Origin: Desulfosarcina ovata subsp. ovata
Lineage (GTDB): Bacteria > Desulfobacterota > Desulfobacteria > Desulfobacterales > Desulfosarcinaceae
DNA length: 64,000 bases
Reading direction: 5' to 3'
NCBI RefSeq assembly: GCF_009689005.1
Contig: NZ_AP021879.1
Location: forward strand, 4,154,001 to 4,218,000
In this document: one piece after another, positions 1-64,000 of the stretch
Layout of the letters: each line of letters opens with the position of its first letter
How positions within the stretch are numbered: the stretch's first letter is position 1
Program-made: the position numbers and the translations under genes
The notes under the pieces: model-generated
Databases searched by the model: none
The model's input: only the letters and a program-made list of their open reading frames with translations
Told to the model about the DNA's origin: nothing

Positions 1-1037
1 CCGTTGCCGTCAATCAGCGGAACCCGGGTTTTCAGGTAGGCCGGCGCCGCCATGGGAAACACCCGGCGATCCACGGCCACGGATCGTCCCGGCGTCAGGT
101 TTACACCGATGGCACCGAGGGGACCCGACGTTTCGGTTTTAAAAAACACATAGCTGGGGTTGTGGTTCAAAATGGCGTCCACCTCGGCGGGATGTGCCGT
201 CAGGTACGCCTTGATCCGCTGCATGGACATTTCCGACGCCGGAATCTTACCCTGATCGATGAGCAGGCGGCCGATGCTGTGGTAGGGGCGGCCGTTGGTG
301 CCGTGGTAATGGACGCGGATGACATCCCCGTTGGTCAGGTAGATTCTGCCGGACCCCTGGATCTGCAGAAAAAAAAGGTCGATACGGTCATCCACCCAGG
401 CGATCGGACGGGCGTTGCGGGAAAATTCGCGATCGGCCTCGATGGCCTGTCGGTCGGGGTAGGGCACCACGGTCTTGCCGGCCAGACGACCGACAATGCG
501 TTTTGTTTTAAAGCTTTCGCCAAAGGGCGAAAGATCGATGACCATCAGGTCGGCGGGCAGGGCATACACCGGATAAAGGTAGCGGCGGTCCGGCGTCAGG
601 CTGCCCTTGAGATGGGGTTCATAATAACCGGTGAAAAGGACCTTTCCGCTTTCGGGTCCCCCGACGGAACGGTAAACTCGGTAATGCTCGGCGATAAAGC
701 GGTTCAGGGCCGCCGGACCGGGACGGGTGGCGGCAAATTCCCGCAGGACCACCAGCGATCGGACCAGGTGGTGGAGCATGTAACGGTCGTCACCGAAACG
801 GAAGGTGCGCTCGGCGGGCAGGCGGTGCAGATATTCAAGGCTTTTGCCGATGCCGTAGACGAGGTTGTCCAGAAACAGGTCGTCGGAGAAAACCGGATAA
901 TCCGCTGCCGCCAGGCGCACCACCGCCGGACCGGACGGCGGGACCGGCGGTTGCAGAAGCGCACAGCCCGCTGCCAGCAAGCAACAGAGACCCAAAAAGG
1001 CACGTTTGAGAAGCAAAGAACCGCGCGCGGGGCTCAT
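1..1037 (-). CDS. mltA: Membrane-bound lytic murein transglycosylase A (MltA), 3' end beyond window
   Basis: The minus-strand frame is open from an ATG at 1037 to the window edge, so the C-terminus is missing. MltA cleaves peptidoglycan glycan strands, leaving 1,6-anhydromuramyl ends, from the inner face of the outer membrane. The N-terminus has a hydrophobic stretch ending LLAAGC, a lipobox. Further in are GYYEP, LQIQGSGRI, NPSYVFF and GPLGAIGVNLTPGRSVAVDRR, all typical of the MltA and 3D domains. The start overlaps the moaC stop by four bases, so it is probably translationally coupled to the molybdenum-cofactor genes, although the functions are unrelated. Family assignment is firm. Confidence 0.9.
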   Translation of the reverse strand, partial: MSPARGSLLLKRAFLGLCCLLAAGCALLQPPVPPSGPAVVRLAAADYPVFSDDLFLDNLVYGIGKSLEYLHRLPAERTFRFGDDRYMLHHLVRSLVVLREFAATRPGPAALNRFIAEHYRVYRSVGGPESGKVLFTGYYEPHLKGSLTPDRRYLYPVYALPADLMVIDLSPFGESFKTKRIVGRLAGKTVVPYPDRQAIEADREFSRNARPIAWVDDRIDLFFLQIQGSGRIYLTNGDVIRVHYHGTNGRPYHSIGRLLIDQGKIPASEMSMQRIKAYLTAHPAEVDAILNHNPSYVFFKTETSGPLGAIGVNLTPGRSVAVDRRVFPMAAPAYLKTRVPLIDGN

Positions 1038-1522
1038 GGCGAAGACGGGTGGCGGATAAAGGTACCGCTTTTCCCGCCGCTCTTTTTCAACAGGCAGATG
1101 TCGGTGATGGTCATGGCCTTGTCGATGGCCTTGCACATATCGTAAAGGGTCAGGGCGGCCACGGAAACGGCGGTCAAGGCTTCCATTTCGACGCCGGTCT
1201 GGTCGACGATCCGGGCGGTACCTTCGATCCGGAAGGCATTTTCTGCCGCAATGGGAAAAAAATCGACCTGGACATGGGTCAGGTTCAGGGGATGGCACAT
1301 GGGGATCAGATCGGCGGTTTTCTTGGCCGCCATGACGCCGGCAATGCGCGCCGTTTCGATCACGTTGCCCTTGGAGACGGTACCGTCGGCAATCCGCTGA
1401 AAGGTCTCCGCCGACATGTGGACCACGGCCTGGGCCAGGGCCGTCCGGCTGGTGGGTTTTTTCTCGGTCACGTCCACCATGCGCACGCGACCTTGATCAT
1501 CGATATGGGTCAAATCGGACAT
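1034..1522 (-). CDS. moaC: Cyclic pyranopterin monophosphate synthase MoaC
   Basis: MoaC converts the MoaA product 3',8-cH2GTP into cyclic pyranopterin monophosphate, the first committed intermediate of molybdenum cofactor synthesis. The 162-residue protein carries the family signatures: LTHIDDQGRVRMVDVTEK near the start, AGVMAAKKTADLIPMCHPL in the middle and GVEMEALTAVSVAALTLYDMCKA near the end. I chose the ATG at 1522 because GGGAG lies seven bases upstream and the DLTHIDD motif follows directly; an in-frame ATG further upstream would add about nine residues. It lies between the moaE-like gene and mltA in a minus-strand run. No moaA is present in the window. Confidence 0.95.
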   Translation of the reverse strand: MSDLTHIDDQGRVRMVDVTEKKPTSRTALAQAVVHMSAETFQRIADGTVSKGNVIETARIAGVMAAKKTADLIPMCHPLNLTHVQVDFFPIAAENAFRIEGTARIVDQTGVEMEALTAVSVAALTLYDMCKAIDKAMTITDICLLKKSGGKSGTFIRHPSSP

Positions 1523-1549
1523 ACGTTCTCCCATTGGGCAGTTCGCCAA

Positions 1550-1909
1550 TCAGACGAAAAACTCGGTTTTGGCGGTTACCGTCGTTTTAATGGCGTTCAG
1601 CGTGCGGGTCAGGACATCAATGACATTTTCGCGGACGTCTCCGGCCACCACCAGCATCATCACGTCATCGCCGACCGTAAGGTCCCGGTCGCCGGCAATC
1701 TCAACCTGGATGTCCACGATTCCCGGCAGGCCGCGATGCTCGGCGAGCACCTGGGCCAACCGTTCGATATCCACGGCCACACGCAGGCCGGAAACCGGGC
1801 GTCCATCGCGGGACGTTCCCCGGACCACCCCATTGTGGCACAAGATCATTCCCACCTGGGCGTAATCCGGATGGGCCTTAATTTTCGAAATCAGAGTATC
1901 TGCATTCAT
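1550..1909 (-). CDS. moaE: MoaE-like molybdopterin synthase large-subunit homologue
   Basis: A 119-residue protein between mobA and moaC. It resembles the short MoaE-like proteins of deltaproteobacteria: an N-terminal strand followed by HNGVVRGTSRDGRPV, which matches the MoaE loop that precedes the active site, then a helix rich in L, A and E, and a C-terminal strand. MoaE with thiocarboxylated MoaD puts the dithiolene sulfurs into precursor Z. The canonical C-terminal lysine motif (PIWKKE) is not visible, so the protein may be a diverged form. Operon position supports a molybdenum-cofactor role, but catalytic competence is uncertain. Confidence 0.7.
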   Translation of the reverse strand: MNADTLISKIKAHPDYAQVGMILCHNGVVRGTSRDGRPVSGLRVAVDIERLAQVLAEHRGLPGIVDIQVEIAGDRDLTVGDDVMMLVVAGDVRENVIDVLTRTLNAIKTTVTAKTEFFV

Positions 1910-1922
1910 GGTTCACAACTCC

Positions 1923-2528
1923 TCAATGGTTGTCCCGGTAGAGGGATTCGGCCCGGACCAGGTCCTCCGGGGTGTTCATGTTGAAAAAAGAGACGAGTTC
2001 CGGATCGATGGCGCGCAACTCGCTTTCGGCGACCGGTTTGATGCGCACTTTACGGAAAAGACCCTTGATTTTCAGCAGGTCCCGCTCCAGTTGCCAGGCC
2101 ATGGCCGGCAGGCAGGTTTTTCGGTATACGGCAAACATGGGTTCATAGCCGGCATCGGTTGACGGGATGATCAGATCCGCCTTGGAATCGATGTGATCGA
2201 GAACACAGGCAATCATTCCGGGTTTGACAAAAGGCGCATCACAGGCGGCAAAAAAGGCGTATTCATGCCTGGCGGCAAAAAGGCCGGCGTAAATGCCGTT
2301 GAGTGAACTGCGCTGTGAATAATGGTCCGTGACGATCAGGGCATCCACATCCATGTAGGCGGCGGGATCATTGGTCACCAGCACGATCTGGTCGAACAGG
2401 CTGGAATAGACCGCCATCAGGCGGTCAATATTACGCTGTCCGCCGATACGGATAAAGGCCTTGTTCTTGCCGGCGAAACGCTTGCTCTCTCCGCCGGCAA
2501 GAATGACGCCGGTGCATGGCCATGCCAT
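1923..2528 (-). CDS. mobA: Molybdenum cofactor guanylyltransferase MobA
   Basis: MobA transfers GMP from GTP to molybdopterin to form the guanine dinucleotide cofactor used by DMSO-reductase-family enzymes such as formate dehydrogenase and polysulfide reductase. The start at 2528 gives a protein that opens with GVILAGGESKRFAGKNKAFIRIGG, the nucleotidyltransferase P-loop-like signature. It continues with LVTNDP, GIYAGL and ACDAPFVKPG, the metal- and GTP-binding segment. About 201 residues is normal for the family. The frame is open upstream to 2699, but that part is not family-like. GGGAG precedes the chosen ATG. It is the first gene of the minus-strand run. Confidence 0.92.
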   Translation of the reverse strand: MAWPCTGVILAGGESKRFAGKNKAFIRIGGQRNIDRLMAVYSSLFDQIVLVTNDPAAYMDVDALIVTDHYSQRSSLNGIYAGLFAARHEYAFFAACDAPFVKPGMIACVLDHIDSKADLIIPSTDAGYEPMFAVYRKTCLPAMAWQLERDLLKIKGLFRKVRIKPVAESELRAIDPELVSFFNMNTPEDLVRAESLYRDNH

Positions 2529-2727
2529 TGTCAGCTCCCGGAAACGAAGGGTTGAAAAAATGATGCGATGAATCGTGATCAGCCCGTTTCGGCCACCATA
2601 AAAAAAAGCCCCTATAAAAGCAAGGAGATTGGAGATTCTGGGCTTGCCTTGATCCGTTGCATGGGATATCGGTAGGCAATGGTTCCAGGCCGTCGCCACT
2701 GCTTGCGCGGATCGGTGCAGGCCCCTA

Positions 2728-2888
2728 AGGATCGGGAATTTTATTAATTAAACGAAATTGCTTGTTCTTGCGCCCGTCTTCCGCGTTGCATCAACGGCCA
2801 CATACTCCCGGTATGCAACCCTTGATGCGCCTTGAAGACGAACACAAGCCCGGCGCAATTACGCTCAATTAATTTCATCCCCGATCCT
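2728..2888. repeat. Large imperfect palindrome, MITE-like
   Basis: An imperfect inverted repeat of about 161 bp between the divergent mobA and moaB/mogA genes. Both ends read AGGATCGGG inward, followed by AT-rich ATTAATT, and then by matching segments that contain TTGTTC/GTCTTC and GTTGCAT. The terminal 20 or so bases match the perfect palindrome at 40892-40937. It contains no credible gene. Confidence 0.7.
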
Positions 2889-2913
2889 AACCCGTTAAAC
2901 GAGGAAAAACCGT

Positions 2914-3414
2914 ATGGGTGTACACGAACATCGAAAATCGGCACCGGCATCGGTCGGTGTGGGAATCCTCTCGGTCTCTTCTACCCGATCCCTGGCAGAC
3001 GACGAAAGCGGTCTCTGGATCGCCAGGCAGGCAGAAAAAGAGGGGCATGTGGTCCGGTTTCACCAGGTGGTCACCGATGATGTCTCCGCCATCCGGGAGT
3101 CGACCCTGAAAGCCATCCGGGAGCACGAACTGCAGGCCCTGCTGATCACCGGCGGGACCGGCATCACCCCCAAAGATGTCACCATCGATGCCATCAAACC
3201 GCTTTTTGTCAAAGAGATGACCGCCTTTGGCGCCATTTTCGCCCAGCTCAGCTACGAGGAGATCGACGCCGCGGCGATTCTTTCCCGGGCCGCCGCCGGT
3301 ATTGTCGGCCAAACCGTGGTCTTCTGCATGCCGGGCAGCAAAAAAGCCTGCCAGTTGGCCTGCAAGGCGCTGATTTTTCCGGACCTGGGCCATGTCGTCG
3401 CCCATGCCCGCTGA
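2914..3414 (+). CDS. moaB: MoaB/MogA family molybdopterin adenylyltransferase
   Basis: This family adenylylates molybdopterin before molybdate insertion. The 166-residue protein has the MoCF_biosynth fold: an N-terminal GILSVSSTRSLADDESG, then LLITGGTGITPKDVT (the TGGTG phosphate loop), then FGAIFAQLSYEEI and GIVGQTVVFCMPGSKKACQLA near the end. MoaB and MogA cannot be separated reliably by eye. It is transcribed divergently from the mobA-moaE-moaC run across the 2728-2888 palindrome, and GAGGAAAAA precedes the ATG. Confidence 0.88.
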   Translation: MGVHEHRKSAPASVGVGILSVSSTRSLADDESGLWIARQAEKEGHVVRFHQVVTDDVSAIRESTLKAIREHELQALLITGGTGITPKDVTIDAIKPLFVKEMTAFGAIFAQLSYEEIDAAAILSRAAAGIVGQTVVFCMPGSKKACQLACKALIFPDLGHVVAHAR

Positions 3415-3462
3415 TCCTGCCGTTGTCGGCGGCCCGCGTCGGCAGAAGAATCGGTGCTGCCA

Positions 3463-3834
3463 ATGATCCCGACCCGCGCCAACGCCTCCGAGTCCGGCGA
3501 CCTGACCATCAGGGCGCTTCAGGCAAAGGTGGATCGATGGATCCGCACCTATGGGGTGCGGTACTTCTCGGAGTTGACCAATCTCGCCGTGCTGATGGAA
3601 GAGGTCGGTGAGCTGGCCCGGCTCATGGCCCGGACCTATGGCGATCAGAGCTTTAAAAACGATGCGGAACACAGCGCCCTGGCCGATGAAATTGCCGATG
3701 TGCTGTTCGTGCTGGTCTGTATTGCCAACCAAACCGGTGTGGACCTGGAAGCCGCCCTTTCAACGAACCTGCAAAAGAAAACCTCACGGGACCATCGACG
3801 TCACCGGAATAACCCGAAATTGACCACCAGCTGA
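3463..3834 (+). CDS. MazG-like nucleotide pyrophosphohydrolase
   Basis: A single MazG-type all-alpha NTP-PPase domain of about 123 residues. It shows the metal-binding pattern EEVGELARLM (EExxE) followed by DEIADVLFVLVCIAN (ExxD), and ends with the typical DHRRHRNNPKL tail. Members hydrolyse nucleoside triphosphates to monophosphate and pyrophosphate, often as house-cleaning or dCTP/dUTP enzymes; the substrate here cannot be predicted. A GTG at 3454 is an alternative start. It lies 48 bases downstream of the moaB/mogA gene on the same strand. Confidence 0.8.
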   Translation: MIPTRANASESGDLTIRALQAKVDRWIRTYGVRYFSELTNLAVLMEEVGELARLMARTYGDQSFKNDAEHSALADEIADVLFVLVCIANQTGVDLEAALSTNLQKKTSRDHRRHRNNPKLTTS

Positions 3835-3889
3835 CAACGACTCGCGGCGTCGGTGCGCCACCGCAGGCCTCCTGAAATCGATACTGCCA

Positions 3890-5392
3890 TCAGGGGGTTG
3901 ATGCGGAAGGCGTGCGGTCTTGCTTTTTGTGCAGCAACCAATCGACGACATCGGATGGGTCGGGTTCGTGGGGGGCAGTCATTTCCGGCGGGGAGGATGG
4001 TTCCGTCGGCGTTTCGGGAACCGGGAAGCGCACGGCCGTCGGTGTCCGGCGGTTTACCAGGGGATCGGGGTCATCCGGTTGATCGATTTCAGGTGGGGCA
4101 AAAGGGGGTTCCGGTTCACGGTCAATGCTCTCTGGCGGTTTTTCGATAGTGGCACTCGGTTCCGCCGGCAGTACCGGAGACGCGACAAGCGCCTTCTGCG
4201 ACGTCGACGCCTCAGGGTTCCGGTCCAAACCGGACGGACCGGCCGACTTGGTTTCAACGGGCAGGATTTTGGGTTCGGGCAAGCGGCTGGACGGAACCGG
4301 GCGGGGATCGGAGCGGGACGGCGCCATCAAGGTGGCGGTCACTTTTGTGCGGTTCTGGTTTTCCGGCAACGCGTTTTCGACGGGTGCGTCAATCCGGCCA
4401 GCTCTGGAGTCAGGGGCCTGTTGCCCACCGATACGGACGGATACGAGCAGCCCTGCGGTCCCCACCACCAGAATCGTGGCCAACCCCACGGCCCATGGCA
4501 GAAAGCGGTTCGTACTCGCTCCGGATGCCACCGACAACCTGGGTGATGCGGGTTTGCGTTGGGTGGCCACGGCCGCCGGCTGTTTCTTTAGGGGAAAAGA
4601 GATCCGTTCCCGGCACTTTTTTACGATGGCTTTGTCAATAGTCTTTCGGGATGCCTCAAAGCCGCACAACAGGGCCAGATCGCAGAGGATGTTGATCTGT
4701 CGCGGAAAGCCGTTTGAAAAATCGTAAATGCATGCCATGGCGTCCGACGAAAGAATGTTGCCGGCCGCCCCGGCCGTTTTCAGGCGATGGGCGATGTAAC
4801 TGCAGGTTTCCAATCGAGTCAACGGGTTCAGGTGGTAGGTAATGGTGATTCGTTTTCTCAGGGCGCGGTTTTCCGGCCGCAACAGCAGGGCATTGACTTC
4901 GCCCTGGCCCACAAAAAAAATGTTGAGCAGTTTGGCATCGGCCTTTTCGATATTGGAAAGCATACGGATCTCTTCCAACAGATCGTGCTTCAAGCGCTGG
5001 GTTTCGTCGATAATCAACAGCACCGTTCGTTTTTCGGCGTGCGCCTGGTAGAGAAAACAGCTGAAATGCTTGAGAAAGTCGCTCTTGTTGTGGATCTCGC
5101 CGGGAACGCCGAAGGCGATGCAGATCAACCGGTAAAAATCCAATCGGCTCAGACTGGGGTCCGAAATCATCGCCGCCAGCACGTTTTCGTGCAACGATTT
5201 TAAAAGGGCATTGATCAGGGTGGTTTTACCGGTGCCCACATCACCGGTGAGAAGTAGAAACCCCTTCTGGTCCAGCACACCGTATTTCAGTGTGGTCAGG
5301 GCTTCGCGGTGCGTTGCGCCAAGCCAGAGAAACGCCGGATCGGTGGTGATCTGAAACGGTTTGCGCTGCAATTGATAAAAATCGGTGTACAT
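3890..5392 (-). CDS. ExeA/GspA-like AAA ATPase with membrane segment and proline-rich tail
   Basis: The start at 5392 gives MYTDFYQLQRKPF, the standard opening of ExeA-type secretion ATPases. A Walker A (LTGDVGTGKTT, about residue 45) and Walker B (VLLIIDETQ, about residue 125) lie in an AAA domain that ends near residue 270. A transmembrane helix follows (FLPWAVGLATILVVGTAGLLV, about residue 310). The last 180 residues are low-complexity and rich in P, E, S and R, probably periplasmic. The layout matches ATPases that help assemble type II secretion or polysaccharide export through the peptidoglycan. It overlaps or abuts the TAXI receptor gene upstream. The partner secretion system is not in the window. 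Confidence 0.8.
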   Translation of the reverse strand: MYTDFYQLQRKPFQITTDPAFLWLGATHREALTTLKYGVLDQKGFLLLTGDVGTGKTTLINALLKSLHENVLAAMISDPSLSRLDFYRLICIAFGVPGEIHNKSDFLKHFSCFLYQAHAEKRTVLLIIDETQRLKHDLLEEIRMLSNIEKADAKLLNIFFVGQGEVNALLLRPENRALRKRITITYHLNPLTRLETCSYIAHRLKTAGAAGNILSSDAMACIYDFSNGFPRQINILCDLALLCGFEASRKTIDKAIVKKCRERISFPLKKQPAAVATQRKPASPRLSVASGASTNRFLPWAVGLATILVVGTAGLLVSVRIGGQQAPDSRAGRIDAPVENALPENQNRTKVTATLMAPSRSDPRPVPSSRLPEPKILPVETKSAGPSGLDRNPEASTSQKALVASPVLPAEPSATIEKPPESIDREPEPPFAPPEIDQPDDPDPLVNRRTPTAVRFPVPETPTEPSSPPEMTAPHEPDPSDVVDWLLHKKQDRTPSASTP

Positions 5393-5405
5393 GGCCTGCG
5401 GTCCC

Positions 5406-6413
5406 TCACGGCTGAAGTGCCTCTTTGATGGCATTCAGCACCGGATTCATGGACTGGTCGCGCTTGGGGGGTGACGGAGGTGTTGGAATGGCGGCCAGTT
5501 GCTGCCGGACACAATCGTACTGCTCCCATCCCTTGAGCTTGTAGTCCAGGTTCACGGCCCGCCATTTGGGATGTCCGTTGGCTTGCAACCATTCCAGATT
5601 GTCGTAAATCACCCGGCCCACCCGGCCCACTGTGGTGCAGTGATAGTTACGAAAATCGAAGGACACCAGTACGGCTTTGACTGCCGCCGTATCGACGGGG
5701 TCGTTCTGCCAACTGTAGGTCGCCGCCGGAATCTGTGCCTGGGGATAAAATTCGGTAATGCTTTTGTTGGTAATTGGAATCAGGTGGAGCCCGTCGTCGG
5801 CCGTCACCCCTTCCGCAAAAAGCTTCACCGGATAGCCGGCCACATAGAACATGGCATCGACGCTTCCCGATTTCAGCCCTTCCAGGGCCTGATTCAGACC
5901 GATGGTGAGCGTTTGGCCCGGCGTGATTCCGGAAACTTCAAAGAGCAGGCGAGCGGTGAGATAGGTGCCGCTGCCTTCCGTTCCAATGGCCACCCGTTTT
6001 CCGGCAAGATCGTCAAACTCGGCGATGGCCGGCACCCCGAGCAGATGAATTTCTTCGTTATAAAGCGGAAAGACCATCTTTATTTTTTTGGCAATGCGTT
6101 TGAGCGTCTCGTCGGTCTGGACCTTGGAAACAAATGCCAGCACATCGGACTGCACAATCCCCAACTGGGTACGCGGTCGCTTGTAGACCGCGTAGATGTT
6201 TTCCACCGAGCCGTTGGAGTTGTAGACATCCATGTCAATTCCATAGGCGTTGACCAATGCGCTGACGTTCAACCCGAATTGATAGTAGGTGCCCTTTTCT
6301 CCACCGGTGATAATGCCCATAAAAATACCGCTCTCTTCGGCGGCCTGAAGCGGTTCGACCTGGCAGACGATGAAGACAAAAAAGACAAACAGACCGGTGA
6401 CCCGTTTTAGCAT
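5406..6413 (-). CDS. TAXI-family TRAP-type periplasmic solute receptor
   Basis: A 335-residue exported protein with an N-terminal signal peptide (LFVFFVFIVCQVEPLQA). The mature part opens with IFMGIITGGEKGTYYQFG, the TAXI motif. Later come VYNSNGSVENI, GIVQSDV, GTEGSGTYLTARLL and GLKSGSVDAMFYVAGYP. TAXI receptors bind small organic anions such as glutamate or other carboxylates for TRAP permeases. No permease gene is adjacent; instead the ExeA-like ATPase follows by 13 bases. An orphan receptor could act in sensing or as a structural partner. Confidence 0.85.
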   Translation of the reverse strand: MLKRVTGLFVFFVFIVCQVEPLQAAEESGIFMGIITGGEKGTYYQFGLNVSALVNAYGIDMDVYNSNGSVENIYAVYKRPRTQLGIVQSDVLAFVSKVQTDETLKRIAKKIKMVFPLYNEEIHLLGVPAIAEFDDLAGKRVAIGTEGSGTYLTARLLFEVSGITPGQTLTIGLNQALEGLKSGSVDAMFYVAGYPVKLFAEGVTADDGLHLIPITNKSITEFYPQAQIPAATYSWQNDPVDTAAVKAVLVSFDFRNYHCTTVGRVGRVIYDNLEWLQANGHPKWRAVNLDYKLKGWEQYDCVRQQLAAIPTPPSPPKRDQSMNPVLNAIKEALQP

Positions 6414-6712
6414 GTTGGTTTCCCCCCTGAAGACGAGCGTGTTGGATAAAAAATGTCTCCCCTTTCCCGATGAATAGATACGGAAACGGAACTACTGACG
6501 GGCAACCCCTGTTGATAAGCGGGATGGATGGCACGGGATTGCCGTAACGGTGCAAGCGAGAAAAAAAGTGTTTTCGGATCATAATGAACAGGGCCGACGT
6601 TCAGGAAAAATTAGCGATACAAGTGAGGAGAAAATCCGGTAGCAGCAGGCGCAAAGGGAACATCGGAGACCGCGTCGTGTCGCCTGACACATTGGCCATG
6701 TCATTTTTTTCT

Positions 6713-7006
6713 TTACCAGTAAGCCATGGAAAAATCAATCCAAATACGGTTACCCTGTACGCATGCACATTGAAGAAAAAGCCGGATGGGTTGCGCGTTT
6801 AGCCTGCCAGGCAGCCCCTCCGTCTGGGTCAGGCAGACCAGCACGTTGGGCTGGATCACCTTGCCGTTTTTGCAGATTTCCTTTCCATTCCTAAGCATTT
6901 CGGCGCGCTCGGCAAACGACAATCCCTGGGGACAGTACCCGCCTTCGTAGGCCACGTGGCAGAACGTCTGGTCGGACAGCAGATCGATCTTCTCGTTATT
7001 GTCCAC
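6713..7006 (-). pseudogene. Possible degraded gene encoding a Cys-containing protein
   Basis: A 97-codon minus-strand frame with a GTG start near 7006. The first 70 residues show normal codon use for this genome and a plausible soluble sequence with cysteines (TFCHVAYEGGYCPQG, KEICKNGK). Just upstream, a different frame reads DSSVGVVLALVNMGAE, which also looks coding. A frameshifted remnant is therefore as likely as a small gene. I do not recognise the family. The rest of 6414-7190 holds no gene that I can support. Confidence 0.3.
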
Positions 7007-7191
7007 CGCTCCGCCCCCATGTTCACCAGCGCCAGGACCACACCGACAGAGGAATCCTTGTGCCGAGATTACGCGTCCGGTTGACCGGAAGAGCCGGGGG
7101 TCGGATACGTTTTAGCGTCTGGTTTCAGGAAGAAAACGGATGGTGGATATCATTTACAGTCGTCTGATCGCAGGGTATTATCAATCAATTC

Positions 7192-7219
7192 TTGAATAAA
7201 CGATTCACTTTTGAATAAA
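7192..7219 (+). promoter_or_regulatory. Two TTGAATAAA boxes before the sigma-54 activator gene
   Basis: TTGAATAAA occurs at 7192-7200 and at 7211-7219, spaced 19 bp apart, about two helical turns. The same half-site (CTGAATAA) forms the palindrome at 8812-8829, downstream of the activator gene. I infer binding sites of the activator and autoregulation. Confidence 0.5.
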
Positions 7220-7247
7220 ATAGTCTTATGTGGACTTCTTACGACAG

Positions 7248-8804
7248 ATGACAAAAAGTAAACTGGTTATGTCCAACAATTCCGACCCGTTTGATTCCCA
7301 TTCCAACGACCCGATAGAGCGAGACAACCGGGCCGCTGCCAAGATCACCGATCCGGACGATGCCGGCGAACCGGCGGCCGTGGCCGAACAGATGCGCTGT
7401 TTACAGGCGATGGCACGGGAAAGGGATGCCATTATCGACTCTTCCTCGGACGGCCTGTTTGTCTGCGACAACCATGCCACCGTGATTCGTATCAACCCGG
7501 CGTCGGAGCGGATTCACAAGATAAAGGCCGATGCCATTGTTGGCAGGAACATGGTTGATCTGATCGAACAGGGATTTATCGACCGCTCGGCCGCCCTGGA
7601 GGCGATCCAGAAACGGGCCACGGTCAGCCTGCTCCAGAAAAAGGATCACCGAAAACTGATTTCTACGGGAACACCGGTTTTCGATGATTCGGGCGAGTTG
7701 ATCCGCGTCGTGGTCAGTGAACGGGACATCACCGAAATCGATACGCTGCAACGCTGCCTGGAGGAAGAGCAGGCCATCAAGGACCAGCTGCAGACCCAAC
7801 TGGCGGAAATGCAGCAACGTCTCATCCAAACGCAGAAAATCATCGCCCGCAGTCCCAATGTGGTGAAACTGTTGAAACAGGCGCTCAAGGTCAGCAAGGC
7901 GGATTCATCGGTGTTGATTACCGGTGAGTCCGGCGTCGGCAAGGGACTGGTCGCCAACCTGATCCATAAAAACTCCCACCGGGCCGAAAAGCCGTTGATC
8001 CGCATCAACTGCGGGGCGATCCCCGAATCCCTGATCGAGTCCGAACTCTTCGGCTATGAAAAAGGCGCCTTTACCGGCGCGCGGGCCGGCGGCAAGCCCG
8101 GTCACCTGGAACTGGCCGATGGGGGCACCCTGTTTCTGGATGAAATTGCCGAACTGCCGCTGTCCGCCCAGGTCAAACTCCTGCGATTTCTGGAGGACGG
8201 CCGCGTGAACCGTCTGGGCGGCACCCAGGCCCGGCAGGTGAATGCCCGCATCCTGGCGGCTACCCACCGCGATCTGAAGCAGATGGTGGGCGAAGGCACC
8301 TTCCGGCACGATCTTTACTACCGGTTGAATGTCATTCCCCTCGTCGTCCCGCCGGTCCGCGAGCGCAAGGAGTGCCTGCTGCCCCTTTTGCGTTACTATG
8401 TGGATTACTTCGCCCGAAAACTGGGAAGCCCCAAACGGCTGAGCCATGCCGCCGTCGAGTCACTCATGGCCTACCCGTTCCCTGGCAATGTCCGCGAGTT
8501 GATGAACATCTGTGAACGGGCCGTGGTCATGTCGGAACTGGAGGTGATCGCTCTGGAAGACCTGCCCCGGGACGTGGTCTCTCATGCCGGAGACGCCGGC
8601 GCCACGCCATCGGTTCAATGGCCTCCCCAGATGACCCTCGAGCAGATTTTGCAAAGCGTTGAACGGGCGCTTTTGCTGGAGGCCACGCAAAAATATCGCA
8701 ACCAGTCACAGATCGCCGCTGCCCTGGGCATCAGCCAGCCGACCGTGGCACGACGCATGAAAAAATATGGGCTGATGGCCTCCCTGACGATTCGTGAACG
8801 ATAA
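7248..8804 (+). CDS. PAS-domain sigma-54-dependent transcriptional activator (probable proline-catabolism regulator)
   Basis: The protein has an N-terminal PAS domain (about residues 55-165, DSSSDGLFVCDNHATVIRINPASERIH) and a coiled linker. Then comes an AAA+ domain with Walker A GESGVGKG, the sigma-54 contact loop GAFTGA, Walker B GGTLFLDE and the arginine-finger region. It ends with a Fis-type helix-turn-helix (QSQIAAALGISQPTVARRMKKYG). There is no receiver domain, so the signal is probably a small molecule or redox state sensed by PAS. The downstream genes degrade proline and have a -24/-12 promoter with an upstream palindrome, which fits this activator. A GTG at 7230 and an ATG at 7269 are alternative starts; none has a strong ribosome site. 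Confidence 0.88.
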   Translation: MTKSKLVMSNNSDPFDSHSNDPIERDNRAAAKITDPDDAGEPAAVAEQMRCLQAMARERDAIIDSSSDGLFVCDNHATVIRINPASERIHKIKADAIVGRNMVDLIEQGFIDRSAALEAIQKRATVSLLQKKDHRKLISTGTPVFDDSGELIRVVVSERDITEIDTLQRCLEEEQAIKDQLQTQLAEMQQRLIQTQKIIARSPNVVKLLKQALKVSKADSSVLITGESGVGKGLVANLIHKNSHRAEKPLIRINCGAIPESLIESELFGYEKGAFTGARAGGKPGHLELADGGTLFLDEIAELPLSAQVKLLRFLEDGRVNRLGGTQARQVNARILAATHRDLKQMVGEGTFRHDLYYRLNVIPLVVPPVRERKECLLPLLRYYVDYFARKLGSPKRLSHAAVESLMAYPFPGNVRELMNICERAVVMSELEVIALEDLPRDVVSHAGDAGATPSVQWPPQMTLEQILQSVERALLLEATQKYRNQSQIAAALGISQPTVARRMKKYGLMASLTIRER

Positions 8805-8811
8805 TCCGTTA

Positions 8812-8829
8812 TTATTCAGTCCTGAATAA
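8812..8829. promoter_or_regulatory. Upstream activator palindrome
   Basis: TTATTCAGTCCTGAATAA is a perfect 8-bp inverted repeat around TC. It lies about 142 bp upstream of the -24 element at 8971, a normal distance for an enhancer of sigma-54 transcription. It shares TGAATAA with the two boxes in front of the activator gene. Confidence 0.65.
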
Positions 8830-8970
8830 ATTTTGCGGGCAACGGTGGGTCATTGGATACCGCCGTTGTCTGTTGATGGTTGCCGAACCGTGCACCGTTC
8901 TTCCCGAAACCTTACCCCACCGGCGTTTTCCAGGAATCCGTACGAACGAATCGGTGCCGGCCCCTTAACA

Positions 8971-8986
8971 TGGCACTCCCATTGCT
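8971..8986 (+). promoter_or_regulatory. Sigma-54 (-24/-12) promoter of the proline operon
   Basis: TGGCAC-N5-TTGCT, with exactly ten bases between the invariant GG (8972-8973) and GC (8984-8985). Transcription should start near 8997, about 43 bases before the P5C dehydrogenase start. Confidence 0.8.
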
Positions 8987-9039
8987 TATCTTTTGGGAAA
9001 GCCGTATGGCCGTACCATCCATTTTTCAAGGAGATCAGT

Positions 9040-10683
9040 ATGAATCTATTAAATAACAGCATCATTCGTGTCCCCGAGCCGGTCAATGAGCCGCAGTTCG
9101 ACTATGCGGTCAACTCCGCGGCACGCAGCCAATTGAAGCGCGCCCTGTCCGAACTGGCCGCAAAAACCATCGAAATCCCGTTGATCATCGGTGGCCGGGA
9201 AGTCAACACCGGCAACCGAGGTCAGGTGGTCATGCCCCACCAGCATGCGCACAAACTTGCCGATTACCACCAGGCCGGGGAAGAAGAGGCCCGCATGGCC
9301 ATCCAGGCGGCCATGGACGCCAAAACCGGATGGCAGCGCCTGCGCTGGGAGGAACGGGCGGCGATCTTTTTGAAAGCCGCCGAACTGATATCCGGCAAAT
9401 ACCGCTTTCAAATCAACGCCGCATCCATGCTCTCCACCAGCAAAAACGCCTTTCAGGCTGAAATCGACGCCGCCTGCGAGCTGATCGATTTTCTGCGGTT
9501 CAATGTCTATTTTGCCCAGACCATCTATGCCGAACAGCCGTTGCGCTCATCCAAGGGGACCTGGAACTACACCCAGTACCGCCCCCTGGAAGGCTTCGTG
9601 CTGGCCGTGACCCCGTTCAATTTTACTGCCATCGCCGGCAACCTGGCCGCTGCACCAGCCATCATGGGCAACACCGTCATCCTCAAACCGGCCTCCAGCA
9701 GCGTCTATACCCCCTGGCTGCTGATGCAGATTTTCAAAGAGGCCGGCCTGCCCGACGGCGTGATCAACTTCCTGCCCGGCCCCGGATCGGTTGTGGGCGA
9801 TGTCTGTCTGGCATCGCCCCATCTGGGAGGGGTCCATTTCACCGGTTCGACCGCCGTTTTCCAGCACATCTGGAAAACCATCGGCAAGAACATCACCAGC
9901 TACCGCGCCTACCCGCGCATCGTCGGCGAAACCGGAGGCAAGGATTTCATCTTCGCCCATGCCTCCGCCGACGTGGACTCGCTGGCCACCGCCTGCGTGC
10001 GCGGCGCCTTCGAATTCCAGGGACAGAAGTGCTCGGCCGCCTCGCGGGCCTACATTCCCGAGTCGCTGTGGCCGCGGGTTCGCGGCATTCTGGAAACGGA
10101 GGTGGGCCGCATCAAAATGGGCCCGGTGACCGATTTCAGGAATTTCGTCAATGCGGTCATCGACAAAGGCGCCTTCGACACCATCCGCAGCGCCATCGAG
10201 TATGCAAAAACGGCGGAGGAGGCCAAGATTGTCACCGGCGGTGGTTGCGACGACAGCCAGGGCTACTTTATCGAACCCACCATCATCCTGACCACCAATC
10301 CGAAGTTCAAAACCATGCAGGAAGAGATTTTCGGGCCGGTGCTAACGGTCTACGTCTATCCGGACGAGGATTATCCGGAAACCCTGAAAACCTGCGATGA
10401 GACGTCTGTCTATGGGCTCACCGGTGCGATTTTCGCCAACGACCGCCAGGCCATCAGCCAGGCCATGGCCGCCCTGGAAAACGCCGCCGGCAATTTTTAC
10501 ATCAACGACAAACCCACCGGTGCGGTGGTCGGCCAGCAGCCCTTCGGCGGTGCCCGCGCCTCCGGCACCAATGACAAAGCTGGCGCGGCCAGCAACCTGA
10601 TGCGCTGGGTTTCGCCGCGCACGATCAAAGAGAGCTTTGATGCGGCCGGGCCGTTCGACTATCCGTTCATGCAGGCCGAATAG
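9040..10683 (+). CDS. pruA: L-glutamate gamma-semialdehyde (1-pyrroline-5-carboxylate) dehydrogenase
   Basis: Oxidises glutamate semialdehyde, in equilibrium with P5C, to glutamate using NAD+, the second step of proline degradation. The ATG at 9040 follows AAGGAGATC; the frame is open further upstream but that part overlaps the promoter. The 547-residue length matches the P5CDH group that is close to the PutA C-terminal half. Visible motifs are LAVTPFNFTAIAGNLAAAPA and VILKPAS (NAD binding), HFTGSTAVF, GETGGKDF (catalytic Glu region), GQKCSAASR (catalytic Cys) and EEIFGPVLTVYVY. It forms an operon with the proline dehydrogenase 15 bp downstream. Confidence 0.95.
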   Translation: MNLLNNSIIRVPEPVNEPQFDYAVNSAARSQLKRALSELAAKTIEIPLIIGGREVNTGNRGQVVMPHQHAHKLADYHQAGEEEARMAIQAAMDAKTGWQRLRWEERAAIFLKAAELISGKYRFQINAASMLSTSKNAFQAEIDAACELIDFLRFNVYFAQTIYAEQPLRSSKGTWNYTQYRPLEGFVLAVTPFNFTAIAGNLAAAPAIMGNTVILKPASSSVYTPWLLMQIFKEAGLPDGVINFLPGPGSVVGDVCLASPHLGGVHFTGSTAVFQHIWKTIGKNITSYRAYPRIVGETGGKDFIFAHASADVDSLATACVRGAFEFQGQKCSAASRAYIPESLWPRVRGILETEVGRIKMGPVTDFRNFVNAVIDKGAFDTIRSAIEYAKTAEEAKIVTGGGCDDSQGYFIEPTIILTTNPKFKTMQEEIFGPVLTVYVYPDEDYPETLKTCDETSVYGLTGAIFANDRQAISQAMAALENAAGNFYINDKPTGAVVGQQPFGGARASGTNDKAGAASNLMRWVSPRTIKESFDAAGPFDYPFMQAE

Positions 10684-10698
10684 GGGAAGGGCGCTTTT

Positions 10699-11910
10699 AT
10701 GACAATCCACAATCAAACCAATGAGTTCGATCTGCCCGTCTCCTTCGACGATACGCAGGTGGCCTTCCAGAACAAATCCAACGGGGAGCTGTTTCTGTCG
10801 TACCTGATCTTCTCGCTCACCAAAAATCCGTTGATGGTCAACGTTCTCTCCCAGGCCGCCAAAATCTGTCTGGCAGCAGGGCTTCCGGTCAAGCGGCTCA
10901 TCAAAAGCACGGTGTTCAAACAGTTCTGCGGTGGTGAATCCAGCCGGGAATACCGCCAGGTCATCGCCACTTTGGGCCGCTCGACCATCGGCGCCATTCT
11001 GGACTACTCGGTGGAGGGCAATCAGGATGAGGCCGGTTTTGAAAGTACCACCCGGGAACTGTTGGCGGTGATCCAGGAGGCCGCGACCAATCCGAACATC
11101 CCCTGCACCTGCATGAAACTCTCCGCCATCGGCGCCTTTGACCTCTTTGAAGCGGTCTCCGCCGGAAAGCGTCTGACAACCGCCGAGCAGCAGGCCTGGC
11201 AGAGGATCGAAACCCGCCTGAACACCATCTGCGCCGCTGCGAAAAAATCGCAAAAACCGATCTATATCGATGCCGAAGAGAGCTGGGTCCAGGACGCCAT
11301 GGACCGGCTGGCCGAAACCGCGATGGCCCGTTACAACACAAAGAGGGCCGTGGTCTATACCACCCTGCAGCTTTATCGCTGGGACCGCATCGATTATTTC
11401 GAAGGCCTGATCCAAAAGGCCCGCGCGGCCGGCTACCGACTGGGCGTCAAAATCGTGCGCGGCGCCTATCTGGAAAAAGAGCGCGAGCGCGCCCTCAACA
11501 TGGGCTACCCCTCACCGGTCAACCCGTCCAAGGCGGATACGGACGACGAATACAACCGCGCGATCAACCTGTTTGTCGACAACATCGATGTGGTCGAACT
11601 GTGTCTGGGCACCCACAACGAGTACAGTTGCCGGTTGCTGATGCACCGCATGAATGAAAAAGGCGTGCCCCACAACCATCCCCACATCTGGTTTGCCCAG
11701 CTTTACGGCATGAGTGACAACATCAGCTTCAACCTGGCCAAAGCCGGCTACAACGTTACCAAGTATTTGCCCTACGGCCCGGTCGAGTCGACGCTGCCCT
11801 ATCTGACCCGCCGGGCCGAGGAAAATACAGCCATTGCCGGTCAGATGAGCAAAGAGCTGGACATCATCGTCCGTGAACGTCAACGGCGCCGCAAGGGCCG
11901 CGGAAAATAA
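10699..11910 (+). CDS. Proline dehydrogenase (FAD-dependent)
   Basis: Oxidises proline to P5C and passes electrons to FAD and probably the quinone pool. The 403-residue protein has PRODH-barrel features: TCMKLSAIGAFDLFE, YIDAEESW, VVYTTLQLYRWDRI, GYRLGVKIVRGAYLEKERE (the conserved RGAYxxxE lid and substrate arginine region), CLGTHNEYS and a C-terminal YLPYGPVESTLPYLTRRAEEN that matches the substrate-binding YxxRRxxEN motif. It is a stand-alone enzyme, not fused as in PutA. It follows the P5C dehydrogenase closely and shares its sigma-54 promoter. Confidence 0.93.
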   Translation: MTIHNQTNEFDLPVSFDDTQVAFQNKSNGELFLSYLIFSLTKNPLMVNVLSQAAKICLAAGLPVKRLIKSTVFKQFCGGESSREYRQVIATLGRSTIGAILDYSVEGNQDEAGFESTTRELLAVIQEAATNPNIPCTCMKLSAIGAFDLFEAVSAGKRLTTAEQQAWQRIETRLNTICAAAKKSQKPIYIDAEESWVQDAMDRLAETAMARYNTKRAVVYTTLQLYRWDRIDYFEGLIQKARAAGYRLGVKIVRGAYLEKERERALNMGYPSPVNPSKADTDDEYNRAINLFVDNIDVVELCLGTHNEYSCRLLMHRMNEKGVPHNHPHIWFAQLYGMSDNISFNLAKAGYNVTKYLPYGPVESTLPYLTRRAEENTAIAGQMSKELDIIVRERQRRRKGRGK

Positions 11911-12059
11911 TTTCTACATGTTGCAAGTCGATGCACCCCACCTGACAGGGCAATCGCGTACGGATCGTTACTATGATCCAGATCGAAATCGGGATCGCTA
12001 TCGAAATCGAAAAGAAAACCTGAGTGACATGCGATAGCCCTGCCCCACCTGACCGCGTT

Positions 12060-12102
12060 GTGAAAACGTCGGACATATTCCCGATATGTCCGCCGTTTTC
12101 AC
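12060..12102. repeat. Strong palindrome after the proline operon
   Basis: Arms of 19 bases with one mismatch (GTGAAAACG, then CGGACATAT) surround a five-base TCCCG loop. There is no T-run, so it is either a processing or stability hairpin or a dispersed palindromic repeat. The stretch 11911-12286 otherwise holds only a short tract with repeated TCGAAATCG units and no gene. Confidence 0.6.
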
Positions 12103-12286
12103 GCCTTGCCGAAAGAGCGCCTGATCGCCCACATCGGCAAACTGATTTTTTTGTGAACTTTACTGAACTTCATATTGGGACTGGCGTATCTTTAAAACAG
12201 TCCTATCTTGTGTCCATCCAAACGTCCCCAAATGGTGCCCCGGCACAATCGTGGCCGGGCGCCATCACTCTGAGGAAGGGTTAACT

Positions 12287-13342
12287 ATGGCATCTTTATT
12301 CGATCCGGTTCGGTTGGGTGAGCTTGCCCTTCCCAACCGCATGGTTATGTCACCATTGACTCGCTGTCGTGCTGGTGAAGGCCGGGTGCCCAACGCGCGG
12401 ATGGCGGAATATTACACCCAGCGGGCTTCGGCCGGTCTGATCATCTCCGAGGCAACCTCGGTCACCCCAATGGGGGTTGGATATCCCGATACGCCCGGAA
12501 TCTGGTCAGACAATCAGGTTGACGGCTGGCGAACGGTGACTGACGCCGTGCATCAGGCCGGCGGCCGGATGATCCTTCAATTATGGCATGTCGGTCGTAT
12601 TTCAGACCCCTATTATCTCGATGGCGAGCTTCCGGTCGCTCCCAGTGCGATTGCAGCCAAGGGGCACGTCAGTCTGTTACGTCCAAAGAAGGATTTTGTG
12701 GTGCCTCGAGCCCTGGAAACCGATGAAATCCCCAGTATTGTCGACGCATTTCGCAAAGGAGCCGAGAATGCGAAAAAAGCTGGTTTTGACGGCGTTGAGG
12801 TGCACGGTGCCAATGGCTATCTGTTGGACCAGTTTCTGCAGAGCACGACCAACCACAGAACCGATCCATATGGCGGCGGTATCGAAAATCGGGCGCGGCT
12901 GTTGCTGGATGTGACCGACGCGGCCATCTCCGTTTGGGGAGCCGGTCGCGTCGGGGTTCACCTGGCACCCCGGGGGGATGCCCATGACATGGGCGACGCC
13001 GATCCGGCGGCAACTTTCGGTTATGTGGCCGAAGCATTGGGCAAACGCAACATCGCCTTTATCTTTACCCGGGAACACCTTAATGCGCCGACGCTGGCAC
13101 CGGCCTTGAAAAAAGCCTTTGGCGGCGCCCTGATCGCCAATGAACAGCTCACCCAGGCGAGTGCCACGCAGCTTCTGGAAAAAGGGATCGCCGATGCCGC
13201 GGCCTTTGGCAAGGCCTACATCGCCAACCCGGATCTGGTGGCCCGTTTCCGCCAAAATGCACCGCTCAACGCTTTGGATGTTGAAACGATGTATGGCGGC
13301 GGATCGAAGGGATATACGGATTATCCGGCGTTGCCATGCTGA
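12287..13342 (+). CDS. Old yellow enzyme family NADH:flavin oxidoreductase (NemA-like)
   Basis: An FMN beta/alpha-barrel ene-reductase of 351 residues. It shows LFDPVRLGELALPNRMVMSPLTRCRA at the start, then LQLWHVGRIS, the active-site block GFDGVEVHGANGYLLDQFLQSTTNHRTDPYGG, and a C-terminal ADAAAFGKAYIANPDLVARF. It reduces activated alkenes or nitro esters and related electrophiles with NAD(P)H. The block motif with paired H and N matches the classical OYE substrate-binding residues. The ATG at 12287 follows GAGGAAGGG. No functionally linked neighbour is evident. Confidence 0.93.
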   Translation: MASLFDPVRLGELALPNRMVMSPLTRCRAGEGRVPNARMAEYYTQRASAGLIISEATSVTPMGVGYPDTPGIWSDNQVDGWRTVTDAVHQAGGRMILQLWHVGRISDPYYLDGELPVAPSAIAAKGHVSLLRPKKDFVVPRALETDEIPSIVDAFRKGAENAKKAGFDGVEVHGANGYLLDQFLQSTTNHRTDPYGGGIENRARLLLDVTDAAISVWGAGRVGVHLAPRGDAHDMGDADPAATFGYVAEALGKRNIAFIFTREHLNAPTLAPALKKAFGGALIANEQLTQASATQLLEKGIADAAAFGKAYIANPDLVARFRQNAPLNALDVETMYGGGSKGYTDYPALPC

Positions 13343-13478
13343 TGAATGGCCGGACCGTCATGGCATCGCGTTTTTGAAAGCCAGCAGTTGTTTTCCGAAG
13401 CAGGAAATCATCGAATCGTGGTTTCATAACAAGGACAACGTTTTTTACAATCTCATTTTCCCTGAAGGAGTTGAACCG

Positions 13479-13889
13479 ATGTCAGGCTTTCGATTTTGTT
13501 TGGACCTTACCGTCCGGAAGGCGGATCTCAACGAGTTCCATGTGGCCTATGAAAAATATTTCTCTTTTTTCCAACTGGCCTGCGACGGTTATTTCGCCAT
13601 GCTCGACCACAAGGTGGGAAGCGACACATCCGGCATTGATCTGATCGCCGCCGAAACCCGGTGCGCCTACAAGAAAGAGCTCCAACTGGGAGATTCCATC
13701 AAGGTTGAATGCCGCGTCAGTAAAATCAAATCCAAAGCCGTCGTCATGGACTTTCAGATCAACCGGGACGGGGAAATTTGCGCAACCGGATCAACCACCT
13801 ATCTCTTCTTTGACTATAGCATTAGAAAGGTCGTCGCCGCCCCCTCCCCGCTGGTTCAGGGGATTCAAGTCCATGAAGACCTTGCCTGA
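13479..13889 (+). CDS. Hotdog-fold thioesterase-like protein
   Basis: A 136-residue protein with a 4-hydroxybenzoyl-CoA thioesterase-like pattern: FHVAYEKYFSFFQLACDGYFAMLDH, then a loop, then AAETRCAYKKELQLGDSIKVECRVSKIKSKAVVMDFQI. The usual catalytic Asp of the 4HBT motif (DxNxHVNN) is not obvious, so the substrate is unknown. The ATG at 13479 has GAAGGAG nine bases upstream. It follows the old yellow enzyme gene on the same strand, but the spacing of 136 bp suggests a separate unit. Confidence 0.7.
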   Translation: MSGFRFCLDLTVRKADLNEFHVAYEKYFSFFQLACDGYFAMLDHKVGSDTSGIDLIAAETRCAYKKELQLGDSIKVECRVSKIKSKAVVMDFQINRDGEICATGSTTYLFFDYSIRKVVAAPSPLVQGIQVHEDLA

Positions 13890-13979
13890 TCGCTTCTGGT
13901 AACTTTGGCCACCCATCGGGTCATCGCTTGAATGGTTCGCTGAAACGATACATTTTCAAAAAAAACGAAAGGAGCAGTT

Positions 13980-14435
13980 ATGATGCGAAAAGGGTTTTTT
14001 TATGCCGTTTGCTGTGTGCTGGTTGTCGCCGTGGCCGGAGTGGCCTACGCTCAGTTTGCCAAACCTGGCAAAGCCATCGCCTACCGCAAAGCGGTAATGG
14101 TTCTGTTGGGGCATCATTTCGGGCAGATCGGAGCGTCACTTGGCAGTGCAACGGATCGCAACACCGTGGCGAAGAATGCCGGCCTGGTGGCAACCCTGGC
14201 GCCCTTGGCCTGGGAGGCATGCATGGTGCCCGGTACGGACAAAGGCGACACCACCATGGCGTCCAAGGTGTTGAAGGACAGGCATGGATTTACCACAGCG
14301 GCCGGCGCGTTTGAGACAGCGGCCGCAAAGCTCGGCACCGTGGCTTCTGAAGGAGACATGGGTGCGATCAAAGCCCAGTTTGGTGCCGTGGCGAAAACCT
14401 GTAAGGCGTGCCATGGCGAGTACCGGTCAAGGTAG
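13980..14435 (+). CDS. Cytochrome c' (exported, four-helix c-type cytochrome)
   Basis: A 151-residue protein with a signal peptide (FFYAVCCVLVVAVAGVAYAQ) and a single C-terminal haem site, CKACH, followed by GEYRS. The fold pattern, with an N-terminal AIAYRKAVMVLLGHHFGQI helix and the haem motif about twelve residues from the end, is that of cytochrome c'. These proteins bind NO or act as periplasmic redox carriers. The convergent downstream gene encodes a cytochrome b561, a common pairing with soluble c-type cytochromes. GAAAGGAGCAG precedes the ATG. Confidence 0.88.
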   Translation: MMRKGFFYAVCCVLVVAVAGVAYAQFAKPGKAIAYRKAVMVLLGHHFGQIGASLGSATDRNTVAKNAGLVATLAPLAWEACMVPGTDKGDTTMASKVLKDRHGFTTAAGAFETAAAKLGTVASEGDMGAIKAQFGAVAKTCKACHGEYRSR

Positions 14436-14474
14436 CCAGCCGATCATTTTCACATTAAGGGGCCTGTGGCGCAA

Positions 14475-15152
14475 TTACCAGCCTATGAAGTAAACCGAGG
14501 CGGCGGCAAAGGCCAGCACCAGCAACGCCACCCACAAGGGTGGCGTTTTTAATTCGGTTTTCGGGGATGGTGAGCCTGGCTTGCGGCCGTTAATCATGGG
14601 CATGATGAGATTTTCACGCTTCACCCCGAGATAGAACAGCACGGCCAAAAGATGCAGGCCCACAAGACCAGCGATGACGCCCTGATTGAGACGGTGGATT
14701 TCTGTCAGCCTGATGCTGGTTGCCTCACTGACCATGGAATAGAGCGGACCATAGGTAAAAATCTCATCATTGGCGAACAAACCGGTGGTGGCCTGTATCA
14801 CCAGCGCCAGCAGCATGGCAACGATGGACCACCCGCCCAAGGGGTTGTGACCCAGAACGTGCTGAGGGTGCGATCCCGTCAGGGAGCGGGCATATTGCCA
14901 GGCGGCTCGTGGGCCGCGGACAAAATGCGAAAAGCGTGCCGTGCGGCTTCCGACAACGCCCCAGACCATTCGAAAGAGGAGCAACCCGAGAACCATCAGG
15001 CCACTGTATATATGGTAAACCATCAGGTTGCCACCCAGCTTTGCGGTCACGAAACACCCCCCCACGAATGCAACCAGGGCCCAGTGGAAGATACGCGTCG
15101 GTAAGTCCCAGATCTGAACCTGGCCTGCTTCCCGATCCGTTTTTTGTGCCAT
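14475..15152 (-). CDS. Cytochrome b561-type diheme membrane protein
   Basis: A 225-residue integral membrane protein with about five transmembrane helices. The opening QIWDLPTRIFHWALVAFVGGCFVTAK and the later EIHRLNQGVIAGLVGLHLLAVLFY hold the histidines that ligate haem b in the Ni,Fe-hydrogenase-type cytochrome b (cytb_N) family. These proteins move electrons between quinone and periplasmic cytochromes. It converges on the cytochrome c' gene with 39 bp between stops, so a shared pathway is plausible, but they are not co-transcribed. Confidence 0.88.
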   Translation of the reverse strand: MAQKTDREAGQVQIWDLPTRIFHWALVAFVGGCFVTAKLGGNLMVYHIYSGLMVLGLLLFRMVWGVVGSRTARFSHFVRGPRAAWQYARSLTGSHPQHVLGHNPLGGWSIVAMLLALVIQATTGLFANDEIFTYGPLYSMVSEATSIRLTEIHRLNQGVIAGLVGLHLLAVLFYLGVKRENLIMPMINGRKPGSPSPKTELKTPPLWVALLVLAFAAASVYFIGW

Positions 15153-15250
15153 GGCAAACTCCTTGTCTTTGCGTATAGGAGGACAATCATTCCACTGGGG
15201 TGACTATAATACCGTTCCAAACGGTGGCAATGCCGGTCGATGGAATTGGT

Positions 15251-15354
15251 CAGGGTGAATCTGTTCTAATGCTAACCCACTGAAATGATAAAGTCGCTTT
15301 ATATTTCACAGACATGTAAAATCAATGGGTTACAAATAGAACAAATTTACCCTG
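15251..15354. mobile_element. 104-bp MITE-like element with 11-bp flanking direct repeat
   Basis: The element has terminal inverted repeats beginning CAGGGT(G/A)AAT with longer matching arms (TGTTCTA, TAACCCA). It is flanked on both sides by ATGGAATTGGT (15240-15250 and 15355-15365), a target-site duplication. It carries the 15-mer TAACCCACTGAAATG that also occurs near the right end of the insertion sequence at 49578-49592 (as complement). It occupies most of the 300-bp gap before the SfrB-like gene and has no coding capacity. Confidence 0.7.
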
Positions 15355-15454
15355 ATGGAATTGGTTGTCATGGATTGACCCGGTAGCATTCTTTGTAGTA
15401 TGAGAATCTTTTTCGATCCTATCTCTCCCACATAAATACGAAAGGTGGTGTCTC

Positions 15455-17377
15455 ATGAAAGCGCCGTTGCTATGCACTTGGGAAGGGTGGTCCGATCAGG
15501 CGGCCGGTCTGTTTGCAACCGCAGCCGACGATTCCAACGGCTCCATGCCGTTCAAGGCCCTGCTGGGCTGGAAAGGAATGGTGGTGTGGGATGAAACCGC
15601 CGATGCCGTGGACCTTCTGCGTGTCTACCTGGAGAAAGTGGCCAATGAGTCGTGCGGCCAATGCACCCCCTGCCGTGAAGGAACCCAGCGGCTGGTTTCG
15701 ATCATCAATCGAATTTGCGGCGGGCAGGGAGAGCTTGCTGATATAGACGAAATCCGCCGCATGGCGATATTTGTTTCCGAAGCGGCCCGTTGCGACGTGG
15801 GACGCTGCCTCGCCCCGCCCACCCTGGAAATCTTGGATCGCTTTGCGGATCAATTTGTCGCCACGGTCAAGGAAAAACGCCAGGTTCCGCAGCAGCCCTG
15901 CGAAACGACGGTAACGGCGCCATGCATCAGCGCCTGTCCCTCCAATGTGGATATCCCGGCCTATGTGGAAGGCATCCGCATGGGAAATTTCGCGCAGGCC
16001 CTGGCCCGTGCCCGGCAGGACTGCCCCATGCCCGGGACCATCGGCCGGGTTTGCGTGCGTCCCTGCGAGGCCAGTTGCCGTCGCGGGCGCCTGGATGAGC
16101 CGATTGCCATCCGCGCCCTGAAGCGCTTCCTGGCCGATAACGAAATGCGGACCGGCACCCCATCACTCCAGCAACCGCCCGAAGTGTACAAACCGGAACG
16201 GGTGGCCATCGTGGGCGCCGGTCCGGCCGGGCTGTCGTGCGCCTATTACCTGGGAACCATGGGCTACCACACCACCATCTTCGAAGCCCAGGAGACCGCC
16301 GGGGGCATGGCCACTTACGGCATTCCCTCATACCGGTTGCCCCGCAACATCATGGATTACGAGGTTGCCGATGTGGAACGAATGGGGGCTGAAATCCGTT
16401 ATGGCGTCAATGTGGGGGAGGACATCACCCTGGATGCACTGGGCAAAGAAGGCTACCGGGCTATCTTTCTCGCCGTGGGTGCCCCGGAATCTTCCAAAAT
16501 GCGCTGTGAGGGAGAAGACGCCGGATACGAGTGTTTCATGACCGGGATCCATTTCCTGGCTGAAGTCTCCCGTGGCCGGCGGCCGGTGGAGGGCAAAAAA
16601 CTGGTCGTCGTGGGCGGCGGCAACGTGGCCATGGATTGCGTCCGCTCGGCCCTGCGCACGGGCTTTACCGATGTGAACCTGCTCTACCGCCGCACCGAGG
16701 CCGAGATGCCGGCCGATCCCCAGGAAATCGAGGAGGCCAAGGAGGAGGGCGTTAAATTTCACTATCTGGTGGCCCCGGTCAGCATTGTGCACACCGAGGG
16801 CAAGGTTTCCGGGCTGGAATGCCAGCGCATGGAACTGGGCGAACCCGACGCTTCCGGCCGGCGGCGGCCGGTGCCGGTGGAAGGCTCCAATTTCGTCATC
16901 GACTGCGATGCCATCATCCCGGCCGTGGGACAGATCTGCGTGGTGGACTGCGTGCTTCCCGAGGAGGATTCGCTGACCCGCTGGAAGACCCTGATTGTCG
17001 ACCAGATGACCTTCCAGTCGCGCACGCCGTCGGTCTTTGGCGGCGGTGACTGCATCACCGGTCCGGCCACCCTGATCGCCGCCCTGGCAGCTGGTAAAAA
17101 GGCGGCCCGGCACATTGCCCAGTACATCGAACAGGGGGAATGCCAGCCAACAATTCCGGAAATCCTGCAGACCCTGGTCAACAGTTGCGGCGTGTTTGAG
17201 CCGGACGAGGATTTTGTTTTTGACGGGATCACCCAGCGCGCCGAACCGGCGGTGCTGCCGCCGGGTACGCGGATCAACGATTTCAGTGAGGTGGAAGGTT
17301 GCCTGAGCCTCAGCCAGGCGATTAAAGAATCGGAGCGCTGCTTGCGGTGTTACCGGATTGCCGTGGCGGTAAAATAG
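15455..17377 (+). CDS. SfrB/NfnB-like iron-sulfur flavoprotein with NuoF-type FeS domain
   Basis: A 640-residue fusion. Residues about 40-130 match the C-terminal 4Fe-4S domain of NuoF/HydB (ESCGQCTPCREG, then RCDVGRCLAPP). Residues about 145-230 are a Fer4_20 domain (CISACPSNVDIPAYV, CPMPGTIGRVCVRPCEASC). The rest is a glutamate-synthase-small-subunit-type NAD(P)H:FAD oxidoreductase with GAGPAGLSCAYYLG, VVVGGGNVAMD and GGGDCITGPATLIAA. SfrB of Geobacter and related NfnB subunits have this layout and move electrons between NAD(P)H and ferredoxin or other carriers. No partner subunit (SfrA, HydA or formate dehydrogenase) is adjacent. Confidence 0.85.
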   Translation: MKAPLLCTWEGWSDQAAGLFATAADDSNGSMPFKALLGWKGMVVWDETADAVDLLRVYLEKVANESCGQCTPCREGTQRLVSIINRICGGQGELADIDEIRRMAIFVSEAARCDVGRCLAPPTLEILDRFADQFVATVKEKRQVPQQPCETTVTAPCISACPSNVDIPAYVEGIRMGNFAQALARARQDCPMPGTIGRVCVRPCEASCRRGRLDEPIAIRALKRFLADNEMRTGTPSLQQPPEVYKPERVAIVGAGPAGLSCAYYLGTMGYHTTIFEAQETAGGMATYGIPSYRLPRNIMDYEVADVERMGAEIRYGVNVGEDITLDALGKEGYRAIFLAVGAPESSKMRCEGEDAGYECFMTGIHFLAEVSRGRRPVEGKKLVVVGGGNVAMDCVRSALRTGFTDVNLLYRRTEAEMPADPQEIEEAKEEGVKFHYLVAPVSIVHTEGKVSGLECQRMELGEPDASGRRRPVPVEGSNFVIDCDAIIPAVGQICVVDCVLPEEDSLTRWKTLIVDQMTFQSRTPSVFGGGDCITGPATLIAALAAGKKAARHIAQYIEQGECQPTIPEILQTLVNSCGVFEPDEDFVFDGITQRAEPAVLPPGTRINDFSEVEGCLSLSQAIKESERCLRCYRIAVAVK

Positions 17378-17417
17378 GGCCGGCCCACGGATCCGATTCG
17401 GCATCAGGTCAGGACAA

Positions 17418-17447
17418 AGGCGCAGCCAAAGGCTGCGCCTGTTTTTT
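17418..17447 (+). terminator. Rho-independent terminator of the SfrB-like gene
   Basis: A perfect 10-bp stem AGGCGCAGCC/GGCTGCGCCT with an AAA loop, followed by GTTTTTT. Confidence 0.9.
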
Positions 17448-17612
17448 ATGCTCATTCCGGCAAGGCGGCCGTTGAATCTCTTTCCCCGCTAAGGCCCGGT
17501 TCATATTGCGCACGGCGAAGATTGGAATCATGGTTGAAAAAGCGTGTATGGCTGTTAAATTGGTCTGGATCGCTACTGGGTTGAAACCGGCATCAGGAAA
17601 AGGAATTTGGCA

Positions 17613-18566
17613 ATGCATCCTAAGGCAACCCCGCCTGAACTGCTGCTGGAGGACGAGGCCCTGAGAGACGGGCTTCAGGTGGAAGCAAGAATTTTCAGCC
17701 TGGAGGAGAAACTGCACCTCTTCCGGCTGATGCGCAACGCCGGAGTCAAACGGATCCAGGTGGGGGCCTTCGTGCATTCAAGGATCATTCCCCAGATGGC
17801 GGACACGGACGAATTGGTCCGCACCATCGGCAAACAGGATGCGACCGTGGTTTCTGCACTGATACTGAACGATAAGGGCCTGGAACGGGCTCTTGATTGC
17901 GGTGTTTCCCACCTGAGCATGTCCGTTTCGATGAGCGATACCCACAGCCGTAAAAACGCCCGTAAACCCGCCGCCGAAGCCCTGGCGTCGATGACCCGGC
18001 TGATCGGCGACGCCCTGAAATCGGGATTGGACGTGCGTGCCGGGCTGCAATGCGTTTTTGGATGCATTTACGAGGGGCGAATCTCGGAAGATGCCGTTTT
18101 GCGGGCCACCGAAAAAATGGTTGCCACGGGCGTGAAGGAGATCAATTTGGCCGACACCACCGGCATGGCCTCCCCCCTGGCGATTCGGAAGATGGTCACC
18201 CATGTGCAGGACGCCTTTCCCGGCATCCGGATCTCCCTGCATTTGCATGACACCCGTGGTTTGGGGCTGGCCAATATGTTTGCCGGCTATGAAGCCGGTG
18301 TGCGCAGTTTCGACACCTGCACGGCCGGCCTTGGTGGGTGCCCTTTCGTCAAAGGCGCGGCCGGCAACGTGCCCACCGAGGATGCCGTGAACCTGTTTGA
18401 ATCCATGGGGATTGCAACCGGGATCGATTTGGCAGCTCTGTGTGAGGCGGTCGACTATCTCGAAACCACCCTGGTGCGCCCGTTGCCCGGACGCATGCGG
18501 CGCGTTTTCGTCCATTCTCAAGAACAGGGAGACGTGCGTGAGACTTCAAAGCAAAACCCAGGTTAG
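17613..18566 (+). CDS. HMG-CoA lyase-like TIM-barrel protein
   Basis: A member of the HMGL-like family that cleaves 3-hydroxy-3-methylglutaryl-CoA or a related acyl-CoA. Catalytic landmarks are present: LRDGLQVE near residue 15 (Arg-Asp), SLHLHDTRGLGLAN (the HxH metal ligands) and GLGGCPFVKGAAGNVPTED (active-site Cys loop). The 317-residue length is usual. A TTG at 17607 is an alternative start; I prefer the ATG, seven bases after AGGAA. The 3' end overlaps aroD by 29 bp, so the two are co-transcribed. Substrate cannot be fixed: the opening EDEALRDGLQ differs from the usual EVGPRDGLQ. Confidence 0.85.
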   Translation: MHPKATPPELLLEDEALRDGLQVEARIFSLEEKLHLFRLMRNAGVKRIQVGAFVHSRIIPQMADTDELVRTIGKQDATVVSALILNDKGLERALDCGVSHLSMSVSMSDTHSRKNARKPAAEALASMTRLIGDALKSGLDVRAGLQCVFGCIYEGRISEDAVLRATEKMVATGVKEINLADTTGMASPLAIRKMVTHVQDAFPGIRISLHLHDTRGLGLANMFAGYEAGVRSFDTCTAGLGGCPFVKGAAGNVPTEDAVNLFESMGIATGIDLAALCEAVDYLETTLVRPLPGRMRRVFVHSQEQGDVRETSKQNPG

Positions 18567-19308
18567 CGTCCGCAATGTTGTCATCGGCGGACCAGACCCG
18601 CGGATCTGCATTCCGCTGGTGGCCGTGGATAAAAAGGAATTGATCGATCAGGCGAAAGTACTGCGGCCACTGTCGCCGGATATCATCGAGTGGCGGGTGG
18701 ATGGCTACAAAGGGATCGGGGAGATCGCGGACTGCCTGGCGGCAATCGATGCGCTGCGCTCGGTCATCGGTGATATCCCGCTGATTTTCACCTGCCGCAT
18801 CGAGGATGAGGGCGGTATGCAGGCCTTGTCCCAGAAGACCCGCCTGGCACTCATTGAGGCGGCGATCCGGTCCGGAGAGATCGACATCGTCGACATCGAG
18901 TTGATCAACGATGACGCGTTTATCGACGCGGTACGCAGCGCTGCCGGGAATTATGGGGTGAAACTGATCCTTTCCTACCACGATTTCAAGAAGACTCCTG
19001 CCGAAGACATCATTGTCGATAAACTCAAACAGGCCCAGACCCTGGGGGCCGATATCGCCAAGGTGGCCGTGATGCCGACCGGTTACCCGGATGTCCTGAC
19101 TTTGCTCCAGGCCACCTTAAGAGCCCGCACGGAAGCCTTGACGATTCCCCTGGTCACCATCTCCATGGCCCGCGGGGGGGTCATCACTCGCATGGCCGGC
19201 GGGCTTTTCGGCTCGGACATCACCTTCGCCATCGGGCAGGCGTCGTCAGCTCCGGGCCAGATTGCCATCGGCGATCTGAGGCAGGCCATGTCCTTTTTGT
19301 ATGCTTGA
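18538..19308 (+). CDS. aroD: 3-dehydroquinate dehydratase, type I
   Basis: Catalyses the third step of the shikimate pathway through a Schiff-base lysine. Visible type I motifs are ICIPLVAVDKKELI, DIIEWRVDGY (the EWR/D substrate residues), IFTCRIEDEGG, VDIELI, LILSYHDFKKTP (catalytic His) and DIAKVAVMP (Schiff-base Lys), ending with SFLYA. The GTG at 18538 follows AGGGAG and gives 256 residues, the usual length; the frame is open upstream inside the HMGL gene. It converges with aroK, which makes a small aromatic-amino-acid locus. Confidence 0.93.
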   Translation: MRLQSKTQVSVRNVVIGGPDPRICIPLVAVDKKELIDQAKVLRPLSPDIIEWRVDGYKGIGEIADCLAAIDALRSVIGDIPLIFTCRIEDEGGMQALSQKTRLALIEAAIRSGEIDIVDIELINDDAFIDAVRSAAGNYGVKLILSYHDFKKTPAEDIIVDKLKQAQTLGADIAKVAVMPTGYPDVLTLLQATLRARTEALTIPLVTISMARGGVITRMAGGLFGSDITFAIGQASSAPGQIAIGDLRQAMSFLYA

Positions 19309-19322
19309 CGGATTCAATGGAT

Positions 19323-19880
19323 TCATTGGCGCTTATGGGCAATTGTCGATCTGAATTTGATCTGGAACCGTGCCAGTAAAATATTTACTATCTCGTCGGG
19401 TGTTTTCAGGGAGGTTTCGATCTGTGAAAAACGGCCATAACCGTCCTTGCGCTGTTCCAACAAGTTGACGATGCGTGCCATGGGGTCCTCGCCGGCCAAT
19501 AGCGGCCGTACGTTTTGGTTGTCCTTGGAAACCCGTTCAAATATCTCTTCCGCCGTTGCGACCAGGCAGAACACCATGCCGGTTTGGCTGAGGGCGGCGG
19601 CATTGCCGGGGTCGAGCATCAACCGCCCGCCGGTGGCGATGACCTGGCCCTGCATGCCGGCGATTTCACTGACGACGGCGGACTCCATTTTCCGGAACGC
19701 CGACTCGCCCAGTTCCTCGAAAATTTTTTGAATGGTTCTTCCCGCCCGTTTCTCGATCATGACGTCGGTATCGATGAAATTGTAGCTCAGCTCTTTGGCC
19801 AAGCGTTTACCGATCGTGGTTTTCCCCGTCCCCATGAAACCGGTCAGAATGATATTGGGCTTTTGCATGGCTTTCGACAT
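19323..19880 (-). CDS. aroK: Shikimate kinase
   Basis: Phosphorylates shikimate at the 3-hydroxyl with ATP. The 185-residue protein has the P-loop GFMGTGKTT, the DTD shikimate/Mg motif (FIDTDVMIEKRAGRTI) and FRKMESAVV. The segment that normally reads GGG reads ATGGRLMLDP: the third glycine of the shikimate-binding loop is an arginine, confirmed in the codons GGC GGG CGG. The lid region (NVRPLL) is present. It converges with aroD 14 bp away. The kinase call is sound; full activity with the altered loop is likely but unproven. Confidence 0.9.
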   Translation of the reverse strand: MSKAMQKPNIILTGFMGTGKTTIGKRLAKELSYNFIDTDVMIEKRAGRTIQKIFEELGESAFRKMESAVVSEIAGMQGQVIATGGRLMLDPGNAAALSQTGMVFCLVATAEEIFERVSKDNQNVRPLLAGEDPMARIVNLLEQRKDGYGRFSQIETSLKTPDEIVNILLARFQIKFRSTIAHKRQ

Positions 19881-20039
19881 GATTTTGGTTTGTTCGGCCG
19901 ATCCGTGAATGGTCGTGTTCTCCTACCAAAGTTTGATGGAAAGCGACAGCCTTAAAAAGCGCCGCGTGCTTGCAACCGCCATCATGCAGACCTATTATCA
20001 AGCCCTCATTTACATCCCTGCATCCATGAAAGGACAACA

Positions 20040-21572
20040 ATGGCGCCACCGCGAGATCTCACCCCCCATCGCCGTCTGCTTTTGATTCTGGCGACCCTGC
20101 TGGCGCTTTTTCTGGCAGCCTTGGACACCCTGATCATGAGCGCCGCCATGCCGACCATCGTGTCCGAGCTGGGCGGTTTGCATCTTTACAGCTGGGTCTT
20201 TTCCACCTACATGCTCAGCCGGGCCGTGGCCCTGCCGGTCTTCGGCAAGCTGGCCGATCTTTTTCCCAACCGCACCCTTTACCTGATTTCAATTCTGATT
20301 TTCCTGGTGGGTTCCGTGCTGGCCGGTGCCGCGCACAGCATGATGGCGCTGACAATCTTCCGGGCGATTCAGGGCATCGGCGCCGGCGGTAATTTTGCCC
20401 TGGTCTATATCGTCCTGTCGGATATCTCCGAGCCGGAGGACCGCGGACGCATGATGTCCTATGCCAGTTTCGTATGGGGGCTGGCCAGTGTGCTGGGGCC
20501 CTCCATGGGTGGATTCATCGTCGGCTGGGTCTCCTGGCGCTGGATTTTTTATATCAACATTCCCATCGGTTTGATTTCACTGGTCGGCATCTGGCTTTTT
20601 CTCACCGAGACTCGCGAAAAACGCAACGTTATCGAGATCGATTACGCCGGCATCGTCACCCTGGTGACGGCGATCCTTGTTTTTCTCACCGCCTTTCTGC
20701 TGGGCGGACGCGAGTATGCATGGACGTCGCCACCTATATTGGGCCTGTTTTCCCTGTTTCTTCTTTCCGCCGTCGGTTTCTACACGGCGGAAAAACGGTC
20801 GACCGAACCGATTCTGCGCTTTGATTTTTTCAAACTGCGGGGGTTTTCCACCGGCAACGGGTTGGTTTTTTTCGCCAGTATGGCCATTTTTTCGCTTTCC
20901 GCCTTCAGTCCGATCTTCATTCAGGGAGCACTGGGCCGCACGCCTGCCCAGCTGGGGATGGTGATGATGTTTCTCAGCCTTGGCTGGTCCGCCGGCGCCC
21001 TCTATTGCGGTCGGCAGGCCAACCGTTGGGGGCAGAAAAACTTTTCTCTTGCCGGTGGACTGGTCCTGATCGTCGGTTGTCTCATGGCCGTGCGGTTTTC
21101 TGCCGCCACCAGCCTGTGGGCCTGCTGCCTCGCCCTGAGCCTGGCTGGTGTGGGCATGGGCTTCACCTCCATCGCCACCCTGCTGGTGGTCCAGAACAGT
21201 GTCGACAAGCAGGACCTGGGCGTGGCCACCTCGTCGCATCAATTCACCCGTACCCTTGGCGGAACGGTGGGAATCGGCGTTTGCGGCAGTATTGTCACCG
21301 CCCGCTTCGCCCGCGTGGCGGATTCGCTGAATGCATCGGATCTTCAAGGGGCCGTTCCTCCGGCGGTGATGGCTCAGATCCAGAAGAATTTCGAGAATTT
21401 TTTCCGTCCGGACGTTCAGCAGCAGCTGTCGGTGACCGCCCGTAATGTCCTGCACCAGGCCATCGGCAATTGTGTTATCGATGTTTTTTGGCTGGGCCTG
21501 GTGGCGGCGTTGATCTGCCTGGCCATCGGTCTGTTGATGCCGAAACGTGCCGGTAATTCTCATGGTGTTTAA
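20040..21572 (+). CDS. MFS drug:H+ antiporter, DHA2 (EmrB/QacA) family
   Basis: A 510-residue multi-spanning exporter, about 14 transmembrane helices. It begins LLLILATLLALFLAALDTLIMSAAMPTIVSELGG, which contains the DHA2 motif D1 (LDxTIVNxAxP variant). GKLADLFPNRTLYL gives motif A, and RAIQGIGAGGNFALVYIVLSDI gives motif B with the functional arginine. GPSMGGFIVGWVSWRWIFYINIP is motif C. It probably exports a hydrophobic toxic compound. It stands alone, 160 bp after the divergent aroK start, with no adjacent regulator. Confidence 0.92.
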   Translation: MAPPRDLTPHRRLLLILATLLALFLAALDTLIMSAAMPTIVSELGGLHLYSWVFSTYMLSRAVALPVFGKLADLFPNRTLYLISILIFLVGSVLAGAAHSMMALTIFRAIQGIGAGGNFALVYIVLSDISEPEDRGRMMSYASFVWGLASVLGPSMGGFIVGWVSWRWIFYINIPIGLISLVGIWLFLTETREKRNVIEIDYAGIVTLVTAILVFLTAFLLGGREYAWTSPPILGLFSLFLLSAVGFYTAEKRSTEPILRFDFFKLRGFSTGNGLVFFASMAIFSLSAFSPIFIQGALGRTPAQLGMVMMFLSLGWSAGALYCGRQANRWGQKNFSLAGGLVLIVGCLMAVRFSAATSLWACCLALSLAGVGMGFTSIATLLVVQNSVDKQDLGVATSSHQFTRTLGGTVGIGVCGSIVTARFARVADSLNASDLQGAVPPAVMAQIQKNFENFFRPDVQQQLSVTARNVLHQAIGNCVIDVFWLGLVAALICLAIGLLMPKRAGNSHGV

Positions 21573-21675
21573 GATGAGGTTACTTCGTGTGCCCATTGCC
21601 GTAGCACTTGCAATGACTTTTTACTCCCATGGTGAAGAAAAAAAAGACCTTGACATCCCTGCGGTAATATGAAAT

Positions 21676-21817
21676 TTAGACATCCTTGTTAAGATAGAAA
21701 CATCTATTTCGACAAGGGATGTCTTACGGCCTCCGACCGGTTCGCATCGGTGCGGAGGAAGTGAAGGCGTAACAGGTGATACACGTTTGTGTATCCGGTT
21801 ACGCCTTTTTGTTTTTT
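21676..21817 (+). promoter_or_regulatory. Structured leader with terminator upstream of feoAB (copy 1 of a three-copy element)
   Basis: The leader contains a GACATCC...GGGATGTC stem, then GTCTTACG (21721-21728), then a hairpin CCTCCG-ACCG...CGGT-CGGAGG. AGTGAAGGCG (21760-21769) follows and runs directly into a terminator stem GGCGTAAC/GTTACGCC with an inner GATACAC/GTGTATC stem and a T-run. The feoA start is 25 bases beyond. The same GTCTTACG and AGTGAAGGCG boxes occur at 38022 and 59820. TTGACA at 21650 may be the -35; no good -10 was resolved. I infer a transcription-attenuation leader. Confidence 0.7.
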
Positions 21818-21842
21818 TACCCCATTGTGAAGGAGAGTGGCG

Positions 21843-22061
21843 ATGACGCTGGATCAATTGAAACCGGGAAGCGAAGGCCGCATTAAAAAATTGTCCGTGC
21901 GTGACAAGCTGGGACAACGGTTGATGGACATGGGCGTTTACCCGGGGTTGAAATTAAAAGTGATTCGCAATGCCCCCCTGGAAGACCCCATGGAACTGGA
22001 GCTGGACGGCTATTTCGTCAGTCTGCGGCACGACGAAGCCCGTTTTGTGGAGGTGGAGTGA
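21843..22061 (+). CDS. feoA: Ferrous iron transport accessory protein FeoA
   Basis: A 72-residue SH3-like FeoA protein: MTLDQLKPGSEGRIKKL, then RLMDMGVYPGLKLKVIRNAPLEDPMELELDGYFVSLRHDEA, all family hallmarks. FeoA works with FeoB at the cytoplasmic face of the membrane. AAGGAG seven bases upstream selects the ATG at 21843 rather than the GTG at 21837. The feoB GTG start follows the stop by one base, so translation is coupled. It lies directly behind the structured leader, which probably controls it. Confidence 0.95.
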   Translation: MTLDQLKPGSEGRIKKLSVRDKLGQRLMDMGVYPGLKLKVIRNAPLEDPMELELDGYFVSLRHDEARFVEVE

Positions 22062-22062
22062 C

Positions 22063-24549
22063 GTGAACGCCGACACCTTTCTCGTTGCCCTGGCAGGCCA
22101 GCCCAATTGCGGTAAATCGACGGTGTTCAATGCCCTGACCGGGGCCAGTCAGCACGTGGCCAACTACCCGGGTGTGACCGTGGACAAGATGACCGGATGG
22201 TACCGGCACAACGGTTATCGGGTGGAGGTGGTGGACCTTCCCGGCACCTACAGCCTGACTTCCTTTTCTCCTGAGGAGCGGGTGTCGCGGGATTTCATCC
22301 TCCATGAAAAGCCGTTGGTGACGGTAAACGTCATGGATGCCGCCAACCTCAAGCGTTGCCTCTATCTGACCTTTCAGTTGTTGGAAATGGAAATCCCAGT
22401 TGTTTTGAACCTCAATATGATGGATGTGGTCGAAAATCAGGGCATAGACATCGACATGGAGAAGTTGTCCCAGCAATTGGGCATTCCCGTGGTTCCCACG
22501 GCCATGAAAAGTGGTCGCGGAAAAAAGGAGTTGCGTCATGTTATCGATGCCATGGCCGCGGCGAGGCCGGCAGTACCGCCGCTGCGCATCGACTACGGGG
22601 AAATGGAACCTTTCATCCGGGAGATCGTCGATCGGGTGGCATCGGAGACCAATCTGGCCGGGAGCTACGCCCTGAGATGGCTGGCCATCAAGCTGATGGA
22701 GGGTGACAGCGAGGTTCGGCGATTGATTCAGGAGCGCAATCCCGATGCCGACCCGTTCATTGCCATGGTCGATCAATCGCGGACGGCCTTCGAGGATCGT
22801 TTTGAAGAAGCCCCTGAAGTGCATATCGCCAACTGTCGCTACAAGGCGGCGGGTGAGATTGCCCGTGCGTGCCTGACACGGCCCCAAGGTGCCAGCCGCC
22901 CACTTTCGGACAAGATCGACGCCGTCGTCTGCCATCGTCTGCTGGGACCGGTCATCTTGGTCGGCGTGATCTGGCTGCTTTATTATTTGGCGATCGTCCA
23001 GGGATACACCATCACCAACTACACCTGGCCGCTCTTGGCCAAGCTGCGCAGTCTGACCGAAGCGGTCATGCCGTCGCCCGGATTCATCGATATTCCGCTG
23101 ATTCGTGAATTTTCGCTTTGGATCGTCGACAGCGTCAATGCCCTGCTCAACTACATCCCCATTTTCTTCATCCTCTTCGCGCTGATCGCCATTTTGGAGG
23201 ACAGCGGCTACATGCCGCGCATGGCCTTCATCATGGACCGGCTCTTCAGCCGTTACGGACTTCACGGCCAGTCCACATTGCCCATGGTGCTGGGCGGCAT
23301 TTACGTGGGCGGTTGCGCGGTGCCGGGGGTGATGTCCTGCAAGGGCATTCCCGACGAGCGATCGCGCATGGCCACGATCCTGATCATTCCGCTGCTCAAC
23401 TGCCTGGCCAAGGTGCCGTTGTATGTCCTCCTGATCAATATCTACTTTGCCGCCCACAAGGCCTGGGCCATGTTTTTCATTTCCACCATCAGTTTTCTGA
23501 TGGTGCTGTCGGTCTCTAAAATTCTCACCCTGACCGTGCTCAAGGACAGGGAGACGGCGCCTTTCGTCATGGAAATGCCACCCTATCACCTGCCTACCTG
23601 GCGCGGTGTGCTGGGCCGTGCCGTGGAGCGGGTCTGGCTCTTTGTGCGCAAAATTTCCACCATTGTGGTGGCCGTGGCGGTGGTCATTTTCGTATTGCTG
23701 CAATTCCCGGGTATCGGCAAGGAGCGCATGGATGACTACCGCGACCGGAAGGAGAAGGCCGTGGCCGCCTTCTATAAAAAAATAGACGGGACGCCCTTTC
23801 ACGACGGACTTCAAGGAGAACGGCTGATGGAATTGGTGCTTTACCAGGAGGCCTATAAGAATGCCAAAATGAAAGTCCGCGGAGAAGATGCCGTGGCGGC
23901 ATTGAACGCCGATTTTAAAGCCCGCGATGCGCTTTTCTTTAAAATCGTCCAGCCGGGAAAAGATAAGACCGCCAAAAAAGCGGGGCGGGAATTCAAAAAA
24001 CTGGTCAAGGCACGCAAGGGGCTGCTTCGGGAAATGCGCAAAGAACGGATTGACCAAAGCTTCCTGGGAACTGCGGGCCGCTGGCTGGAACCCGTCACCC
24101 GCTGGGCGGGGTTCAACTGGCGGGTCAATGTGGCCCTGCTCAGCGCCCTGGCGGCCAAGGAGAGCAGTGTGGCCACCCTGGGCGCCCTATACGAACAGGA
24201 AGAAGAGGGCGAAGCCCTGGAAAACCGCATGGCCCGGGGAGAAGTCGGTTTTACCGCCCTGCATGCCCTGGCACTGATGCTTTTCATGGTGCTTTATCCA
24301 CCCTGTATGGCCACATCCATTGCCGTTAAAATCCAGGCCGGTTCGGTCAAGTGGATGCTCTTTTCGATCGGCTATCCCATGTTATTGGGGCTCGTTGTCG
24401 CCACGCTGGTCTTTTCATTGGGCAGCGTCTTGGGGCTTTCCGGGCTGCAGGCCATGATCGCTTTTTATTGTCTGGCGTTGATCATCACGGTTGGCATGGG
24501 TTTTTTTAAGAACGACGGCCAATCTTCCAAGATTGGCGCAAACCCATAA
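22063..24549 (+). CDS. feoB: Ferrous iron transporter FeoB
   Basis: The GTPase-coupled inner-membrane Fe2+ importer. The GTP-binding domain shows G1 GQPNCGKST, G3 DLPGTYSL and G4 NLNMMD. The membrane part has two Gate motifs with the cysteines expected for FeoB: GGIYVGGCAVPGVMSCKGIPDERSR and LYPPCMATS. At 828 residues it is longer than E. coli FeoB because of a charged insertion (about residues 555-690, rich in K, R and E) between membrane segments, as in other deltaproteobacterial FeoB. The start is a GTG with GGAGGTGGAG upstream. It opens the iron island. Confidence 0.95.
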   Translation: MNADTFLVALAGQPNCGKSTVFNALTGASQHVANYPGVTVDKMTGWYRHNGYRVEVVDLPGTYSLTSFSPEERVSRDFILHEKPLVTVNVMDAANLKRCLYLTFQLLEMEIPVVLNLNMMDVVENQGIDIDMEKLSQQLGIPVVPTAMKSGRGKKELRHVIDAMAAARPAVPPLRIDYGEMEPFIREIVDRVASETNLAGSYALRWLAIKLMEGDSEVRRLIQERNPDADPFIAMVDQSRTAFEDRFEEAPEVHIANCRYKAAGEIARACLTRPQGASRPLSDKIDAVVCHRLLGPVILVGVIWLLYYLAIVQGYTITNYTWPLLAKLRSLTEAVMPSPGFIDIPLIREFSLWIVDSVNALLNYIPIFFILFALIAILEDSGYMPRMAFIMDRLFSRYGLHGQSTLPMVLGGIYVGGCAVPGVMSCKGIPDERSRMATILIIPLLNCLAKVPLYVLLINIYFAAHKAWAMFFISTISFLMVLSVSKILTLTVLKDRETAPFVMEMPPYHLPTWRGVLGRAVERVWLFVRKISTIVVAVAVVIFVLLQFPGIGKERMDDYRDRKEKAVAAFYKKIDGTPFHDGLQGERLMELVLYQEAYKNAKMKVRGEDAVAALNADFKARDALFFKIVQPGKDKTAKKAGREFKKLVKARKGLLREMRKERIDQSFLGTAGRWLEPVTRWAGFNWRVNVALLSALAAKESSVATLGALYEQEEEGEALENRMARGEVGFTALHALALMLFMVLYPPCMATSIAVKIQAGSVKWMLFSIGYPMLLGLVVATLVFSLGSVLGLSGLQAMIAFYCLALIITVGMGFFKNDGQSSKIGANP

Positions 24550-24578
24550 TCACGGAATTGAAAAAAGGAGGAAGTTTC

Positions 24579-24905
24579 ATGTTCAATCGAAGTGTTCGGC
24601 TTGTTTTTACACTGGCATCGGTCCTGCTCCTGTTCGCCGGCCAGGCCCTGGCCCACACGCCCCTTTGCTCCTGTTACGATAACGGGGATGGGACGATCAC
24701 CTGTGAAGGCGGGTTTTCCGATGGCTCGTCGGCTTCCGGGGTGCGGATGCGGGTCGAGAAAAAGGATGGCGGTGTCTTGATCGAGGGCAAGATGGATCAA
24801 GACAGCGAGTTCAGCTTCGACAAGCCCGCCAACGCCTATAATGTTGTGTTCGATGCCGGCGAAGGCCATCAGATCGAAATCGATGGCGGCGAGATTGTCG
24901 AGTAA
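24579..24905 (+). CDS. Small exported protein downstream of FeoB
   Basis: A 108-residue protein with a signal peptide (LVFTLASVLLLFAGQALA). The mature part begins HTPLCSCYDNGDGTITCEGGFSDGSSASGVRMRV and continues as a beta-rich domain of carboxypeptidase-regulatory type, ending FDAGEGHQIEIDGGEIVE. The mature N-terminal histidine plus three cysteines could bind metal. Such small proteins often sit beside DUF4198 proteins near metal transporters, as here. AAAGGAGG precedes the ATG. The function is unproven; I infer a periplasmic metal-handling role. Confidence 0.75.
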   Translation: MFNRSVRLVFTLASVLLLFAGQALAHTPLCSCYDNGDGTITCEGGFSDGSSASGVRMRVEKKDGGVLIEGKMDQDSEFSFDKPANAYNVVFDAGEGHQIEIDGGEIVE

Positions 24906-24941
24906 AAGCAATATCAAATTATAAGAAAGGAGTAATTCCCG

Positions 24942-25742
24942 ATGAAAAAAACAGTTGCTCTACTGGCCGGTGTGTTGACGCTGGCTTTGGCCCTGCCGGC
25001 CATGGCCCATTTTCAGATGATCTATACCCAGGAGTCGGCCCTTGGCAAAGCGGAGGCCATCGACCTGAAACTGGTCTTCACCCATCCTTTCGAAGCGGGT
25101 CATACCATGGATATGGGGCAGCCCGAACAGTTTTTCGTTGTACGCAAGGAGAAGAAAAAAGATCTTCTGAAGACCTTGAAGCCAATCACCTGGACCAGTT
25201 TGACCAACAGCGGTGCGGCCTACGAGACGTCATACAAGCTGCGGGGTATGGGTGACAACGTTTTCTGCCTGGTGCCGTCGCCGTATCTGGAAAAAGAGGA
25301 GGACTGCTACATTCAGCAGGTCACCAAGGCGGTGGTCAATACCGGCGGGTTTCCCACGGATTGGGATGCCGAGATCGGCCTTCCGGCCGAGATCGTTCCC
25401 CTGGACAAACCTTACGCCCTGTGGACGGGCAACGTCTTCCGGGGCATCGTCAAGGGCGGCGGCAAGCCGGTTCCCTTTGCCGAGATCGAGGTGGAGTACC
25501 TGAACCACCGGCCGGAGATGGGAAAAAACGCTTTTGCGAAAAGCGCTGCGGTAGAAGCGCCTCAGGATGCCTTCGTCACCATGACGATCAAGGCCAATGT
25601 CAACGGTGAGTTCTCCTTTGGTATTCCCAAAGCCGGTTGGTGGGGCTTCTGCGCCCTGGGTGCGGGGCCGGCAAAGGAATACCAGGGCAAGGAATTATCC
25701 CAGGATGCGGTGATCTGGGTCCAGGCCAGGGATATGAAATAA
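24942..25742 (+). CDS. DUF4198 periplasmic protein, probable metal-uptake accessory
   Basis: A 266-residue exported protein with a signal peptide (VALLAGVLTLALALPAMA). The mature protein starts at HFQMIYT, placing a histidine at or next to the new N-terminus, as in NikK-type DUF4198 proteins where it helps bind metal. FTHPFEAGHTMDMGQPEQF adds two histidines and three methionines. The C-terminal half (FRGIVKGGGKPVPFAEIEVEYLN ... FSFGIPKAGWWGF) is a transthyretin-like beta domain. It is co-directional with feoAB and the small exported protein and is followed by a strong terminator, so it probably closes the feo operon. Confidence 0.85.
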   Translation: MKKTVALLAGVLTLALALPAMAHFQMIYTQESALGKAEAIDLKLVFTHPFEAGHTMDMGQPEQFFVVRKEKKKDLLKTLKPITWTSLTNSGAAYETSYKLRGMGDNVFCLVPSPYLEKEEDCYIQQVTKAVVNTGGFPTDWDAEIGLPAEIVPLDKPYALWTGNVFRGIVKGGGKPVPFAEIEVEYLNHRPEMGKNAFAKSAAVEAPQDAFVTMTIKANVNGEFSFGIPKAGWWGFCALGAGPAKEYQGKELSQDAVIWVQARDMK

Positions 25743-25771
25743 CACCTCCTCGTCGCCCCTCCGTGCGACCG

Positions 25772-25837
25772 GGGGGGCACCGGACGGAGCACCTCCGCCT
25801 CCTCTTCCTGAGCCGTCCGGTGCCCCCCATTTTTTTG
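25772..25837 (+). terminator. Strong rho-independent terminator closing the feo operon
   Basis: A perfect 16-bp GC-rich stem (GGGGGGCACCGGACGG and its complement) around a pyrimidine-rich loop of about 25 bases, followed by ATTTTTTT. Confidence 0.92.
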
Positions 25838-25909
25838 ATTCAAAGTTGATATGGACGTTCCATCAACCCGGCACTGTCTGGAGATACACAGAAGGAAAAA
25901 GGCCGCAGC

Positions 25910-27760
25910 GTGTCAGCAAAACTATTCATCTTGAGAATGGCGACGGCAATGATCTCCGTTTTGGGTTTTCTCCTCCACCGGTGGTCGGGTATCGTCTTTT
26001 TCATGTGGCTGGGCAGCGTGTTTTATTGTCTCTGCCTGGCGATGTACACGCGGTCCCTGTTCAACGCGCTCAGGGCAACCCGACGGGTGACGGCGGATCT
26101 GTTGGTTATTACGGTAATGGTTGTCTCCGTTTTCGCCAAAACAATGCTCAGCGGTGCGCTGGTGGCGGGGTTTATCAGTATGGGACTGGCTATATCCTTT
26201 GGTATTATCGAAGAGACAAGACGCCGGATCGACGCCCTAACCAAACAAGGGGAAAAGCCGGTCCGCATCGTGAGAGAAGACCGGTTTCTGGAAGTGCCCG
26301 TCGAGCAGATATCGTCGGGTGATGTGGCCATTGTTCCTGCGGGTGAAATGATACCGGTGGACGGTGAGATCGTGGGCGGTGCGTCTTCAATTGACGAATC
26401 AGTGATTACCGGAGAACCGTTGCCGGTTTTCAAACGGATTGGTGATCGGGTCACATCGGGTGCCATCAGTCTCACCGCTCAGTTAAAAGTGCGGGCCACC
26501 AAGGCCGGTGACAAGGGCTTCCTGCATGTGATGGCGAAGGAGATCGACGCATCGCTGAAAGAAAAGCCGGTGGTTCACCGGCGGGCCGATATGATCGTTC
26601 AGTTCTTCATCTGCGGCGTGGTTTTGTATGCCATTGGCGTCTTTCTCGTCTGTGGCGCTCTGGCGGGCGATACGGCTACAGGACTGGTCCGTATGGCCGC
26701 CGTAACGGCCGTGGCCTGCCCCTGTGCATGGGCCTTGTCGGTCCCTACCGCCTTTGCCGCTGCCATCGGTGGGCTGGGGGCACGCGGCATTCTGGTTCGG
26801 GGAGGGACCCCTCTGGAAACGCTGGGACGCGCCGCCACTTTCATTCTTGACAAGACCGGCACGGTTACCTTGGGTCGACCAGACGTGGTGAATGTCGAAG
26901 CCTTCGGTCTGCCGAAAACAGAACTGCTTCGCCTTGCCGCTTCGGTCGAGTCCGGCTTCAATCATCCGGTGGGCAACGCCATCCTGGCATATGCTGCGGG
27001 CAAAGGTATTTTTCCGTCGACGGCCGAAAATACAGAATATCTTCCGGGTATCGGCGTAAAATCCATGGTGCAGGGGCGCCAGGTCACATTGGGAAGCAGT
27101 GAAACCATGATCGCACTGGGGATGGACATCCCTGCAGATATAAAAATCGGCGGCCGGGCGGTCTGGATCGGCGTCGATGAAAAAATCGCCGGTGTTGTCG
27201 TTATTCAGGACGTAATGATGGAGTCGGCCCACGGTTTGGCCGGGATCCTGCGTGGACTGGGCGCCAAACGGGTTGTGTTGGCGACCGGAGACAATACGGA
27301 GGCCGAGGCACAACGGGTAGCGAAACTCACCGGCATGGATCAATGCCATTGGGGGCTGAAGCCCGAGGGCAAGGTCTCCCTTGTAAAATCCTTCGGCGGC
27401 CAGGGCCCCACGGTGATGGTCGGGGATGGTGTCAATGACGCCACGGCGTTGGCTGTGGCGGATGTCGGTATTTCTATCGGAGGCGCCAAGGCCGATTTAA
27501 CCATCAAATCATCCGATATTGTCATGATGCGGGAAGACGCAATGAGCCTGGTGACCGCAGTCCGGACGGGCAGGACATTGATTCGCGTGATCCGGCAGAA
27601 TTATTCCTGGGCCATCGGTTTCAATCTGGCGGGAATCGCGTTGGCGACAACAGGGATGTTGAGCCCCTGGCTGGCGGCGTTGTGCCACCATGTGAGTTCG
27701 GTGCTTGTCGTGGCCAATTCGGCCCGACTGGTCAGAGTGCCGGTTGTCGGTAATCGGTAA
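25910..27760 (+). CDS. P1B-type heavy-metal ATPase 1 (CPC type, no N-terminal metal domain)
   Basis: A 616-residue heavy-metal P-type ATPase. Order: several membrane helices, the actuator domain with TGEP, the metal-site helix with CPCAWALSVP, the phosphorylation site DKTGT, the HP motif (NHPVG) and the GDGVND hinge. There is no N-terminal HMA domain. It starts with a GTG after AAGGAAAAAGG; the spacing is long, so the start is provisional. It is the first of three P1B ATPases in the island. CPC-type pumps commonly move Cu+, Zn2+ or similar, but the context here is iron. Substrate is not determined by sequence alone. Confidence 0.9.
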   Translation: MSAKLFILRMATAMISVLGFLLHRWSGIVFFMWLGSVFYCLCLAMYTRSLFNALRATRRVTADLLVITVMVVSVFAKTMLSGALVAGFISMGLAISFGIIEETRRRIDALTKQGEKPVRIVREDRFLEVPVEQISSGDVAIVPAGEMIPVDGEIVGGASSIDESVITGEPLPVFKRIGDRVTSGAISLTAQLKVRATKAGDKGFLHVMAKEIDASLKEKPVVHRRADMIVQFFICGVVLYAIGVFLVCGALAGDTATGLVRMAAVTAVACPCAWALSVPTAFAAAIGGLGARGILVRGGTPLETLGRAATFILDKTGTVTLGRPDVVNVEAFGLPKTELLRLAASVESGFNHPVGNAILAYAAGKGIFPSTAENTEYLPGIGVKSMVQGRQVTLGSSETMIALGMDIPADIKIGGRAVWIGVDEKIAGVVVIQDVMMESAHGLAGILRGLGAKRVVLATGDNTEAEAQRVAKLTGMDQCHWGLKPEGKVSLVKSFGGQGPTVMVGDGVNDATALAVADVGISIGGAKADLTIKSSDIVMMREDAMSLVTAVRTGRTLIRVIRQNYSWAIGFNLAGIALATTGMLSPWLAALCHHVSSVLVVANSARLVRVPVVGNR

Positions 27761-27866
27761 TCAGTGAGCAGAAAAGCGGAAGCGTCGAAGAGCAGAAGGG
27801 CGGAACGGGCTGAGCAATTTCAACGAACCACAAGCCACAAACAACAAACCAATTCCGGAGCATTGC

Positions 27867-28058
27867 ATAAAAATTATCGCCGTTATCCTCTTTTTTGGCA
27901 TCGCCGTCTGGTACCTGTTCCGGCGCTTTAAAAGCATCGTCGATCCCAACCAGGGGACCTGTAACTGCAGCGGTTGCAATGGCTGCTGCGCAAAACCTGA
28001 AACCCTTTTGGAGCAAGGCTTTTTAGATGAGAAAAATCGATCGGCCGATAATCATTAG
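27867..28058 (+). CDS. FeoB-associated Cys-rich membrane peptide
   Basis: A short frame of about 63 residues with one N-terminal transmembrane helix (IIAVILFFGIAVWYLFRRF). A cysteine cluster follows (CNCSGCNGCC), the layout of the FeoB-associated Cys-rich membrane protein family. GGAG lies just upstream of an ATA codon at 27867, where an ATG is expected; either ATA is used, or translation begins at a CTG further upstream, or the start codon is mutated. The 3' end overlaps the next ATPase gene by 32 bp. It probably helps deliver or sense ferrous iron at the membrane. Confidence 0.65.
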   Translation: MKIIAVILFFGIAVWYLFRRFKSIVDPNQGTCNCSGCNGCCAKPETLLEQGFLDEKNRSADNH

Positions 28059-30339
28059 ACATACCATTTCCGGGCGTGCCCGTTATTGCCTGCCGCGGCT
28101 TCGCCGGCATCGGGGGATGGCGGCGCCGCTTTCCGAGATGCTGAACACTACCGAAGGCGTGCTTCGGGCGCGGGTCAATCCGAAATGCGATGCGGTGATC
28201 GTTCGATTCGATCCGCAAACCCTGACCCAACAGGCGCTGACCCGCATGCTGGAAGACTTCTGGCGCACCCGAGTGCCGTCTGTCGTCTCCACGGCGAAAC
28301 AGGTACCGGCTCGGTCGGACGATTCCCGCCGGTCGGAACTGACGACCACCAAACGGCGCTTTATAGGGCTGTCGATCCTCGGGGCCGGCGTGTTCGTGCG
28401 TACGGTGCTGTTGGGCCTGCCGGTGGCCCAGACCCTGCTCAGTCCGCTCGGTGCGATCATCGCCCTGGCAGCTTTGCCCTTGGTGCGTTCAGGTTTGAGC
28501 GATCTTCGTGAGCGGAGCATTTCCCTGGAGAGTTTTCTGGGTGGAAGCATTATCGCTGCCGTGGCCGCCGGCGAGGCGCTGGCGGCCTTCGAGATTTTGT
28601 GGATCACCAGCGCCGGCAACCTGCTCAAGGCCTGGATTACCGAACGATCCCGCCGCGCCATCCGCGATATCCTGGACGTCACCGAAAAGGACACCTACAT
28701 TCTCGTTGACGGAGTGGAGGTCAGCGTGGCCGTGGACCGGGTGCAGCCCGGCGATACCGTGGTCCTGCATACCGGTGAGAAGATCGCCGTGGACGGCCGG
28801 GTGGTACGGGGCGGGGCCCTGGTGGACGAAGCCTCTATCACCGGGATGAGCGAGCCGGTGGCCAAAACCGACGGTGACACGGTATTTGCCGGAACGTTCG
28901 TCCGGCAGGGGGTCATCTATGTATCTGCAGACGCGGTGGGCGACCGGACCTATCTCTCACGCATCCTGCGCATGGTGGAGGATTCACTGGAGACTCGTGC
29001 GCCGATCGAGGGGGTTGCCGACCGGCTGGCCCGGAACCTGGTTAAAACCGGTTTCGCCGTTACCCTGGCCACTCTGGCCATCACCGGCAGCCTGTGGCGG
29101 GCCTTTGCCGTGATGCTGGTCATGGCCTGTCCCTGTGCCACCATCCTGGCCGCCTCCACGGCCATCAGCGCCGCCATCAGCGCGGCGGCGCGCCGCCATA
29201 TTCTCATCAAGGGCGGCCGCTACCTGGAAGAAGTCGACAAGGTCGATACGATCTGCTTCGATAAAACCGGTACCCTGACCACCAATCAGCCCGAAATCCG
29301 GCAACTGATTAACCTGAACGGATTGTCCGAGGATCAACTGATCGAACTGGCCTATTCTACGGAGATCCACAACAGCCACCCCGTAGCCCTGGCCATCCGT
29401 GAAGAAGCCCGGCGAAGAGGAATCACGGCCATTCAACACGATGTCTGCGAATATATTCTCGGCAAAGGGGTCCGGTCGGTGATTCACGGCGACGAAGTCC
29501 TCGTGGGCAGCCACAAATTGCTGGAGCATTTCGAGATTGCGCACCCGGTGGTTGACGATTTTCTGGAGAAGAACAAACAGCAGGGACTGACCCAGGTCTT
29601 CTTGGCCAGGAATGGGGAAGTATTGGGCGTGATCGGATTTGCCAACCGGGAGCGTCCCGACCTGCAGCCCCTGATTGCCCGTTTGAAAGAGCGAGGCATC
29701 CGGCGAACGGCCATGATTACCGGCGATTCCAAATATACCGCCCTGGAGATGGCCTGCCGGCTGAATTTCGACGAGTGTCGCTATTCGGTGTTGCCCGAGG
29801 AGAAAGCCGTCATCGTTGCAGCCCTGAAGGCAGAGGGCCATCGGGTGCTGATGGTGGGCGACGGCATCAACGATGCCCTGGCGCTGGCCGAGGCGGACAT
29901 CGGCGTGGCCATGGGGGCCGGAGGCAGCGAGGTGGCCATTGAAGCCGCCGATATCGCCCTGGTCATGGATGACCTCGACGGCGTGATTTACGTGCGCGAT
30001 CTTTCCCGTGAAACCATGCGCGTGGTGCACCAGAATTTCTGGATCGCCACGGGCTCCAACATTGCCGGGGTGGTGCTGGGTGCTCTGGGATTGCTTTCTC
30101 CGGTGATGGCCGGCCTGGTGCATATCACGCATACCCTGGGGATTCTGGCCAATTCGGGTCGCCTGCTTTTTTACGAACCGCCGCGGCGGTTACCGGCAGA
30201 TACCAAACATAAACCCATAAACCAAACGAGAGCTGCAAATGAAGCTGGAACATATGCTGGAATTACGGCGCTGCATTCAGGTGGCGCACCACATCCCGGG
30301 ACGGATTCGCCTTCGCTTCGACACGAAAATTGTCAATGA
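28027..30339 (+). CDS. P1B-type ATPase 2 with N-terminal HMA2-like segment and TGM in place of TGE
   Basis: A 770-residue P1B ATPase. The first 90 residues form an HMA2-like domain that opens IRHTISGRARYCLPRL. The core has CPCATILAAS, FDKTGTLT, HNSHPVA, ITGDSKYTA and GDGINDALAL. The actuator loop reads DEASITGMSEPV: the catalytic glutamate of the TGE motif is methionine (codons ACC GGG ATG). That residue drives dephosphorylation in P-type pumps, so the cycle may be altered. The last 55 residues are low-complexity and overlap the next gene by 101 bp. Substrate unknown; an iron-compartment role is inferred from context. Confidence 0.88.
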   Translation: MRKIDRPIIIRHTISGRARYCLPRLRRHRGMAAPLSEMLNTTEGVLRARVNPKCDAVIVRFDPQTLTQQALTRMLEDFWRTRVPSVVSTAKQVPARSDDSRRSELTTTKRRFIGLSILGAGVFVRTVLLGLPVAQTLLSPLGAIIALAALPLVRSGLSDLRERSISLESFLGGSIIAAVAAGEALAAFEILWITSAGNLLKAWITERSRRAIRDILDVTEKDTYILVDGVEVSVAVDRVQPGDTVVLHTGEKIAVDGRVVRGGALVDEASITGMSEPVAKTDGDTVFAGTFVRQGVIYVSADAVGDRTYLSRILRMVEDSLETRAPIEGVADRLARNLVKTGFAVTLATLAITGSLWRAFAVMLVMACPCATILAASTAISAAISAAARRHILIKGGRYLEEVDKVDTICFDKTGTLTTNQPEIRQLINLNGLSEDQLIELAYSTEIHNSHPVALAIREEARRRGITAIQHDVCEYILGKGVRSVIHGDEVLVGSHKLLEHFEIAHPVVDDFLEKNKQQGLTQVFLARNGEVLGVIGFANRERPDLQPLIARLKERGIRRTAMITGDSKYTALEMACRLNFDECRYSVLPEEKAVIVAALKAEGHRVLMVGDGINDALALAEADIGVAMGAGGSEVAIEAADIALVMDDLDGVIYVRDLSRETMRVVHQNFWIATGSNIAGVVLGALGLLSPVMAGLVHITHTLGILANSGRLLFYEPPRRLPADTKHKPINQTRAANEAGTYAGITALHSGGAPHPGTDSPSLRHENCQ

Positions 30340-30634
30340 TCCGGTTTTACAGGATCTGAAAAAAAATCCCGAGAATTGGCTGACAACGCTTTTCGGTATC
30401 GATTCATGGCCGCAAATTGATCACCGCGCCATCCTCGAGAATCCAACAATGATGCCCGGCCTGAAGCATGTGCGGCTGAATTTGCCGGGGCGGACAGTCG
30501 TTGTTGAATACGATGCTGCCGTCTGGCAGCCCGCATGGCTGGATGAGCTGATGCATACCGGGGATGCCGGGCGCGTGCGATCAATTTTGGGACGCATGGC
30601 TGAGACGTTCGTCGACCGTTTGCCAAGAAACTGA
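30239..30634 (+). CDS. HMA2-domain-like protein, possibly FezC-like
   Basis: A 131-residue soluble protein beginning with a helix and then IQVAHHIPGRIRLRFDTKI, the HxxPGRIRLR signature of the HMA_2 family. It continues with PGLKHVRLNLPGRTVVVEYDAAVW, the second half of a ferredoxin-like metal-associated fold in which the CxxC metal site is absent. Ferrosome loci are reported to contain a heavy-metal-associated-domain protein (FezC) beside FezB; this is a candidate counterpart, by inference only. It overlaps the end of the preceding ATPase gene and is followed by a MITE-like repeat. Confidence 0.75.
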   Translation: MKLEHMLELRRCIQVAHHIPGRIRLRFDTKIVNDPVLQDLKKNPENWLTTLFGIDSWPQIDHRAILENPTMMPGLKHVRLNLPGRTVVVEYDAAVWQPAWLDELMHTGDAGRVRSILGRMAETFVDRLPRN

Positions 30635-30640
30635 TTGTCG

Positions 30641-30746
30641 ATAGTATTTAAGATAATGTTTTTGGCAAGGCCTTAAGGGAGGAAGCTGTATAAGCCATAC
30701 CGCGACGACCGATAACGCCGCCCAAAAACATTATCTTGAATGCTAT
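30641..30746. repeat. 106-bp palindromic repeat, copy A
   Basis: The ends read ATAG(T/C)ATT(T/C)AAGATAATG inward, followed by TTTTTGG. The interior contains TTATCGGTCGTCGCGGTATGG on the complement. A near-identical copy in the opposite orientation lies at 39244-39347. Together they bracket 8.5 kb of the iron island. No gene is inside. Confidence 0.8.
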
Positions 30747-30788
30747 AACCGCTTTTATCGAGACCTATTTTAACTCCAGGAGGTAAGC

Positions 30789-31727
30789 ATGAGCGACCAT
30801 AAGGAAGGCGGCTGTCAGGAAGCCGTGTCGCCGGGAACGGAAGAAACGGGTCGGCAGGGGGCGCCGGCAGGATTTCCAGGCATGACAGGCGAGGGGCCGG
30901 GAGCCATGAACGCCTATGATATTCCCCGCTACAATACCCAAGGATATGTTCAGGGACGTCCCGGAACGCCCAACGATCCCACCTCGGCAGGCGGGATCCA
31001 GGGCGCGCCGGCCGGGGATGCCGGCCGGTCCATGGGCGATGGTTCTGCCGGCCCGGCTTATTTTTCCCATGGGCAACCGGAGCCGGGGACCATGGGGGCC
31101 GGCACGATGAATATGGCCTACGGTCCGGCGATGCCCGGCTACGGCCCCACGGGTCAGCCGGGCGTCCAGCCGCCACCCCAGGGGATGGGTTACGGAGGTA
31201 TGGACGCGGCCTACGGTCCGGCGATGTCCGGCTATGCTCCCACGGGTCAGCCGGGCGTCCAGCCGCCGCCCCAGGGGATGGGTTACGGAGGTATGGACGC
31301 GGCCTACGGTCCGGCGATGCCCGGCTACGCCCCCACGGGTCAACCGGGTGTCCAGCCGCCGCCCCAGGGCATGGGTTACGGGGGTATGGACGCGGCCTAC
31401 GGTCCGGCGATACCCGGCTACGGCCCCACGGAGCAGCCCGGCATCCAACCCCCGCCGGGTCAGTCCGGTGCGGGCGGCGGGATTGAGCAATACGGCCGCA
31501 TCGCCGAAGTGGTCAAGGACATGGCCAACGGTGAACCGCCGGACGTAAATAAACTCGCGGCCGTGTATAGCGGATTCGATGCCCAGTTTTGGAAAGGGGC
31601 GCTGATCGGCGCGGTGCTCTCGGTTCTGTTAACCAGCGAAACCGTCAGAACCGCGGTCGCCGGTACCATGGGCGGCATCATGGGAGCGTTCAAAAAGAGT
31701 GATCAGCCGGCCGGTGATGCAACCTGA
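30789..31727 (+). CDS. Gly/Pro/Tyr-repeat protein with C-terminal glycine-rich membrane segment
   Basis: A 312-residue protein I do not recognise beyond its context. Residues 1-110 are low-complexity. Residues about 111-218 are 31-residue tandem repeats of the form YGPAMPGYGPTGQPGVQPPP-QGMGYGGMDAA. The last 80 residues contain a helix (AEVVKDMANG) and a hydrophobic glycine/alanine segment (WKGALIGAVLSVLLTSETVRTAVAG). That segment resembles the one in the protein at 32229. Gly/Pro/Tyr repeats can form disordered or condensing scaffolds. I infer a scaffold anchored to the membrane of an iron-storing compartment. CCAGGAGGTAAGC precedes the ATG. Confidence 0.75.
   Translation: MSDHKEGGCQEAVSPGTEETGRQGAPAGFPGMTGEGPGAMNAYDIPRYNTQGYVQGRPGTPNDPTSAGGIQGAPAGDAGRSMGDGSAGPAYFSHGQPEPGTMGAGTMNMAYGPAMPGYGPTGQPGVQPPPQGMGYGGMDAAYGPAMSGYAPTGQPGVQPPPQGMGYGGMDAAYGPAMPGYAPTGQPGVQPPPQGMGYGGMDAAYGPAIPGYGPTEQPGIQPPPGQSGAGGGIEQYGRIAEVVKDMANGEPPDVNKLAAVYSGFDAQFWKGALIGAVLSVLLTSETVRTAVAGTMGGIMGAFKKSDQPAGDAT
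31119..31445 (+). repeat. 93-bp in-frame tandem repeats, three full and one partial
   Basis: Repeat units start at 31119, 31212, 31305 and 31398, exactly 93 bp apart, and each encodes 31 residues. Differences between units are mainly third-position or single conservative changes, which points to recent expansion within the gene. Confidence 0.95.
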
Positions 31728-31767
31728 GCCTCGCGAATACCAGACGATTTATCTCAAGGAGAGAATA

Positions 31768-32229
31768 ATGGACAACACACGATACATTTATCCCACCGCC
31801 ATAAATCCGCCCCGACAGGTGCCGGCCACGTCATCGGCCCTGAAGATGGGCGGTTTGGGCATGATCGTCGGTGCGGCCGGATCGGCGGCCGCCAACATCC
31901 GGCGGTTGAATAACGGTGACATCGAACGCGGGCAAGCCTTGAAAAACGTGGTGCGTGATTCCGTCGGTGCCGGCGCGGCCACGGCGGCGGCCACGGCGGT
32001 GGTCGGCGCACTGAGGCTGGGTGGCCTGTTTAATGTGGCCGGCCTCCTGACCGTGGCGACGGCCACCAAATATTTGTACGACACGGCCTTTGAACCTCAG
32101 ACCGCACCGATGGTTGCCGTGCCTGAGCCTGCGGTGAAGAAAGCGCCGGCATTCAAAAAAGCTGCCAAGCCGGCATCCAAGGCCAAACCGACAGAAAAAA
32201 CCAAAACCGCTGAGAAAAAGGAGGACTGA
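31768..32229 (+). CDS. Glycine-zipper membrane-hairpin protein with Lys/Ala tail
   Basis: A 153-residue protein. After a short polar N-terminus comes a long hydrophobic Gly/Ala-rich section in two parts (KMGGLGMIVGAAGSAAANI and VGAGAATAAATAVVGALRLG), separated by a charged turn NNGDIERGQALKNVVRD. It ends with a lysine- and proline-rich tail. This resembles small magnetosome- or ferrosome-type membrane proteins in composition, but I cannot assign a family. GGAGAGAATA precedes the ATG, and the stop overlaps the next start by one base. It is probably a structural component of the compartment membrane. Confidence 0.72.
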   Translation: MDNTRYIYPTAINPPRQVPATSSALKMGGLGMIVGAAGSAAANIRRLNNGDIERGQALKNVVRDSVGAGAATAAATAVVGALRLGGLFNVAGLLTVATATKYLYDTAFEPQTAPMVAVPEPAVKKAPAFKKAAKPASKAKPTEKTKTAEKKED

Positions 32230-32606
32230 TGTCTAGCGCATATTATACCCAGCCAACCCCGATTTATCCGACGGCCCAGCAACCGGTCAATTACGCCTAT
32301 TACCAGACGGCCTACGATGGCCAGGCGCCTTACGTCAGGACGCCGGATGCGGCCATCCGGGAACGGAGCCTGGTACCGGCGGCGCCGACATCCGCCCTGG
32401 GGTCCTGGTTCGATTACACCAATTCCAGCTATATCAAGGGGCTTTTGCTGGGTGTCGGCGTTACCCTGCTGGTCACCAGCCCGCCGGTCCAAAATGCCGT
32501 GATCAAAGGCACTGTGGCGGCCTGGTCGGCGGTCGTCGGAGGAATCGAGGAAGTCAAGGAACGGGTCAGGGATGCTAAGGCTGAGAAAAGCATGGCCGAA
32601 TCCTGA
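32229..32606 (+). CDS. Tyr/Pro-rich small membrane protein
   Basis: A 125-residue protein with a Tyr/Pro/Gln-rich N-terminal half (YYTQPTPIYPTAQQPVNYAYY), then one hydrophobic segment (YIKGLLLGVGVTLLVTSPPVQNAVI) and a charged C-terminal helix. The hydrophobic segment aligns with the C-terminal segment of the repeat protein at 30789 (KGALIGAVLSVLLTSETVRTAV), which suggests that both are related. Translation is coupled to the preceding gene (TGATG). The role is unknown; shared design argues for a common membrane-bound assembly. Confidence 0.72.
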   Translation: MSSAYYTQPTPIYPTAQQPVNYAYYQTAYDGQAPYVRTPDAAIRERSLVPAAPTSALGSWFDYTNSSYIKGLLLGVGVTLLVTSPPVQNAVIKGTVAAWSAVVGGIEEVKERVRDAKAEKSMAES

Positions 32607-32646
32607 TAGCCCGACACTCCATTTTTCTATCGAAAAGGACTAACCT

Positions 32647-32865
32647 ATGCCCAAGCGGAATACGCCTGAGTCGGAAGCTTTCCTGCCGATCAAAGACCAG
32701 CGTGAATTGGCCAAGGTCGGCATGGTGACGTCCATGGGAGCCTTGCTGGTTACCGGGTTCATGGGGCGGGAGGCCAGCCGCCTGCATATCGGAGCCGGCC
32801 TGGCATTGATCGGTTTCTCCTATTGGCACTACCGGCTTTATCAACCCAAAACGCCGTCGAGATGA
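32647..32865 (+). CDS. Small two-helix membrane protein
   Basis: A 72-residue protein. Two hydrophobic segments (VGMVTSMGALLVTGFMG and IGAGLALIGFSYWHYRLY) are separated by a short REASRLH loop. No family is recognised. It lies 40 bp after the Tyr/Pro-rich protein and ten bases before the third ATPase, so it belongs to the same operon. GAAAAGGAC precedes the ATG. Confidence 0.65.
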   Translation: MPKRNTPESEAFLPIKDQRELAKVGMVTSMGALLVTGFMGREASRLHIGAGLALIGFSYWHYRLYQPKTPSR

Positions 32866-32874
32866 CCCTGAGCT

Positions 32875-34974
32875 GTGACGGAATCAATCCAAAACCACCG
32901 ACCGCTGCGGATTGCCCACGAGTTGCCGCGTAGAATACGCATTCATTACCCTCGTCTTTTCGACCCGTTGTTGGACACCGCCTACCTTCAGGCGATGATC
33001 GAGAACCTGCCGGGGATCGTGCGGGCGAGGATCAACCGTCGGGGTGGCAGCATTGTCGTCGAGTATGATGGCTCTCCGGAAAGCCGCAATAAACTTCTCG
33101 ACACCCTGCGTGATCTGCCCGCTGAAACCTATGCCCATGCCGATCTCAATGGTTCGATGGCACCCGAGCTGGCCGATGTATTCCTCAAGGGAGCCCTGAC
33201 CCTGGCGAGCCTGAAAACGCCGTTGGAAGTATCGGCACCACTAAGCCTGCTTTTAGGGTTGCCAATCCTTCTTAAAGGGTTGGACACGTTGTTCAGTCAA
33301 GGCATCAAGGTGGAAACCCTTGATGCCGCCGCCGTCGGTTTGTCCCTGGCCCGCTGCGATTTCTTTACCGCGAATTCCATCGTTACCTTGCTGACCCTGG
33401 GTGAACACCTGGAGGCCAGCTCGGAAAACCGTTCGACAGAACTACTCAAAAGCCTGCTGCGACCGCAGGTTGAGCATGTCTGGATGGAACGTGGCGGGGA
33501 AGAGGTGCGCGTGCCCATCACCCAGGTGGTCGTCGGCGACCGGGTCATCTGCGGTCCTGGTGACATCATACCGGTGGACGGTACGGTCGCTGATGGCGAA
33601 GCCTCGGTAAACCAGAGTTCCATAACCGGCGAATCGGTTTCCGTGCACCTTTATCCCGGAAAAGAGGTCCTCTCCGGTTCCGTGGTGGAAGAGGGACGGA
33701 TGATTATCAGGGCCGAGCGGGTGGGGGCGGAGACGAGCATGGCCCGTATCACGCGCTATATGGAAAATTCCCTGCGCATGAAATCCGCATCCCAGACCCA
33801 TAGCGCCGAGCTGGCCGACCGCCTGGTGCCGGTCACCCTGGCCCTGGGTATGGCGATCTTTCTTCTCACCGGGGATATGACCCGGGCCACCGCCGTATTG
33901 ACCGTCGATTACTCATGCGCAATCAAGCTGGCCAATCCCGTGGCCGTGAAGACGGCTATGTATGATGCCGCCCGTGGCGGGGTGCTGGTCAAGGGGGCCC
34001 AGGCGCTGGATGCCCTCGCCGCTGTCGACACCCTCGTACTCGATAAAACCGGTACCCTGACCAATGGAGTGCTGAATGTAACCGATGTCATTCCCACTGG
34101 TAAACTGACACCCGATGCACTATTGGCCCTGACGGCTGCCGCGGAGCAGCATTACGCCCATCCGGTGGCCCATGCGGTGGTGCGGGCCGCCGAGGAGCGC
34201 GGGCTGAAACTGCCGGCCATGTCCAACGTTGACTATATCGTGGCCCATGGCGTATCCGCCTATGTCGACGATGAACGGGTGCTGGCGGGCAGCCTGCATT
34301 TTCTGCAGGATGACGAACATGTGGATTGCAGCGGTGTCAGTGAGCTGGCTGATCGGTTGCGTCGTGAGGGCAGTAACCTGTTATATGTCAGCCGGTCCGG
34401 AATTCTGGAGGGGGTGATCGCATTCCGGGACGATCTGCGGCCCGAAGCTCCCGCGGTTCTTCGTGGTTTAAAGGCTACCGGTATTCGTCGCATCATCGTG
34501 ATCACCGGGGATCACAGGGACACGGCCCAGGCGGTCATCGGGCAGCTCAACGATGTCAGCGAACTGCACTGGGAGATGAAACCGGAAGACAAATCCCGGA
34601 TCGTCAAGGACCTCAAGGATGAGGGCGGAGGGGTGGCTTTCGTGGGTGATGGTGTCAACGACGCGCCGGCCATGATCACCGCCCAGGTGGGAATCTGCAT
34701 GCCCGGTGGATCGAACCTGGCCAAGGAAGCGGCCATGGTGCTCCTTCTGGAAGACGATCTGGATGGCTTGCTGAAGGCCCGTCAGGTAGCGACCCACACG
34801 CGGATGGTAATCGACAATTGTTTCAAGTCCGCCGTTGGGTTCAACTCCATCGTTTTGTTGCTGGCGACCTTGGGTCTCCTCCCGCCGGTTGCCTCGGCAT
34901 TATTGCACAACCTGAGTACGGTAAGCATTTTGGGATATGCCGCCTTGGGCAATCGTTCGACCGCCAGGGGATAG
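32875..34974 (+). CDS. fezB: P1B-type ATPase 3, SCA-type metal site, FezB-like candidate
   Basis: A 699-residue P1B ATPase starting at a GTG. Residues 1-85 form an HMA2-like domain with IAHELPRRIRIHYPRL. The actuator has TGES; the core has LDKTGTLT, YAHPVAHAV, ITGDHRDTA and GDGVNDAPAM. The metal-site helix reads DYSCAIKLANP instead of a CPC motif. Absence of CPC with SCA in its place separates it from Cu and Zn pumps and is what I expect of the P1B-6 group, which includes FezB, the ATPase needed for ferrosome formation. It ends the main operon of small membrane proteins. The symbol is by inference. Confidence 0.82.
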   Translation: MTESIQNHRPLRIAHELPRRIRIHYPRLFDPLLDTAYLQAMIENLPGIVRARINRRGGSIVVEYDGSPESRNKLLDTLRDLPAETYAHADLNGSMAPELADVFLKGALTLASLKTPLEVSAPLSLLLGLPILLKGLDTLFSQGIKVETLDAAAVGLSLARCDFFTANSIVTLLTLGEHLEASSENRSTELLKSLLRPQVEHVWMERGGEEVRVPITQVVVGDRVICGPGDIIPVDGTVADGEASVNQSSITGESVSVHLYPGKEVLSGSVVEEGRMIIRAERVGAETSMARITRYMENSLRMKSASQTHSAELADRLVPVTLALGMAIFLLTGDMTRATAVLTVDYSCAIKLANPVAVKTAMYDAARGGVLVKGAQALDALAAVDTLVLDKTGTLTNGVLNVTDVIPTGKLTPDALLALTAAAEQHYAHPVAHAVVRAAEERGLKLPAMSNVDYIVAHGVSAYVDDERVLAGSLHFLQDDEHVDCSGVSELADRLRREGSNLLYVSRSGILEGVIAFRDDLRPEAPAVLRGLKATGIRRIIVITGDHRDTAQAVIGQLNDVSELHWEMKPEDKSRIVKDLKDEGGGVAFVGDGVNDAPAMITAQVGICMPGGSNLAKEAAMVLLLEDDLDGLLKARQVATHTRMVIDNCFKSAVGFNSIVLLLATLGLLPPVASALLHNLSTVSILGYAALGNRSTARG

Positions 34975-35185
34975 GGTGCGCTCCCGACTTACGCGCTTTT
35001 GCCTTTCTGCTTTTCTGTTCATCAATCACTGTTTACCATTCACCGATTTTCCCCTCTCTGTTTCATCCCGTCTCCCATTCCTGTTTCTGATCTCAAGTTC
35101 GATTCTCCATTTCTAACGCGCCGATCGTCTTTCTCACAGGATAACCGCAGTTTTGACTTTTTTTACGTGACCATTAAAAAAATAC

Positions 35186-35214
35186 TTGACGCTAAAGTGG
35201 CAAGTATTTATATA
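35186..35214 (+). promoter_or_regulatory. Sigma-70-type promoter with an inverted repeat over -35 and spacer
   Basis: TTGACG, a 17-bp spacer, then TATATA. The sequence ACTTGAC...GGCAAGT (35184-35205) makes an inverted repeat with one mismatch that covers the -35 and most of the spacer, a likely repressor site. It drives the gene set that starts at 35281. The rest of 34975-35280 is a pyrimidine-rich tract with no gene. Confidence 0.7.
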
Positions 35215-35280
35215 AGTGTCATGGAATCGTAACACTGTATGGTTTTAATTGCACAAAGTGCCAGATTAGGAGGTGATACC

Positions 35281-35508
35281 ATGATTAGAGCAATTTTGAG
35301 TTTTACGGCCGGTTTTGTCGTTGGCGGATTAGTGGTCAACAGTGGAAGTGCCAAAAAATTCAAGGCAGTTGCCGCAGACAAGGCCTCGAAGCTAAAGGAT
35401 GCGGCTTGTGAAAATGCCGTCAAAGTGAAGTCGGCGACCCAAAAAGCCGCTGCCGCCGTGCGTGAGGAGTTTTCCAGTAAGAAGGAGGAGGTAAAGGAAA
35501 GCGCCTAA
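35281..35508 (+). CDS. Small one-helix protein, DUF6110-like
   Basis: A 75-residue protein with one N-terminal membrane helix (MIRAILSFTAGFVVGGLVV) and a long amphipathic Lys/Ala/Glu helix. The layout is like DUF6110 proteins found beside FeoB and P1B ATPases in anaerobes; this is resemblance only. AGGAGGTGATACC gives a strong ribosome site. It is the first gene behind the promoter at 35186. Confidence 0.75.
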   Translation: MIRAILSFTAGFVVGGLVVNSGSAKKFKAVAADKASKLKDAACENAVKVKSATQKAAAAVREEFSSKKEEVKESA

Positions 35509-35590
35509 CCGTTTCGGCGAATATAATGACGGGTCGCTCTGCAAAACGATATCAGTGGAGCGAACCCAAAAACAAAAAGGAGGTGATGAT

Positions 35591-35716
35591 ATGCATTTAC
35601 CACTGCTTTTTAGCCCTTTGGGGTGGGTTGTCCTAGGCGCTTCCGGTTACCTGCTGTACAAAGCGGGTAAAAAATCCGGACAAAAGGAAACCGAAAAGAA
35701 AACCGAGAAGGCATGA
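35591..35716 (+). CDS. 41-residue membrane peptide
   Basis: MHLPLLFSPLGWVVLGASGY, then LLYKAGKKSGQ and a KETEKKTEKA tail: one membrane helix with a basic cytoplasmic end. AAGGAGGTGATGAT precedes the ATG. It has the same helix-plus-charged-tail design as its neighbours. No family is recognised. Confidence 0.65.
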   Translation: MHLPLLFSPLGWVVLGASGYLLYKAGKKSGQKETEKKTEKA

Positions 35717-35779
35717 TCGATCGTTTAAAAAAGCGAACAAGGAACGAGTCAGATTTTTGTGCTGTGCGGAAAGGTATGC

Positions 35780-36229
35780 ATGGAACTTGTACTGAGCAAG
35801 GAAATCGCCGACATCAGAGCACGCTATGGACTATCGCTGGCGCAATTCGGCACTCTGGTCGGGGCGCCGGCCACCTCGGTCAAACGATGGGAAGCTGGTG
35901 TCGATCCCCGGGAACAATTTTTTTTTCAGCTCTATTTGGTGGTGGGGCTCATCAAGGACCCGGATGAAGTCTTCTACGATTTGGGCCGCCAGGGAATATC
36001 TCTGAACAAGGCGCAATGGGACGTATTCGCCAACCTGGTCAAGGGGGCGGATCATAGTATTGACCTGGCCGCCGAAATCGGACTGGACTCACCGGAAGTG
36101 GGGCAGGCCCTGGTGACGGGCGTTCGTGGCCTTTTAACCCTGATTGCCGGATCGTTTGCGGCCAAAAATGCATTGGGCGATAAATTCAGTGCATCCTTGG
36201 CCACCAGGATAGCAACCTTATTGAAATGA
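35780..36229 (+). CDS. XRE-type helix-turn-helix protein
   Basis: A 149-residue protein. Residues about 5-60 are a lambda-repressor-like helix-turn-helix (IADIRARYGLSLAQFGTLVGAPATSVKRWEAGV). The rest is helical, with a moderately hydrophobic segment near the C-terminus (VTGVRGLLTLIAGSFAAKNALGD). GGAAAGG six bases before the ATG at 35780 favours this start over one at 35759. It may read the inverted repeat at the 35186 promoter and so regulate its own operon; this is inference. The YaaW-like gene follows by seven bases. Confidence 0.75.
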   Translation: MELVLSKEIADIRARYGLSLAQFGTLVGAPATSVKRWEAGVDPREQFFFQLYLVVGLIKDPDEVFYDLGRQGISLNKAQWDVFANLVKGADHSIDLAAEIGLDSPEVGQALVTGVRGLLTLIAGSFAAKNALGDKFSASLATRIATLLK

Positions 36230-36236
36230 GGAACGC

Positions 36237-37055
36237 ATGTCGGAAATCAAACTCAGGGAACCGGATCCCGATCTTATTCCCCTTCTAAGGAAATGCAGCA
36301 GCGAGGAACTGGATAACCTGGTTGGCTATCTTACCCAAAAGGGCGGGGTTTCCTCGCAATTGAAAAGCACCAGGGCATACCGCCAGTGGTGTCCTGACCA
36401 CAGCAAGTATGCGGATGAGATTATCGCCGAAATCCAAAAGTATGGGGGCAATACGATTTTCAATATCGCCCGCGGCGGGGTAGGGGTGACCTACCGGGAT
36501 ATCGTCTTGAAGGTGGCCTCCCGCCTCAAGGTCAAGACCGCCAAGGACGAGCCCATTGACCGGATTGAAGAAAAACTGCTGATGAAGGTGCTGGAAAAAT
36601 CCTGGGAGAAAATGAGTGACAAGGAAAAAAAGACATTGATCGAGGGCATCATGCCCGAGACGGGTGTCGACGATTTGCCCAAGGAGTTCCCCACAGCGCT
36701 TTTGAAAGCCGCCATCATCGCCGGCGGCGGTATCGTTTCCTACCGGCTTTCGCTGATCGTGGCCGGTGCCGTGGCCCGGGCCTCCCTTGAACGGGGGATT
36801 GCTTTTGTGGCCGGCACTTCACTGGCCCGCTGGTCCGCCGCCTTTGCCGGCGCCGTGGGCTTGGGACTCACCGCGTTGTGGACCCTTTTCGATGTTTTGG
36901 GGCCGGCGTATCGGGTACTGGTCCCCTGTGTGCTGCATATTTCCATGTTACGGCAGCTTCATGCGCTGCGCGACAGCGGCCTTGATCCTCAGCAGATGCC
37001 GGCCGGAAGCGAGGGGACGGAAAGAAGGGAAATCCTTTTTCGTAAATTCTCCTGA
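36237..37055 (+). CDS. YaaW/UPF0174-type protein
   Basis: A 272-residue protein. The N-terminal part (DLIPLLRKCSSEELDNLVGYLTQKG) matches the DUF3944/YaaW opening, and NTIFNIARGGVGVTYRDIVLKVASRLKV matches the family core. The C-terminal third has hydrophobic Ala/Gly segments (AAIIAGGGIVSYRLSLIVAGAVA and WSAAFAGAVGLGLTALWTLFDVLG), so it may insert into or coat a membrane. The biochemical role of the family is unknown. It is in one operon with the small membrane proteins and the HTH protein. Confidence 0.8.
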   Translation: MSEIKLREPDPDLIPLLRKCSSEELDNLVGYLTQKGGVSSQLKSTRAYRQWCPDHSKYADEIIAEIQKYGGNTIFNIARGGVGVTYRDIVLKVASRLKVKTAKDEPIDRIEEKLLMKVLEKSWEKMSDKEKKTLIEGIMPETGVDDLPKEFPTALLKAAIIAGGGIVSYRLSLIVAGAVARASLERGIAFVAGTSLARWSAAFAGAVGLGLTALWTLFDVLGPAYRVLVPCVLHISMLRQLHALRDSGLDPQQMPAGSEGTERREILFRKFS

Positions 37056-37095
37056 CATGGTTGTTGTCCGATGTGTTTTATAGATAAAAAATTAT

Positions 37096-37124
37096 TTGAA
37101 ACTTCTATTTTCATGATGTATAAA
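37096..37124 (+). promoter_or_regulatory. Sigma-70-type promoter of the multi-FeoA gene
   Basis: TTGAAA, 17-bp spacer, TATAAA. The predicted start of transcription falls at about 37131, the same position as the ATG, which implies a leaderless mRNA. Confidence 0.65.
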
Positions 37125-37130
37125 AATTGA

Positions 37131-37856
37131 ATGAAGATTTCTTTGACCCACGCGCCGTTTGACCGCCAACTGATTATAAGCGACATCACCGAAGCCGGGG
37201 TGGAGACATTGCTGTCACGCCTGGGGCTTTTCCGGGGTGACAAGTTTGTTCGCGAAGACGAAGAAGTGCTTCTGCACCCGGTGCGTTTGCGCGGCGAAAA
37301 AGGAGAAGTTGTTCTGGGCGGCGGCATGGCCACCCGCGTGATCGTGCATTTGGACGATGGCCGCCGTATGCCGCTGACGGATATGCGTACCGGTCAGCGT
37401 GGGCATATCGAGGGGACCACCTGTTCCGCCAATTTGACCGAGGCTTTGAATGTACTGGGGCTGAATGAAGATGAGGAAGTCGTCTATCTTCGCCAACTGC
37501 CAAGCATGGATTATACCGTCGCTGTCGGCAAGAGTGGTAGGGCCGTAAGCATCCAGGAAGGCATGGCCGCCAAAATTTGGGGACGCATCGGCGAGCGACG
37601 TCTGCAGTTTGTTTCCGCCGGCAAGGGGCAACCTTTTTTCGTGGAAAAGATCCTTGGTGGATTACGTTCGACAAAGGCCCTCGAAGAAAAGGGAATTGCA
37701 GTGGGGCACACCATTAACCTCGAAGCGGTTGCGCCGGCGCAAATTTTCAACATGGCCGTCCAGGAAGCTGTCGTAATCAGTACCGATGATGGTCTACACC
37801 TTCACTTACGGCCCGGACAGGCGGAGCGTATTCTGGTCGAACCCATGGAACCATAA
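37131..37856 (+). CDS. Multi-FeoA-domain cytoplasmic protein
   Basis: A 241-residue protein built from two or three FeoA-like SH3 units. Unit 1 spans about residues 10-85 (DITEAGVETLLSRLGLFRGDKF ... VILGGGMATRVIVH-like strand pattern). Unit 2 spans about 85-160 (LTDMRTGQRGHIEGTT, LNVLGLNEDEEVVYLRQLP). Unit 3, about 160-241, is more diverged and ends in GLHLHLRPGQAERILVEP. FeoA units bind FeoB or act as metal-linked regulators. There is no ribosome site at the ATG; the promoter position suggests leaderless translation. It may tune Fe2+ delivery to the compartment. Confidence 0.8.
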   Translation: MKISLTHAPFDRQLIISDITEAGVETLLSRLGLFRGDKFVREDEEVLLHPVRLRGEKGEVVLGGGMATRVIVHLDDGRRMPLTDMRTGQRGHIEGTTCSANLTEALNVLGLNEDEEVVYLRQLPSMDYTVAVGKSGRAVSIQEGMAAKIWGRIGERRLQFVSAGKGQPFFVEKILGGLRSTKALEEKGIAVGHTINLEAVAPAQIFNMAVQEAVVISTDDGLHLHLRPGQAERILVEPMEP

Positions 37857-37951
37857 CTTCAGCCGCAACATGGATCACATGCACAGCAGGGACAAATGAC
37901 CACTACAGCATTCAATATCAGGTGTGATTTCTCCCGCCTGAAGAAAAACGA

Positions 37952-37980
37952 TTGACAGAAAGATATAATAAAGTTATAAG
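37952..37980 (+). promoter_or_regulatory. Sigma-70-type promoter of the STAS-like gene
   Basis: TTGACA, 17-bp spacer, TATAAG. Transcription should start near 37987, giving a leader of about 145 nt that contains the conserved element described next. Confidence 0.75.
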
Positions 37981-37991
37981 TATCTATCAAG

Positions 37992-38109
37992 TATAGGCTC
38001 CGTAAAGTACGGAGTGCTAAAGTCTTACGACGATCGGGCAATATCGCTCGCGATTGGCAGTGAAGGCGCGTGGAAACCGATGAAACGGTTCACCCATGCG
38101 CCTTTTTTT
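37992..38109 (+). promoter_or_regulatory. Structured leader with terminator (copy 2 of the three-copy element)
   Basis: A CTCCGTA-AAG-TACGGAG hairpin is followed by GTCTTACG (38022-38029), a 29-nt segment able to pair ATCG/CGAT, and AGTGAAGGCG (38059-38068). The last bases enter a terminator stem (GGCGCGTGG with CCCATGCGCC, inner AAACCG/CGGTT) ending in seven T. The TTG start of the gene lies 21 bases after the T-run, so read-through is needed for expression. Confidence 0.72.
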
Positions 38110-38130
38110 ATCAACACAAGGAGAAGATCA

Positions 38131-38520
38131 TTGAATTCGAATTTCCAAATCGCTTTGCGTCACAGTGCCGGAAACCTGCATGTCAACCTTTGGGGAGAGT
38201 TCAACGGGATGTGTGCCTGGGAATTGCTTAAGATTCTCAAACAAAACGGTGGCTCAGGGCGGGTGTTTGTCAATACCCAGGCGATCCGGCATGTGGCCGG
38301 TGATGGTGTCGATCTGTTTCGCACCCATATGGCCCACCGGCAGATTCCACAGGATTGGCTCTACTTCAAGGGGAAAAAGGGTTTTACAATCGCTCCCAGC
38401 GGCAGCCGGGTGCTGATCTGCCGCAAAGGAAGCGCACCCATCGCTGAACGACCCGGGACGTCGAAGAAAAGCATCAAGATAGTAAGAGCCTGTTTGAGAA
38501 GTCTGGATCAGGCTCGATAA
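38131..38520 (+). CDS. STAS-like small protein, 3' end formed by a repeat element
   Basis: A 129-residue protein starting at TTG after AAGGAGAAG. The core (HSAGNLHVNLWGEFNGMCAWELLKILKQNGGSGRVFVNTQAIRHV) has the strand-helix pattern of STAS-like domains. FKGKKGFTIAPSGSRVLICRKGS follows. Similar proteins sit near feo genes in related genomes to my knowledge, but the function is unknown. The last 12 codons (VRACLRSLDQAR) and the stop lie inside the MITE-like element at 38485-38628, so the natural C-terminus has been replaced. Expression is under the leader just upstream. Confidence 0.7.
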   Translation: MNSNFQIALRHSAGNLHVNLWGEFNGMCAWELLKILKQNGGSGRVFVNTQAIRHVAGDGVDLFRTHMAHRQIPQDWLYFKGKKGFTIAPSGSRVLICRKGSAPIAERPGTSKKSIKIVRACLRSLDQAR

Positions 38521-38628
38521 CAAGGCGGAAAGTGGGTCGAAAGCGGAGCATATAGGTAATATGTGAGCATTTTGAGACACTTTCTAACGCCGTTAGCGGG
38601 CCTTAGACGGATTTATCAAACAGGCTCT
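38485..38628. repeat. 144-bp MITE-like element
   Basis: Terminal inverted repeats AGAGCCTGTTTGA/TCAAACAGGCTCT, with internal complementarity. It supplies the stop codon of the STAS-like gene and then separates that gene from the flavodoxin. Confidence 0.75.
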
Positions 38629-38672
38629 AAGAAAATTTAGTGCTGCCCCATTATCGACAAAAGGAGACCACA

Positions 38673-39122
38673 ATGAAAAAGGCACTGATTATTTATGGCT
38701 CGACCACCGGTAACACAGAAGACATGGCCGGCATGGTCAAGGCGGAGTTTGAACAGGCGGATTTCGAAGTGGAAGTAAAAGAGGTGACCCAGGCGGCTGT
38801 TGCGGACCTGACCGCCGATCATGATCTGCTTCTGCTCGGGTGCCCGGCCTACGGTGACGATGAAATCGAGCTTCAGGAGGATTTCGCCGGGTTTTATGAG
38901 AAACTCAACGGTATCCAACTCAACGGAAAGCCTTTTGCCGTCTTTGCCCCCGGAGACAGCACCTACGAACATTTTTGCGGATCGGTGGATATGCTCGAAG
39001 ATAAGATGAACGATCTTGGCGGCAAGATGGTAAACGACGGTCTTAAGATTGATGGCGACCCAACCGACGCCGAAGGAGAAATCGAAACCTGGGTCGAGTC
39101 GACTGCCGCTTCCGTCGGATAA
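38673..39122 (+). CDS. Flavodoxin
   Basis: A 149-residue FMN electron carrier. It has the phosphate loop IYGSTTGNTEDMA, the first isoalloxazine loop LLLGCPAYGDDEIE and the second loop FAPGDSTYEHFCGSVD. Flavodoxin replaces ferredoxin when iron is short and donates electrons in reductive steps. Its place at the end of the iron island suggests iron-responsive use or electron supply for Fe(III) release. AAGGAGACC sits before the ATG at 38673; the frame is open upstream but only into the repeat. Confidence 0.93.
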   Translation: MKKALIIYGSTTGNTEDMAGMVKAEFEQADFEVEVKEVTQAAVADLTADHDLLLLGCPAYGDDEIELQEDFAGFYEKLNGIQLNGKPFAVFAPGDSTYEHFCGSVDMLEDKMNDLGGKMVNDGLKIDGDPTDAEGEIETWVESTAASVG

Positions 39123-39139
39123 TTGTGGCATATGTTTGG

Positions 39140-39218
39140 AACCCTACAACGTCGCTTGATTCTTTAAGGCTCGCTATGGTTGGCAGTGGCCTTCTTGAAT
39201 CGGTGACGTTGTAGGGTT
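39140..39218 (+). terminator. Long hairpin after flavodoxin, probable terminator
   Basis: A 14-bp perfect outer stem AACCCTACAACGTC/GACGTTGTAGGGTT, with further pairing inside (TTGATTCTTTAAGG with CCTTCTTGAATC). A TTTT/TTT tract follows. The hairpin is long for a terminator and might also be a dispersed repeat. Confidence 0.55.
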
Positions 39219-39243
39219 TTGGGTTTGCCTGATTATTTTCAGT

Positions 39244-39347
39244 ATAGCATTCAAGATAATGTTTTTGGGCTGCGTTATCGGTCGTCGCAGTATGACAATA
39301 CGGCTTCCTCCCTCTGGCCTTGCCAAAAATATTATCTTAAATGCTAT
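39244..39347. repeat. 104-bp palindromic repeat, copy B
   Basis: Inverted copy of the element at 30641-30746. Ends are ATAGCATTCAAGATAATG and its near-complement; the interior TTATCGGTCGTCGCAGTATG is shared. It marks the far edge of the iron island. Confidence 0.8.
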
Positions 39348-39452
39348 ATGATGCTATTTTAGATCACGGTAACAAAACCACCAATCGTAACACTCATATT
39401 GATCCGAGCGTTTTTTGCTTCTTCATGACTTTGAGGCGGCGGAACGATCACT

Positions 39453-39662
39453 TTGTCCCCGATCAGTTTCGATCAAATGGTCACCATCCATTTGAAAAAA
39501 GCGTTGGCCATGACCGGCGGAAAAATATACGGGAAAGGCGGTGCCGCTGAAATTCTGGGGATGAAGCCGACCACCCTGCAAAGTAAGGCGATTGGCGGAA
39601 AAGAATATACCAGGCTGCGTAGGATTTTCATTCGTATTCAAGGCGGGCTTTTTTACGCATAG
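39453..39662 (+). pseudogene. Remnant of a sigma-54 activator C-terminus (Fis-type HTH)
   Basis: The reading frame encodes VTIHLKKALAMTGGKIYGKGGAAEILGMKPTTLQSKA, the standard DNA-binding tail of FhlA/NorR-type activators, after which the sequence degenerates. No AAA domain is present upstream, and the preceding residues fall in another frame. It is a decayed gene end. The rest of 39348-39824 holds nothing else I can support. Confidence 0.7.
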
Positions 39663-39824
39663 TGGGGCTATGTGTAGAAACGCCCAACGCAGAAGACGGA
39701 TGAAAAGACAAGCAGGCGGGTATATTCTTTGACAGAAATCGCCTAAATTAAAAAAGTACGGCGTTCAGTAAAACGGGCCCCTTCGGTTGCCGGAAATGAA
39801 GGCCGTGCTCAAAGCGGTATTCCA

Positions 39825-40610
39825 TTATCCCAAAAAAACAATCCCGTATTTTGAACTTGTGAGATGGACGGCATTGCTATTCCTTTGCGCCCACCCGGTA
39901 ATTTTCAAGAGATGATTCATGTTGATGCCATAGCCCGAGACGGAGGGGCGAGAGAATCCCGGATTTCGACAGGTGCCGTTTCCACTCAAAACCCGGCAAT
40001 AGGCGTGGTCGTAACAGAAAAGATTCTTACATGAGCCGCCCGCAAAGCCCCTGGCCTTGAGAAAGCCCTTTTCCCTTGCCGTAATTTCCAGCTGACCGAC
40101 AATGAAATGGAGAAGCTGGCCGATTTCCCTGCGGCGGTCGGAATACATATTCCCCTCAGAACCCTCGATTTCAAGAACAAGCGCAAAGGGTGTTTTTTTG
40201 ATATACCTTCGCAACCATTGCGGCCCTTCCACATGCGGCGGACATGTCGGAGAGAGCCCGTAGTTTGGGCATTTGGCTTCACGGCAGAGATTCGCCAAAT
40301 AGTCTTCAACCAGAATGTCTCGGGCATCGACAACCGTTGCCGCACTACCCCCCAGGTGTATGGCCAAATCGATGAGTTCATCCAAGCGGCTTTTTAATGC
40401 AACCTGATTCGACTCATCCGTTTTTGGATCCGGTATCGCAATCAAAGGATCGGGATTGTAGACGACCATGCCGCACTTTGCGCAACGCAGTTTCACTTGA
40501 TCCGACCAGATCTCAACAATTTCACCGCATTGAGGACAATGCCGCTTATCGGGAATTACTGTTGGTGGTCGATCCAGGCCGGGACATTTTAATGAATCGT
40601 TAACGCCCAT
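39825..40610 (-). CDS. DUF2284 metal-binding protein with N-terminal zinc ribbon
   Basis: A 261-residue protein starting at 40610 after GAGGAAATAACA; the open frame extends to 40853 but has no support there. An N-terminal ribbon (CPQCGEIVEIWSDQVKLRCAKCG) precedes the DUF2284 domain, which shows CREAKCPNYGLSPTCPP and then GFAGGSCKNLFCYDHAYCRVLSGNGTCRNP. Nine or more conserved cysteines suggest an iron-sulfur cluster or bound metal. The family is common in anaerobes and its role is unknown. It is transcribed alone from the minus strand. Confidence 0.85.
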   Translation of the reverse strand: MGVNDSLKCPGLDRPPTVIPDKRHCPQCGEIVEIWSDQVKLRCAKCGMVVYNPDPLIAIPDPKTDESNQVALKSRLDELIDLAIHLGGSAATVVDARDILVEDYLANLCREAKCPNYGLSPTCPPHVEGPQWLRRYIKKTPFALVLEIEGSEGNMYSDRRREIGQLLHFIVGQLEITAREKGFLKARGFAGGSCKNLFCYDHAYCRVLSGNGTCRNPGFSRPSVSGYGINMNHLLKITGWAQRNSNAVHLTSSKYGIVFLG

Positions 40611-40891
40611 TGTTATTTCCTCGTTGAGTTTGTGACATATCCAACGATGGTTATCAACGTGAAATGATAATAAACAAGGATAAATCATTTCGGCGGTAAA
40701 CTGAAAATATGGCAAGAAAGCCATCAATCTCGTTATCATGATTATTGTGTGATAGCCAGACAACACTTGCTTTGCAACGAGGTCATCGAGTCGGTGTGAT
40801 CGAAGCGAACGTAACCCCATGCGGTTACCCGAGGGGCTCAATGTTGACCCCAATAGCGTTTCTTCAGCATGGGAAATTCATAGAACAGCTT

Positions 40892-40937
40892 AGGATCGGG
40901 GATGAAATTAATTTTAATTAATTTCATCCCCGATCCT
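40892..40937. repeat. Perfect 22-bp inverted repeat
   Basis: The arms begin AGGATCGGGG and end in ATTAATT around a TT centre, 46 bp in all. The same end sequence bounds the palindrome at 2728-2888. It sits in the 590-bp gap 40611-41200, which otherwise has no gene. Confidence 0.85.
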
Positions 40938-41164
40938 TAGGTTACCGGAAAGAACGGCTGTCGATTCTGGAAAAGGGGCAAGAAGGTTGGCCCTTTGAGG
41001 ATCTTTTGGAAAGGAAGTAAAGACAGCAATACCATATGAAATGTGGGAGCATATAGGCAAACCAAAAGAAAAAGCCGACCTGGTTTGTGCTCATTAACCA
41101 TGCGGACCATTTAATGGCCAATATGATAAATGGTACCCGGGCATCATCAACCCGCAATCAAAGA

Positions 41165-41193
41165 CCAAGGGCAGGCCCCGCGCCTGCCCTTGG
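41165..41193 (-). terminator. Terminator of the Na+/Ca2+ antiporter gene
   Basis: An 11-bp perfect stem CCAAGGGCAGG/CCTGCCCTTGG. On the minus strand it follows the antiporter stop and leads into TCTTTGATT. Confidence 0.75.
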
Positions 41194-41200
41194 TGGCGTA

Positions 41201-42181
41201 TTATGCGTTGGGAATCAGATAAGCAAGATATCCGATATAGGAGCATAAAAGGATAAACCCGCCTGTTCTGGAAACCGTGAAGCTTTTCCGCATCATCACC
41301 CACGTCAGAATCGATACGCCGAGCATCATGCAATAGTCGATGATCAGGCCGCTTTCGAAAAATCCACCGGGAATCGGGATCGGACGCACCATGGATGCCG
41401 CTCCGATGACGCTCAGGATGTTGAAGACATTACTTCCGATCAGGTTCCCGATACTGATGTCCATCTCTTTTCTCAATGCCGCAACAACGGATGTGGCCAA
41501 TTCCGGCAACGAGGTGCCGAATGCCACGATCGTCAGCCCGATGAATTTTTCACCGACGCCGAATTGCCGCATGACAATCACCGCCGAATCGATGAGTACC
41601 TGGGCGCCGATGACCACGCCGGCAATTCCGACAATGATCAGAGTAATCTGCTTGGTCCTTGACTCGATAAATCCGATGTCTTCCAGTTCCGCTTCCGCGT
41701 CTGAAAAGCATCCTTCGGCAAGGAGGGCACTCTCTTTCTTTGATATCATATAGTTGTATATTGTATAAAGAATTACGCCTGAAAAAAGGATAACCCCCTC
41801 GAATCGGCTGATGGTCGAATTCCAGGAGATCAATAGCAGGAATAGCGATATGGCGAGCATCAGCGGAATGTCGCGCCGTACAACGGATTGGTTGCTTGTG
41901 ATCGGCATCAGGAATGCGGCCAGGCCAAGCACAAGGGCGATATTGCAGATATTGCTTCCCACGACATTCCCCACGGCGATCATGCTTTTGTTCTGGATGG
42001 AGGCAACCAAACTTACCACCAACTCCGGGGCGGAAGTCCCAAAGGCAACCACGGTCAATCCGATGACAAGCGGGGTAACCCCCAGACTCCGGGCAAAATT
42101 CGAGGATCCCTTAACGAGCCATTCCGCACCATAATAAAGCAACACGAACCCGACGACTAACAGGATATAATGAATTAGCAT
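41201..42181 (-). CDS. Calcium/sodium antiporter (CaCA family, YrbG-like)
   Basis: A 326-residue membrane protein with ten predicted helices in two inverted halves. Each half carries an alpha-repeat: VVAFGTSAPELVVSLVASIQNKSMIAVGNVVGSNICNI in the first and IVAFGTSLPELATSVVAALRKEMDISIGNLIGSNVFNI in the second. These G-T-S-x-P-E and G-N-x-x-G-S-N motifs form the ion site. Between the halves is a short acidic loop (SDAEAELEDIGF). It exchanges Na+ for Ca2+ across the inner membrane. AAAGGAG is upstream of the ATG. Confidence 0.95.
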   Translation of the reverse strand: MLIHYILLVVGFVLLYYGAEWLVKGSSNFARSLGVTPLVIGLTVVAFGTSAPELVVSLVASIQNKSMIAVGNVVGSNICNIALVLGLAAFLMPITSNQSVVRRDIPLMLAISLFLLLISWNSTISRFEGVILFSGVILYTIYNYMISKKESALLAEGCFSDAEAELEDIGFIESRTKQITLIIVGIAGVVIGAQVLIDSAVIVMRQFGVGEKFIGLTIVAFGTSLPELATSVVAALRKEMDISIGNLIGSNVFNILSVIGAASMVRPIPIPGGFFESGLIIDYCMMLGVSILTWVMMRKSFTVSRTGGFILLCSYIGYLAYLIPNA

Positions 42182-42735
42182 GGTTCAATCTCCTTTCAGG
42201 AAGTTGGGGGAGGGAGCATTTTGTCATCTGCCCTGGAACTTGCCGAAAAAACGCAATTGCATTTGCCCGACTCGACGGTAGAAAAAAGCAAGCCATATGC
42301 CAATCAAAAGAATTATAATCGCGCAACGGCAGCGGGCCATGAAGGCATGAGACAAAACCCGCAAAATAGGGGTGGCGGTGCTCCTGATCTAATGGAAGGC
42401 AGGGAGCCTGCCCTCCGGTTACCGGGTTTCCCACGCCCAGGTCCTTAGCTGTTTGTCACCTGCCTGTTTTCAGTGACGTCTTCATGGGGGTGACAGTCTG
42501 TGTTGTTCGATTCATCCTCATCCGGGCCCCTTGCCCCATTTTGTTTTTCCATGGTCCCCGCCACGGCGTTGCACCGCTAGACCCATACCACTTGCCTGAA
42601 TGATCTCCCTAAAATTCTCATGTCTACAGGGAAAAGACAGTTCTTCCGGCCATTGTCCACCGGGAGTGTTCAGCAACCATGCATTCCGATCAACGGCCAT
42701 TCCACGATAAATAAAAAACATTGAAAAAACAAAGA

Positions 42736-42752
42736 GATATAATGGTTATATC
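42736..42752. promoter_or_regulatory. Perfect palindrome upstream of the TauE-type gene
   Basis: GATATAATGGTTATATC has 7-bp arms and contains a TATAAT that could be a -10. It is a possible operator. The gap 42182-42914 has no supported gene; a frame from 42777 joins the TauE gene but lacks a good start. Confidence 0.4.
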
Positions 42753-42914
42753 ATTTTTCTTCGATTGGCATGGTGATTGAAAACACTGAATCATAAAGCG
42801 CGGAATCGATTTGTCGGTTGGTTCATGTCAACCCAAGGAAAGGAGAAAAAACAGATTGCAAAGACGTTGGCACGACTGGACGGATTAATCTTTTTACTCA
42901 TAAAGGAGGGCTGG

Positions 42915-43961
42915 ATGGAAAATACAACCAACCAAAAGTTGGCTGGGTGGGAGGTCGCAAGAGATCTCGAAGGCAAGAAGAAAACCGTTTGGGAGCGCAT
43001 GATTCCCGAGTGGCGTCAGATGAGGGCGGCCCTGGGCGGCGTGGGTGTCTTTTTCCTCGTTTTCCTGCTGGGCTGCTGGCTGGCGGGCAATCCATTCGAA
43101 CCCACGGTGAGGATTCAGTCCCCTTATTCGGTTGCCCACGGTCTTCAGGGCAATACCTGGCACATCGTGTGGAGTGTGGTTCTCCTGGCCGCCTTTTTCG
43201 AGTTCATGGACGCGTCGGCCGGCATGGGGTTCGGCACCGCCCTGACACCGATCCTGCTGGTGCTGGGATTTGATCCCAAACAGATCGTGCCGGTGGTCAT
43301 GATCCAGCAAGGCGTCGCGGGCCTGGTGGGCGCCTTTTTGCACCGGGAATTCGAAAATGTGGAGTGGAAATTCAAACCCATGTCCGAGACGGTCAAGCTA
43401 TGGTTCATTATCGGGGTGGTGGGCTGCCTTGCTGTAACGGTCTCCATTGTCGGCATCTATAAGATCCTTCATGTCGACAAGGTCTGGATCAAGCTTTACG
43501 TGGCCGCCCTGCTGCTGGTCATGGGGGGGGCTTCTCTCTTTCAGGGCCGCAAGGAGAGACCCTACCGGCCCAAACGCATGATCGGGTTCGCCGCCCTGGC
43601 CGGATTCAACAAAGGCGTGGGTGGTGGCGGCTATGGACCGGTGGTGACCATCGGCGGCCTGCTGGCAGGCGTTCCGGTGAAAAGCATGCTGGCCGTGACG
43701 GCCATCTGCGAAGGCACGGTGAGCACCTTCTCGATCATTGTCTGGCTGGCCCTTTTGACCAGTGGCGTGCAGATCGACTATCTGTTGCTGCCGTCGTTCA
43801 TGATCGCCACCATGTTCTCGGCCATCGCAGCGCCCTACATGACCCGGGTGTTTCCGGAAAAGTTGTGGAAGATCGTGGTTCCCGCCTACTGCCTGGTGGT
43901 TGCCGCCATCTGTTTCTGGAAGATCGCCCCGGGCGTCATTGCCAAACTGTCCGGCGGATGA
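42915..43961 (+). CDS. TauE/SafE-family sulfite/organosulfonate exporter
   Basis: A 348-residue inner-membrane protein with about eight helices. After a charged N-terminal tail, the first TauE half reads FMDASAGMGFGTALTPILLVLGFDPKQIVPVVMIQQGVAGLVGAF, and the second reads GFAALAGFNKGVGGGGYGPVVTIGGLLAGVPVKSMLAVTAICEG. Family members export sulfite or related anions; in a sulfate reducer it may handle sulfite or another anion. I took the ATG after AAAGGAGGGCTGG; the frame is open to 42777. A terminator follows. Confidence 0.88.
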   Translation: MENTTNQKLAGWEVARDLEGKKKTVWERMIPEWRQMRAALGGVGVFFLVFLLGCWLAGNPFEPTVRIQSPYSVAHGLQGNTWHIVWSVVLLAAFFEFMDASAGMGFGTALTPILLVLGFDPKQIVPVVMIQQGVAGLVGAFLHREFENVEWKFKPMSETVKLWFIIGVVGCLAVTVSIVGIYKILHVDKVWIKLYVAALLLVMGGASLFQGRKERPYRPKRMIGFAALAGFNKGVGGGGYGPVVTIGGLLAGVPVKSMLAVTAICEGTVSTFSIIVWLALLTSGVQIDYLLLPSFMIATMFSAIAAPYMTRVFPEKLWKIVVPAYCLVVAAICFWKIAPGVIAKLSGG

Positions 43962-43990
43962 TGATGGTGATAATGACGTAAATTCGCTTT

Positions 43991-44016
43991 CCCGGACCCC
44001 CGTGGCGGGGTCCGGG
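43991..44016 (+). terminator. Terminator after the TauE-type gene
   Basis: A perfect 10-bp stem CCCGGACCCC/GGGGTCCGGG with a CGTGGC loop followed by ATTT. The T-run is short, so read-through into the next gene is possible. Confidence 0.7.
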
Positions 44017-44066
44017 ATTTAAAGGCCTCGGCAACGTCAGCGACAACCCACAGGAGATGCCGAAAA

Positions 44067-44600
44067 ATGAATCAAGCATATAACGACCCCGCCATACCCC
44101 ATGCCCACGGACAATCCCGATCCGGATTGCCGCAAAACCGGCTGCGCAGCTTCGGACTGACCATGATCGTCATGGGCGCCAGCTTCATGCTTTACTACCT
44201 GGGACTTTTCGGTTCGGTGGAGGGTCCGTTGACCCCGGATAAAATCGGCATGGCCCTGTCGACGTGGGGGGTGACCCAGCGCCACGTGATCATCACGTTG
44301 CTCTCGGTTCTTATCGGCGCCCTGTCCTGGAATTGGATATTCAACCTGACCAGCCTCGCCATTGGCAGCCGCCTGACCTGCACGGCGAGCGGAAAAGGCA
44401 CCACCGATGTTTGCGGTGGATCGGTAAAACGCATTCGCCGGGTTTCCAAACGGTCTGGAAAAACCGTGGTCGAATACCTCTGTGCCCATGGCCACCGCCA
44501 GTCCAGCGCGCATTTTCATCCACTCAAAAAAGGTGCTGTGAGTTATACCGTCTGTCTGGCCTGTGGGTCTTTCGTTCTCATCGCCCTGTTTTGCGTTTGA
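44067..44600 (+). CDS. Three-helix membrane protein of unknown function
   Basis: A 177-residue protein with hydrophobic segments at about residues 30-48 (LTMIVMGASFMLYYLGLFG), 70-90 (VIITLLSVLIGALSWNWIFNL) and 160-177 (TVCLACGSFVLIALFCV). Between the second and third lies a soluble stretch with C, H and K/R residues (LTCTASGKGTTDVCGGSVKRIRRV, LCAHGHRQSSAHFH) that might bind metal. I do not recognise the family. It lies between the TauE-type transporter and the kinase gene and may be part of the same signalling or transport unit. Confidence 0.65.
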   Translation: MNQAYNDPAIPHAHGQSRSGLPQNRLRSFGLTMIVMGASFMLYYLGLFGSVEGPLTPDKIGMALSTWGVTQRHVIITLLSVLIGALSWNWIFNLTSLAIGSRLTCTASGKGTTDVCGGSVKRIRRVSKRSGKTVVEYLCAHGHRQSSAHFHPLKKGAVSYTVCLACGSFVLIALFCV

Positions 44601-46804
44601 AACCGCCACCCCTCTTCCCGCCGTCCCGTGCGCCCCTTTACAACGGGTAAAAAAAACTGACAGACGGTGGTGCGGCCAGTCCGCTGCCGGCAATCCGAAG
44701 AAGCGGCGGGCCGCCGTTTTTTCGATCCCTTTTGCATGGCATATGATTTGCTCACGTTTCCTGAAGTATGGACTCGGTTTCAAGAAACAATCGCCATTTT
44801 ACCCATCGATTGACCATTGCCGGTGTTGCCATACTGATTCTGCTGGCGGCCATCGTCATCCACCATCGGTTCACACGGCGTATGATTGCCCTGGTGAGTG
44901 ATCAGTTCAACCAAGAGCAGATTGCCATCGCCCGCAGTGTCCGCAAACTGGTGGAAAATTCACTTAACGCCCTGGAGAAGGAATTGCTCCAGATCGCTGA
45001 GCAGAACGCAACACCGATCGTTGAACCGGAACGCCTGCAGGCCCGCTTGCAGCATGAACTGGAACGAATGACCACTTCCGGTATTGCCCAAATCCGGGTA
45101 TGGGACCGCATGGCCGGCCGGGCATGGGTCTTTTCCCGTGGCGGCTACGTCGAAGAATCATCACCGGTACCCCTTCATGCCAATGCCGACGCCTTGCCCG
45201 AGACCGGAGAGATCCGGATGGCCCGCCCCCCATCGGGCGGCACTCTGCTCGATATGGTGATGATGACGCCGTTGGGCCCGGGGAAGCAGCGGTTTATTTT
45301 CTTCCGTGTCAATCTGGCCTGGCTGCTGGCGCCTCTGGTCAATGACATCCGCTCCGGCATCAGTGGTTATGTGTGGATCATCGACGATCAGGGACGATTT
45401 TTATATCATCCCTACACCGATTTCATCGGTCGTAGTGCGTTCGACGTCCGCAAGGCAACCTATCCCGAACTGAATTTCGTCCAGATCGATCGCATCCAGA
45501 AAGAGGAGATGCTGGCCGGACGGGAAGGTACGGGATCCTATCAATCGGGCTGGCATCGGGGCATTACCGGCCCGGTGGACAAACTGATCGCTTTCTGCCC
45601 CATTTACATATCGACGACCCCCCGCCGGTTCTGGAGCGTCGCCGTGGTTGCGCCCACCCAGGAGATCGCCGGTGCCGTGGGGCAGATTCATCGCTGGGAA
45701 CTGGTGTCGCTGGGCCTGATGCTTCTGGTGGTGGTGGTTGCTGCGGCCGCCTTGATCGGAATCCAACTCCGTTTTTCCAGACGGCTGGAGAAACTGGTCG
45801 CGGCCCGCACCCAGGCACTGAAACGATCGGAGGAGAAGTATCGCCTGCTCATCGAAAGCGCCGAAGATTTTATTTTCACCCTTGACGACAAAGCGCGTCT
45901 CAACGCCGTGAACAGCTATACGGCCCATTTTTTCGGGAGCGATGCCGATGATCTCATTGGCCGTTCGCTGGCCGATCTTCTGTCCGAGGATGTGGCCCGG
46001 CGCAACATCAAGGCCGTCAAACAGGTTTACGCCACCCGGCGCAGTGTCCGGGAAGAGATCGAAATCCGTTCGGTGGATCCGGCGGTGTGGCTTAACGCCA
46101 ATTACATGCCGTTGAAGAATGAGGCGGGAGAAATTACCACGGTGCTTTGTATCGCCCGGGATATTACGGAAAGCAAAACCCTTCAGCACCGCCTGGTGAC
46201 CACCGAAAAGCTGGCCGCGCTGGGAACGCTGGCCGCCGGCGTGGCCCATGAGATCAACAACCCCCTGGGTGTCATTTTGGGATTTTGCGACCTGCTGGTA
46301 CGCAAGCAACCGCCAGAAAGCCAGGCCTATCAGGACCTGAAAATAATCGAGCGCCAGGGGCTGCACTGCAAGGAGATCGTGGACAATCTGCTCAGTTTTG
46401 CCAGGGACCGCAAGATATCCGAAGAGTCAACGGACCTCAACCAATGCCTGGAAGAGATCATCAAGGTCGCCCGGCACAGCATCGAACGGCAGGGCGTTAC
46501 CGTCACCGTCAGCATTGCCAGGGGCATGCCTCCGGTGTGTGGGGACTGTCGCCAGCTTCAGCAGGTTTTTCTCAATTTGATGAATAACGCCGTGGGTGCC
46601 ATGCCCGATGGGGGCGAACTGGCCATTGATGCATTTTTCGAAAAACCATCCCGGCATGCCGCGGTGAAGGTGTCGGACACCGGCTGTGGCATCCCCGAGG
46701 CGGACATGGATCGGATTTACGAGCCTTTTTTCACGACCAAACCCGAGGGCCAGGGAACCGGATTGGGCTTAAGCGTCATTTTGCGGTTGGATTTTCCATT
46801 ATTT

Positions 46805-48694
46805 TCAACACGCGACGTGCGGAGCGCGGCTTCTGGCTGCCTTGATGATGCGTTGATTCATATTTTCCGTTCTTACAACATGGCGATCAGCGGAAGATAA
46901 AGATGAAGTGGAAAGTTGAAGTATTTTATCCAGATTTGACATCTTTTGGGACGGTAACCCTTTTTCTTTTCTCCGCGCTTCTTCTTTATCGAGTTGTGCA
47001 AAAGCAAGAGGAAGACGATCAATGGATCCGCAAACGGCACTGACATAATCGGGTTGGTTCAGATTATACACCAGCGCTGCCTCAGCCGGTAATCGTTCAA
47101 AATCATGTGTGAGGTTTTTCCGCCCACTCCTGCGTCGTTCGCCATGTTTTATGGTGCCGAAAAAATTTTCTATAATTTCGTTTGTACGACTCACAAGTCG
47201 CATTCGAGAAGGGGCGTTCTCCGGTAACGTAATAACGTGGCCCCAAAGGTGTTCGCCATGAACATCGATATGTTTCAAGATGATATCAATGGCATCACGC
47301 ATATCTTGGGCCGGGCCTCTTTTGGGACGACGTTCTTTGAGCGATGCCGTCCAATCGTAAAATCGTTTCCGCATCAAATCAATGTCTGCCACTGTTTCAT
47401 TTTCGGGCAGTTTTTTCGCGGTCCGCAGTTGATCCCGCAATTCATCGAATAGCTCAGCACGGCGTTGAAGACGCTTGATGATGTGACGAAAAGGAACTTC
47501 ACATGCAACTTTGGTCAAAATCCGGCCAAGCCGTTTGAGTGCACCCGTTACTTTTCGATCATCGGATGGGATACGAAGAAACGCATCAATCGCTTTTGAT
47601 CCGATCATGCAGCGGTTAAAAAAATCGAAATAGGGTCGGTCAAATGGAAAATCCAGCCCGGAGGCGTCGGCATGATAGTCGATCACCCATTGGCTTAGCG
47701 CACGGACAACCGCTATCCCATTTTTTCCCGGCGGCAATTGATATGTATGGTCTTCCATCTCTTGCCATGCAATAACCGTTTGCCGAGCATCATCGATCTG
47801 TAAACCAATCTTTCCGCCGAACTCGCGAATCAGGCGCTTAATGTCGGCCTGAACCTTGGTTCTGCGAAAAAGGTCGCGAAGGGCACAATGGTCAGAATTT
47901 AAAAGATCTTTGCCGATATCCGCCAGAAAATGCTGATGGCAGGCCAAAACAGGGATCTCCAATCCCAATTCGGAAACCAAATCGTTCAGCGCCGGTGTGA
48001 CCGCTCGCCCTAAATCTCGCATCCCCGCACAAGGCGGGCCGAATCTTTCAACGGTGTCGCGCAGACATGGCAAAATAAGTTCAGCTTTCTCAGTGGCTAT
48101 CTTCCATGCGCCAAGCACCCATTTTCGCCAACCGGCCATCACAACAAAAAGCGTGCCTCGGCCGTTTTCTCCGCTTGCATCGATGTGCATCGGCCATCCA
48201 CCGTCATTTTCCAATATTTTTCTTATGCGGTCGGCTTTTGCATAATGAAGCCGTAGAAAATATTGTGAAAACCGCATGGCCAAGTCACTGACTTCACCAG
48301 CTGAGATACGAATGCCATAGTCGTCATTGAGCGCTGCCATGATCTCTTCTCGCTGCCGATGTTCAAGCAACCGCTGGCGTCCGACAAAAACCATCAAATC
48401 ATAGCCGGCATTGCAGTTTGGCATAATAGTTTGCGACACGGATAAAGATCTTTGGGTCACCAAGGTGCCGACGGGATGATGGCATCGGCCGGCACAAACA
48501 TACACTGTTTCACATACTTCGAATACTCCATGTCGAAGGGTCCTGCCTTCATGGCGGTATGTTTTCTGAACTTTCATTGGGCCATGACAGATTTCACAGC
48601 GTCCACGCTCCTCTTTGGCCGAAACAACAACATCGGTCAGTCCGAAAGCCTGTTTACAACAACGGTCATTCAAACGACGCGCCTCATCTCTCAA
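46805..48694 (-). CDS. Transposase of the insertion sequence
   Basis: A 629-residue protein. The N-terminal 90 residues contain a zinc-finger pattern (CEICHGPM ... CETVYVCAGRCHHP). The central part has candidate DDE residues: MHIDASGENGRGTLFVVMAG, then MRDLGRAVTPALNDLV, and SRTNEIIENFFGTIKHGERRRSG near residue 530. It moves the element by cut-and-paste or copy mechanisms typical of DDE enzymes. The frame is intact, so the enzyme may be active. The accessory gene upstream ends 14 bases before its start. Confidence 0.8.
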   Translation of the reverse strand: MRDEARRLNDRCCKQAFGLTDVVVSAKEERGRCEICHGPMKVQKTYRHEGRTLRHGVFEVCETVYVCAGRCHHPVGTLVTQRSLSVSQTIMPNCNAGYDLMVFVGRQRLLEHRQREEIMAALNDDYGIRISAGEVSDLAMRFSQYFLRLHYAKADRIRKILENDGGWPMHIDASGENGRGTLFVVMAGWRKWVLGAWKIATEKAELILPCLRDTVERFGPPCAGMRDLGRAVTPALNDLVSELGLEIPVLACHQHFLADIGKDLLNSDHCALRDLFRRTKVQADIKRLIREFGGKIGLQIDDARQTVIAWQEMEDHTYQLPPGKNGIAVVRALSQWVIDYHADASGLDFPFDRPYFDFFNRCMIGSKAIDAFLRIPSDDRKVTGALKRLGRILTKVACEVPFRHIIKRLQRRAELFDELRDQLRTAKKLPENETVADIDLMRKRFYDWTASLKERRPKRGPAQDMRDAIDIILKHIDVHGEHLWGHVITLPENAPSRMRLVSRTNEIIENFFGTIKHGERRRSGRKNLTHDFERLPAEAALVYNLNQPDYVSAVCGSIDRLPLAFAQLDKEEARRKEKGLPSQKMSNLDKILQLSTSSLSSADRHVVRTENMNQRIIKAARSRAPHVAC

Positions 48695-48708
48695 ATCGCT
48701 CAGGACGT

Positions 48709-49401
48709 TTAAGGGAGGCTTGCCGTTTTTTTTTCTGTCGGGATCCCGTGTCGAGTAAAAATCTGTTTGACTTGCTCGACTGTAACCGACATCCCTCGTA
48801 CGTCCAGGCGCTCAGCAACCAACGTTGGAGACACCCTGATCTTTACGGTTTTAAACGCTTCAATCAGCACGGCGATGGTTAATTCTGCTGATGGTGGTTC
48901 AACAACCGGTGCTGTCTTTTGCAAAAGAAAACGGCGCGTATTTAACTGCAGTTGTGCTTTTTCAGGATTTGCATCTGTATATAGAAAGAAACGTTCCAGC
49001 CGACGGCGACCGATCTGATTGTTTTTAACCAGCCCATGCAGTGCATTATGCAACGTGTTGGGAATTCTTATTTTCAACAAATTCAGCATTTCTTTGGGCA
49101 TCATGCCGGCATCTGAAGAATGGACGATTTTGATGATGGTGTTTTTCAGCGTGCCATATTGTGAAAAACCAATCCCCTTATGAAACCACAATCCCCACTC
49201 ATCAAAAATCGGTACATCCTGAAGCGTATAATAACGACCGGCATCCGTAAAACTCGTTAAATATCCCATGCGTTTGAGTCTTCGAAAAACACTCATTCGC
49301 GACGTCGTTTGAAGTAAATGATATAACTGGCCAATATCTGCGATATACTTCTTATTGAAAAAGTTCCAAAGTACTGTCTTGGATTCTTCAGGTGAGAGCA
49401 T
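48709..49401 (-). CDS. Accessory helix-turn-helix protein of the insertion sequence
   Basis: A 230-residue basic protein. The N-terminal half looks like a winged-helix DNA-binding module (IADIGQLYHLLQTTSRMSVFRRLKRMGYLTSF). A second HTH-like unit lies in the middle (MPKEMLNLLKIRIPNTLHNALHGLVKNNQIGRR), and a C-terminal helix pair ends VEQVKQIFTRHGIP. It is inside the element and co-directional with the transposase, so it is most likely a transposition helper or regulator. I know no named family for it. Confidence 0.65.
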   Translation of the reverse strand: MLSPEESKTVLWNFFNKKYIADIGQLYHLLQTTSRMSVFRRLKRMGYLTSFTDAGRYYTLQDVPIFDEWGLWFHKGIGFSQYGTLKNTIIKIVHSSDAGMMPKEMLNLLKIRIPNTLHNALHGLVKNNQIGRRRLERFFLYTDANPEKAQLQLNTRRFLLQKTAPVVEPPSAELTIAVLIEAFKTVKIRVSPTLVAERLDVRGMSVTVEQVKQIFTRHGIPTEKKTASLP

Positions 49402-49766
49402 ATGGCCTCATGATACAATTATTTGTTTGAATGTAAATTATTCAAACAATCGTATCAATTTAGCCCTCCCATGTCAATCCTCGGGTTTAATAATATCAAA
49501 TGGTTACATTTTTTAGTGCCGTCATAATCATCGAACAGCGATACAATTATGAATGAATATAACGATATATTTGCTTACATTTCAGTGGGTTAAAAAACCC
49601 AACTGCATTCTGACCCTGTAGGGATTGGGATTGTTTGTGAGTTATGGGATTATCAGTAGTTTTGGCGGCAGCCTTCAATGCCAAAGCCGGGTTGCCGAAA
49701 AGTCCGGTGAGAGAAGCGGCACCACGTTCATCGTGAAGCTGCCGCAACGGTCATAGGGGGGTGGAT

Positions 49767-51176
49767 ATGAGTGGTTGCATAGTGGTGGTGGACGATGAAC
49801 GGGACATGCTGCTGCTGCTCGATCGCATCATTTCGGAAGAATCCGACTACCGGGTGGAGACGTTCGACGATCCTCAGAAGGCGTTGGAACGGGTACAATT
49901 GGGTGGTGTCGACCTGGTGATTACCGATCTGAAGATGCCGAAAATGGACGGCATCAGCCTTCTGGAAAAAATCCAGTCAGTGGACCCGTCCGTTTCGTTG
50001 GTGGTGATCACCGCCTTCGGCACCATTGAAACGGCGGTGGAGGCGACCCGCAAGGGGGCCTGCGACTTCATCACCAAACCGTTTCGGCGGGAACGGATCC
50101 TGGTGACCATCGAAAACGTGATGAACTTCCAGTCCATCACGCGGGAGAACAACGCCCTGCGGGAGGCGCTGGGCAAATCCAATGGGTTTGCCCAACTGCT
50201 GGGGACCACGCCGGTGATGCGCGGTATTTTCGACCGCATTCGCCAGGTGGCCCCGACCCAGGGCACCGTTTTGATTACCGGCCCCAGCGGTACGGGAAAG
50301 GAGCTGGTCGCCAAGGCGCTGCACACCCACAGCCGCCGGAAGAAAAGCCGCTTCGTCACCCTCAACTGCACCGCCATTCCCGAAAATGTGCTGGAAAGCG
50401 AGCTGTTCGGCCATGTGAAAGGGGCGTTTACCGGTGCCTGGAAGGACAAGCGCGGGCTGGTGGAAGACGCCCACGAGGGCACCCTTTTCCTTGACGAAAT
50501 CGGCGATTTGCCCCCCATCCTGCAGACCAAGCTGCTTCGTTTGCTTCAGGAGGGCGAGTACCGGCCTGTGGGCGGCAACACGACCCGCAAGGCCGACCTG
50601 CGGTTCATCGCGGCCACCAACCGCCTGCTCAAGGAGGAAATTGCCCGCGGGCGTTTCCGCGAAGATCTGTATTACCGCCTCAATGTGATCAATTTCGAGC
50701 TTCCGCCCCTGTCGGAACGGCGTGGGGATATCCCCCTGCTCAGTCATCATTTCCTGAAAAAATACGCCACGGTGAACGGCAAAACGATTACTTCCATTTG
50801 CCCGCTGGCCATGCAACGGCTCATGGCCCTGGATTATCCGGGCAATGTCCGTGAGCTGGAAAACATCATTGAACGGGGGGTGATTTTCTGCCAAACGGAA
50901 ACGCTGGCGACCCAAGACCTGTTCCTCGACAATGAACCCCCCGATGTGCCTGGGAACGATTCCCGGTCATGGCGTCATCTGCCTTTCAAGGAGGCCAAGG
51001 ACCAGATGATCGCCAGCTTTCACCGGCAGTATATCGACGCCCTGTTGCGGGATAACAACGGCAACGTGAGCCGGGCCGCGCAGAAGGCGGGTATCCAGCG
51101 GCAGTACCTGCACCGCCTCATGAAGGAGTCGGGTATTGTGACGGATGATTACAAGGGGCCCAATGAGTTGGAATAG
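49767..51176 (+). CDS. NtrC-type sigma-54 response regulator
   Basis: Receiver domain (residues 1-120) with the acidic pocket VVDDERD and phospho-Asp in [13 protein letters not shown], plus the switch Lys in FITKPF. Then the AAA+ domain with [14 protein letters not shown] and GTLFLDE, and a C-terminal Fis-type helix-turn-helix ([23 protein letters not shown]). A GTG at 49761 is an alternative start. It begins ten bases after the disrupted kinase's stop, so it is the cognate regulator. With the kinase split, its input may now be lost or come from other kinases in the cluster. Confidence 0.93.
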
Positions 51177-51223
51177 AGGCAGGGGGATCAAGAGTGAGAT
51201 GCAGAGCTTTTTTGCCGCGATCC

Positions 51224-51589
51224 TTACGGGATTTCAATCCCAATACTGGTACATGCGTCCCTGAGCCGGATCCGTCCGATTGGCCGATGGTTCCAGAGTA
51301 CCGCAATGGTGTTGCGGTTGTGTTTGATCATGACCTCGATGGCCGTGGTAATCGGATCGGTGAGCATCACCGAGGGGGTGGTGGACAGATCCTTGGTGAA
51401 AGGAAGCAGAATCTGGCGAATGCTGTTGGGTGGGTGGGTATGCATGGCATCTGCCTCACTGGATGACGATGTGGCACCTCGTGCATCGGCTTGCAGTGTT
51501 GTAACAAGGTCGACGGCTTTGAAGCTATAATTAGCAATCCTGATGCCATTTAAAATGGTTGCCGTGACCGGGTGTTGTCCGGGGGGCAT
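51224..51589 (-). CDS. Single CBS-domain protein
   Basis: A minus-strand frame with a C-terminal CBS motif: SVMLTDPITTAIEVMIKHNRNTIAV, then HRPIGRIRLRDACTSI. CBS units usually bind adenine nucleotides as pairs, so this one may dimerise or act with the CBS-containing regulator next door. The start is uncertain: an ATG at 51445 has GAGG nine bases upstream and would give 73 residues. The first ATG at 51589 has no ribosome site. It is convergent with the NtrC-type regulator gene. Confidence 0.55.
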   Translation of the reverse strand: MPPGQHPVTATILNGIRIANYSFKAVDLVTTLQADARGATSSSSEADAMHTHPPNSIRQILLPFTKDLSTTPSVMLTDPITTAIEVMIKHNRNTIAVLWNHRPIGRIRLRDACTSIGIEIP

Positions 51590-51781
51590 TCAGGTGCCGT
51601 ATCCGTTACCCGGGCGACCAAAAACAACCCTCGGGAACGACCGGCCGGCAGGACGTCACCGGTTCCCGGAGACCTTTTGCGAGGCGTTGTGTCGTCGGCA
51701 GGTTCCGCTTTTGCCCGCCGGTGTCCAATGCCAGTAGACAATCGTTTTTAAAAGAGGCGGTTTGCAAAGGAGGCCAAGGCC

Positions 51782-52678
51782 ATGGAAAAGGCTCCGATGA
51801 AGAATCCTCCCCGCCAGCGGCGGATATTGCTGGCGGACGATGAAGCGCGGTTTGTCACCCAGATGGCCCGGCTGCTTGAAGCGCGCAATTTCCAGGTGAT
51901 GACGGCCGGTAACGGGCGCGACGCCCTTGCCCTCATCGAGACCCACCCCTTTGACGCGGTGGTGCTGGATATTCGCATGCCGGTGATGGACGGGATGGCG
52001 GCGCTGGAGAAAATCAAGGCAAAAACACCGTCACCGGCGGTGATCATGCTGACCGGTCACGCATCGTTGGACACGGGAATCGAAGCGCTCCGCCGGGGCG
52101 CCTTCGATTACCTGATGAAACCCTGTGGCATCGAGGACCTGGTGGCCAAATTGGATGTGGCCTGCCGGGTGGAACAAATTCGGCGCCGGCCCATCCTCTG
52201 GCCCCGCTCCCTGGCCGGCGAACTGATTCTGGAAGCGTTCCGGCGCATCATGGATAGCGATCCCCTGCTGGAGGCCTTTTCGATTCTCAATCACCGTTTG
52301 CCCCGGATGGCCGGTGAAACCCTGTTTATCGTCGATCATGGCGATCGTCTTGTCGGCCATTTGAGCAAACAGGAAATTCTTGGCTGTGTCACCGGTGGGG
52401 CCGCACCGCCGGCAACGACATGGGAGCAGTTGTCGGCCAATCCCCAGTGGCTGCCGGACCGCTCGGTCGGCGAGGTGATGAAACGGGATACGGTCGCCGT
52501 CGATCCTCATGTGCCGCTGAAAACAGTGGCCCAGATCATGATCGACAATACCTATCAGACCTTGCCGGTGATTGACAACGATCGGCGGGTGCTCGGCGTG
52601 ATCCGGTTCAAGGATGTTCTGGTGTACCTGGAAAATGCCGATGCCCAGGGCGATGAACCCATTGAGGAAAGCGATTAA
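51782..52678 (+). CDS. Response regulator with receiver and paired CBS domains
   Basis: A 298-residue protein. The receiver (about 12-130) has LLADDEARF, the phospho-Asp in VVLDIRMPVMDG and the switch Lys in YLMKPCG. The second half carries two CBS motifs, a diverged one (AFSILNHRLPRMAGETLFIVDHGDRLVGHLSKQEIL) and a clear one (VGEVMKRDTVAVDPHVPLKTVAQIMIDNTYQTLPVIDND). CBS output suggests that phosphorylation is linked to adenylate sensing. AAAGGAGGCC precedes the ATG. Its stop is adjacent to the kinase start, so the two are coupled. Confidence 0.9.
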   Translation: MEKAPMKNPPRQRRILLADDEARFVTQMARLLEARNFQVMTAGNGRDALALIETHPFDAVVLDIRMPVMDGMAALEKIKAKTPSPAVIMLTGHASLDTGIEALRRGAFDYLMKPCGIEDLVAKLDVACRVEQIRRRPILWPRSLAGELILEAFRRIMDSDPLLEAFSILNHRLPRMAGETLFIVDHGDRLVGHLSKQEILGCVTGGAAPPATTWEQLSANPQWLPDRSVGEVMKRDTVAVDPHVPLKTVAQIMIDNTYQTLPVIDNDRRVLGVIRFKDVLVYLENADAQGDEPIEESD

Positions 52679-54343
52679 ATGAAAAACGACGATCCGCATT
52701 TTCGGACCTTGTGGTATCGGGTCCTGGCCGCACTCCTGGGGGCGGCATTCATTCCGCTGGTGACCATTGGCGGTATTTTCTCCATTTATGCGGTCTCCAT
52801 CTTCAAAACCAGAACCCTTGAAATGCTGGTTCGGGATGCCACCCTGAGACAGTGGCATCTTGACCGGTTCCTGCAAGACCGCATTCTGGAACTTGGATGG
52901 GTGGCCCGCGTCCCTTCCGCCATTCTCACCGACCAGGAGCGTTTCGATGCCTACGCCCGGGACCTGATCCGCGAGCGGCCCTGGATGAACGATCTGGCCA
53001 TTTTCGACCTGGATGGCAACCAGCTGGCCTATACGGGCCATTATGCCCGGCAGACCGGCAACTACAGCGGGCGCGAGTGGTTCCGCAAGGCGCGGGACGC
53101 AGGAAGCTGCATCAGTGACATGGAACTGGGGAATCGGCAGCTTCCGCACATCAGTATTGCCGTCCGCGGCCAGGGACGTCTCCAGGACCTGATCATCCGG
53201 GCCAGCGTCGATTCAAAGCAGATCCACCGGCAAATGAATCCGGAGCAAAAGGCCTTTTTCTCAGCGAATGTTTTTTTGGTCAATCAGAATGGCCGGTACC
53301 AGATTCCTCCGCCGTCCGGTGGACAGATCATGGGGCCTTCGGACATCGGTGCCCAGGATCGGTTTGACGGGATCCGGACGCGCACGGACGGCGACACGAT
53401 CCTCATGACCACCTGGCTTCAGGCGGCACCGTGGATACTGGCGGTGCACTATGAAAAGGACGCCGTGTATGCGCCGGCCGTCGAAATGCGGCTTCTGTCG
53501 CTTTGGGCGCTCTTGATCGGCGGCTTTTTGATTGTCTGCTTCGTTCTGCTCACGGCCGACGCCCTGGTCAGCCGACTGGAGGCCACCCGACAGCGGATCG
53601 GGCATCTGAACCGGCAGCTTCGCCGGAGCAGCTTCATGACCTCGGCCATGGAACTGGGAACCGGACTGCTTCGGGAAATCATCGATCGACTGTCCAGCAT
53701 CACGGTGGCGGCCCAGTGGCTGGAAACCCATCTGGCGGACAACCTGACACCGCCGGTGAACGAGGACATCCGGCAGATCAGCGAATCGGCAACCGTGGGC
53801 CGGGAGCGTCTCAACCAGTTTCTCTCCATTTTTGACCAGCAGACGTCCATGATCACCGCCGTGAATCTTGAAAGCGTTGTCAAAACACTGCTCACCTGGT
53901 TACAACAGGAACTGACCCTTCGATGTATCCGTGTGGAATGGGAGGTGGAAAACGATCTTCCCGAAATCCGGTCCGACGAGGTAAAATTGCGGCATGCCAT
54001 TCAGAACCTGCTGATCAATGCGATCCATGCAGTGAATCAACATGGCGTGATTCAAATTACCTTGACCCGTGAGAACAAGGGCGTGGCCATGACCATTGCC
54101 GACAACGGTCCCGGAATTCCGGAGGCGGAGCGGGAGAAGATCTTCGAGCCGCTTTATACCACCAAGTCCGACGGCACCGGTCTGGGATTGCCTGTTGCCC
54201 GGGATGTCATCCAGGCCCTGGGCGGTTCGCTAATTTTGCTGCAAACCACATCTGCCGGCACCGCCTTCAGGCTTTTCCTGCCCTGTGATCTGGGCGCGTC
54301 ACCGGTGGTGGCCGGCGCAACGGATGCGAACGCTGAAACATGA
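52679..54343 (+). CDS. Histidine-kinase-like protein lacking the phosphoacceptor histidine
   Basis: A 554-residue membrane protein with two transmembrane helices (about 20-42 and 278-300) and a Cache-type periplasmic domain between them (PWMNDLAIFDLDGNQLAYTG). The ATPase part is intact: NLLINAIHA, ADNGPGIPE and GTGLGLPVARD. The position of the H-box reads MELGTGLLREIIDRLSSI, where related kinases have VAHEINNPL. Histidine is replaced by arginine (codon CGG). It cannot autophosphorylate at the usual site, so it may act as an ATP-dependent sensor, a phosphatase or a partner of the neighbouring kinases. Confidence 0.85.
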   Translation: MKNDDPHFRTLWYRVLAALLGAAFIPLVTIGGIFSIYAVSIFKTRTLEMLVRDATLRQWHLDRFLQDRILELGWVARVPSAILTDQERFDAYARDLIRERPWMNDLAIFDLDGNQLAYTGHYARQTGNYSGREWFRKARDAGSCISDMELGNRQLPHISIAVRGQGRLQDLIIRASVDSKQIHRQMNPEQKAFFSANVFLVNQNGRYQIPPPSGGQIMGPSDIGAQDRFDGIRTRTDGDTILMTTWLQAAPWILAVHYEKDAVYAPAVEMRLLSLWALLIGGFLIVCFVLLTADALVSRLEATRQRIGHLNRQLRRSSFMTSAMELGTGLLREIIDRLSSITVAAQWLETHLADNLTPPVNEDIRQISESATVGRERLNQFLSIFDQQTSMITAVNLESVVKTLLTWLQQELTLRCIRVEWEVENDLPEIRSDEVKLRHAIQNLLINAIHAVNQHGVIQITLTRENKGVAMTIADNGPGIPEAEREKIFEPLYTTKSDGTGLGLPVARDVIQALGGSLILLQTTSAGTAFRLFLPCDLGASPVVAGATDANAET

Positions 54344-56604
54344 TCAAACGCGAGCATATCCAACTGGCCCTCGATGCCATTCATCACGTTGACCGGGAAT
54401 CGGGATACGGGCTCCAGGCCCTTTTCGACGACCAGCGCATCCGTATCGCCCCCGATTCCGGCGGCCAGACGGAAGACTCGGAGGGGAAAGGGTTTCTCTA
54501 CTATTTCGAGGGGGAACGCGTTGACGTTCCCAAAACCGCTTTTGTGGCCGACGGTATCGCCACCCTCGAACAGTCCCTGGTTTTCAAGTGGGGTGAACTT
54601 CGCGAAAAGCAGCTTCGGGTGGGCACCTGGATTTCCGGAAATATTCACCAGCTGGCCGGTGATATTCGGCGGGCCGGTGCCGAGCTGCAGGTGGATTATG
54701 AACTGCAACGCCTGAAAAACCGGCCGGCCAACCTGGAGGCATCCGTGGCCTTGCCCGCGGCCCAATCGCCGGGCCCCCATTTTTCCGGCCATCTGGTGGC
54801 CGGGATGCCGGCCCAATTCGTTCCTTTGCCCCTCACCCGGCAGATGCTTCTGCAAGTGGCCGGACAGCGCTTCGAATTCTTCAGCGTCCGTTTCCTGCTC
54901 GACAGCTGGGCCGACGGCTCCTTTCCATTTATTTATGCGTGTATCGCTGGTGGGCAGCTGCTGGGCCTGGTCAAGCTCCAACGCCATCGGCACGCGATCA
55001 ACGACCGTTTTGAAATCAAGTATATCGCCCGGCGGGCGCCGCAGTACGACGACACCGAAACCTCGGCCAGGGGCGTCGGCACATTCATGCTGGCCGGCGT
55101 CTGGATGCTGTGGCACACGTTTGCCCCCGACGTGCGCCATATCTTCCTGGACGGTGAGGTGGGGGCCCGAAAATTCTATCTGGACGCCGGGTTCACGGAG
55201 CAGCGCCTGTGCCGCTATGTCCTGGAAACCCCTGCCGGCTACCTGTTGGCGACGATTGCCGACATGGCCGATGATCCACGGGCGCCCGCCGGAACGGTCA
55301 AGGACCGGCTGGAGTCGCTCATCCGTACGTCCATCAAGGAACTCGGCCGGGCTCGCCGGGGGCGGCGGAACCCCGAGCCGCTCCTGGCGTTTATCAAACG
55401 CTGTCTGGTCTGCCGGCACCAGCCCTATCCGGCAACCACCGCCCTGGCCCTGCTGCTCAAAAACCAGACGCGCATCGCCGAAGCCACGGCCCTGATCGAT
55501 ATGGCCACCCGCACGGGCAAGGTGCGGATCAGCGGCGAAACGCCGAATTCGCAGACCACCATCCTGGTGGTGGACGACCCGCGATTTGGCCTGCACCTGA
55601 AAAATGTGTTTCACCTGGAAAGTCCCCGGCGCTTCGACGCCTTTTGCCGCGCCCTGGCCCACCCGAGCATTGCCGGCCGGTGGCATTCCATGATGGTCGA
55701 GCCGGCCGACCGTGAACAGTTGCTGTGGGTACACGCGGCCGACTACATTGCCCGGCTGGAAAAAACCGCGGGCCGCCAGCTGGTCACCCTGGACATGGAT
55801 ACCCAGACCACGGAGCACTCCTGGGAGGTGGCCTGCCTGGCAGTCGGCGGCGTGTTTCGGTTGATGGACGGCATCTGCAGCGGCCGGGCCAGCCGGGGTG
55901 TGGCCGCCGTGCGTCCCCCCGGGCACCACGCCGAGCCGGATCAGGCCATGGGCTTCTGCCTGCTCAACAACGCGGCCCTGGCCGCCCGCTACCTGCAGAA
56001 GATGCACGGCCTCAAACGCGTCATGATCATCGATCTGGACGCCCATCATGGAAACGGCACCCAAACCGCTTTTTATGACGACGCTTCGGTACTGTACCTC
56101 TCCACCCACGGTTATCCGGCGTATCCGGGTACCGGCAGCCTCGGTGAGATCGGCCAGGGGCCTGGAAAAGGCTTTACCGTAAACATTCCTATGGACAAAG
56201 GGGCCGGCGACAGGGCCTTTGAAGCTGTTTTCCGGCGGATCGTCGATCCGCTGACCCACGCATTCGGGCCTGAATTCATCGTGGTGTCACTGGGCTTCGA
56301 TCTCTACCTGCACGATCGGCTGGGGGGGATGAAGGTAACCCCGGAAGGCTATGGGATGCTTACCCGCATGCTGCTCCGCATGGCCACACGGGTGTGCGGC
56401 GGACGAATCGCCTTTATTCTCGAAGGCGGCTACAGTGTCAAGGGTATCGAGGTGTGCGGGTTGCGTTTTCTCCAAGAACTCTGCAACACCGATCCGGATG
56501 CCGGGACAGAAGAAGAGCGGCGAAACCCGAGGTCAGCCTTCGTTCCCGCCGTCATCGCCAAGGTGATCAGCGTCCAGAAGCCGTTCTGGCCGCAACTTTT
56601 CTGA
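54340..56604 (+). CDS. GNAT acetyltransferase / HDAC-type deacetylase fusion
   Basis: A 754-residue protein that overlaps the preceding kinase by four bases. Residues about 1-145 are of unknown type. Residues about 150-310 form a GNAT-like fold, with the RFEIKYIARRAPQYDD strand, SARGVGTFML in the acetyl-CoA loop position and ARKFYLDAGF. Residues about 400-740 form a class II HDAC/acetylpolyamine amidohydrolase domain with PPGHHAEPDQAMGFCLLNN, DLDAHHGNGTQ (zinc Asp and His) and SLGFDLY (third zinc ligand). One chain may therefore add and remove acetyl groups, on a protein lysine or a polyamine. Confidence 0.85.
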   Translation: MIKREHIQLALDAIHHVDRESGYGLQALFDDQRIRIAPDSGGQTEDSEGKGFLYYFEGERVDVPKTAFVADGIATLEQSLVFKWGELREKQLRVGTWISGNIHQLAGDIRRAGAELQVDYELQRLKNRPANLEASVALPAAQSPGPHFSGHLVAGMPAQFVPLPLTRQMLLQVAGQRFEFFSVRFLLDSWADGSFPFIYACIAGGQLLGLVKLQRHRHAINDRFEIKYIARRAPQYDDTETSARGVGTFMLAGVWMLWHTFAPDVRHIFLDGEVGARKFYLDAGFTEQRLCRYVLETPAGYLLATIADMADDPRAPAGTVKDRLESLIRTSIKELGRARRGRRNPEPLLAFIKRCLVCRHQPYPATTALALLLKNQTRIAEATALIDMATRTGKVRISGETPNSQTTILVVDDPRFGLHLKNVFHLESPRRFDAFCRALAHPSIAGRWHSMMVEPADREQLLWVHAADYIARLEKTAGRQLVTLDMDTQTTEHSWEVACLAVGGVFRLMDGICSGRASRGVAAVRPPGHHAEPDQAMGFCLLNNAALAARYLQKMHGLKRVMIIDLDAHHGNGTQTAFYDDASVLYLSTHGYPAYPGTGSLGEIGQGPGKGFTVNIPMDKGAGDRAFEAVFRRIVDPLTHAFGPEFIVVSLGFDLYLHDRLGGMKVTPEGYGMLTRMLLRMATRVCGGRIAFILEGGYSVKGIEVCGLRFLQELCNTDPDAGTEEERRNPRSAFVPAVIAKVISVQKPFWPQLF

Positions 56605-56746
56605 CCGTAGCGATACCCACGGTGGCAAGAGACACAGTTGTCACCACGCGGTGGACACCCCGTCGCCAAGTGCCCTGAAAGAGCCCTTGACCATTAATAA
56701 TTAACTGATATTTCTGGATAAAAAAAAGTGGCGGCAATTATTTTTT

Positions 56747-56762
56747 TGGCATGCTCCTTGAT
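56747..56762 (+). promoter_or_regulatory. Possible sigma-54 promoter of the kinase-receiver pair
   Basis: TGGCAT-N5-TTGAT, with GG at the -24 position but GA where GC is expected at -12. It lies 70 bases before the kinase start, after an AT-rich stretch. The weak -12 makes this tentative. Confidence 0.4.
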
Positions 56763-56831
56763 TTGGAAATACGACAACAACGTCGCGTGGCCGGGCAAGG
56801 GCCGCGACCCCCCATTGCGGAAGGAGGCGAT

Positions 56832-58625
56832 ATGCAAGATTTACCATCGGATCATTTGCAAAATGGAGATACCCCCAGCCCCGATGAAGATCGCCAGGCT
56901 CGATACAGACGGCTTTTTTATCGGTTTGTGCTACTGACATTGGTCTGTTCCGTCGTTCCCCTGCTGCTGGTGGGATGGGGCATGAATATCAAATACAACC
57001 GGTTGGGCGAAGAGCAGGTAATGACGGAATTTCGTAAAGAGGTGCAGCACCACCGCAAGGTCATCGAGCTGTTTCTTGAGGAGCAAAGCGACAAACTGGC
57101 GCTGATGGCCGCCACCCACAGCCGTCAGAATTTTTCCCGACCCGGGTTCCTGCGATCGACCTTCGACCTGTTCAATAAGGAGCACTGGACCCTGACCGAC
57201 CTCGGGGTGATCGACGACCAGGGCGACCATCTGGCCTATGTGGGCCCCTATGACCTGCTGGACAAGAATTACAAGGATGCCCACTGGTTCAAGATGGTCA
57301 TGGAAAAAGGTCTGTACATCAGCGACATGTTCATGGGGTTTCGCCGGGAACCGCATTTCATCATCGCCGTTCGGGGAAACGATACCGACGGGCCCTGGAC
57401 CCTGAGGGCCACCGTGGACACGGAAGCCTTCCGGTCGTTGGTGGAGAATGTCATGATCGGCCGGACCGGGGAAGTCTTTCTCGTCAACCGGGAGGGCATT
57501 TACCAGACCACACCCCGGTACAGCGGCCGGATTATGGAGCCTGCCGCCATTGACGTGGGCGAGGTCCATCCGGGGATTCGGGTGCGGCAGGAGGCGGCCG
57601 ATGCCGGTTTCAACGGCGAGCGGTCGGTGCGGCAGATCGTGAGCACGGCCTGGCTGGAAACCCCGCAATGGATGCTGGTGGTCCGCCAGGACAAGGACGA
57701 AGCCTTCGGGGCTGAAAACCAGGCCAACTTCTCGGTATTGATCTTCCTGCACGTCACCGCGGCCACGATCCTGGTGGTGACGATTCTGGTCACCCGCTAC
57801 ATGCTCAACCTCGTCAAGCGCAAGGATGCCGAGGCCGATGCGCTGAACAGCCAGCTCATGCAGACGAGCAAAATGGCCTCCATCGGCGAGTTGTCCGCAG
57901 GGGTGGCCCATGAGATCAACAACCCCCTGGCGATCATCTCCACGGAGCGGGAGATTGTTCTGGACGCCTATCGGCGGGTCGGTGACATGGATGCGGAATT
58001 CGGCGTCCAACTGGACGACTCTCTGAATCAGATCGACGTCCAGATCAAGCGCTGCAAGCGCATTACCCACAACCTGCTGCGCTTTTCCCGCCGCACGCAG
58101 TCGGTTATCGACACGGTGGACATCAACGCCTTTATCGGTGAGGTGGTCGACCTGATGGCACGGGAGGCCAAGTCTTCCGGCATCAGCTTTCTCGAGGAGT
58201 TGTCACCCGAGGTCCCGCCGATTCTGTCGGACCTGTCCCAGTTGCAGCAGGTTTTCCTCAACCTCATCACCAACGCCATCGACGCCCATGAGAACAAACA
58301 ATACGGTTCCATCTCCATCCGCACCAATTACCTGGAACCCGATGGCATCGTGGAGATCGTGGTTTCGGATACCGGCAGCGGCATTCCGGAAGAAAAGCTG
58401 GCCAAAATTTTCGACCCCTTCTTCACCACCAAACCCATGGGGCGGGGAACGGGTCTTGGCCTTTCGATCTGTTACGGCATCATCCAGCGACTGGGCGGTG
58501 AGATCAGCGTGAAAAGCGTTGTCAACCAGGGAACCGATTTCACCATCCGGCTGCCATTGCGGTCGCCGGATGCCCAGCCCGATTCTGTCCATGCATATGA
58601 CCAACAAGTGGAAAAGGCCGCATAA
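56832..58625 (+). CDS. Cache-domain sensor histidine kinase
   Basis: A 597-residue kinase. A cytoplasmic tail of about 28 residues precedes transmembrane helix 1, followed by a periplasmic Cache domain ([31 protein letters not shown]), helix 2 near residue 310, the H-box [15 protein letters not shown], the N-box [19 protein letters not shown] and [11 protein letters not shown]. It senses an extracytoplasmic ligand and phosphorylates the receiver gene product that follows. AAGGAGGCGAT decides the start at 56832. Its Cache domain resembles that of the arginine-variant kinase at 52679, so the two probably arose by duplication. Confidence 0.92.
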
Positions 58626-58692
58626 ACGTATCATCCATCGGGCAGCGTCAGCGCTTCGGGCGGGCGGCGCCCCTATCGAACGAAAGGAGATC

Positions 58693-59148
58693 ATGATGAT
58701 CGGATCCAAAATACTGCTGGTCGATGACGAAGTCATTTTTGCCAAAAACATGAGCCGTCTGCTGGACGCCCGAGGGTACCAGAGCACGGCGGTCAATAGT
58801 GGCGCAGAGGCCATCCGGGAGCTTGAAAACGGGAATTTCGATGTGGTTGTGCTGGACCTGAAGATGCCCGGCATGGACGGTCTGACGACCCTGAAGGAGA
58901 TCAAGAAGCTGGGCCTGTTTACCCAGACCCTGATGCTGACGGGCCATGGTTCCATCGACTCGGCGCTGGAGGCGGTCAAGCTGGGGGCCTACGATTATCT
59001 CACCAAACCCTGCGAAATCGATGAACTGACCGCCAAAATCGAGGGGGCCTGGGACAAAAAGGATGATCTTGAGAAAAAGGATATCCAGGACAAGATTCAG
59101 AAGGTGGTCGAATCCCCCCGGGATGCCATGCGGTTGTTTTCCAAATAG
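58693..59148 (+). CDS. Stand-alone receiver-domain response regulator
   Basis: A 151-residue protein: a receiver with ILLVDDEVIF, phospho-Asp in VVLDLKMPGMDG, LMLTGHGS and the switch Lys in YLTKPCE. After it a basic/acidic helix (KIEGAWDKKDDLEKKDIQDKIQKVVE) forms a possible coiled coil, with no DNA-binding domain. It is probably a phosphorelay shuttle or a protein-interaction regulator of the adjacent kinase. AAAGGAGATC precedes the first ATG of two. Confidence 0.9.
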   Translation: MMIGSKILLVDDEVIFAKNMSRLLDARGYQSTAVNSGAEAIRELENGNFDVVVLDLKMPGMDGLTTLKEIKKLGLFTQTLMLTGHGSIDSALEAVKLGAYDYLTKPCEIDELTAKIEGAWDKKDDLEKKDIQDKIQKVVESPRDAMRLFSK

Positions 59149-59225
59149 AGGATTCGCGGCGGCGCCCGACATGGTGTGTCCTTGTTGCCGGCCGGAAGGT
59201 CGCTGCTTCCACAGATGAGAAAAGT

Positions 59226-59642
59226 ATGCCCCCTGAGTCGAGTTGGATAAAGCGATGGACCTTACGGGTCCAACGGTTGAAAACAGAAATCCACGCCCTC
59301 TCCCTGGCCTGCCGGGACCCCCGGGTTCCCCGGCAGGCCAAGCTCGTGGCGATCCTGGTGGTGGCTTACGCCCTGAGCCCCATCGATCTGATTCCCGATT
59401 TCGTTCCCGTCCTGGGTTATCTGGACGATCTGATCATCCTGCCCCTGGGCATCCTGCTCTGCCTGAAGATGATCCCCGCCGAAATCCTGCAAGAGTGTCG
59501 TGAGCAGGCCGGCATGGCGCCGCCCGCGGAAAAGTCCGGCGCCCTTTTTGGTGCCCTGATCGTGGTCACCCTGTGGCTGCTGATCGGTGCCGGTGTTGCC
59601 GTCTGGGCCAAGACGATCATGGCCCGGGCCTCTTTACCGTAA
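59226..59642 (+). CDS. DUF1232 (YkvA-type) membrane protein
   Basis: A 138-residue protein with the DUF1232 core: RDPRVPRQAKLVAILVVAYALSPIDLIPDFVPVLGYLDDLIILPLG. A second hydrophobic segment near the C-terminus (LFGALIVVTLWLLIGAGVAVW) anchors it in the membrane. The family has no defined biochemical role. It is the last gene of the signalling cluster and is followed by a terminator. Confidence 0.9.
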   Translation: MPPESSWIKRWTLRVQRLKTEIHALSLACRDPRVPRQAKLVAILVVAYALSPIDLIPDFVPVLGYLDDLIILPLGILLCLKMIPAEILQECREQAGMAPPAEKSGALFGALIVVTLWLLIGAGVAVWAKTIMARASLP

Positions 59643-59677
59643 GGCCCGCCTTTGTTGACCCCCGCCCCATTTCCCCT

Positions 59678-59707
59678 AGGGCAGGCGACGCCTGCCCTTT
59701 TCTTTTG
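59678..59707 (+). terminator. Terminator of the signalling cluster
   Basis: A 9-bp stem AGGGCAGGC/GCCTGCCCT with a GAC loop, followed by TTTCTTTT. Confidence 0.85.
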
Positions 59708-59819
59708 CATGTCAATCCACACTGGACCCTGTTCAAATCGGAGATGAACAATGTCTCCCGAAACCACAAGACCGTGATTTGCTTTCGATTTAGTTAGAAT
59801 ATTATAATAGCAAGCAGGC

Positions 59820-59899
59820 GTCTTACGATTTACGGCGACCCATTGGCGTGTAATAAAGTGAAGGCGCAAGCAGAACAGATGAGTCTGCTTGCGCCTTTT
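59820..59899 (+). promoter_or_regulatory. Structured leader with terminator (copy 3 of the three-copy element)
   Basis: GTCTTACG (59820-59827) is followed by a 29-nt segment able to pair TTAC/GTAA, then AGTGAAGGCG (59857-59866). A perfect 13-bp terminator stem AAGGCGCAAGCAG/CTGCTTGCGCCTT follows, then TT. TATAAT at 59803-59808 gives a start of transcription just before the element. GCAAGCAG at about 59810 could pair with the 3' arm and act as an antiterminator. The first gene behind it begins at 60018. Confidence 0.68.
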
Positions 59900-60017
59900 G
59901 GATTTTCGTGCCTTGACCAATATTTTATCCATGAGAAGCAACTATAATGCGATGCAAAGCAATGCTAATCCATGGGGGACCATCACATCTCGAACAACAA
60001 AATATAGGAGGGGAGCA

Positions 60018-60326
60018 ATGGGTATCCAAAAACAATTTTTAAAGCGCAAACCGATATGTAAGGTTACCTTCAAAATTGCAAAAGCAGTTGCCAATGCAAG
60101 TCAAAGCGCTCACGTCGTGGGGGAGTTCAACGGCTGGTCGATTTCCGCAACCCCCATGAAAAAACTGAAGAACGGGGCTTTCAAAACAACCGTCGATCTT
60201 AAGATCGGCCGGTCTTATCAGTTCCGGTATCTTTTAGACAAATATAATTGGGAAAATGATCCCGAAGCCGACGGGCTTTTGCCCACGCCGTTTGGCGACA
60301 GCCGGAATTCGGTAATTCGTCTATAA
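60018..60326 (+). CDS. Glycogen-binding (CBM48/AMPK-beta-like) domain protein
   Basis: A 102-residue protein that consists almost only of an E-set/CBM48 domain: VTFKIAKAVANASQSAHVVGEFNGWSISATPMKKLKNGAFKTTVDL, then YQFRYLLDKYNWENDPEAD. The GEFNGW and YQFRYLLD motifs are those of AMPK-beta and isoamylase N-terminal domains, which bind glycogen or act as small regulatory modules. GGAGGGGAGC precedes the ATG. Control by the leader at 59820 is inferred. No glycogen enzymes are nearby. Confidence 0.85.
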   Translation: MGIQKQFLKRKPICKVTFKIAKAVANASQSAHVVGEFNGWSISATPMKKLKNGAFKTTVDLKIGRSYQFRYLLDKYNWENDPEADGLLPTPFGDSRNSVIRL

Positions 60327-60361
60327 CAATCTTGCTCTGGGGATTATAGCGAGGTGAAACC

Positions 60362-60703
60362 ATGCACAGAAAAAGAACTGAACAAAAAAACGATCCGCGT
60401 ATCATCAAACGGAGCCCCACTGAGGTTGCCGTCATCTGCAGTCCCTTTACCAGCAGCGGCATGAACAGCGCTACCGATGGCGTAATGTATAACTTCTCCA
60501 CCCACGGCAGCTATCTTGAAGCACGAAAAAAGTTCAATACCGGCACCATTCTTATTGTGAGAACCGTCGGTCACAAAAAGGTTTCGTTATCCAAGGAAGA
60601 TGCCAACCCGCGACTTATTGGTCTGGCGGAAATCAAATGGCTGAAACGAATTGACGACAAGGAAAAGCATCGATATGGGATCGGGCTGCAATACATACTA
60701 TGA
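60362..60703 (+). CDS. PilZ-like domain protein
   Basis: A 113-residue protein with a PilZ-like arrangement: a basic start (RKRTEQKNDPRIIKRSP), then MYNFSTHGSYLEARKKFNTGTILIVRTV in the position of the D/NxSxxG motif, and a C-terminal strand HRYGIGLQYIL. The canonical RxxxR is present only in weakened form (RKRTEQKNDPR), so c-di-GMP binding is uncertain. It is 35 bases after the CBM48 gene and shares its transcript. A bidirectional terminator follows. Confidence 0.6.
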   Translation: MHRKRTEQKNDPRIIKRSPTEVAVICSPFTSSGMNSATDGVMYNFSTHGSYLEARKKFNTGTILIVRTVGHKKVSLSKEDANPRLIGLAEIKWLKRIDDKEKHRYGIGLQYIL

Positions 60704-60705
60704 GA

Positions 60706-60752
60706 AACGGCGGCTCAGGAAAGTTGCGTTTTTCCTGAAGCCGTTGTTTTTT
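60706..60752. terminator. Bidirectional terminator
   Basis: The stem AACGGC-GG-CTCAGGAAA pairs with TTTCCTGA-AGCCGTT, followed by GTTTTTT. It lies between the convergent PilZ-like and DUF169 genes. Confidence 0.8.
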
Positions 60753-60766
60753 ACACAAAGGATTGA

Positions 60767-61555
60767 TCAACTCCAATCCGTTGATATCTTTAACCGTTTC
60801 CAGGCCCTGGTCCCCAACACGCTTTCCGGCCATACCGCCACCATCTTTTTAAACAGGCTAAAGGGAACAACATAGGTCAGGCCCCCTGTTTTAAGGTACT
60901 TGAGGCCGTTTATATCAAAGCAGCCGACCACTGCCTTTTGTTCTCCCATGCAAAGCAATTTTCTGGGCCATGCGATCAAGTTGCAGCAGGCCATGCCAAA
61001 GGGGGTGCATACCGCTTGGGGGTCACGGGTCACAAAGGTCGTCAACCCATTCAGACCGATCAGGGCCCCGGGGCCTGGGAAAAAGGCCACCAGTTCGGGC
61101 TGCTCATCTTTTTTAAACAACCCCAGGGGCTGGGTCACCAGGAAACGGCCCGTTGCCCGGGGCGGCTCAAACCCATCATAAAAGGCTTTTCCGGTTTCCG
61201 GACCGTCCACATAACGCTCCCCTTCAAAACGCCCGGGAATGCCTGTTGAGAGGAGATCCGGCTCAAAGTCCTCGTAATGGGGTTTGAATCCCATGAAAAA
61301 GGCCCCGCCCAGGCAGCCATAACGGGTATGGTCAAAATAGGCCGCCTTATTTTCACGACAGGCCCGCCGTACTTTTCCCAACACGCAGGAATTCCAGTGC
61401 ATCTCTCCGTCCGGGGCCTCTGCCAGTCGGCCCAGGGGAACCTGGGCTCTGGGGGCATATCCCGATGAGGGCTGCCGGTCTGTGTAAAAGATGCCTAGTG
61501 GCTCTTGGGTAAGGCCCAACGCTTCCATTAACGGTTCATGTTTTAACGGTTCCAT
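60767..61555 (-). CDS. DUF169 family protein
   Basis: A 262-residue soluble protein with the DUF169 pattern. Near the start LGLTQEPLGIFYTD (the usual EPVGI/VKF region). In the middle CVLGKVRRACRENKAAYFDHTRYGCLGGAFFMGF, with three cysteines. Then FFPGPGALIGLNGLTTFV and a C-terminal ACCNLIAWPRKLLCMGEQKAVVGCFD. These conserved cysteines hint at a cofactor or metal. The family is frequent in methanogens and sulfate reducers and has no proven role. It is co-directional with, and downstream of, the EamA-type gene. Confidence 0.85.
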   Translation of the reverse strand: MEPLKHEPLMEALGLTQEPLGIFYTDRQPSSGYAPRAQVPLGRLAEAPDGEMHWNSCVLGKVRRACRENKAAYFDHTRYGCLGGAFFMGFKPHYEDFEPDLLSTGIPGRFEGERYVDGPETGKAFYDGFEPPRATGRFLVTQPLGLFKKDEQPELVAFFPGPGALIGLNGLTTFVTRDPQAVCTPFGMACCNLIAWPRKLLCMGEQKAVVGCFDINGLKYLKTGGLTYVVPFSLFKKMVAVWPESVLGTRAWKRLKISTDWS

Positions 61556-61608
61556 TTCCTTCTCCTTTGGCCAAAGGGCTCGCGAAAAGTTATTTCTTAC
61601 CTACAGAC

Positions 61609-62022
61609 TCAGCTGGTAAAAAAATAGATGGCTGCAAAGGCGCTGATAATGCCCAGCCCCTCCCTCAGGGTAATGGGTTCTTTTAGCACCAGCCATCCCA
61701 AAGCAAGGGTAATCACTGGTGACAATGACGTGAACATGGCGACCACAGACACCTTTCCGGACTTGACGGCAAAAAGAAATCCAAGGGCACCGGTAAGGCC
61801 CAGGATCCCGGTAAAAATGGCCAGGCAAATGCCTTTGGGATTGATATCGGGCCTGAAATCAAGCAGGGAGAGAACCACGCTGCCCACGATAATGGAACCC
61901 ACAACTTCATAGACCATGGCGCTCATGGGGTGGATGTACCGGGTGGTGATCTTGGGGATGAAGCTCCATACGCCCCAGCATACCAGGGTCAGGGAGGCGG
62001 GCAAAATCCATTGGGATAGCAT
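61609..62022 (-). CDS. Half-size EamA/DMT-type transporter
   Basis: A 137-residue membrane protein with five hydrophobic helices, i.e. one EamA unit rather than two: ILPASLTLVCWGVWSFIPKI, MVYEVVGSIIVGSVVLSLL, ILGLTGALGFLFAV, VVAMFTSLSPVITLALGWLVLKEPI and GLGIISAFAAIYFF. Short DMT proteins act as dual-topology dimers. Substrate is unknown. A ribosome site AAAGGAG is upstream of the ATG. It precedes the DUF169 gene on the minus strand. Confidence 0.85.
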   Translation of the reverse strand: MLSQWILPASLTLVCWGVWSFIPKITTRYIHPMSAMVYEVVGSIIVGSVVLSLLDFRPDINPKGICLAIFTGILGLTGALGFLFAVKSGKVSVVAMFTSLSPVITLALGWLVLKEPITLREGLGIISAFAAIYFFTS

Positions 62023-62191
62023 TGGGCAAATCTCCTTTTTTCTATTTTCAGGTTAAGTTTGGAAGACTTGCCTTCCTAAGTAACAAGCCAACGTTCCGAT
62101 TCCGTTCCCCAAAGCGTGACACGGGCGTTTCCAATTAAAAATTGTCAAGCCCCGGGGGATAAGATAAGTTTCCGCCCAGGAGAACCAGCCC

Positions 62192-64000
62192 ATGACCCAG
62201 ATTGAATTTTTATTCTTCGGTCCCCCATGTTTCCGCGTGAACGGTACGGCAGTAAAGATCGGCCGGCGAAAGGCCGTTGCCCTGGCCGCCTACCTGGCTG
62301 TTACCGGGAAAGTCCATTCCAGGGAAAAGCTGGCTACCATGTTCTGGCCGGAAAGCGACCCGGCAAGGTCCAGGGCATCGCTTCGCAAGGCCCTCTGGCT
62401 CATGGCAAAGACGCTGGGAACGTCCTGGCTGAGCATCGACAGGGAAACCATCGGTTTTGTACCCCATGCAAACCTGCAGGTGGATGTGAACCGGTTCCTG
62501 GAATGTGCCGCCGTGCTTCCCCAAAAGGAGGGCGAGGTGGGGGAAAACCGCCCGGAGCCCTTCCAACCGGAACGGATCAACGCGCTGGAAGAAGCTGCGC
62601 AGATCTGCAAACGCTCGTTTCTTTCGGGTTTTTCCCTCAACGATGCCCCGGATTTCGAGGACTGGCAGCTGGAGCAGGCTGAGTACTTGAAAGGCCGGGC
62701 CGCTGAAGTCCTGGGATTCCTTGCCCGTTTTGGGATCAACCGGGGCACGTATTCACAAGCGGTTTCCCATGCCCGGCAACTGGTGGCCCTGGATCCCCTG
62801 GATGAAGGCGCGCAGCGGCTGCTGATCCGCCTTTACGAGAAGGCAGGACACCCCGGCCTTGCCATCCGTCAGTATGAGAAATGCAAAGCCCTGCTGGAAA
62901 AGGAACTGGGCGTCCTGCCCGAAGATAAGACAACCGCCCTTGGGGAACGTATCCGCAACACCAACCGGGATGGGCAGATCAATTCAGACAATGCCCCGCC
63001 CCGGACCAACCTGCCGGCCCGGTCCACATGCTTCGTGGGCCGAAAGGATGACATAAACGCTTTGGTGGGAAAGATAACGGCTCCGGAAGTGCGGCTTCTT
63101 ACCCTGACCGGGCCGGGAGGCATCGGCAAGACCCGGCTGGCCCTTGAGCTTGCAGAAATCCTCATGAATTGTTTTCCCGATGGGGTGTTTTTTATCGGGA
63201 TGGCAGGCTTACGGACACCCGGCGAGCTTGCTGGCGAACTGCTCAAGGCCCTGGGGCCGGAATCCGACAGGAAAACCGGATTGGAAGGGCAGATCGTCAA
63301 TTTTCTGCGGCACAGGAAAGCCTTGCTGGTGATGGACAATTTCGAACACCTGGCCGAAGGGGGAGGTCTTGTCCTAACATTGCTGGAACAGGCACCCAAT
63401 CTTAATATTCTGGTCACATCAAGAATCCGGCTGATGCTCGAGGGTGAGCATCTCTTCCCTGTTCCGGATCTTTCCCGCCCCCCTCTGTCCGGCCGTGAAA
63501 AGGCGGTCGCCATATGCCGGGCCGAGGAAACCTGGGACGCGGTCGCCCTTTTCCTTTCCGCTGCCAGGAGAGTCAGGCCGACTGTCAAATTGGATGCGGA
63601 TAATTTTCAGGCCGTATCACGGATCTGCGACCTGACCGGGGGCATGCCGCTGGCCCTGATCCTGGCGGCCGGATGGATGGATGTATTCCCCCCGGAAAAA
63701 ATCGCGGACAGGATTCGGGAAAGCCTGGATTTTTTAAGAACCGATATCCGGGATATGCCTGAACGCCATCAGAGCATCCTGGCTGTATTGGACACCTCCT
63801 GGACCTGTCTGTCCAAAGAAGAGAAAGACCTTTTGATGAAACTTGCCGCTTTCCGGCACAGTTTTACGCTTGAGGCGGTTTCCCGGGTCATGGAAATCGA
63901 GCCTGAAACGGCCGTTCGCCGGACAACGGGGCTGGCAAGAAAGTCCCTGCTCCGGGCGGATCCCGAAACCGGGCGTTTTGAAATGCATCCCTTGTTAAGG
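62192..64000 (+). CDS. BTAD/SARP-like regulator with NTPase domain (3' end beyond window)
   Basis: The frame is open for 603 codons from an ATG at 62192 (CAGGAGAAC upstream) to the window edge. Residues about 1-95 are an OmpR/SARP-like winged helix (GRRKAVALAAYLAVTGKVHSREKLATMFWPESDPARSRASLRKALW). Residues about 95-255 are the bacterial transcriptional activation domain with TPR-like helices (DPLDEGAQRLLIRLYEKAGHPGLAIRQYEKCK). Then an NB-ARC/STAND-type NTPase begins with LLTLTGPGGIGKTRLALELAE and LLVMDNFEHL. Such proteins integrate signals through NTP hydrolysis and activate nearby genes. It is divergent from the EamA/DUF169 pair, which may be its target. Confidence 0.85.
   Translation, partial: MTQIEFLFFGPPCFRVNGTAVKIGRRKAVALAAYLAVTGKVHSREKLATMFWPESDPARSRASLRKALWLMAKTLGTSWLSIDRETIGFVPHANLQVDVNRFLECAAVLPQKEGEVGENRPEPFQPERINALEEAAQICKRSFLSGFSLNDAPDFEDWQLEQAEYLKGRAAEVLGFLARFGINRGTYSQAVSHARQLVALDPLDEGAQRLLIRLYEKAGHPGLAIRQYEKCKALLEKELGVLPEDKTTALGERIRNTNRDGQINSDNAPPRTNLPARSTCFVGRKDDINALVGKITAPEVRLLTLTGPGGIGKTRLALELAEILMNCFPDGVFFIGMAGLRTPGELAGELLKALGPESDRKTGLEGQIVNFLRHRKALLVMDNFEHLAEGGGLVLTLLEQAPNLNILVTSRIRLMLEGEHLFPVPDLSRPPLSGREKAVAICRAEETWDAVALFLSAARRVRPTVKLDADNFQAVSRICDLTGGMPLALILAAGWMDVFPPEKIADRIRESLDFLRTDIRDMPERHQSILAVLDTSWTCLSKEEKDLLMKLAAFRHSFTLEAVSRVMEIEPETAVRRTTGLARKSLLRADPETGRFEMHPLLR

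Follow-up and report, generated by a model that had tools for sequence, protein, structure and literature searches.

A 64,000-nucleotide stretch of DNA from Desulfosarcina ovata subsp. ovata (contig NZ_AP021879.1, positions 4,154,001 to 4,218,000; hereafter the window) carries on its forward strand a gene for a 754-residue protein (54340..56604, ATG start) in which a GNAT acetyltransferase domain is joined to an HDAC-type deacetylase domain, as judged from the open reading frame, Pfam, homologues and an AlphaFold2 model. A sequence-only reading of the same DNA had recognized both domains in a single chain, and that observation is confirmed. A long open frame lies opposite the gene on the reverse strand (54154..56259, 701 aa); homologues support the forward frame.

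The fusion gene lies within a cluster of signal transduction genes, all on the forward strand. Its start overlaps the end of the preceding gene (52679..54343) in the sequence ATGA, which supports the earlier proposal of coupling to a kinase gene. The term kinase needs refinement, since the product of this gene, here called HK1, is a sensor kinase homologue with a weak dCache match and a HATPase domain in which R replaces the phospho-acceptor histidine. Upstream of HK1 lies a gene for a receiver domain (Asp63) joined to a CBS pair (RR-CBS, 51782..52678). The CBS pair matched 39 solved sequences, with MJ1225 the best (1.1e-16) and AcuB among them (9qs7, 4e-6); an ACT domain match was absent when RR-CBS was compared with Pfam. 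Downstream of the fusion gene are HK2 (56751..58625), a sensor kinase with dCache, HisKA and HATPase domains and an intact His box, a single-domain response regulator (58696..59148, orthologues of which start at Met60 of the frame listed from 58519), and a DUF1232 protein (59226..59642) that is a neighbour in 10 of 27 neighbourhoods. The dCache matches of the window kinases fall below the Pfam cut-off, that of HK2 only just.

Further upstream lies the gene of an NtrC-type sigma-54 response regulator (49761..51176), a recurrent neighbour of the fusion. It is preceded by an NtrB-type kinase gene that is cut by an insertion into what homology gives as its first 670 codons (44768..46777) and a leftover tail (49622..49747); orthologues of this kinase have dCache, PAS, HisKA and HATPase domains. 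No inverted repeats were recognized at the ends of the insertion. Also upstream are a TauE/SafE (TSUP) family permease (42915..43961), assigned through the Pfam matches of its orthologues, and a hydrophobic protein of 177 residues (44067..44600), a membrane protein by eye, which neighbourhood comparison shows to be a recurrent neighbour.

Domains of the fusion protein

Residues 1-140 (54340..54759) form an alpha/beta domain in the AlphaFold2 model. Sequence searches with this domain gave no match, and its profile, compared with solved structures, returned four designed coiled-coil peptides (E at least 0.2). Seven positions (M1, A10, L25, I34, L80, G85, and E121) are invariant across 27 aligned rows. 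The domain is followed by the GNAT domain (residues 148-295; 54781..55224), a helical region between GNAT and HDAC (residues 301-391 in the model; 55240..55512), and the deacetylase domain (residues 425-707; 55612..56460). The relative placement of the domains is not fixed by the model of the full-length protein (pTM 0.55).

The assignment of the GNAT domain comes from predicted structure and conservation. No GNAT match worth the name was obtained for the window protein in Pfam or NCBIfam; of 14 aligned relatives, eight reached Acetyltransf_7 (best E 0.0022) and six Acetyltransf_10 (best E 0.00043), and in three further relatives a GNAT match was absent at E 0.01. The model of residues 1-407 (pLDDT 87.8, pTM 0.86) has GNAT topology across 148-295, so that this region is, by predicted structure, a member of the GNAT superfamily, in keeping with the earlier assignment. 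The 50 matches listed by VIA-align for the same model are GNATs (Z 11.3-12.9), aligned mainly over residues 144-325; in Foldseek alone the single match below E 0.001 was NatC (4.2e-4). The S. lividans protein acetyltransferase PAT is among these matches, its PDB entries 4nxy and 4u5y aligning to model residues 143-297 with Z 12.2 and 12.1. Many other GNATs score equally high, and special kinship to PAT is therefore not shown; these two entries, unlike the fusion, contain no HDAC. The acetyl-CoA loop of GNAT proteins has the motif Q/R-x-x-G-x-G/A. The GxG of this loop (G245-V-G247) is kept in 26 of 26 rows, as are Y280 and G284-F285, while E225, on beta-4, which we take to be the usual place of the GNAT general base, is kept in 25. 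The leading position of the loop is S in the window protein, P or V in 16 of 26 rows, and R in one. Fused homologues thus retain the GNAT residues that the sequence-only reading would have them keep.

The deacetylase domain matches Pfam PF00850 with an E-value of 1.1e-90. The zinc site (D567, H569, D654), the histidine dyad (H529, H530), and the tyrosine (Y698) that characterize the HDAC superfamily are complete in 16 of 16 fused rows and in all 14 rows of a set of fused and split proteins. The best 60 of 137 solved relatives are of class II or of HdaH/ApaH types. By sequence, then, this is a class II, HDAC6-like deacetylase domain with all catalytic residues present. Like the deacetylases HDAC6 and HdaH it has a complete active site, and its gatekeeper is Leu, as in HDAC6 CD2; it differs in the attached N-terminal GNAT module and in comprising one HDAC domain rather than the two of HDAC6.

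Recurrence of the cluster and variation of its members

Of 389 genomes sampled from the order, 47 encode the N-terminal and GNAT part of the protein. By frame length, it is fused to the HDAC in 36 of these (G463 being scored as fused from a partial match), split in seven, and undetermined in four (G483, G533, G600, and G656). The seven split cases include G050, in which a whole N-terminal gene lies on one contig without an HDAC and the HDAC lies on another, beside a broken copy of the N-terminal gene. Whether fused or separate, GNAT and HDAC are encoded in the same cluster, as one gene or as neighbours. A single-sequence search across 297 genomes of the phylum matched four, including the genome of the window, and two of the four had marginal E-values. 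In viral contigs, neither the N-terminal half nor the whole protein had a relative. Plasmid records matched in 166 cases, none spanning 80% of the query, and the 10 matches listed start at residue 324 or later. Left out of the tree were L082, which has no HDAC alongside, and L083, which is cut by a contig end.

A cluster of NtrB-NtrC, TSUP/TauE permease, receiver-CBS protein, HK1, GNAT-HDAC, HK2, and receiver recurs in many genera, including in Desulfosarcina alkanivorans PL12 and D. widdelii PP31, with individual members missing from some genomes. The pairing with Cache kinases, earlier suggested as a point to check, is thus recurrent among relatives, and the cluster provides a defined set of partners for the fusion. 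The HK1 phospho-acceptor histidine is missing in 38 of 39 copies, making HK1 a natural case of a retained sensor kinase homologue without its phospho-acceptor. Eight of the 39 are shorter than 370 residues and lack most of the Cache region. This count left out L152, L156, and L162 (apparent repeats, their contigs being equal in length to those of L081, L071, and L074) and L158 (HK1 cut). Another comparison of the kinases excluded four loci for HK1: L061, which lacks it, L071 and L078, where it meets a contig edge, and L082, which has only fragments; for HK2 it took in those loci that show a nearly complete frame. In 10 of 26 loci HK2 is not downstream on the same strand, some of these, though not all, being at contig ends. 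The receivers keep their Asp in 23 of 23 and 18 of 18 cases. RR-CBS is missing from L074 and L082, where the sequence is available to show it, and from 7 of 20 further stretches.

Candidate substrates and proposed control of the fusion

Family and context make reversible acetylation of proteins the likeliest activity. We favour, at a probability of roughly 0.55, a reading in which the fusion is a signal-controlled writer and eraser of lysine acetylation, with acyl-CoA synthetases as possible targets. The GNAT domain would transfer acetyl from acetyl-CoA to a lysine and the HDAC domain would remove it, and the surrounding two-component system would set the balance. HK2 would sense a small ligand and phosphorylate the receivers, and HK1, lacking the phospho-acceptor histidine, may serve as an allosteric partner. 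Where present, the receiver-CBS protein could relay phosphorylation together with adenine-nucleotide status, the putative CBS ligand, to the enzyme, much as AcuB does to AcuC in Bacillus. The likeliest substrates would be AMP-forming acetyl- or acyl-CoA synthetases, and the system would therefore tune the activation of short organic acids, possibly moved by the adjoining TSUP permease or, in some relatives, by a monocarboxylate transporter. More tentatively, and at somewhat less than even odds, this may amount to a phosphorylation-to-acetylation relay in which a two-component system with a His-less kinase homologue directly drives the fusion, an external ligand sets the acetylation of metabolic enzymes, and the receiver-CBS adaptor integrates energy charge. 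If sensor kinases do control writer and eraser, outside signals would be linked directly to protein acetylation.

The closest comparison is with AcuABC-AcsA of Bacillus subtilis. In Bacillus, according to two reports, AcsA is regulated by AcuA, the CBS protein AcuB, and AcuC, with AcuB acting together with AMP or Ap4A as an inhibitor of AcuC (PMC13121692, PMC13039410). The switch is described as responsive to the internal metabolites acetyl-CoA, AMP, and Ap4A, AcuC as a class I HDAC, and AcuB-AcuC binding as going through the ACT domain of AcuB. Both systems encode a GNAT acetyltransferase, a CBS-domain protein, and an HDAC-type deacetylase together, with acsA nearby in some relatives here. 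They differ in that GNAT and HDAC are fused in most genomes of the present set, the HDAC is of class II rather than class I, the CBS pair is joined to a receiver rather than to an ACT domain, and the cluster further comprises sensor kinases, NtrB and NtrC, and a TSUP permease. The three matches of a profile search, in the database copy used, included no AcuA chain. AcuA was also not among the 50 VIA-align matches listed, which says nothing for or against kinship with it. Near 4 of 26 named loci, three of which belong to one clade, lies a gene for an acetyl-CoA synthetase that carries PKTRSGK and passes TIGR02188 at about 1000 bits. In L064 and L080 this gene lies 3' of the split pair, in L065 it is also 3' but more distant, and in L083 it is on the opposite strand, upstream. 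The presence of AcsA genes near some relatives tends to favour metabolic enzymes over signalling proteins as substrates. No Acs gene was found in 20 further stretches (three of which apparently repeat named loci), and acsA is absent from window region 44001-64000. Elsewhere the genome has a row of acs, HDAC, and acs-like genes with its own deacetylase, which weakens the case for Acs as sole substrate.

Alternatively, the targets could be encoded in the cluster itself: the fusion would acetylate and deacetylate lysines of the permease, of NtrC, or of the receivers, and would in this way gate transport or transcription. Of 389 genomes, 38 have both the GNAT module and a strong orthologue of TauE (GNAT alone in 9, TauE alone in 2, neither in 340), and TauE is present in 20 of 27 neighbourhoods, the window's own copy lying just beyond the scanned stretch, against the few loci with Acs. 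Such co-occurrence indicates a shared pathway rather than a substrate, the genomes are related and their count is not one of independent events, and the Acs neighbours offer a substrate with precedent; we regard substrates within the cluster as rather unlikely. Less probable again is a catalytically silent GNAT domain that senses acetyl-CoA and thereby regulates the HDAC, which would leave deacetylation as the sole activity of the protein. The lack of conservation at the first (Q/R) position of the acetyl-CoA loop and the failure of Pfam GNAT models to match the window protein would fit such a sensor, but GxG, E225, and Y280 are kept in 25-26 of 26 rows and the split relatives retain the GNAT as a gene of its own.

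The sequence-only reading had also offered acetylpolyamine turnover, with the GNAT acetylating and the HDAC deacetylating polyamines. Polyamine enzymes exist in both superfamilies, and the weak Foldseek matches include a spermidine acetyltransferase (5cnp). Chains of solved structure related to the HDAC domain include HDAC10 (168 bits) and an acetylpolyamine aminohydrolase (134 bits), although HDAC6, HDAC15, and HdaH chains score higher. The HDAC10 gatekeeper is described as Glu; turnover of the HDAC10 type is disfavoured because the gatekeeper here is Leu (L661, in 16 of 16 and 14 of 14 rows). The bacterial polyamine enzymes treated in the same description have PIS at this position, so the Leu/Glu comparison covers the HDAC10 type only. 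No polyamine gene was recognized among the annotated part of the neighbours, and polyamine turnover appears very improbable beside the protein acetylation favoured above.

In searches of open-access literature, the titles and abstract openings listed described neither a GNAT-HDAC fusion nor a receiver-CBS protein with a deacetylase, and the main text of PMC11532494 contains none of the terms "fused," "domain architecture," and "Desulf." The genome itself encodes a second protein (L006:964-3216, 750 aa) that combines acetyltransferase and deacetylase in a single chain, with its HDAC placed between two GNATs; acetyltransferase-deacetylase fusions are therefore not unique. Of 30 genomes of the family, 12 encode a full-length orthologue, with the genome of the window counted among the 12.

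The GNAT and HDAC domains of the fusion

The gene cluster around the GNAT-HDAC fusion is read here as a recurring, signal-linked acetylation module of predicted activity, for which the evidence is strong as regards the parts and moderate as regards the function. The fusion is encoded by an open frame of 754 aa at 54340-56604 (+), whose start codon shares the sequence ATGA with the stop codon of the kinase gene before it. The deacetylase domain (PF00850, residues 425-707, E 1.1e-90) is the sole Pfam match in the window protein at E up to 1. Among the best 60 of 137 matches, the solved proteins closest by sequence are HDAC6, followed by HDAC15 and bacterial HdaH enzymes. The site residues H529, H530, D567, H569, D654, and Y698 are invariant in 16 of 16 fused rows and in 14 of 14 rows of a fused-plus-split set. 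In the alignment L661 occupies the gatekeeper position, which is Glu in HDAC10 and Leu in HDAC6 CD2; this favors peptide over HDAC10-type polyamine substrates and, for that type, disfavors the acetylpolyamine turnover entertained in the sequence-only reading.

The GNAT domain is missed by sequence scans of the window protein. Among 14 aligned relatives, 8 match Acetyltransf_7 and 6 match Acetyltransf_10, all weakly, and three additional relatives give no GNAT match at E 0.01. Structure prediction of the N-terminal and GNAT part from a 26-row alignment (pLDDT 87.8, pTM 0.86) yields a GNAT fold, with the strands and helices of residues 148-295 in GNAT order. The top Foldseek match is NatC (E 4.2e-4), the sole match below 0.001, and re-examination of the Foldseek list by VIA-align gives Z scores of 11.3-12.9 over the 50 rows shown, chiefly for residues 144-325; these rows include 4nxy, the PAT domain of Streptomyces lividans (Z 12.2, 143 aligned, rmsd 3.0). 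Conserved GNAT residues include G245, G247, and Y280 (each 26/26) and E225 (25/26), but the leading Q/R of the acetyl-CoA loop is found in one row of 26. The union of GNAT and HDAC domains in one chain, proposed earlier from sequence, is thus borne out by the predicted fold, the Z scores, and PF00850. A full-length model (pLDDT 83.4, pTM 0.55) does not fix the relative placement of the domains, given its pTM.

A second fusion in the same genome, L006:964-3216 (-), has a distinct GNAT-HDAC-GNAT arrangement of 750 aa; 12 of 30 genomes in the family, this one included, have it at full length, and others have fragments.

Kinases and neighboring genes

The kinase homolog HK1 (52679-54343, +) is retained without a phospho-acceptor His, which is absent from 23/23 copies, or 38/39 with added loci, and present in 30/30 copies of the downstream sensor kinase HK2 (56751-58625, +). 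The ATP-binding boxes of HK1 are mostly kept (N443 in 23/23; N447, D475, G477, and G479 in 22/23), but eight of 39 copies, each under 370 aa in length, are missing the greater part of the Cache region. In the window the dCache matches of HK1 (24.6 bits) and HK2 (43.9 bits) both fall below the Pfam cut-off of 45.

Recurrent pairing with kinases, a check named in the sequence-only reading, is found: HK1-type frames occur in 24 of 26 named loci, the exceptions being L078 (cut by a contig end) and L082 (fragments), and in 19 of a further 20 stretches (three of these seem to duplicate records already covered). RR-CBS, a receiver with a CBS pair (51782-52678, +), lies upstream in 22 of the 26 (two of the four misses are at contig ends), and HK2 follows on the same strand in 16, with some of the ten loci that lack it again lying at contig ends. 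Of the further stretches, 16 contain HK2, once on the opposite strand, and 14 contain TauE. RR-CBS is present in 10 and is absent despite available sequence in seven (L147, L155, L160-L164). The L061 locus has no HK1, and there RR-CBS directly adjoins the fusion gene. In 6 of 24 loci the HK1 and GNAT genes are spaced by -4 nt; the remaining loci have distances of 15-259 nt. The Asp is kept in both receivers (23/23 and 18/18).

Within the cluster, the NtrB-type kinase gene (44768-46777, tail 49622-49747) is broken by a ~2.84-kb insertion (46778-49621), which homology places about 43 codons short of the end of the kinase. The insertion, with eight further near-full-length copies in the genome (98-100%), has ORFs (629 and 230 aa) that match nothing in Pfam at E 0.1; in this strain the interrupted sensor may not function. 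A short ORF (51224-51589, -) between NtrC and RR-CBS weakly matches a single CBS domain (E 0.0071), and a small protein downstream of the cluster (59889-60323) matches CBM48/AMPK-type carbohydrate-binding domains.

Distribution and the TauE/SafE permease

The full fusion is present in four genomes of the genus in addition to the window's own, and long fused frames occur in five of the other relatives searched. The named loci comprise Desulfosarcina alkanivorans PL12, D. widdelii PP31, and 24 titled MAG. The N-terminal/GNAT part is present in 47 of 389 genomes sampled from the order, of which open-frame length assigns 36 to the fused and 7 to the split form, the other 4 being too fragmentary to classify; a single-sequence search of the phylum matched 4 of 297 genomes. 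In a 25-row tree a branch (support 95/94) separates the nine split rows from the rest. On this unrooted sequence tree there is one change between fused and split forms, fission or fusion depending on the root.

A TauE/SafE orthologue occurs in 20 of 27 neighborhoods scanned, the window's own copy, at 42915, lying beyond the stretch scanned. Of the 389 genomes, 38 have both the GNAT part and a strong TauE match (E below 1e-100), 9 have only the GNAT part, 2 only TauE, and 340 neither (Fisher p 1.3e-41, kinship of genomes ignored); if every TauE match up to E 0.001 is included, the first three counts are 39, 8, and 8. Both this TSUP permease and a hydrophobic protein of 177 aa (42915-44600) accompany the module. 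For TSUP proteins of sulfate reducers the substrate is described as not settled (PMC5840216).

Acetyl-CoA synthetase and the AcuABC comparison

A bona fide AcsA gene follows split GNAT and HDAC genes at L064 and L080 (TIGR02188, 1001.7 and 996 bits; AcsA cut-off 725), both products carrying the motif PKTRSGK. AcsA follows HK2 and a receiver at L065, and lies upstream on the other strand at L083. Each of the four genes adjoins a relative of the same MFS transporter, and the relative at L065 passes SfMCT. With two Acs genes over the cut-off in the 7.63 Mb of the window's genome, the 26 loci, 467 kb in all, would be expected to contain about 0.1, vs. four found; since three of the four fall in one clade, few independent events are represented. 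No Acs gene was found in the window's scanned stretch or in the 20 further stretches. Elsewhere in the window's genome acs, HDAC, and acs-like genes stand in a row (G000:C1:2767398-2772627), likely a separate Acs deacetylation locus, which counts against an exclusive Acs link of the fusion.

In Bacillus, AcsA is acetylated by AcuA and deacetylated by AcuC, and the CBS-ACT protein AcuB, with AMP or Ap4A, inhibits AcuC (PMC13121692, PMC13039410). Parts of the window cluster correspond in kind to AcuABC, but the HDAC of the fusion belongs to another class, and the CBS partner carries a receiver where AcuB carries ACT. As AcuA is also not among the three profile-search matches, common descent is not claimed. 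By analogy the fusion system may work like AcuABC, though it is not classed as a member.
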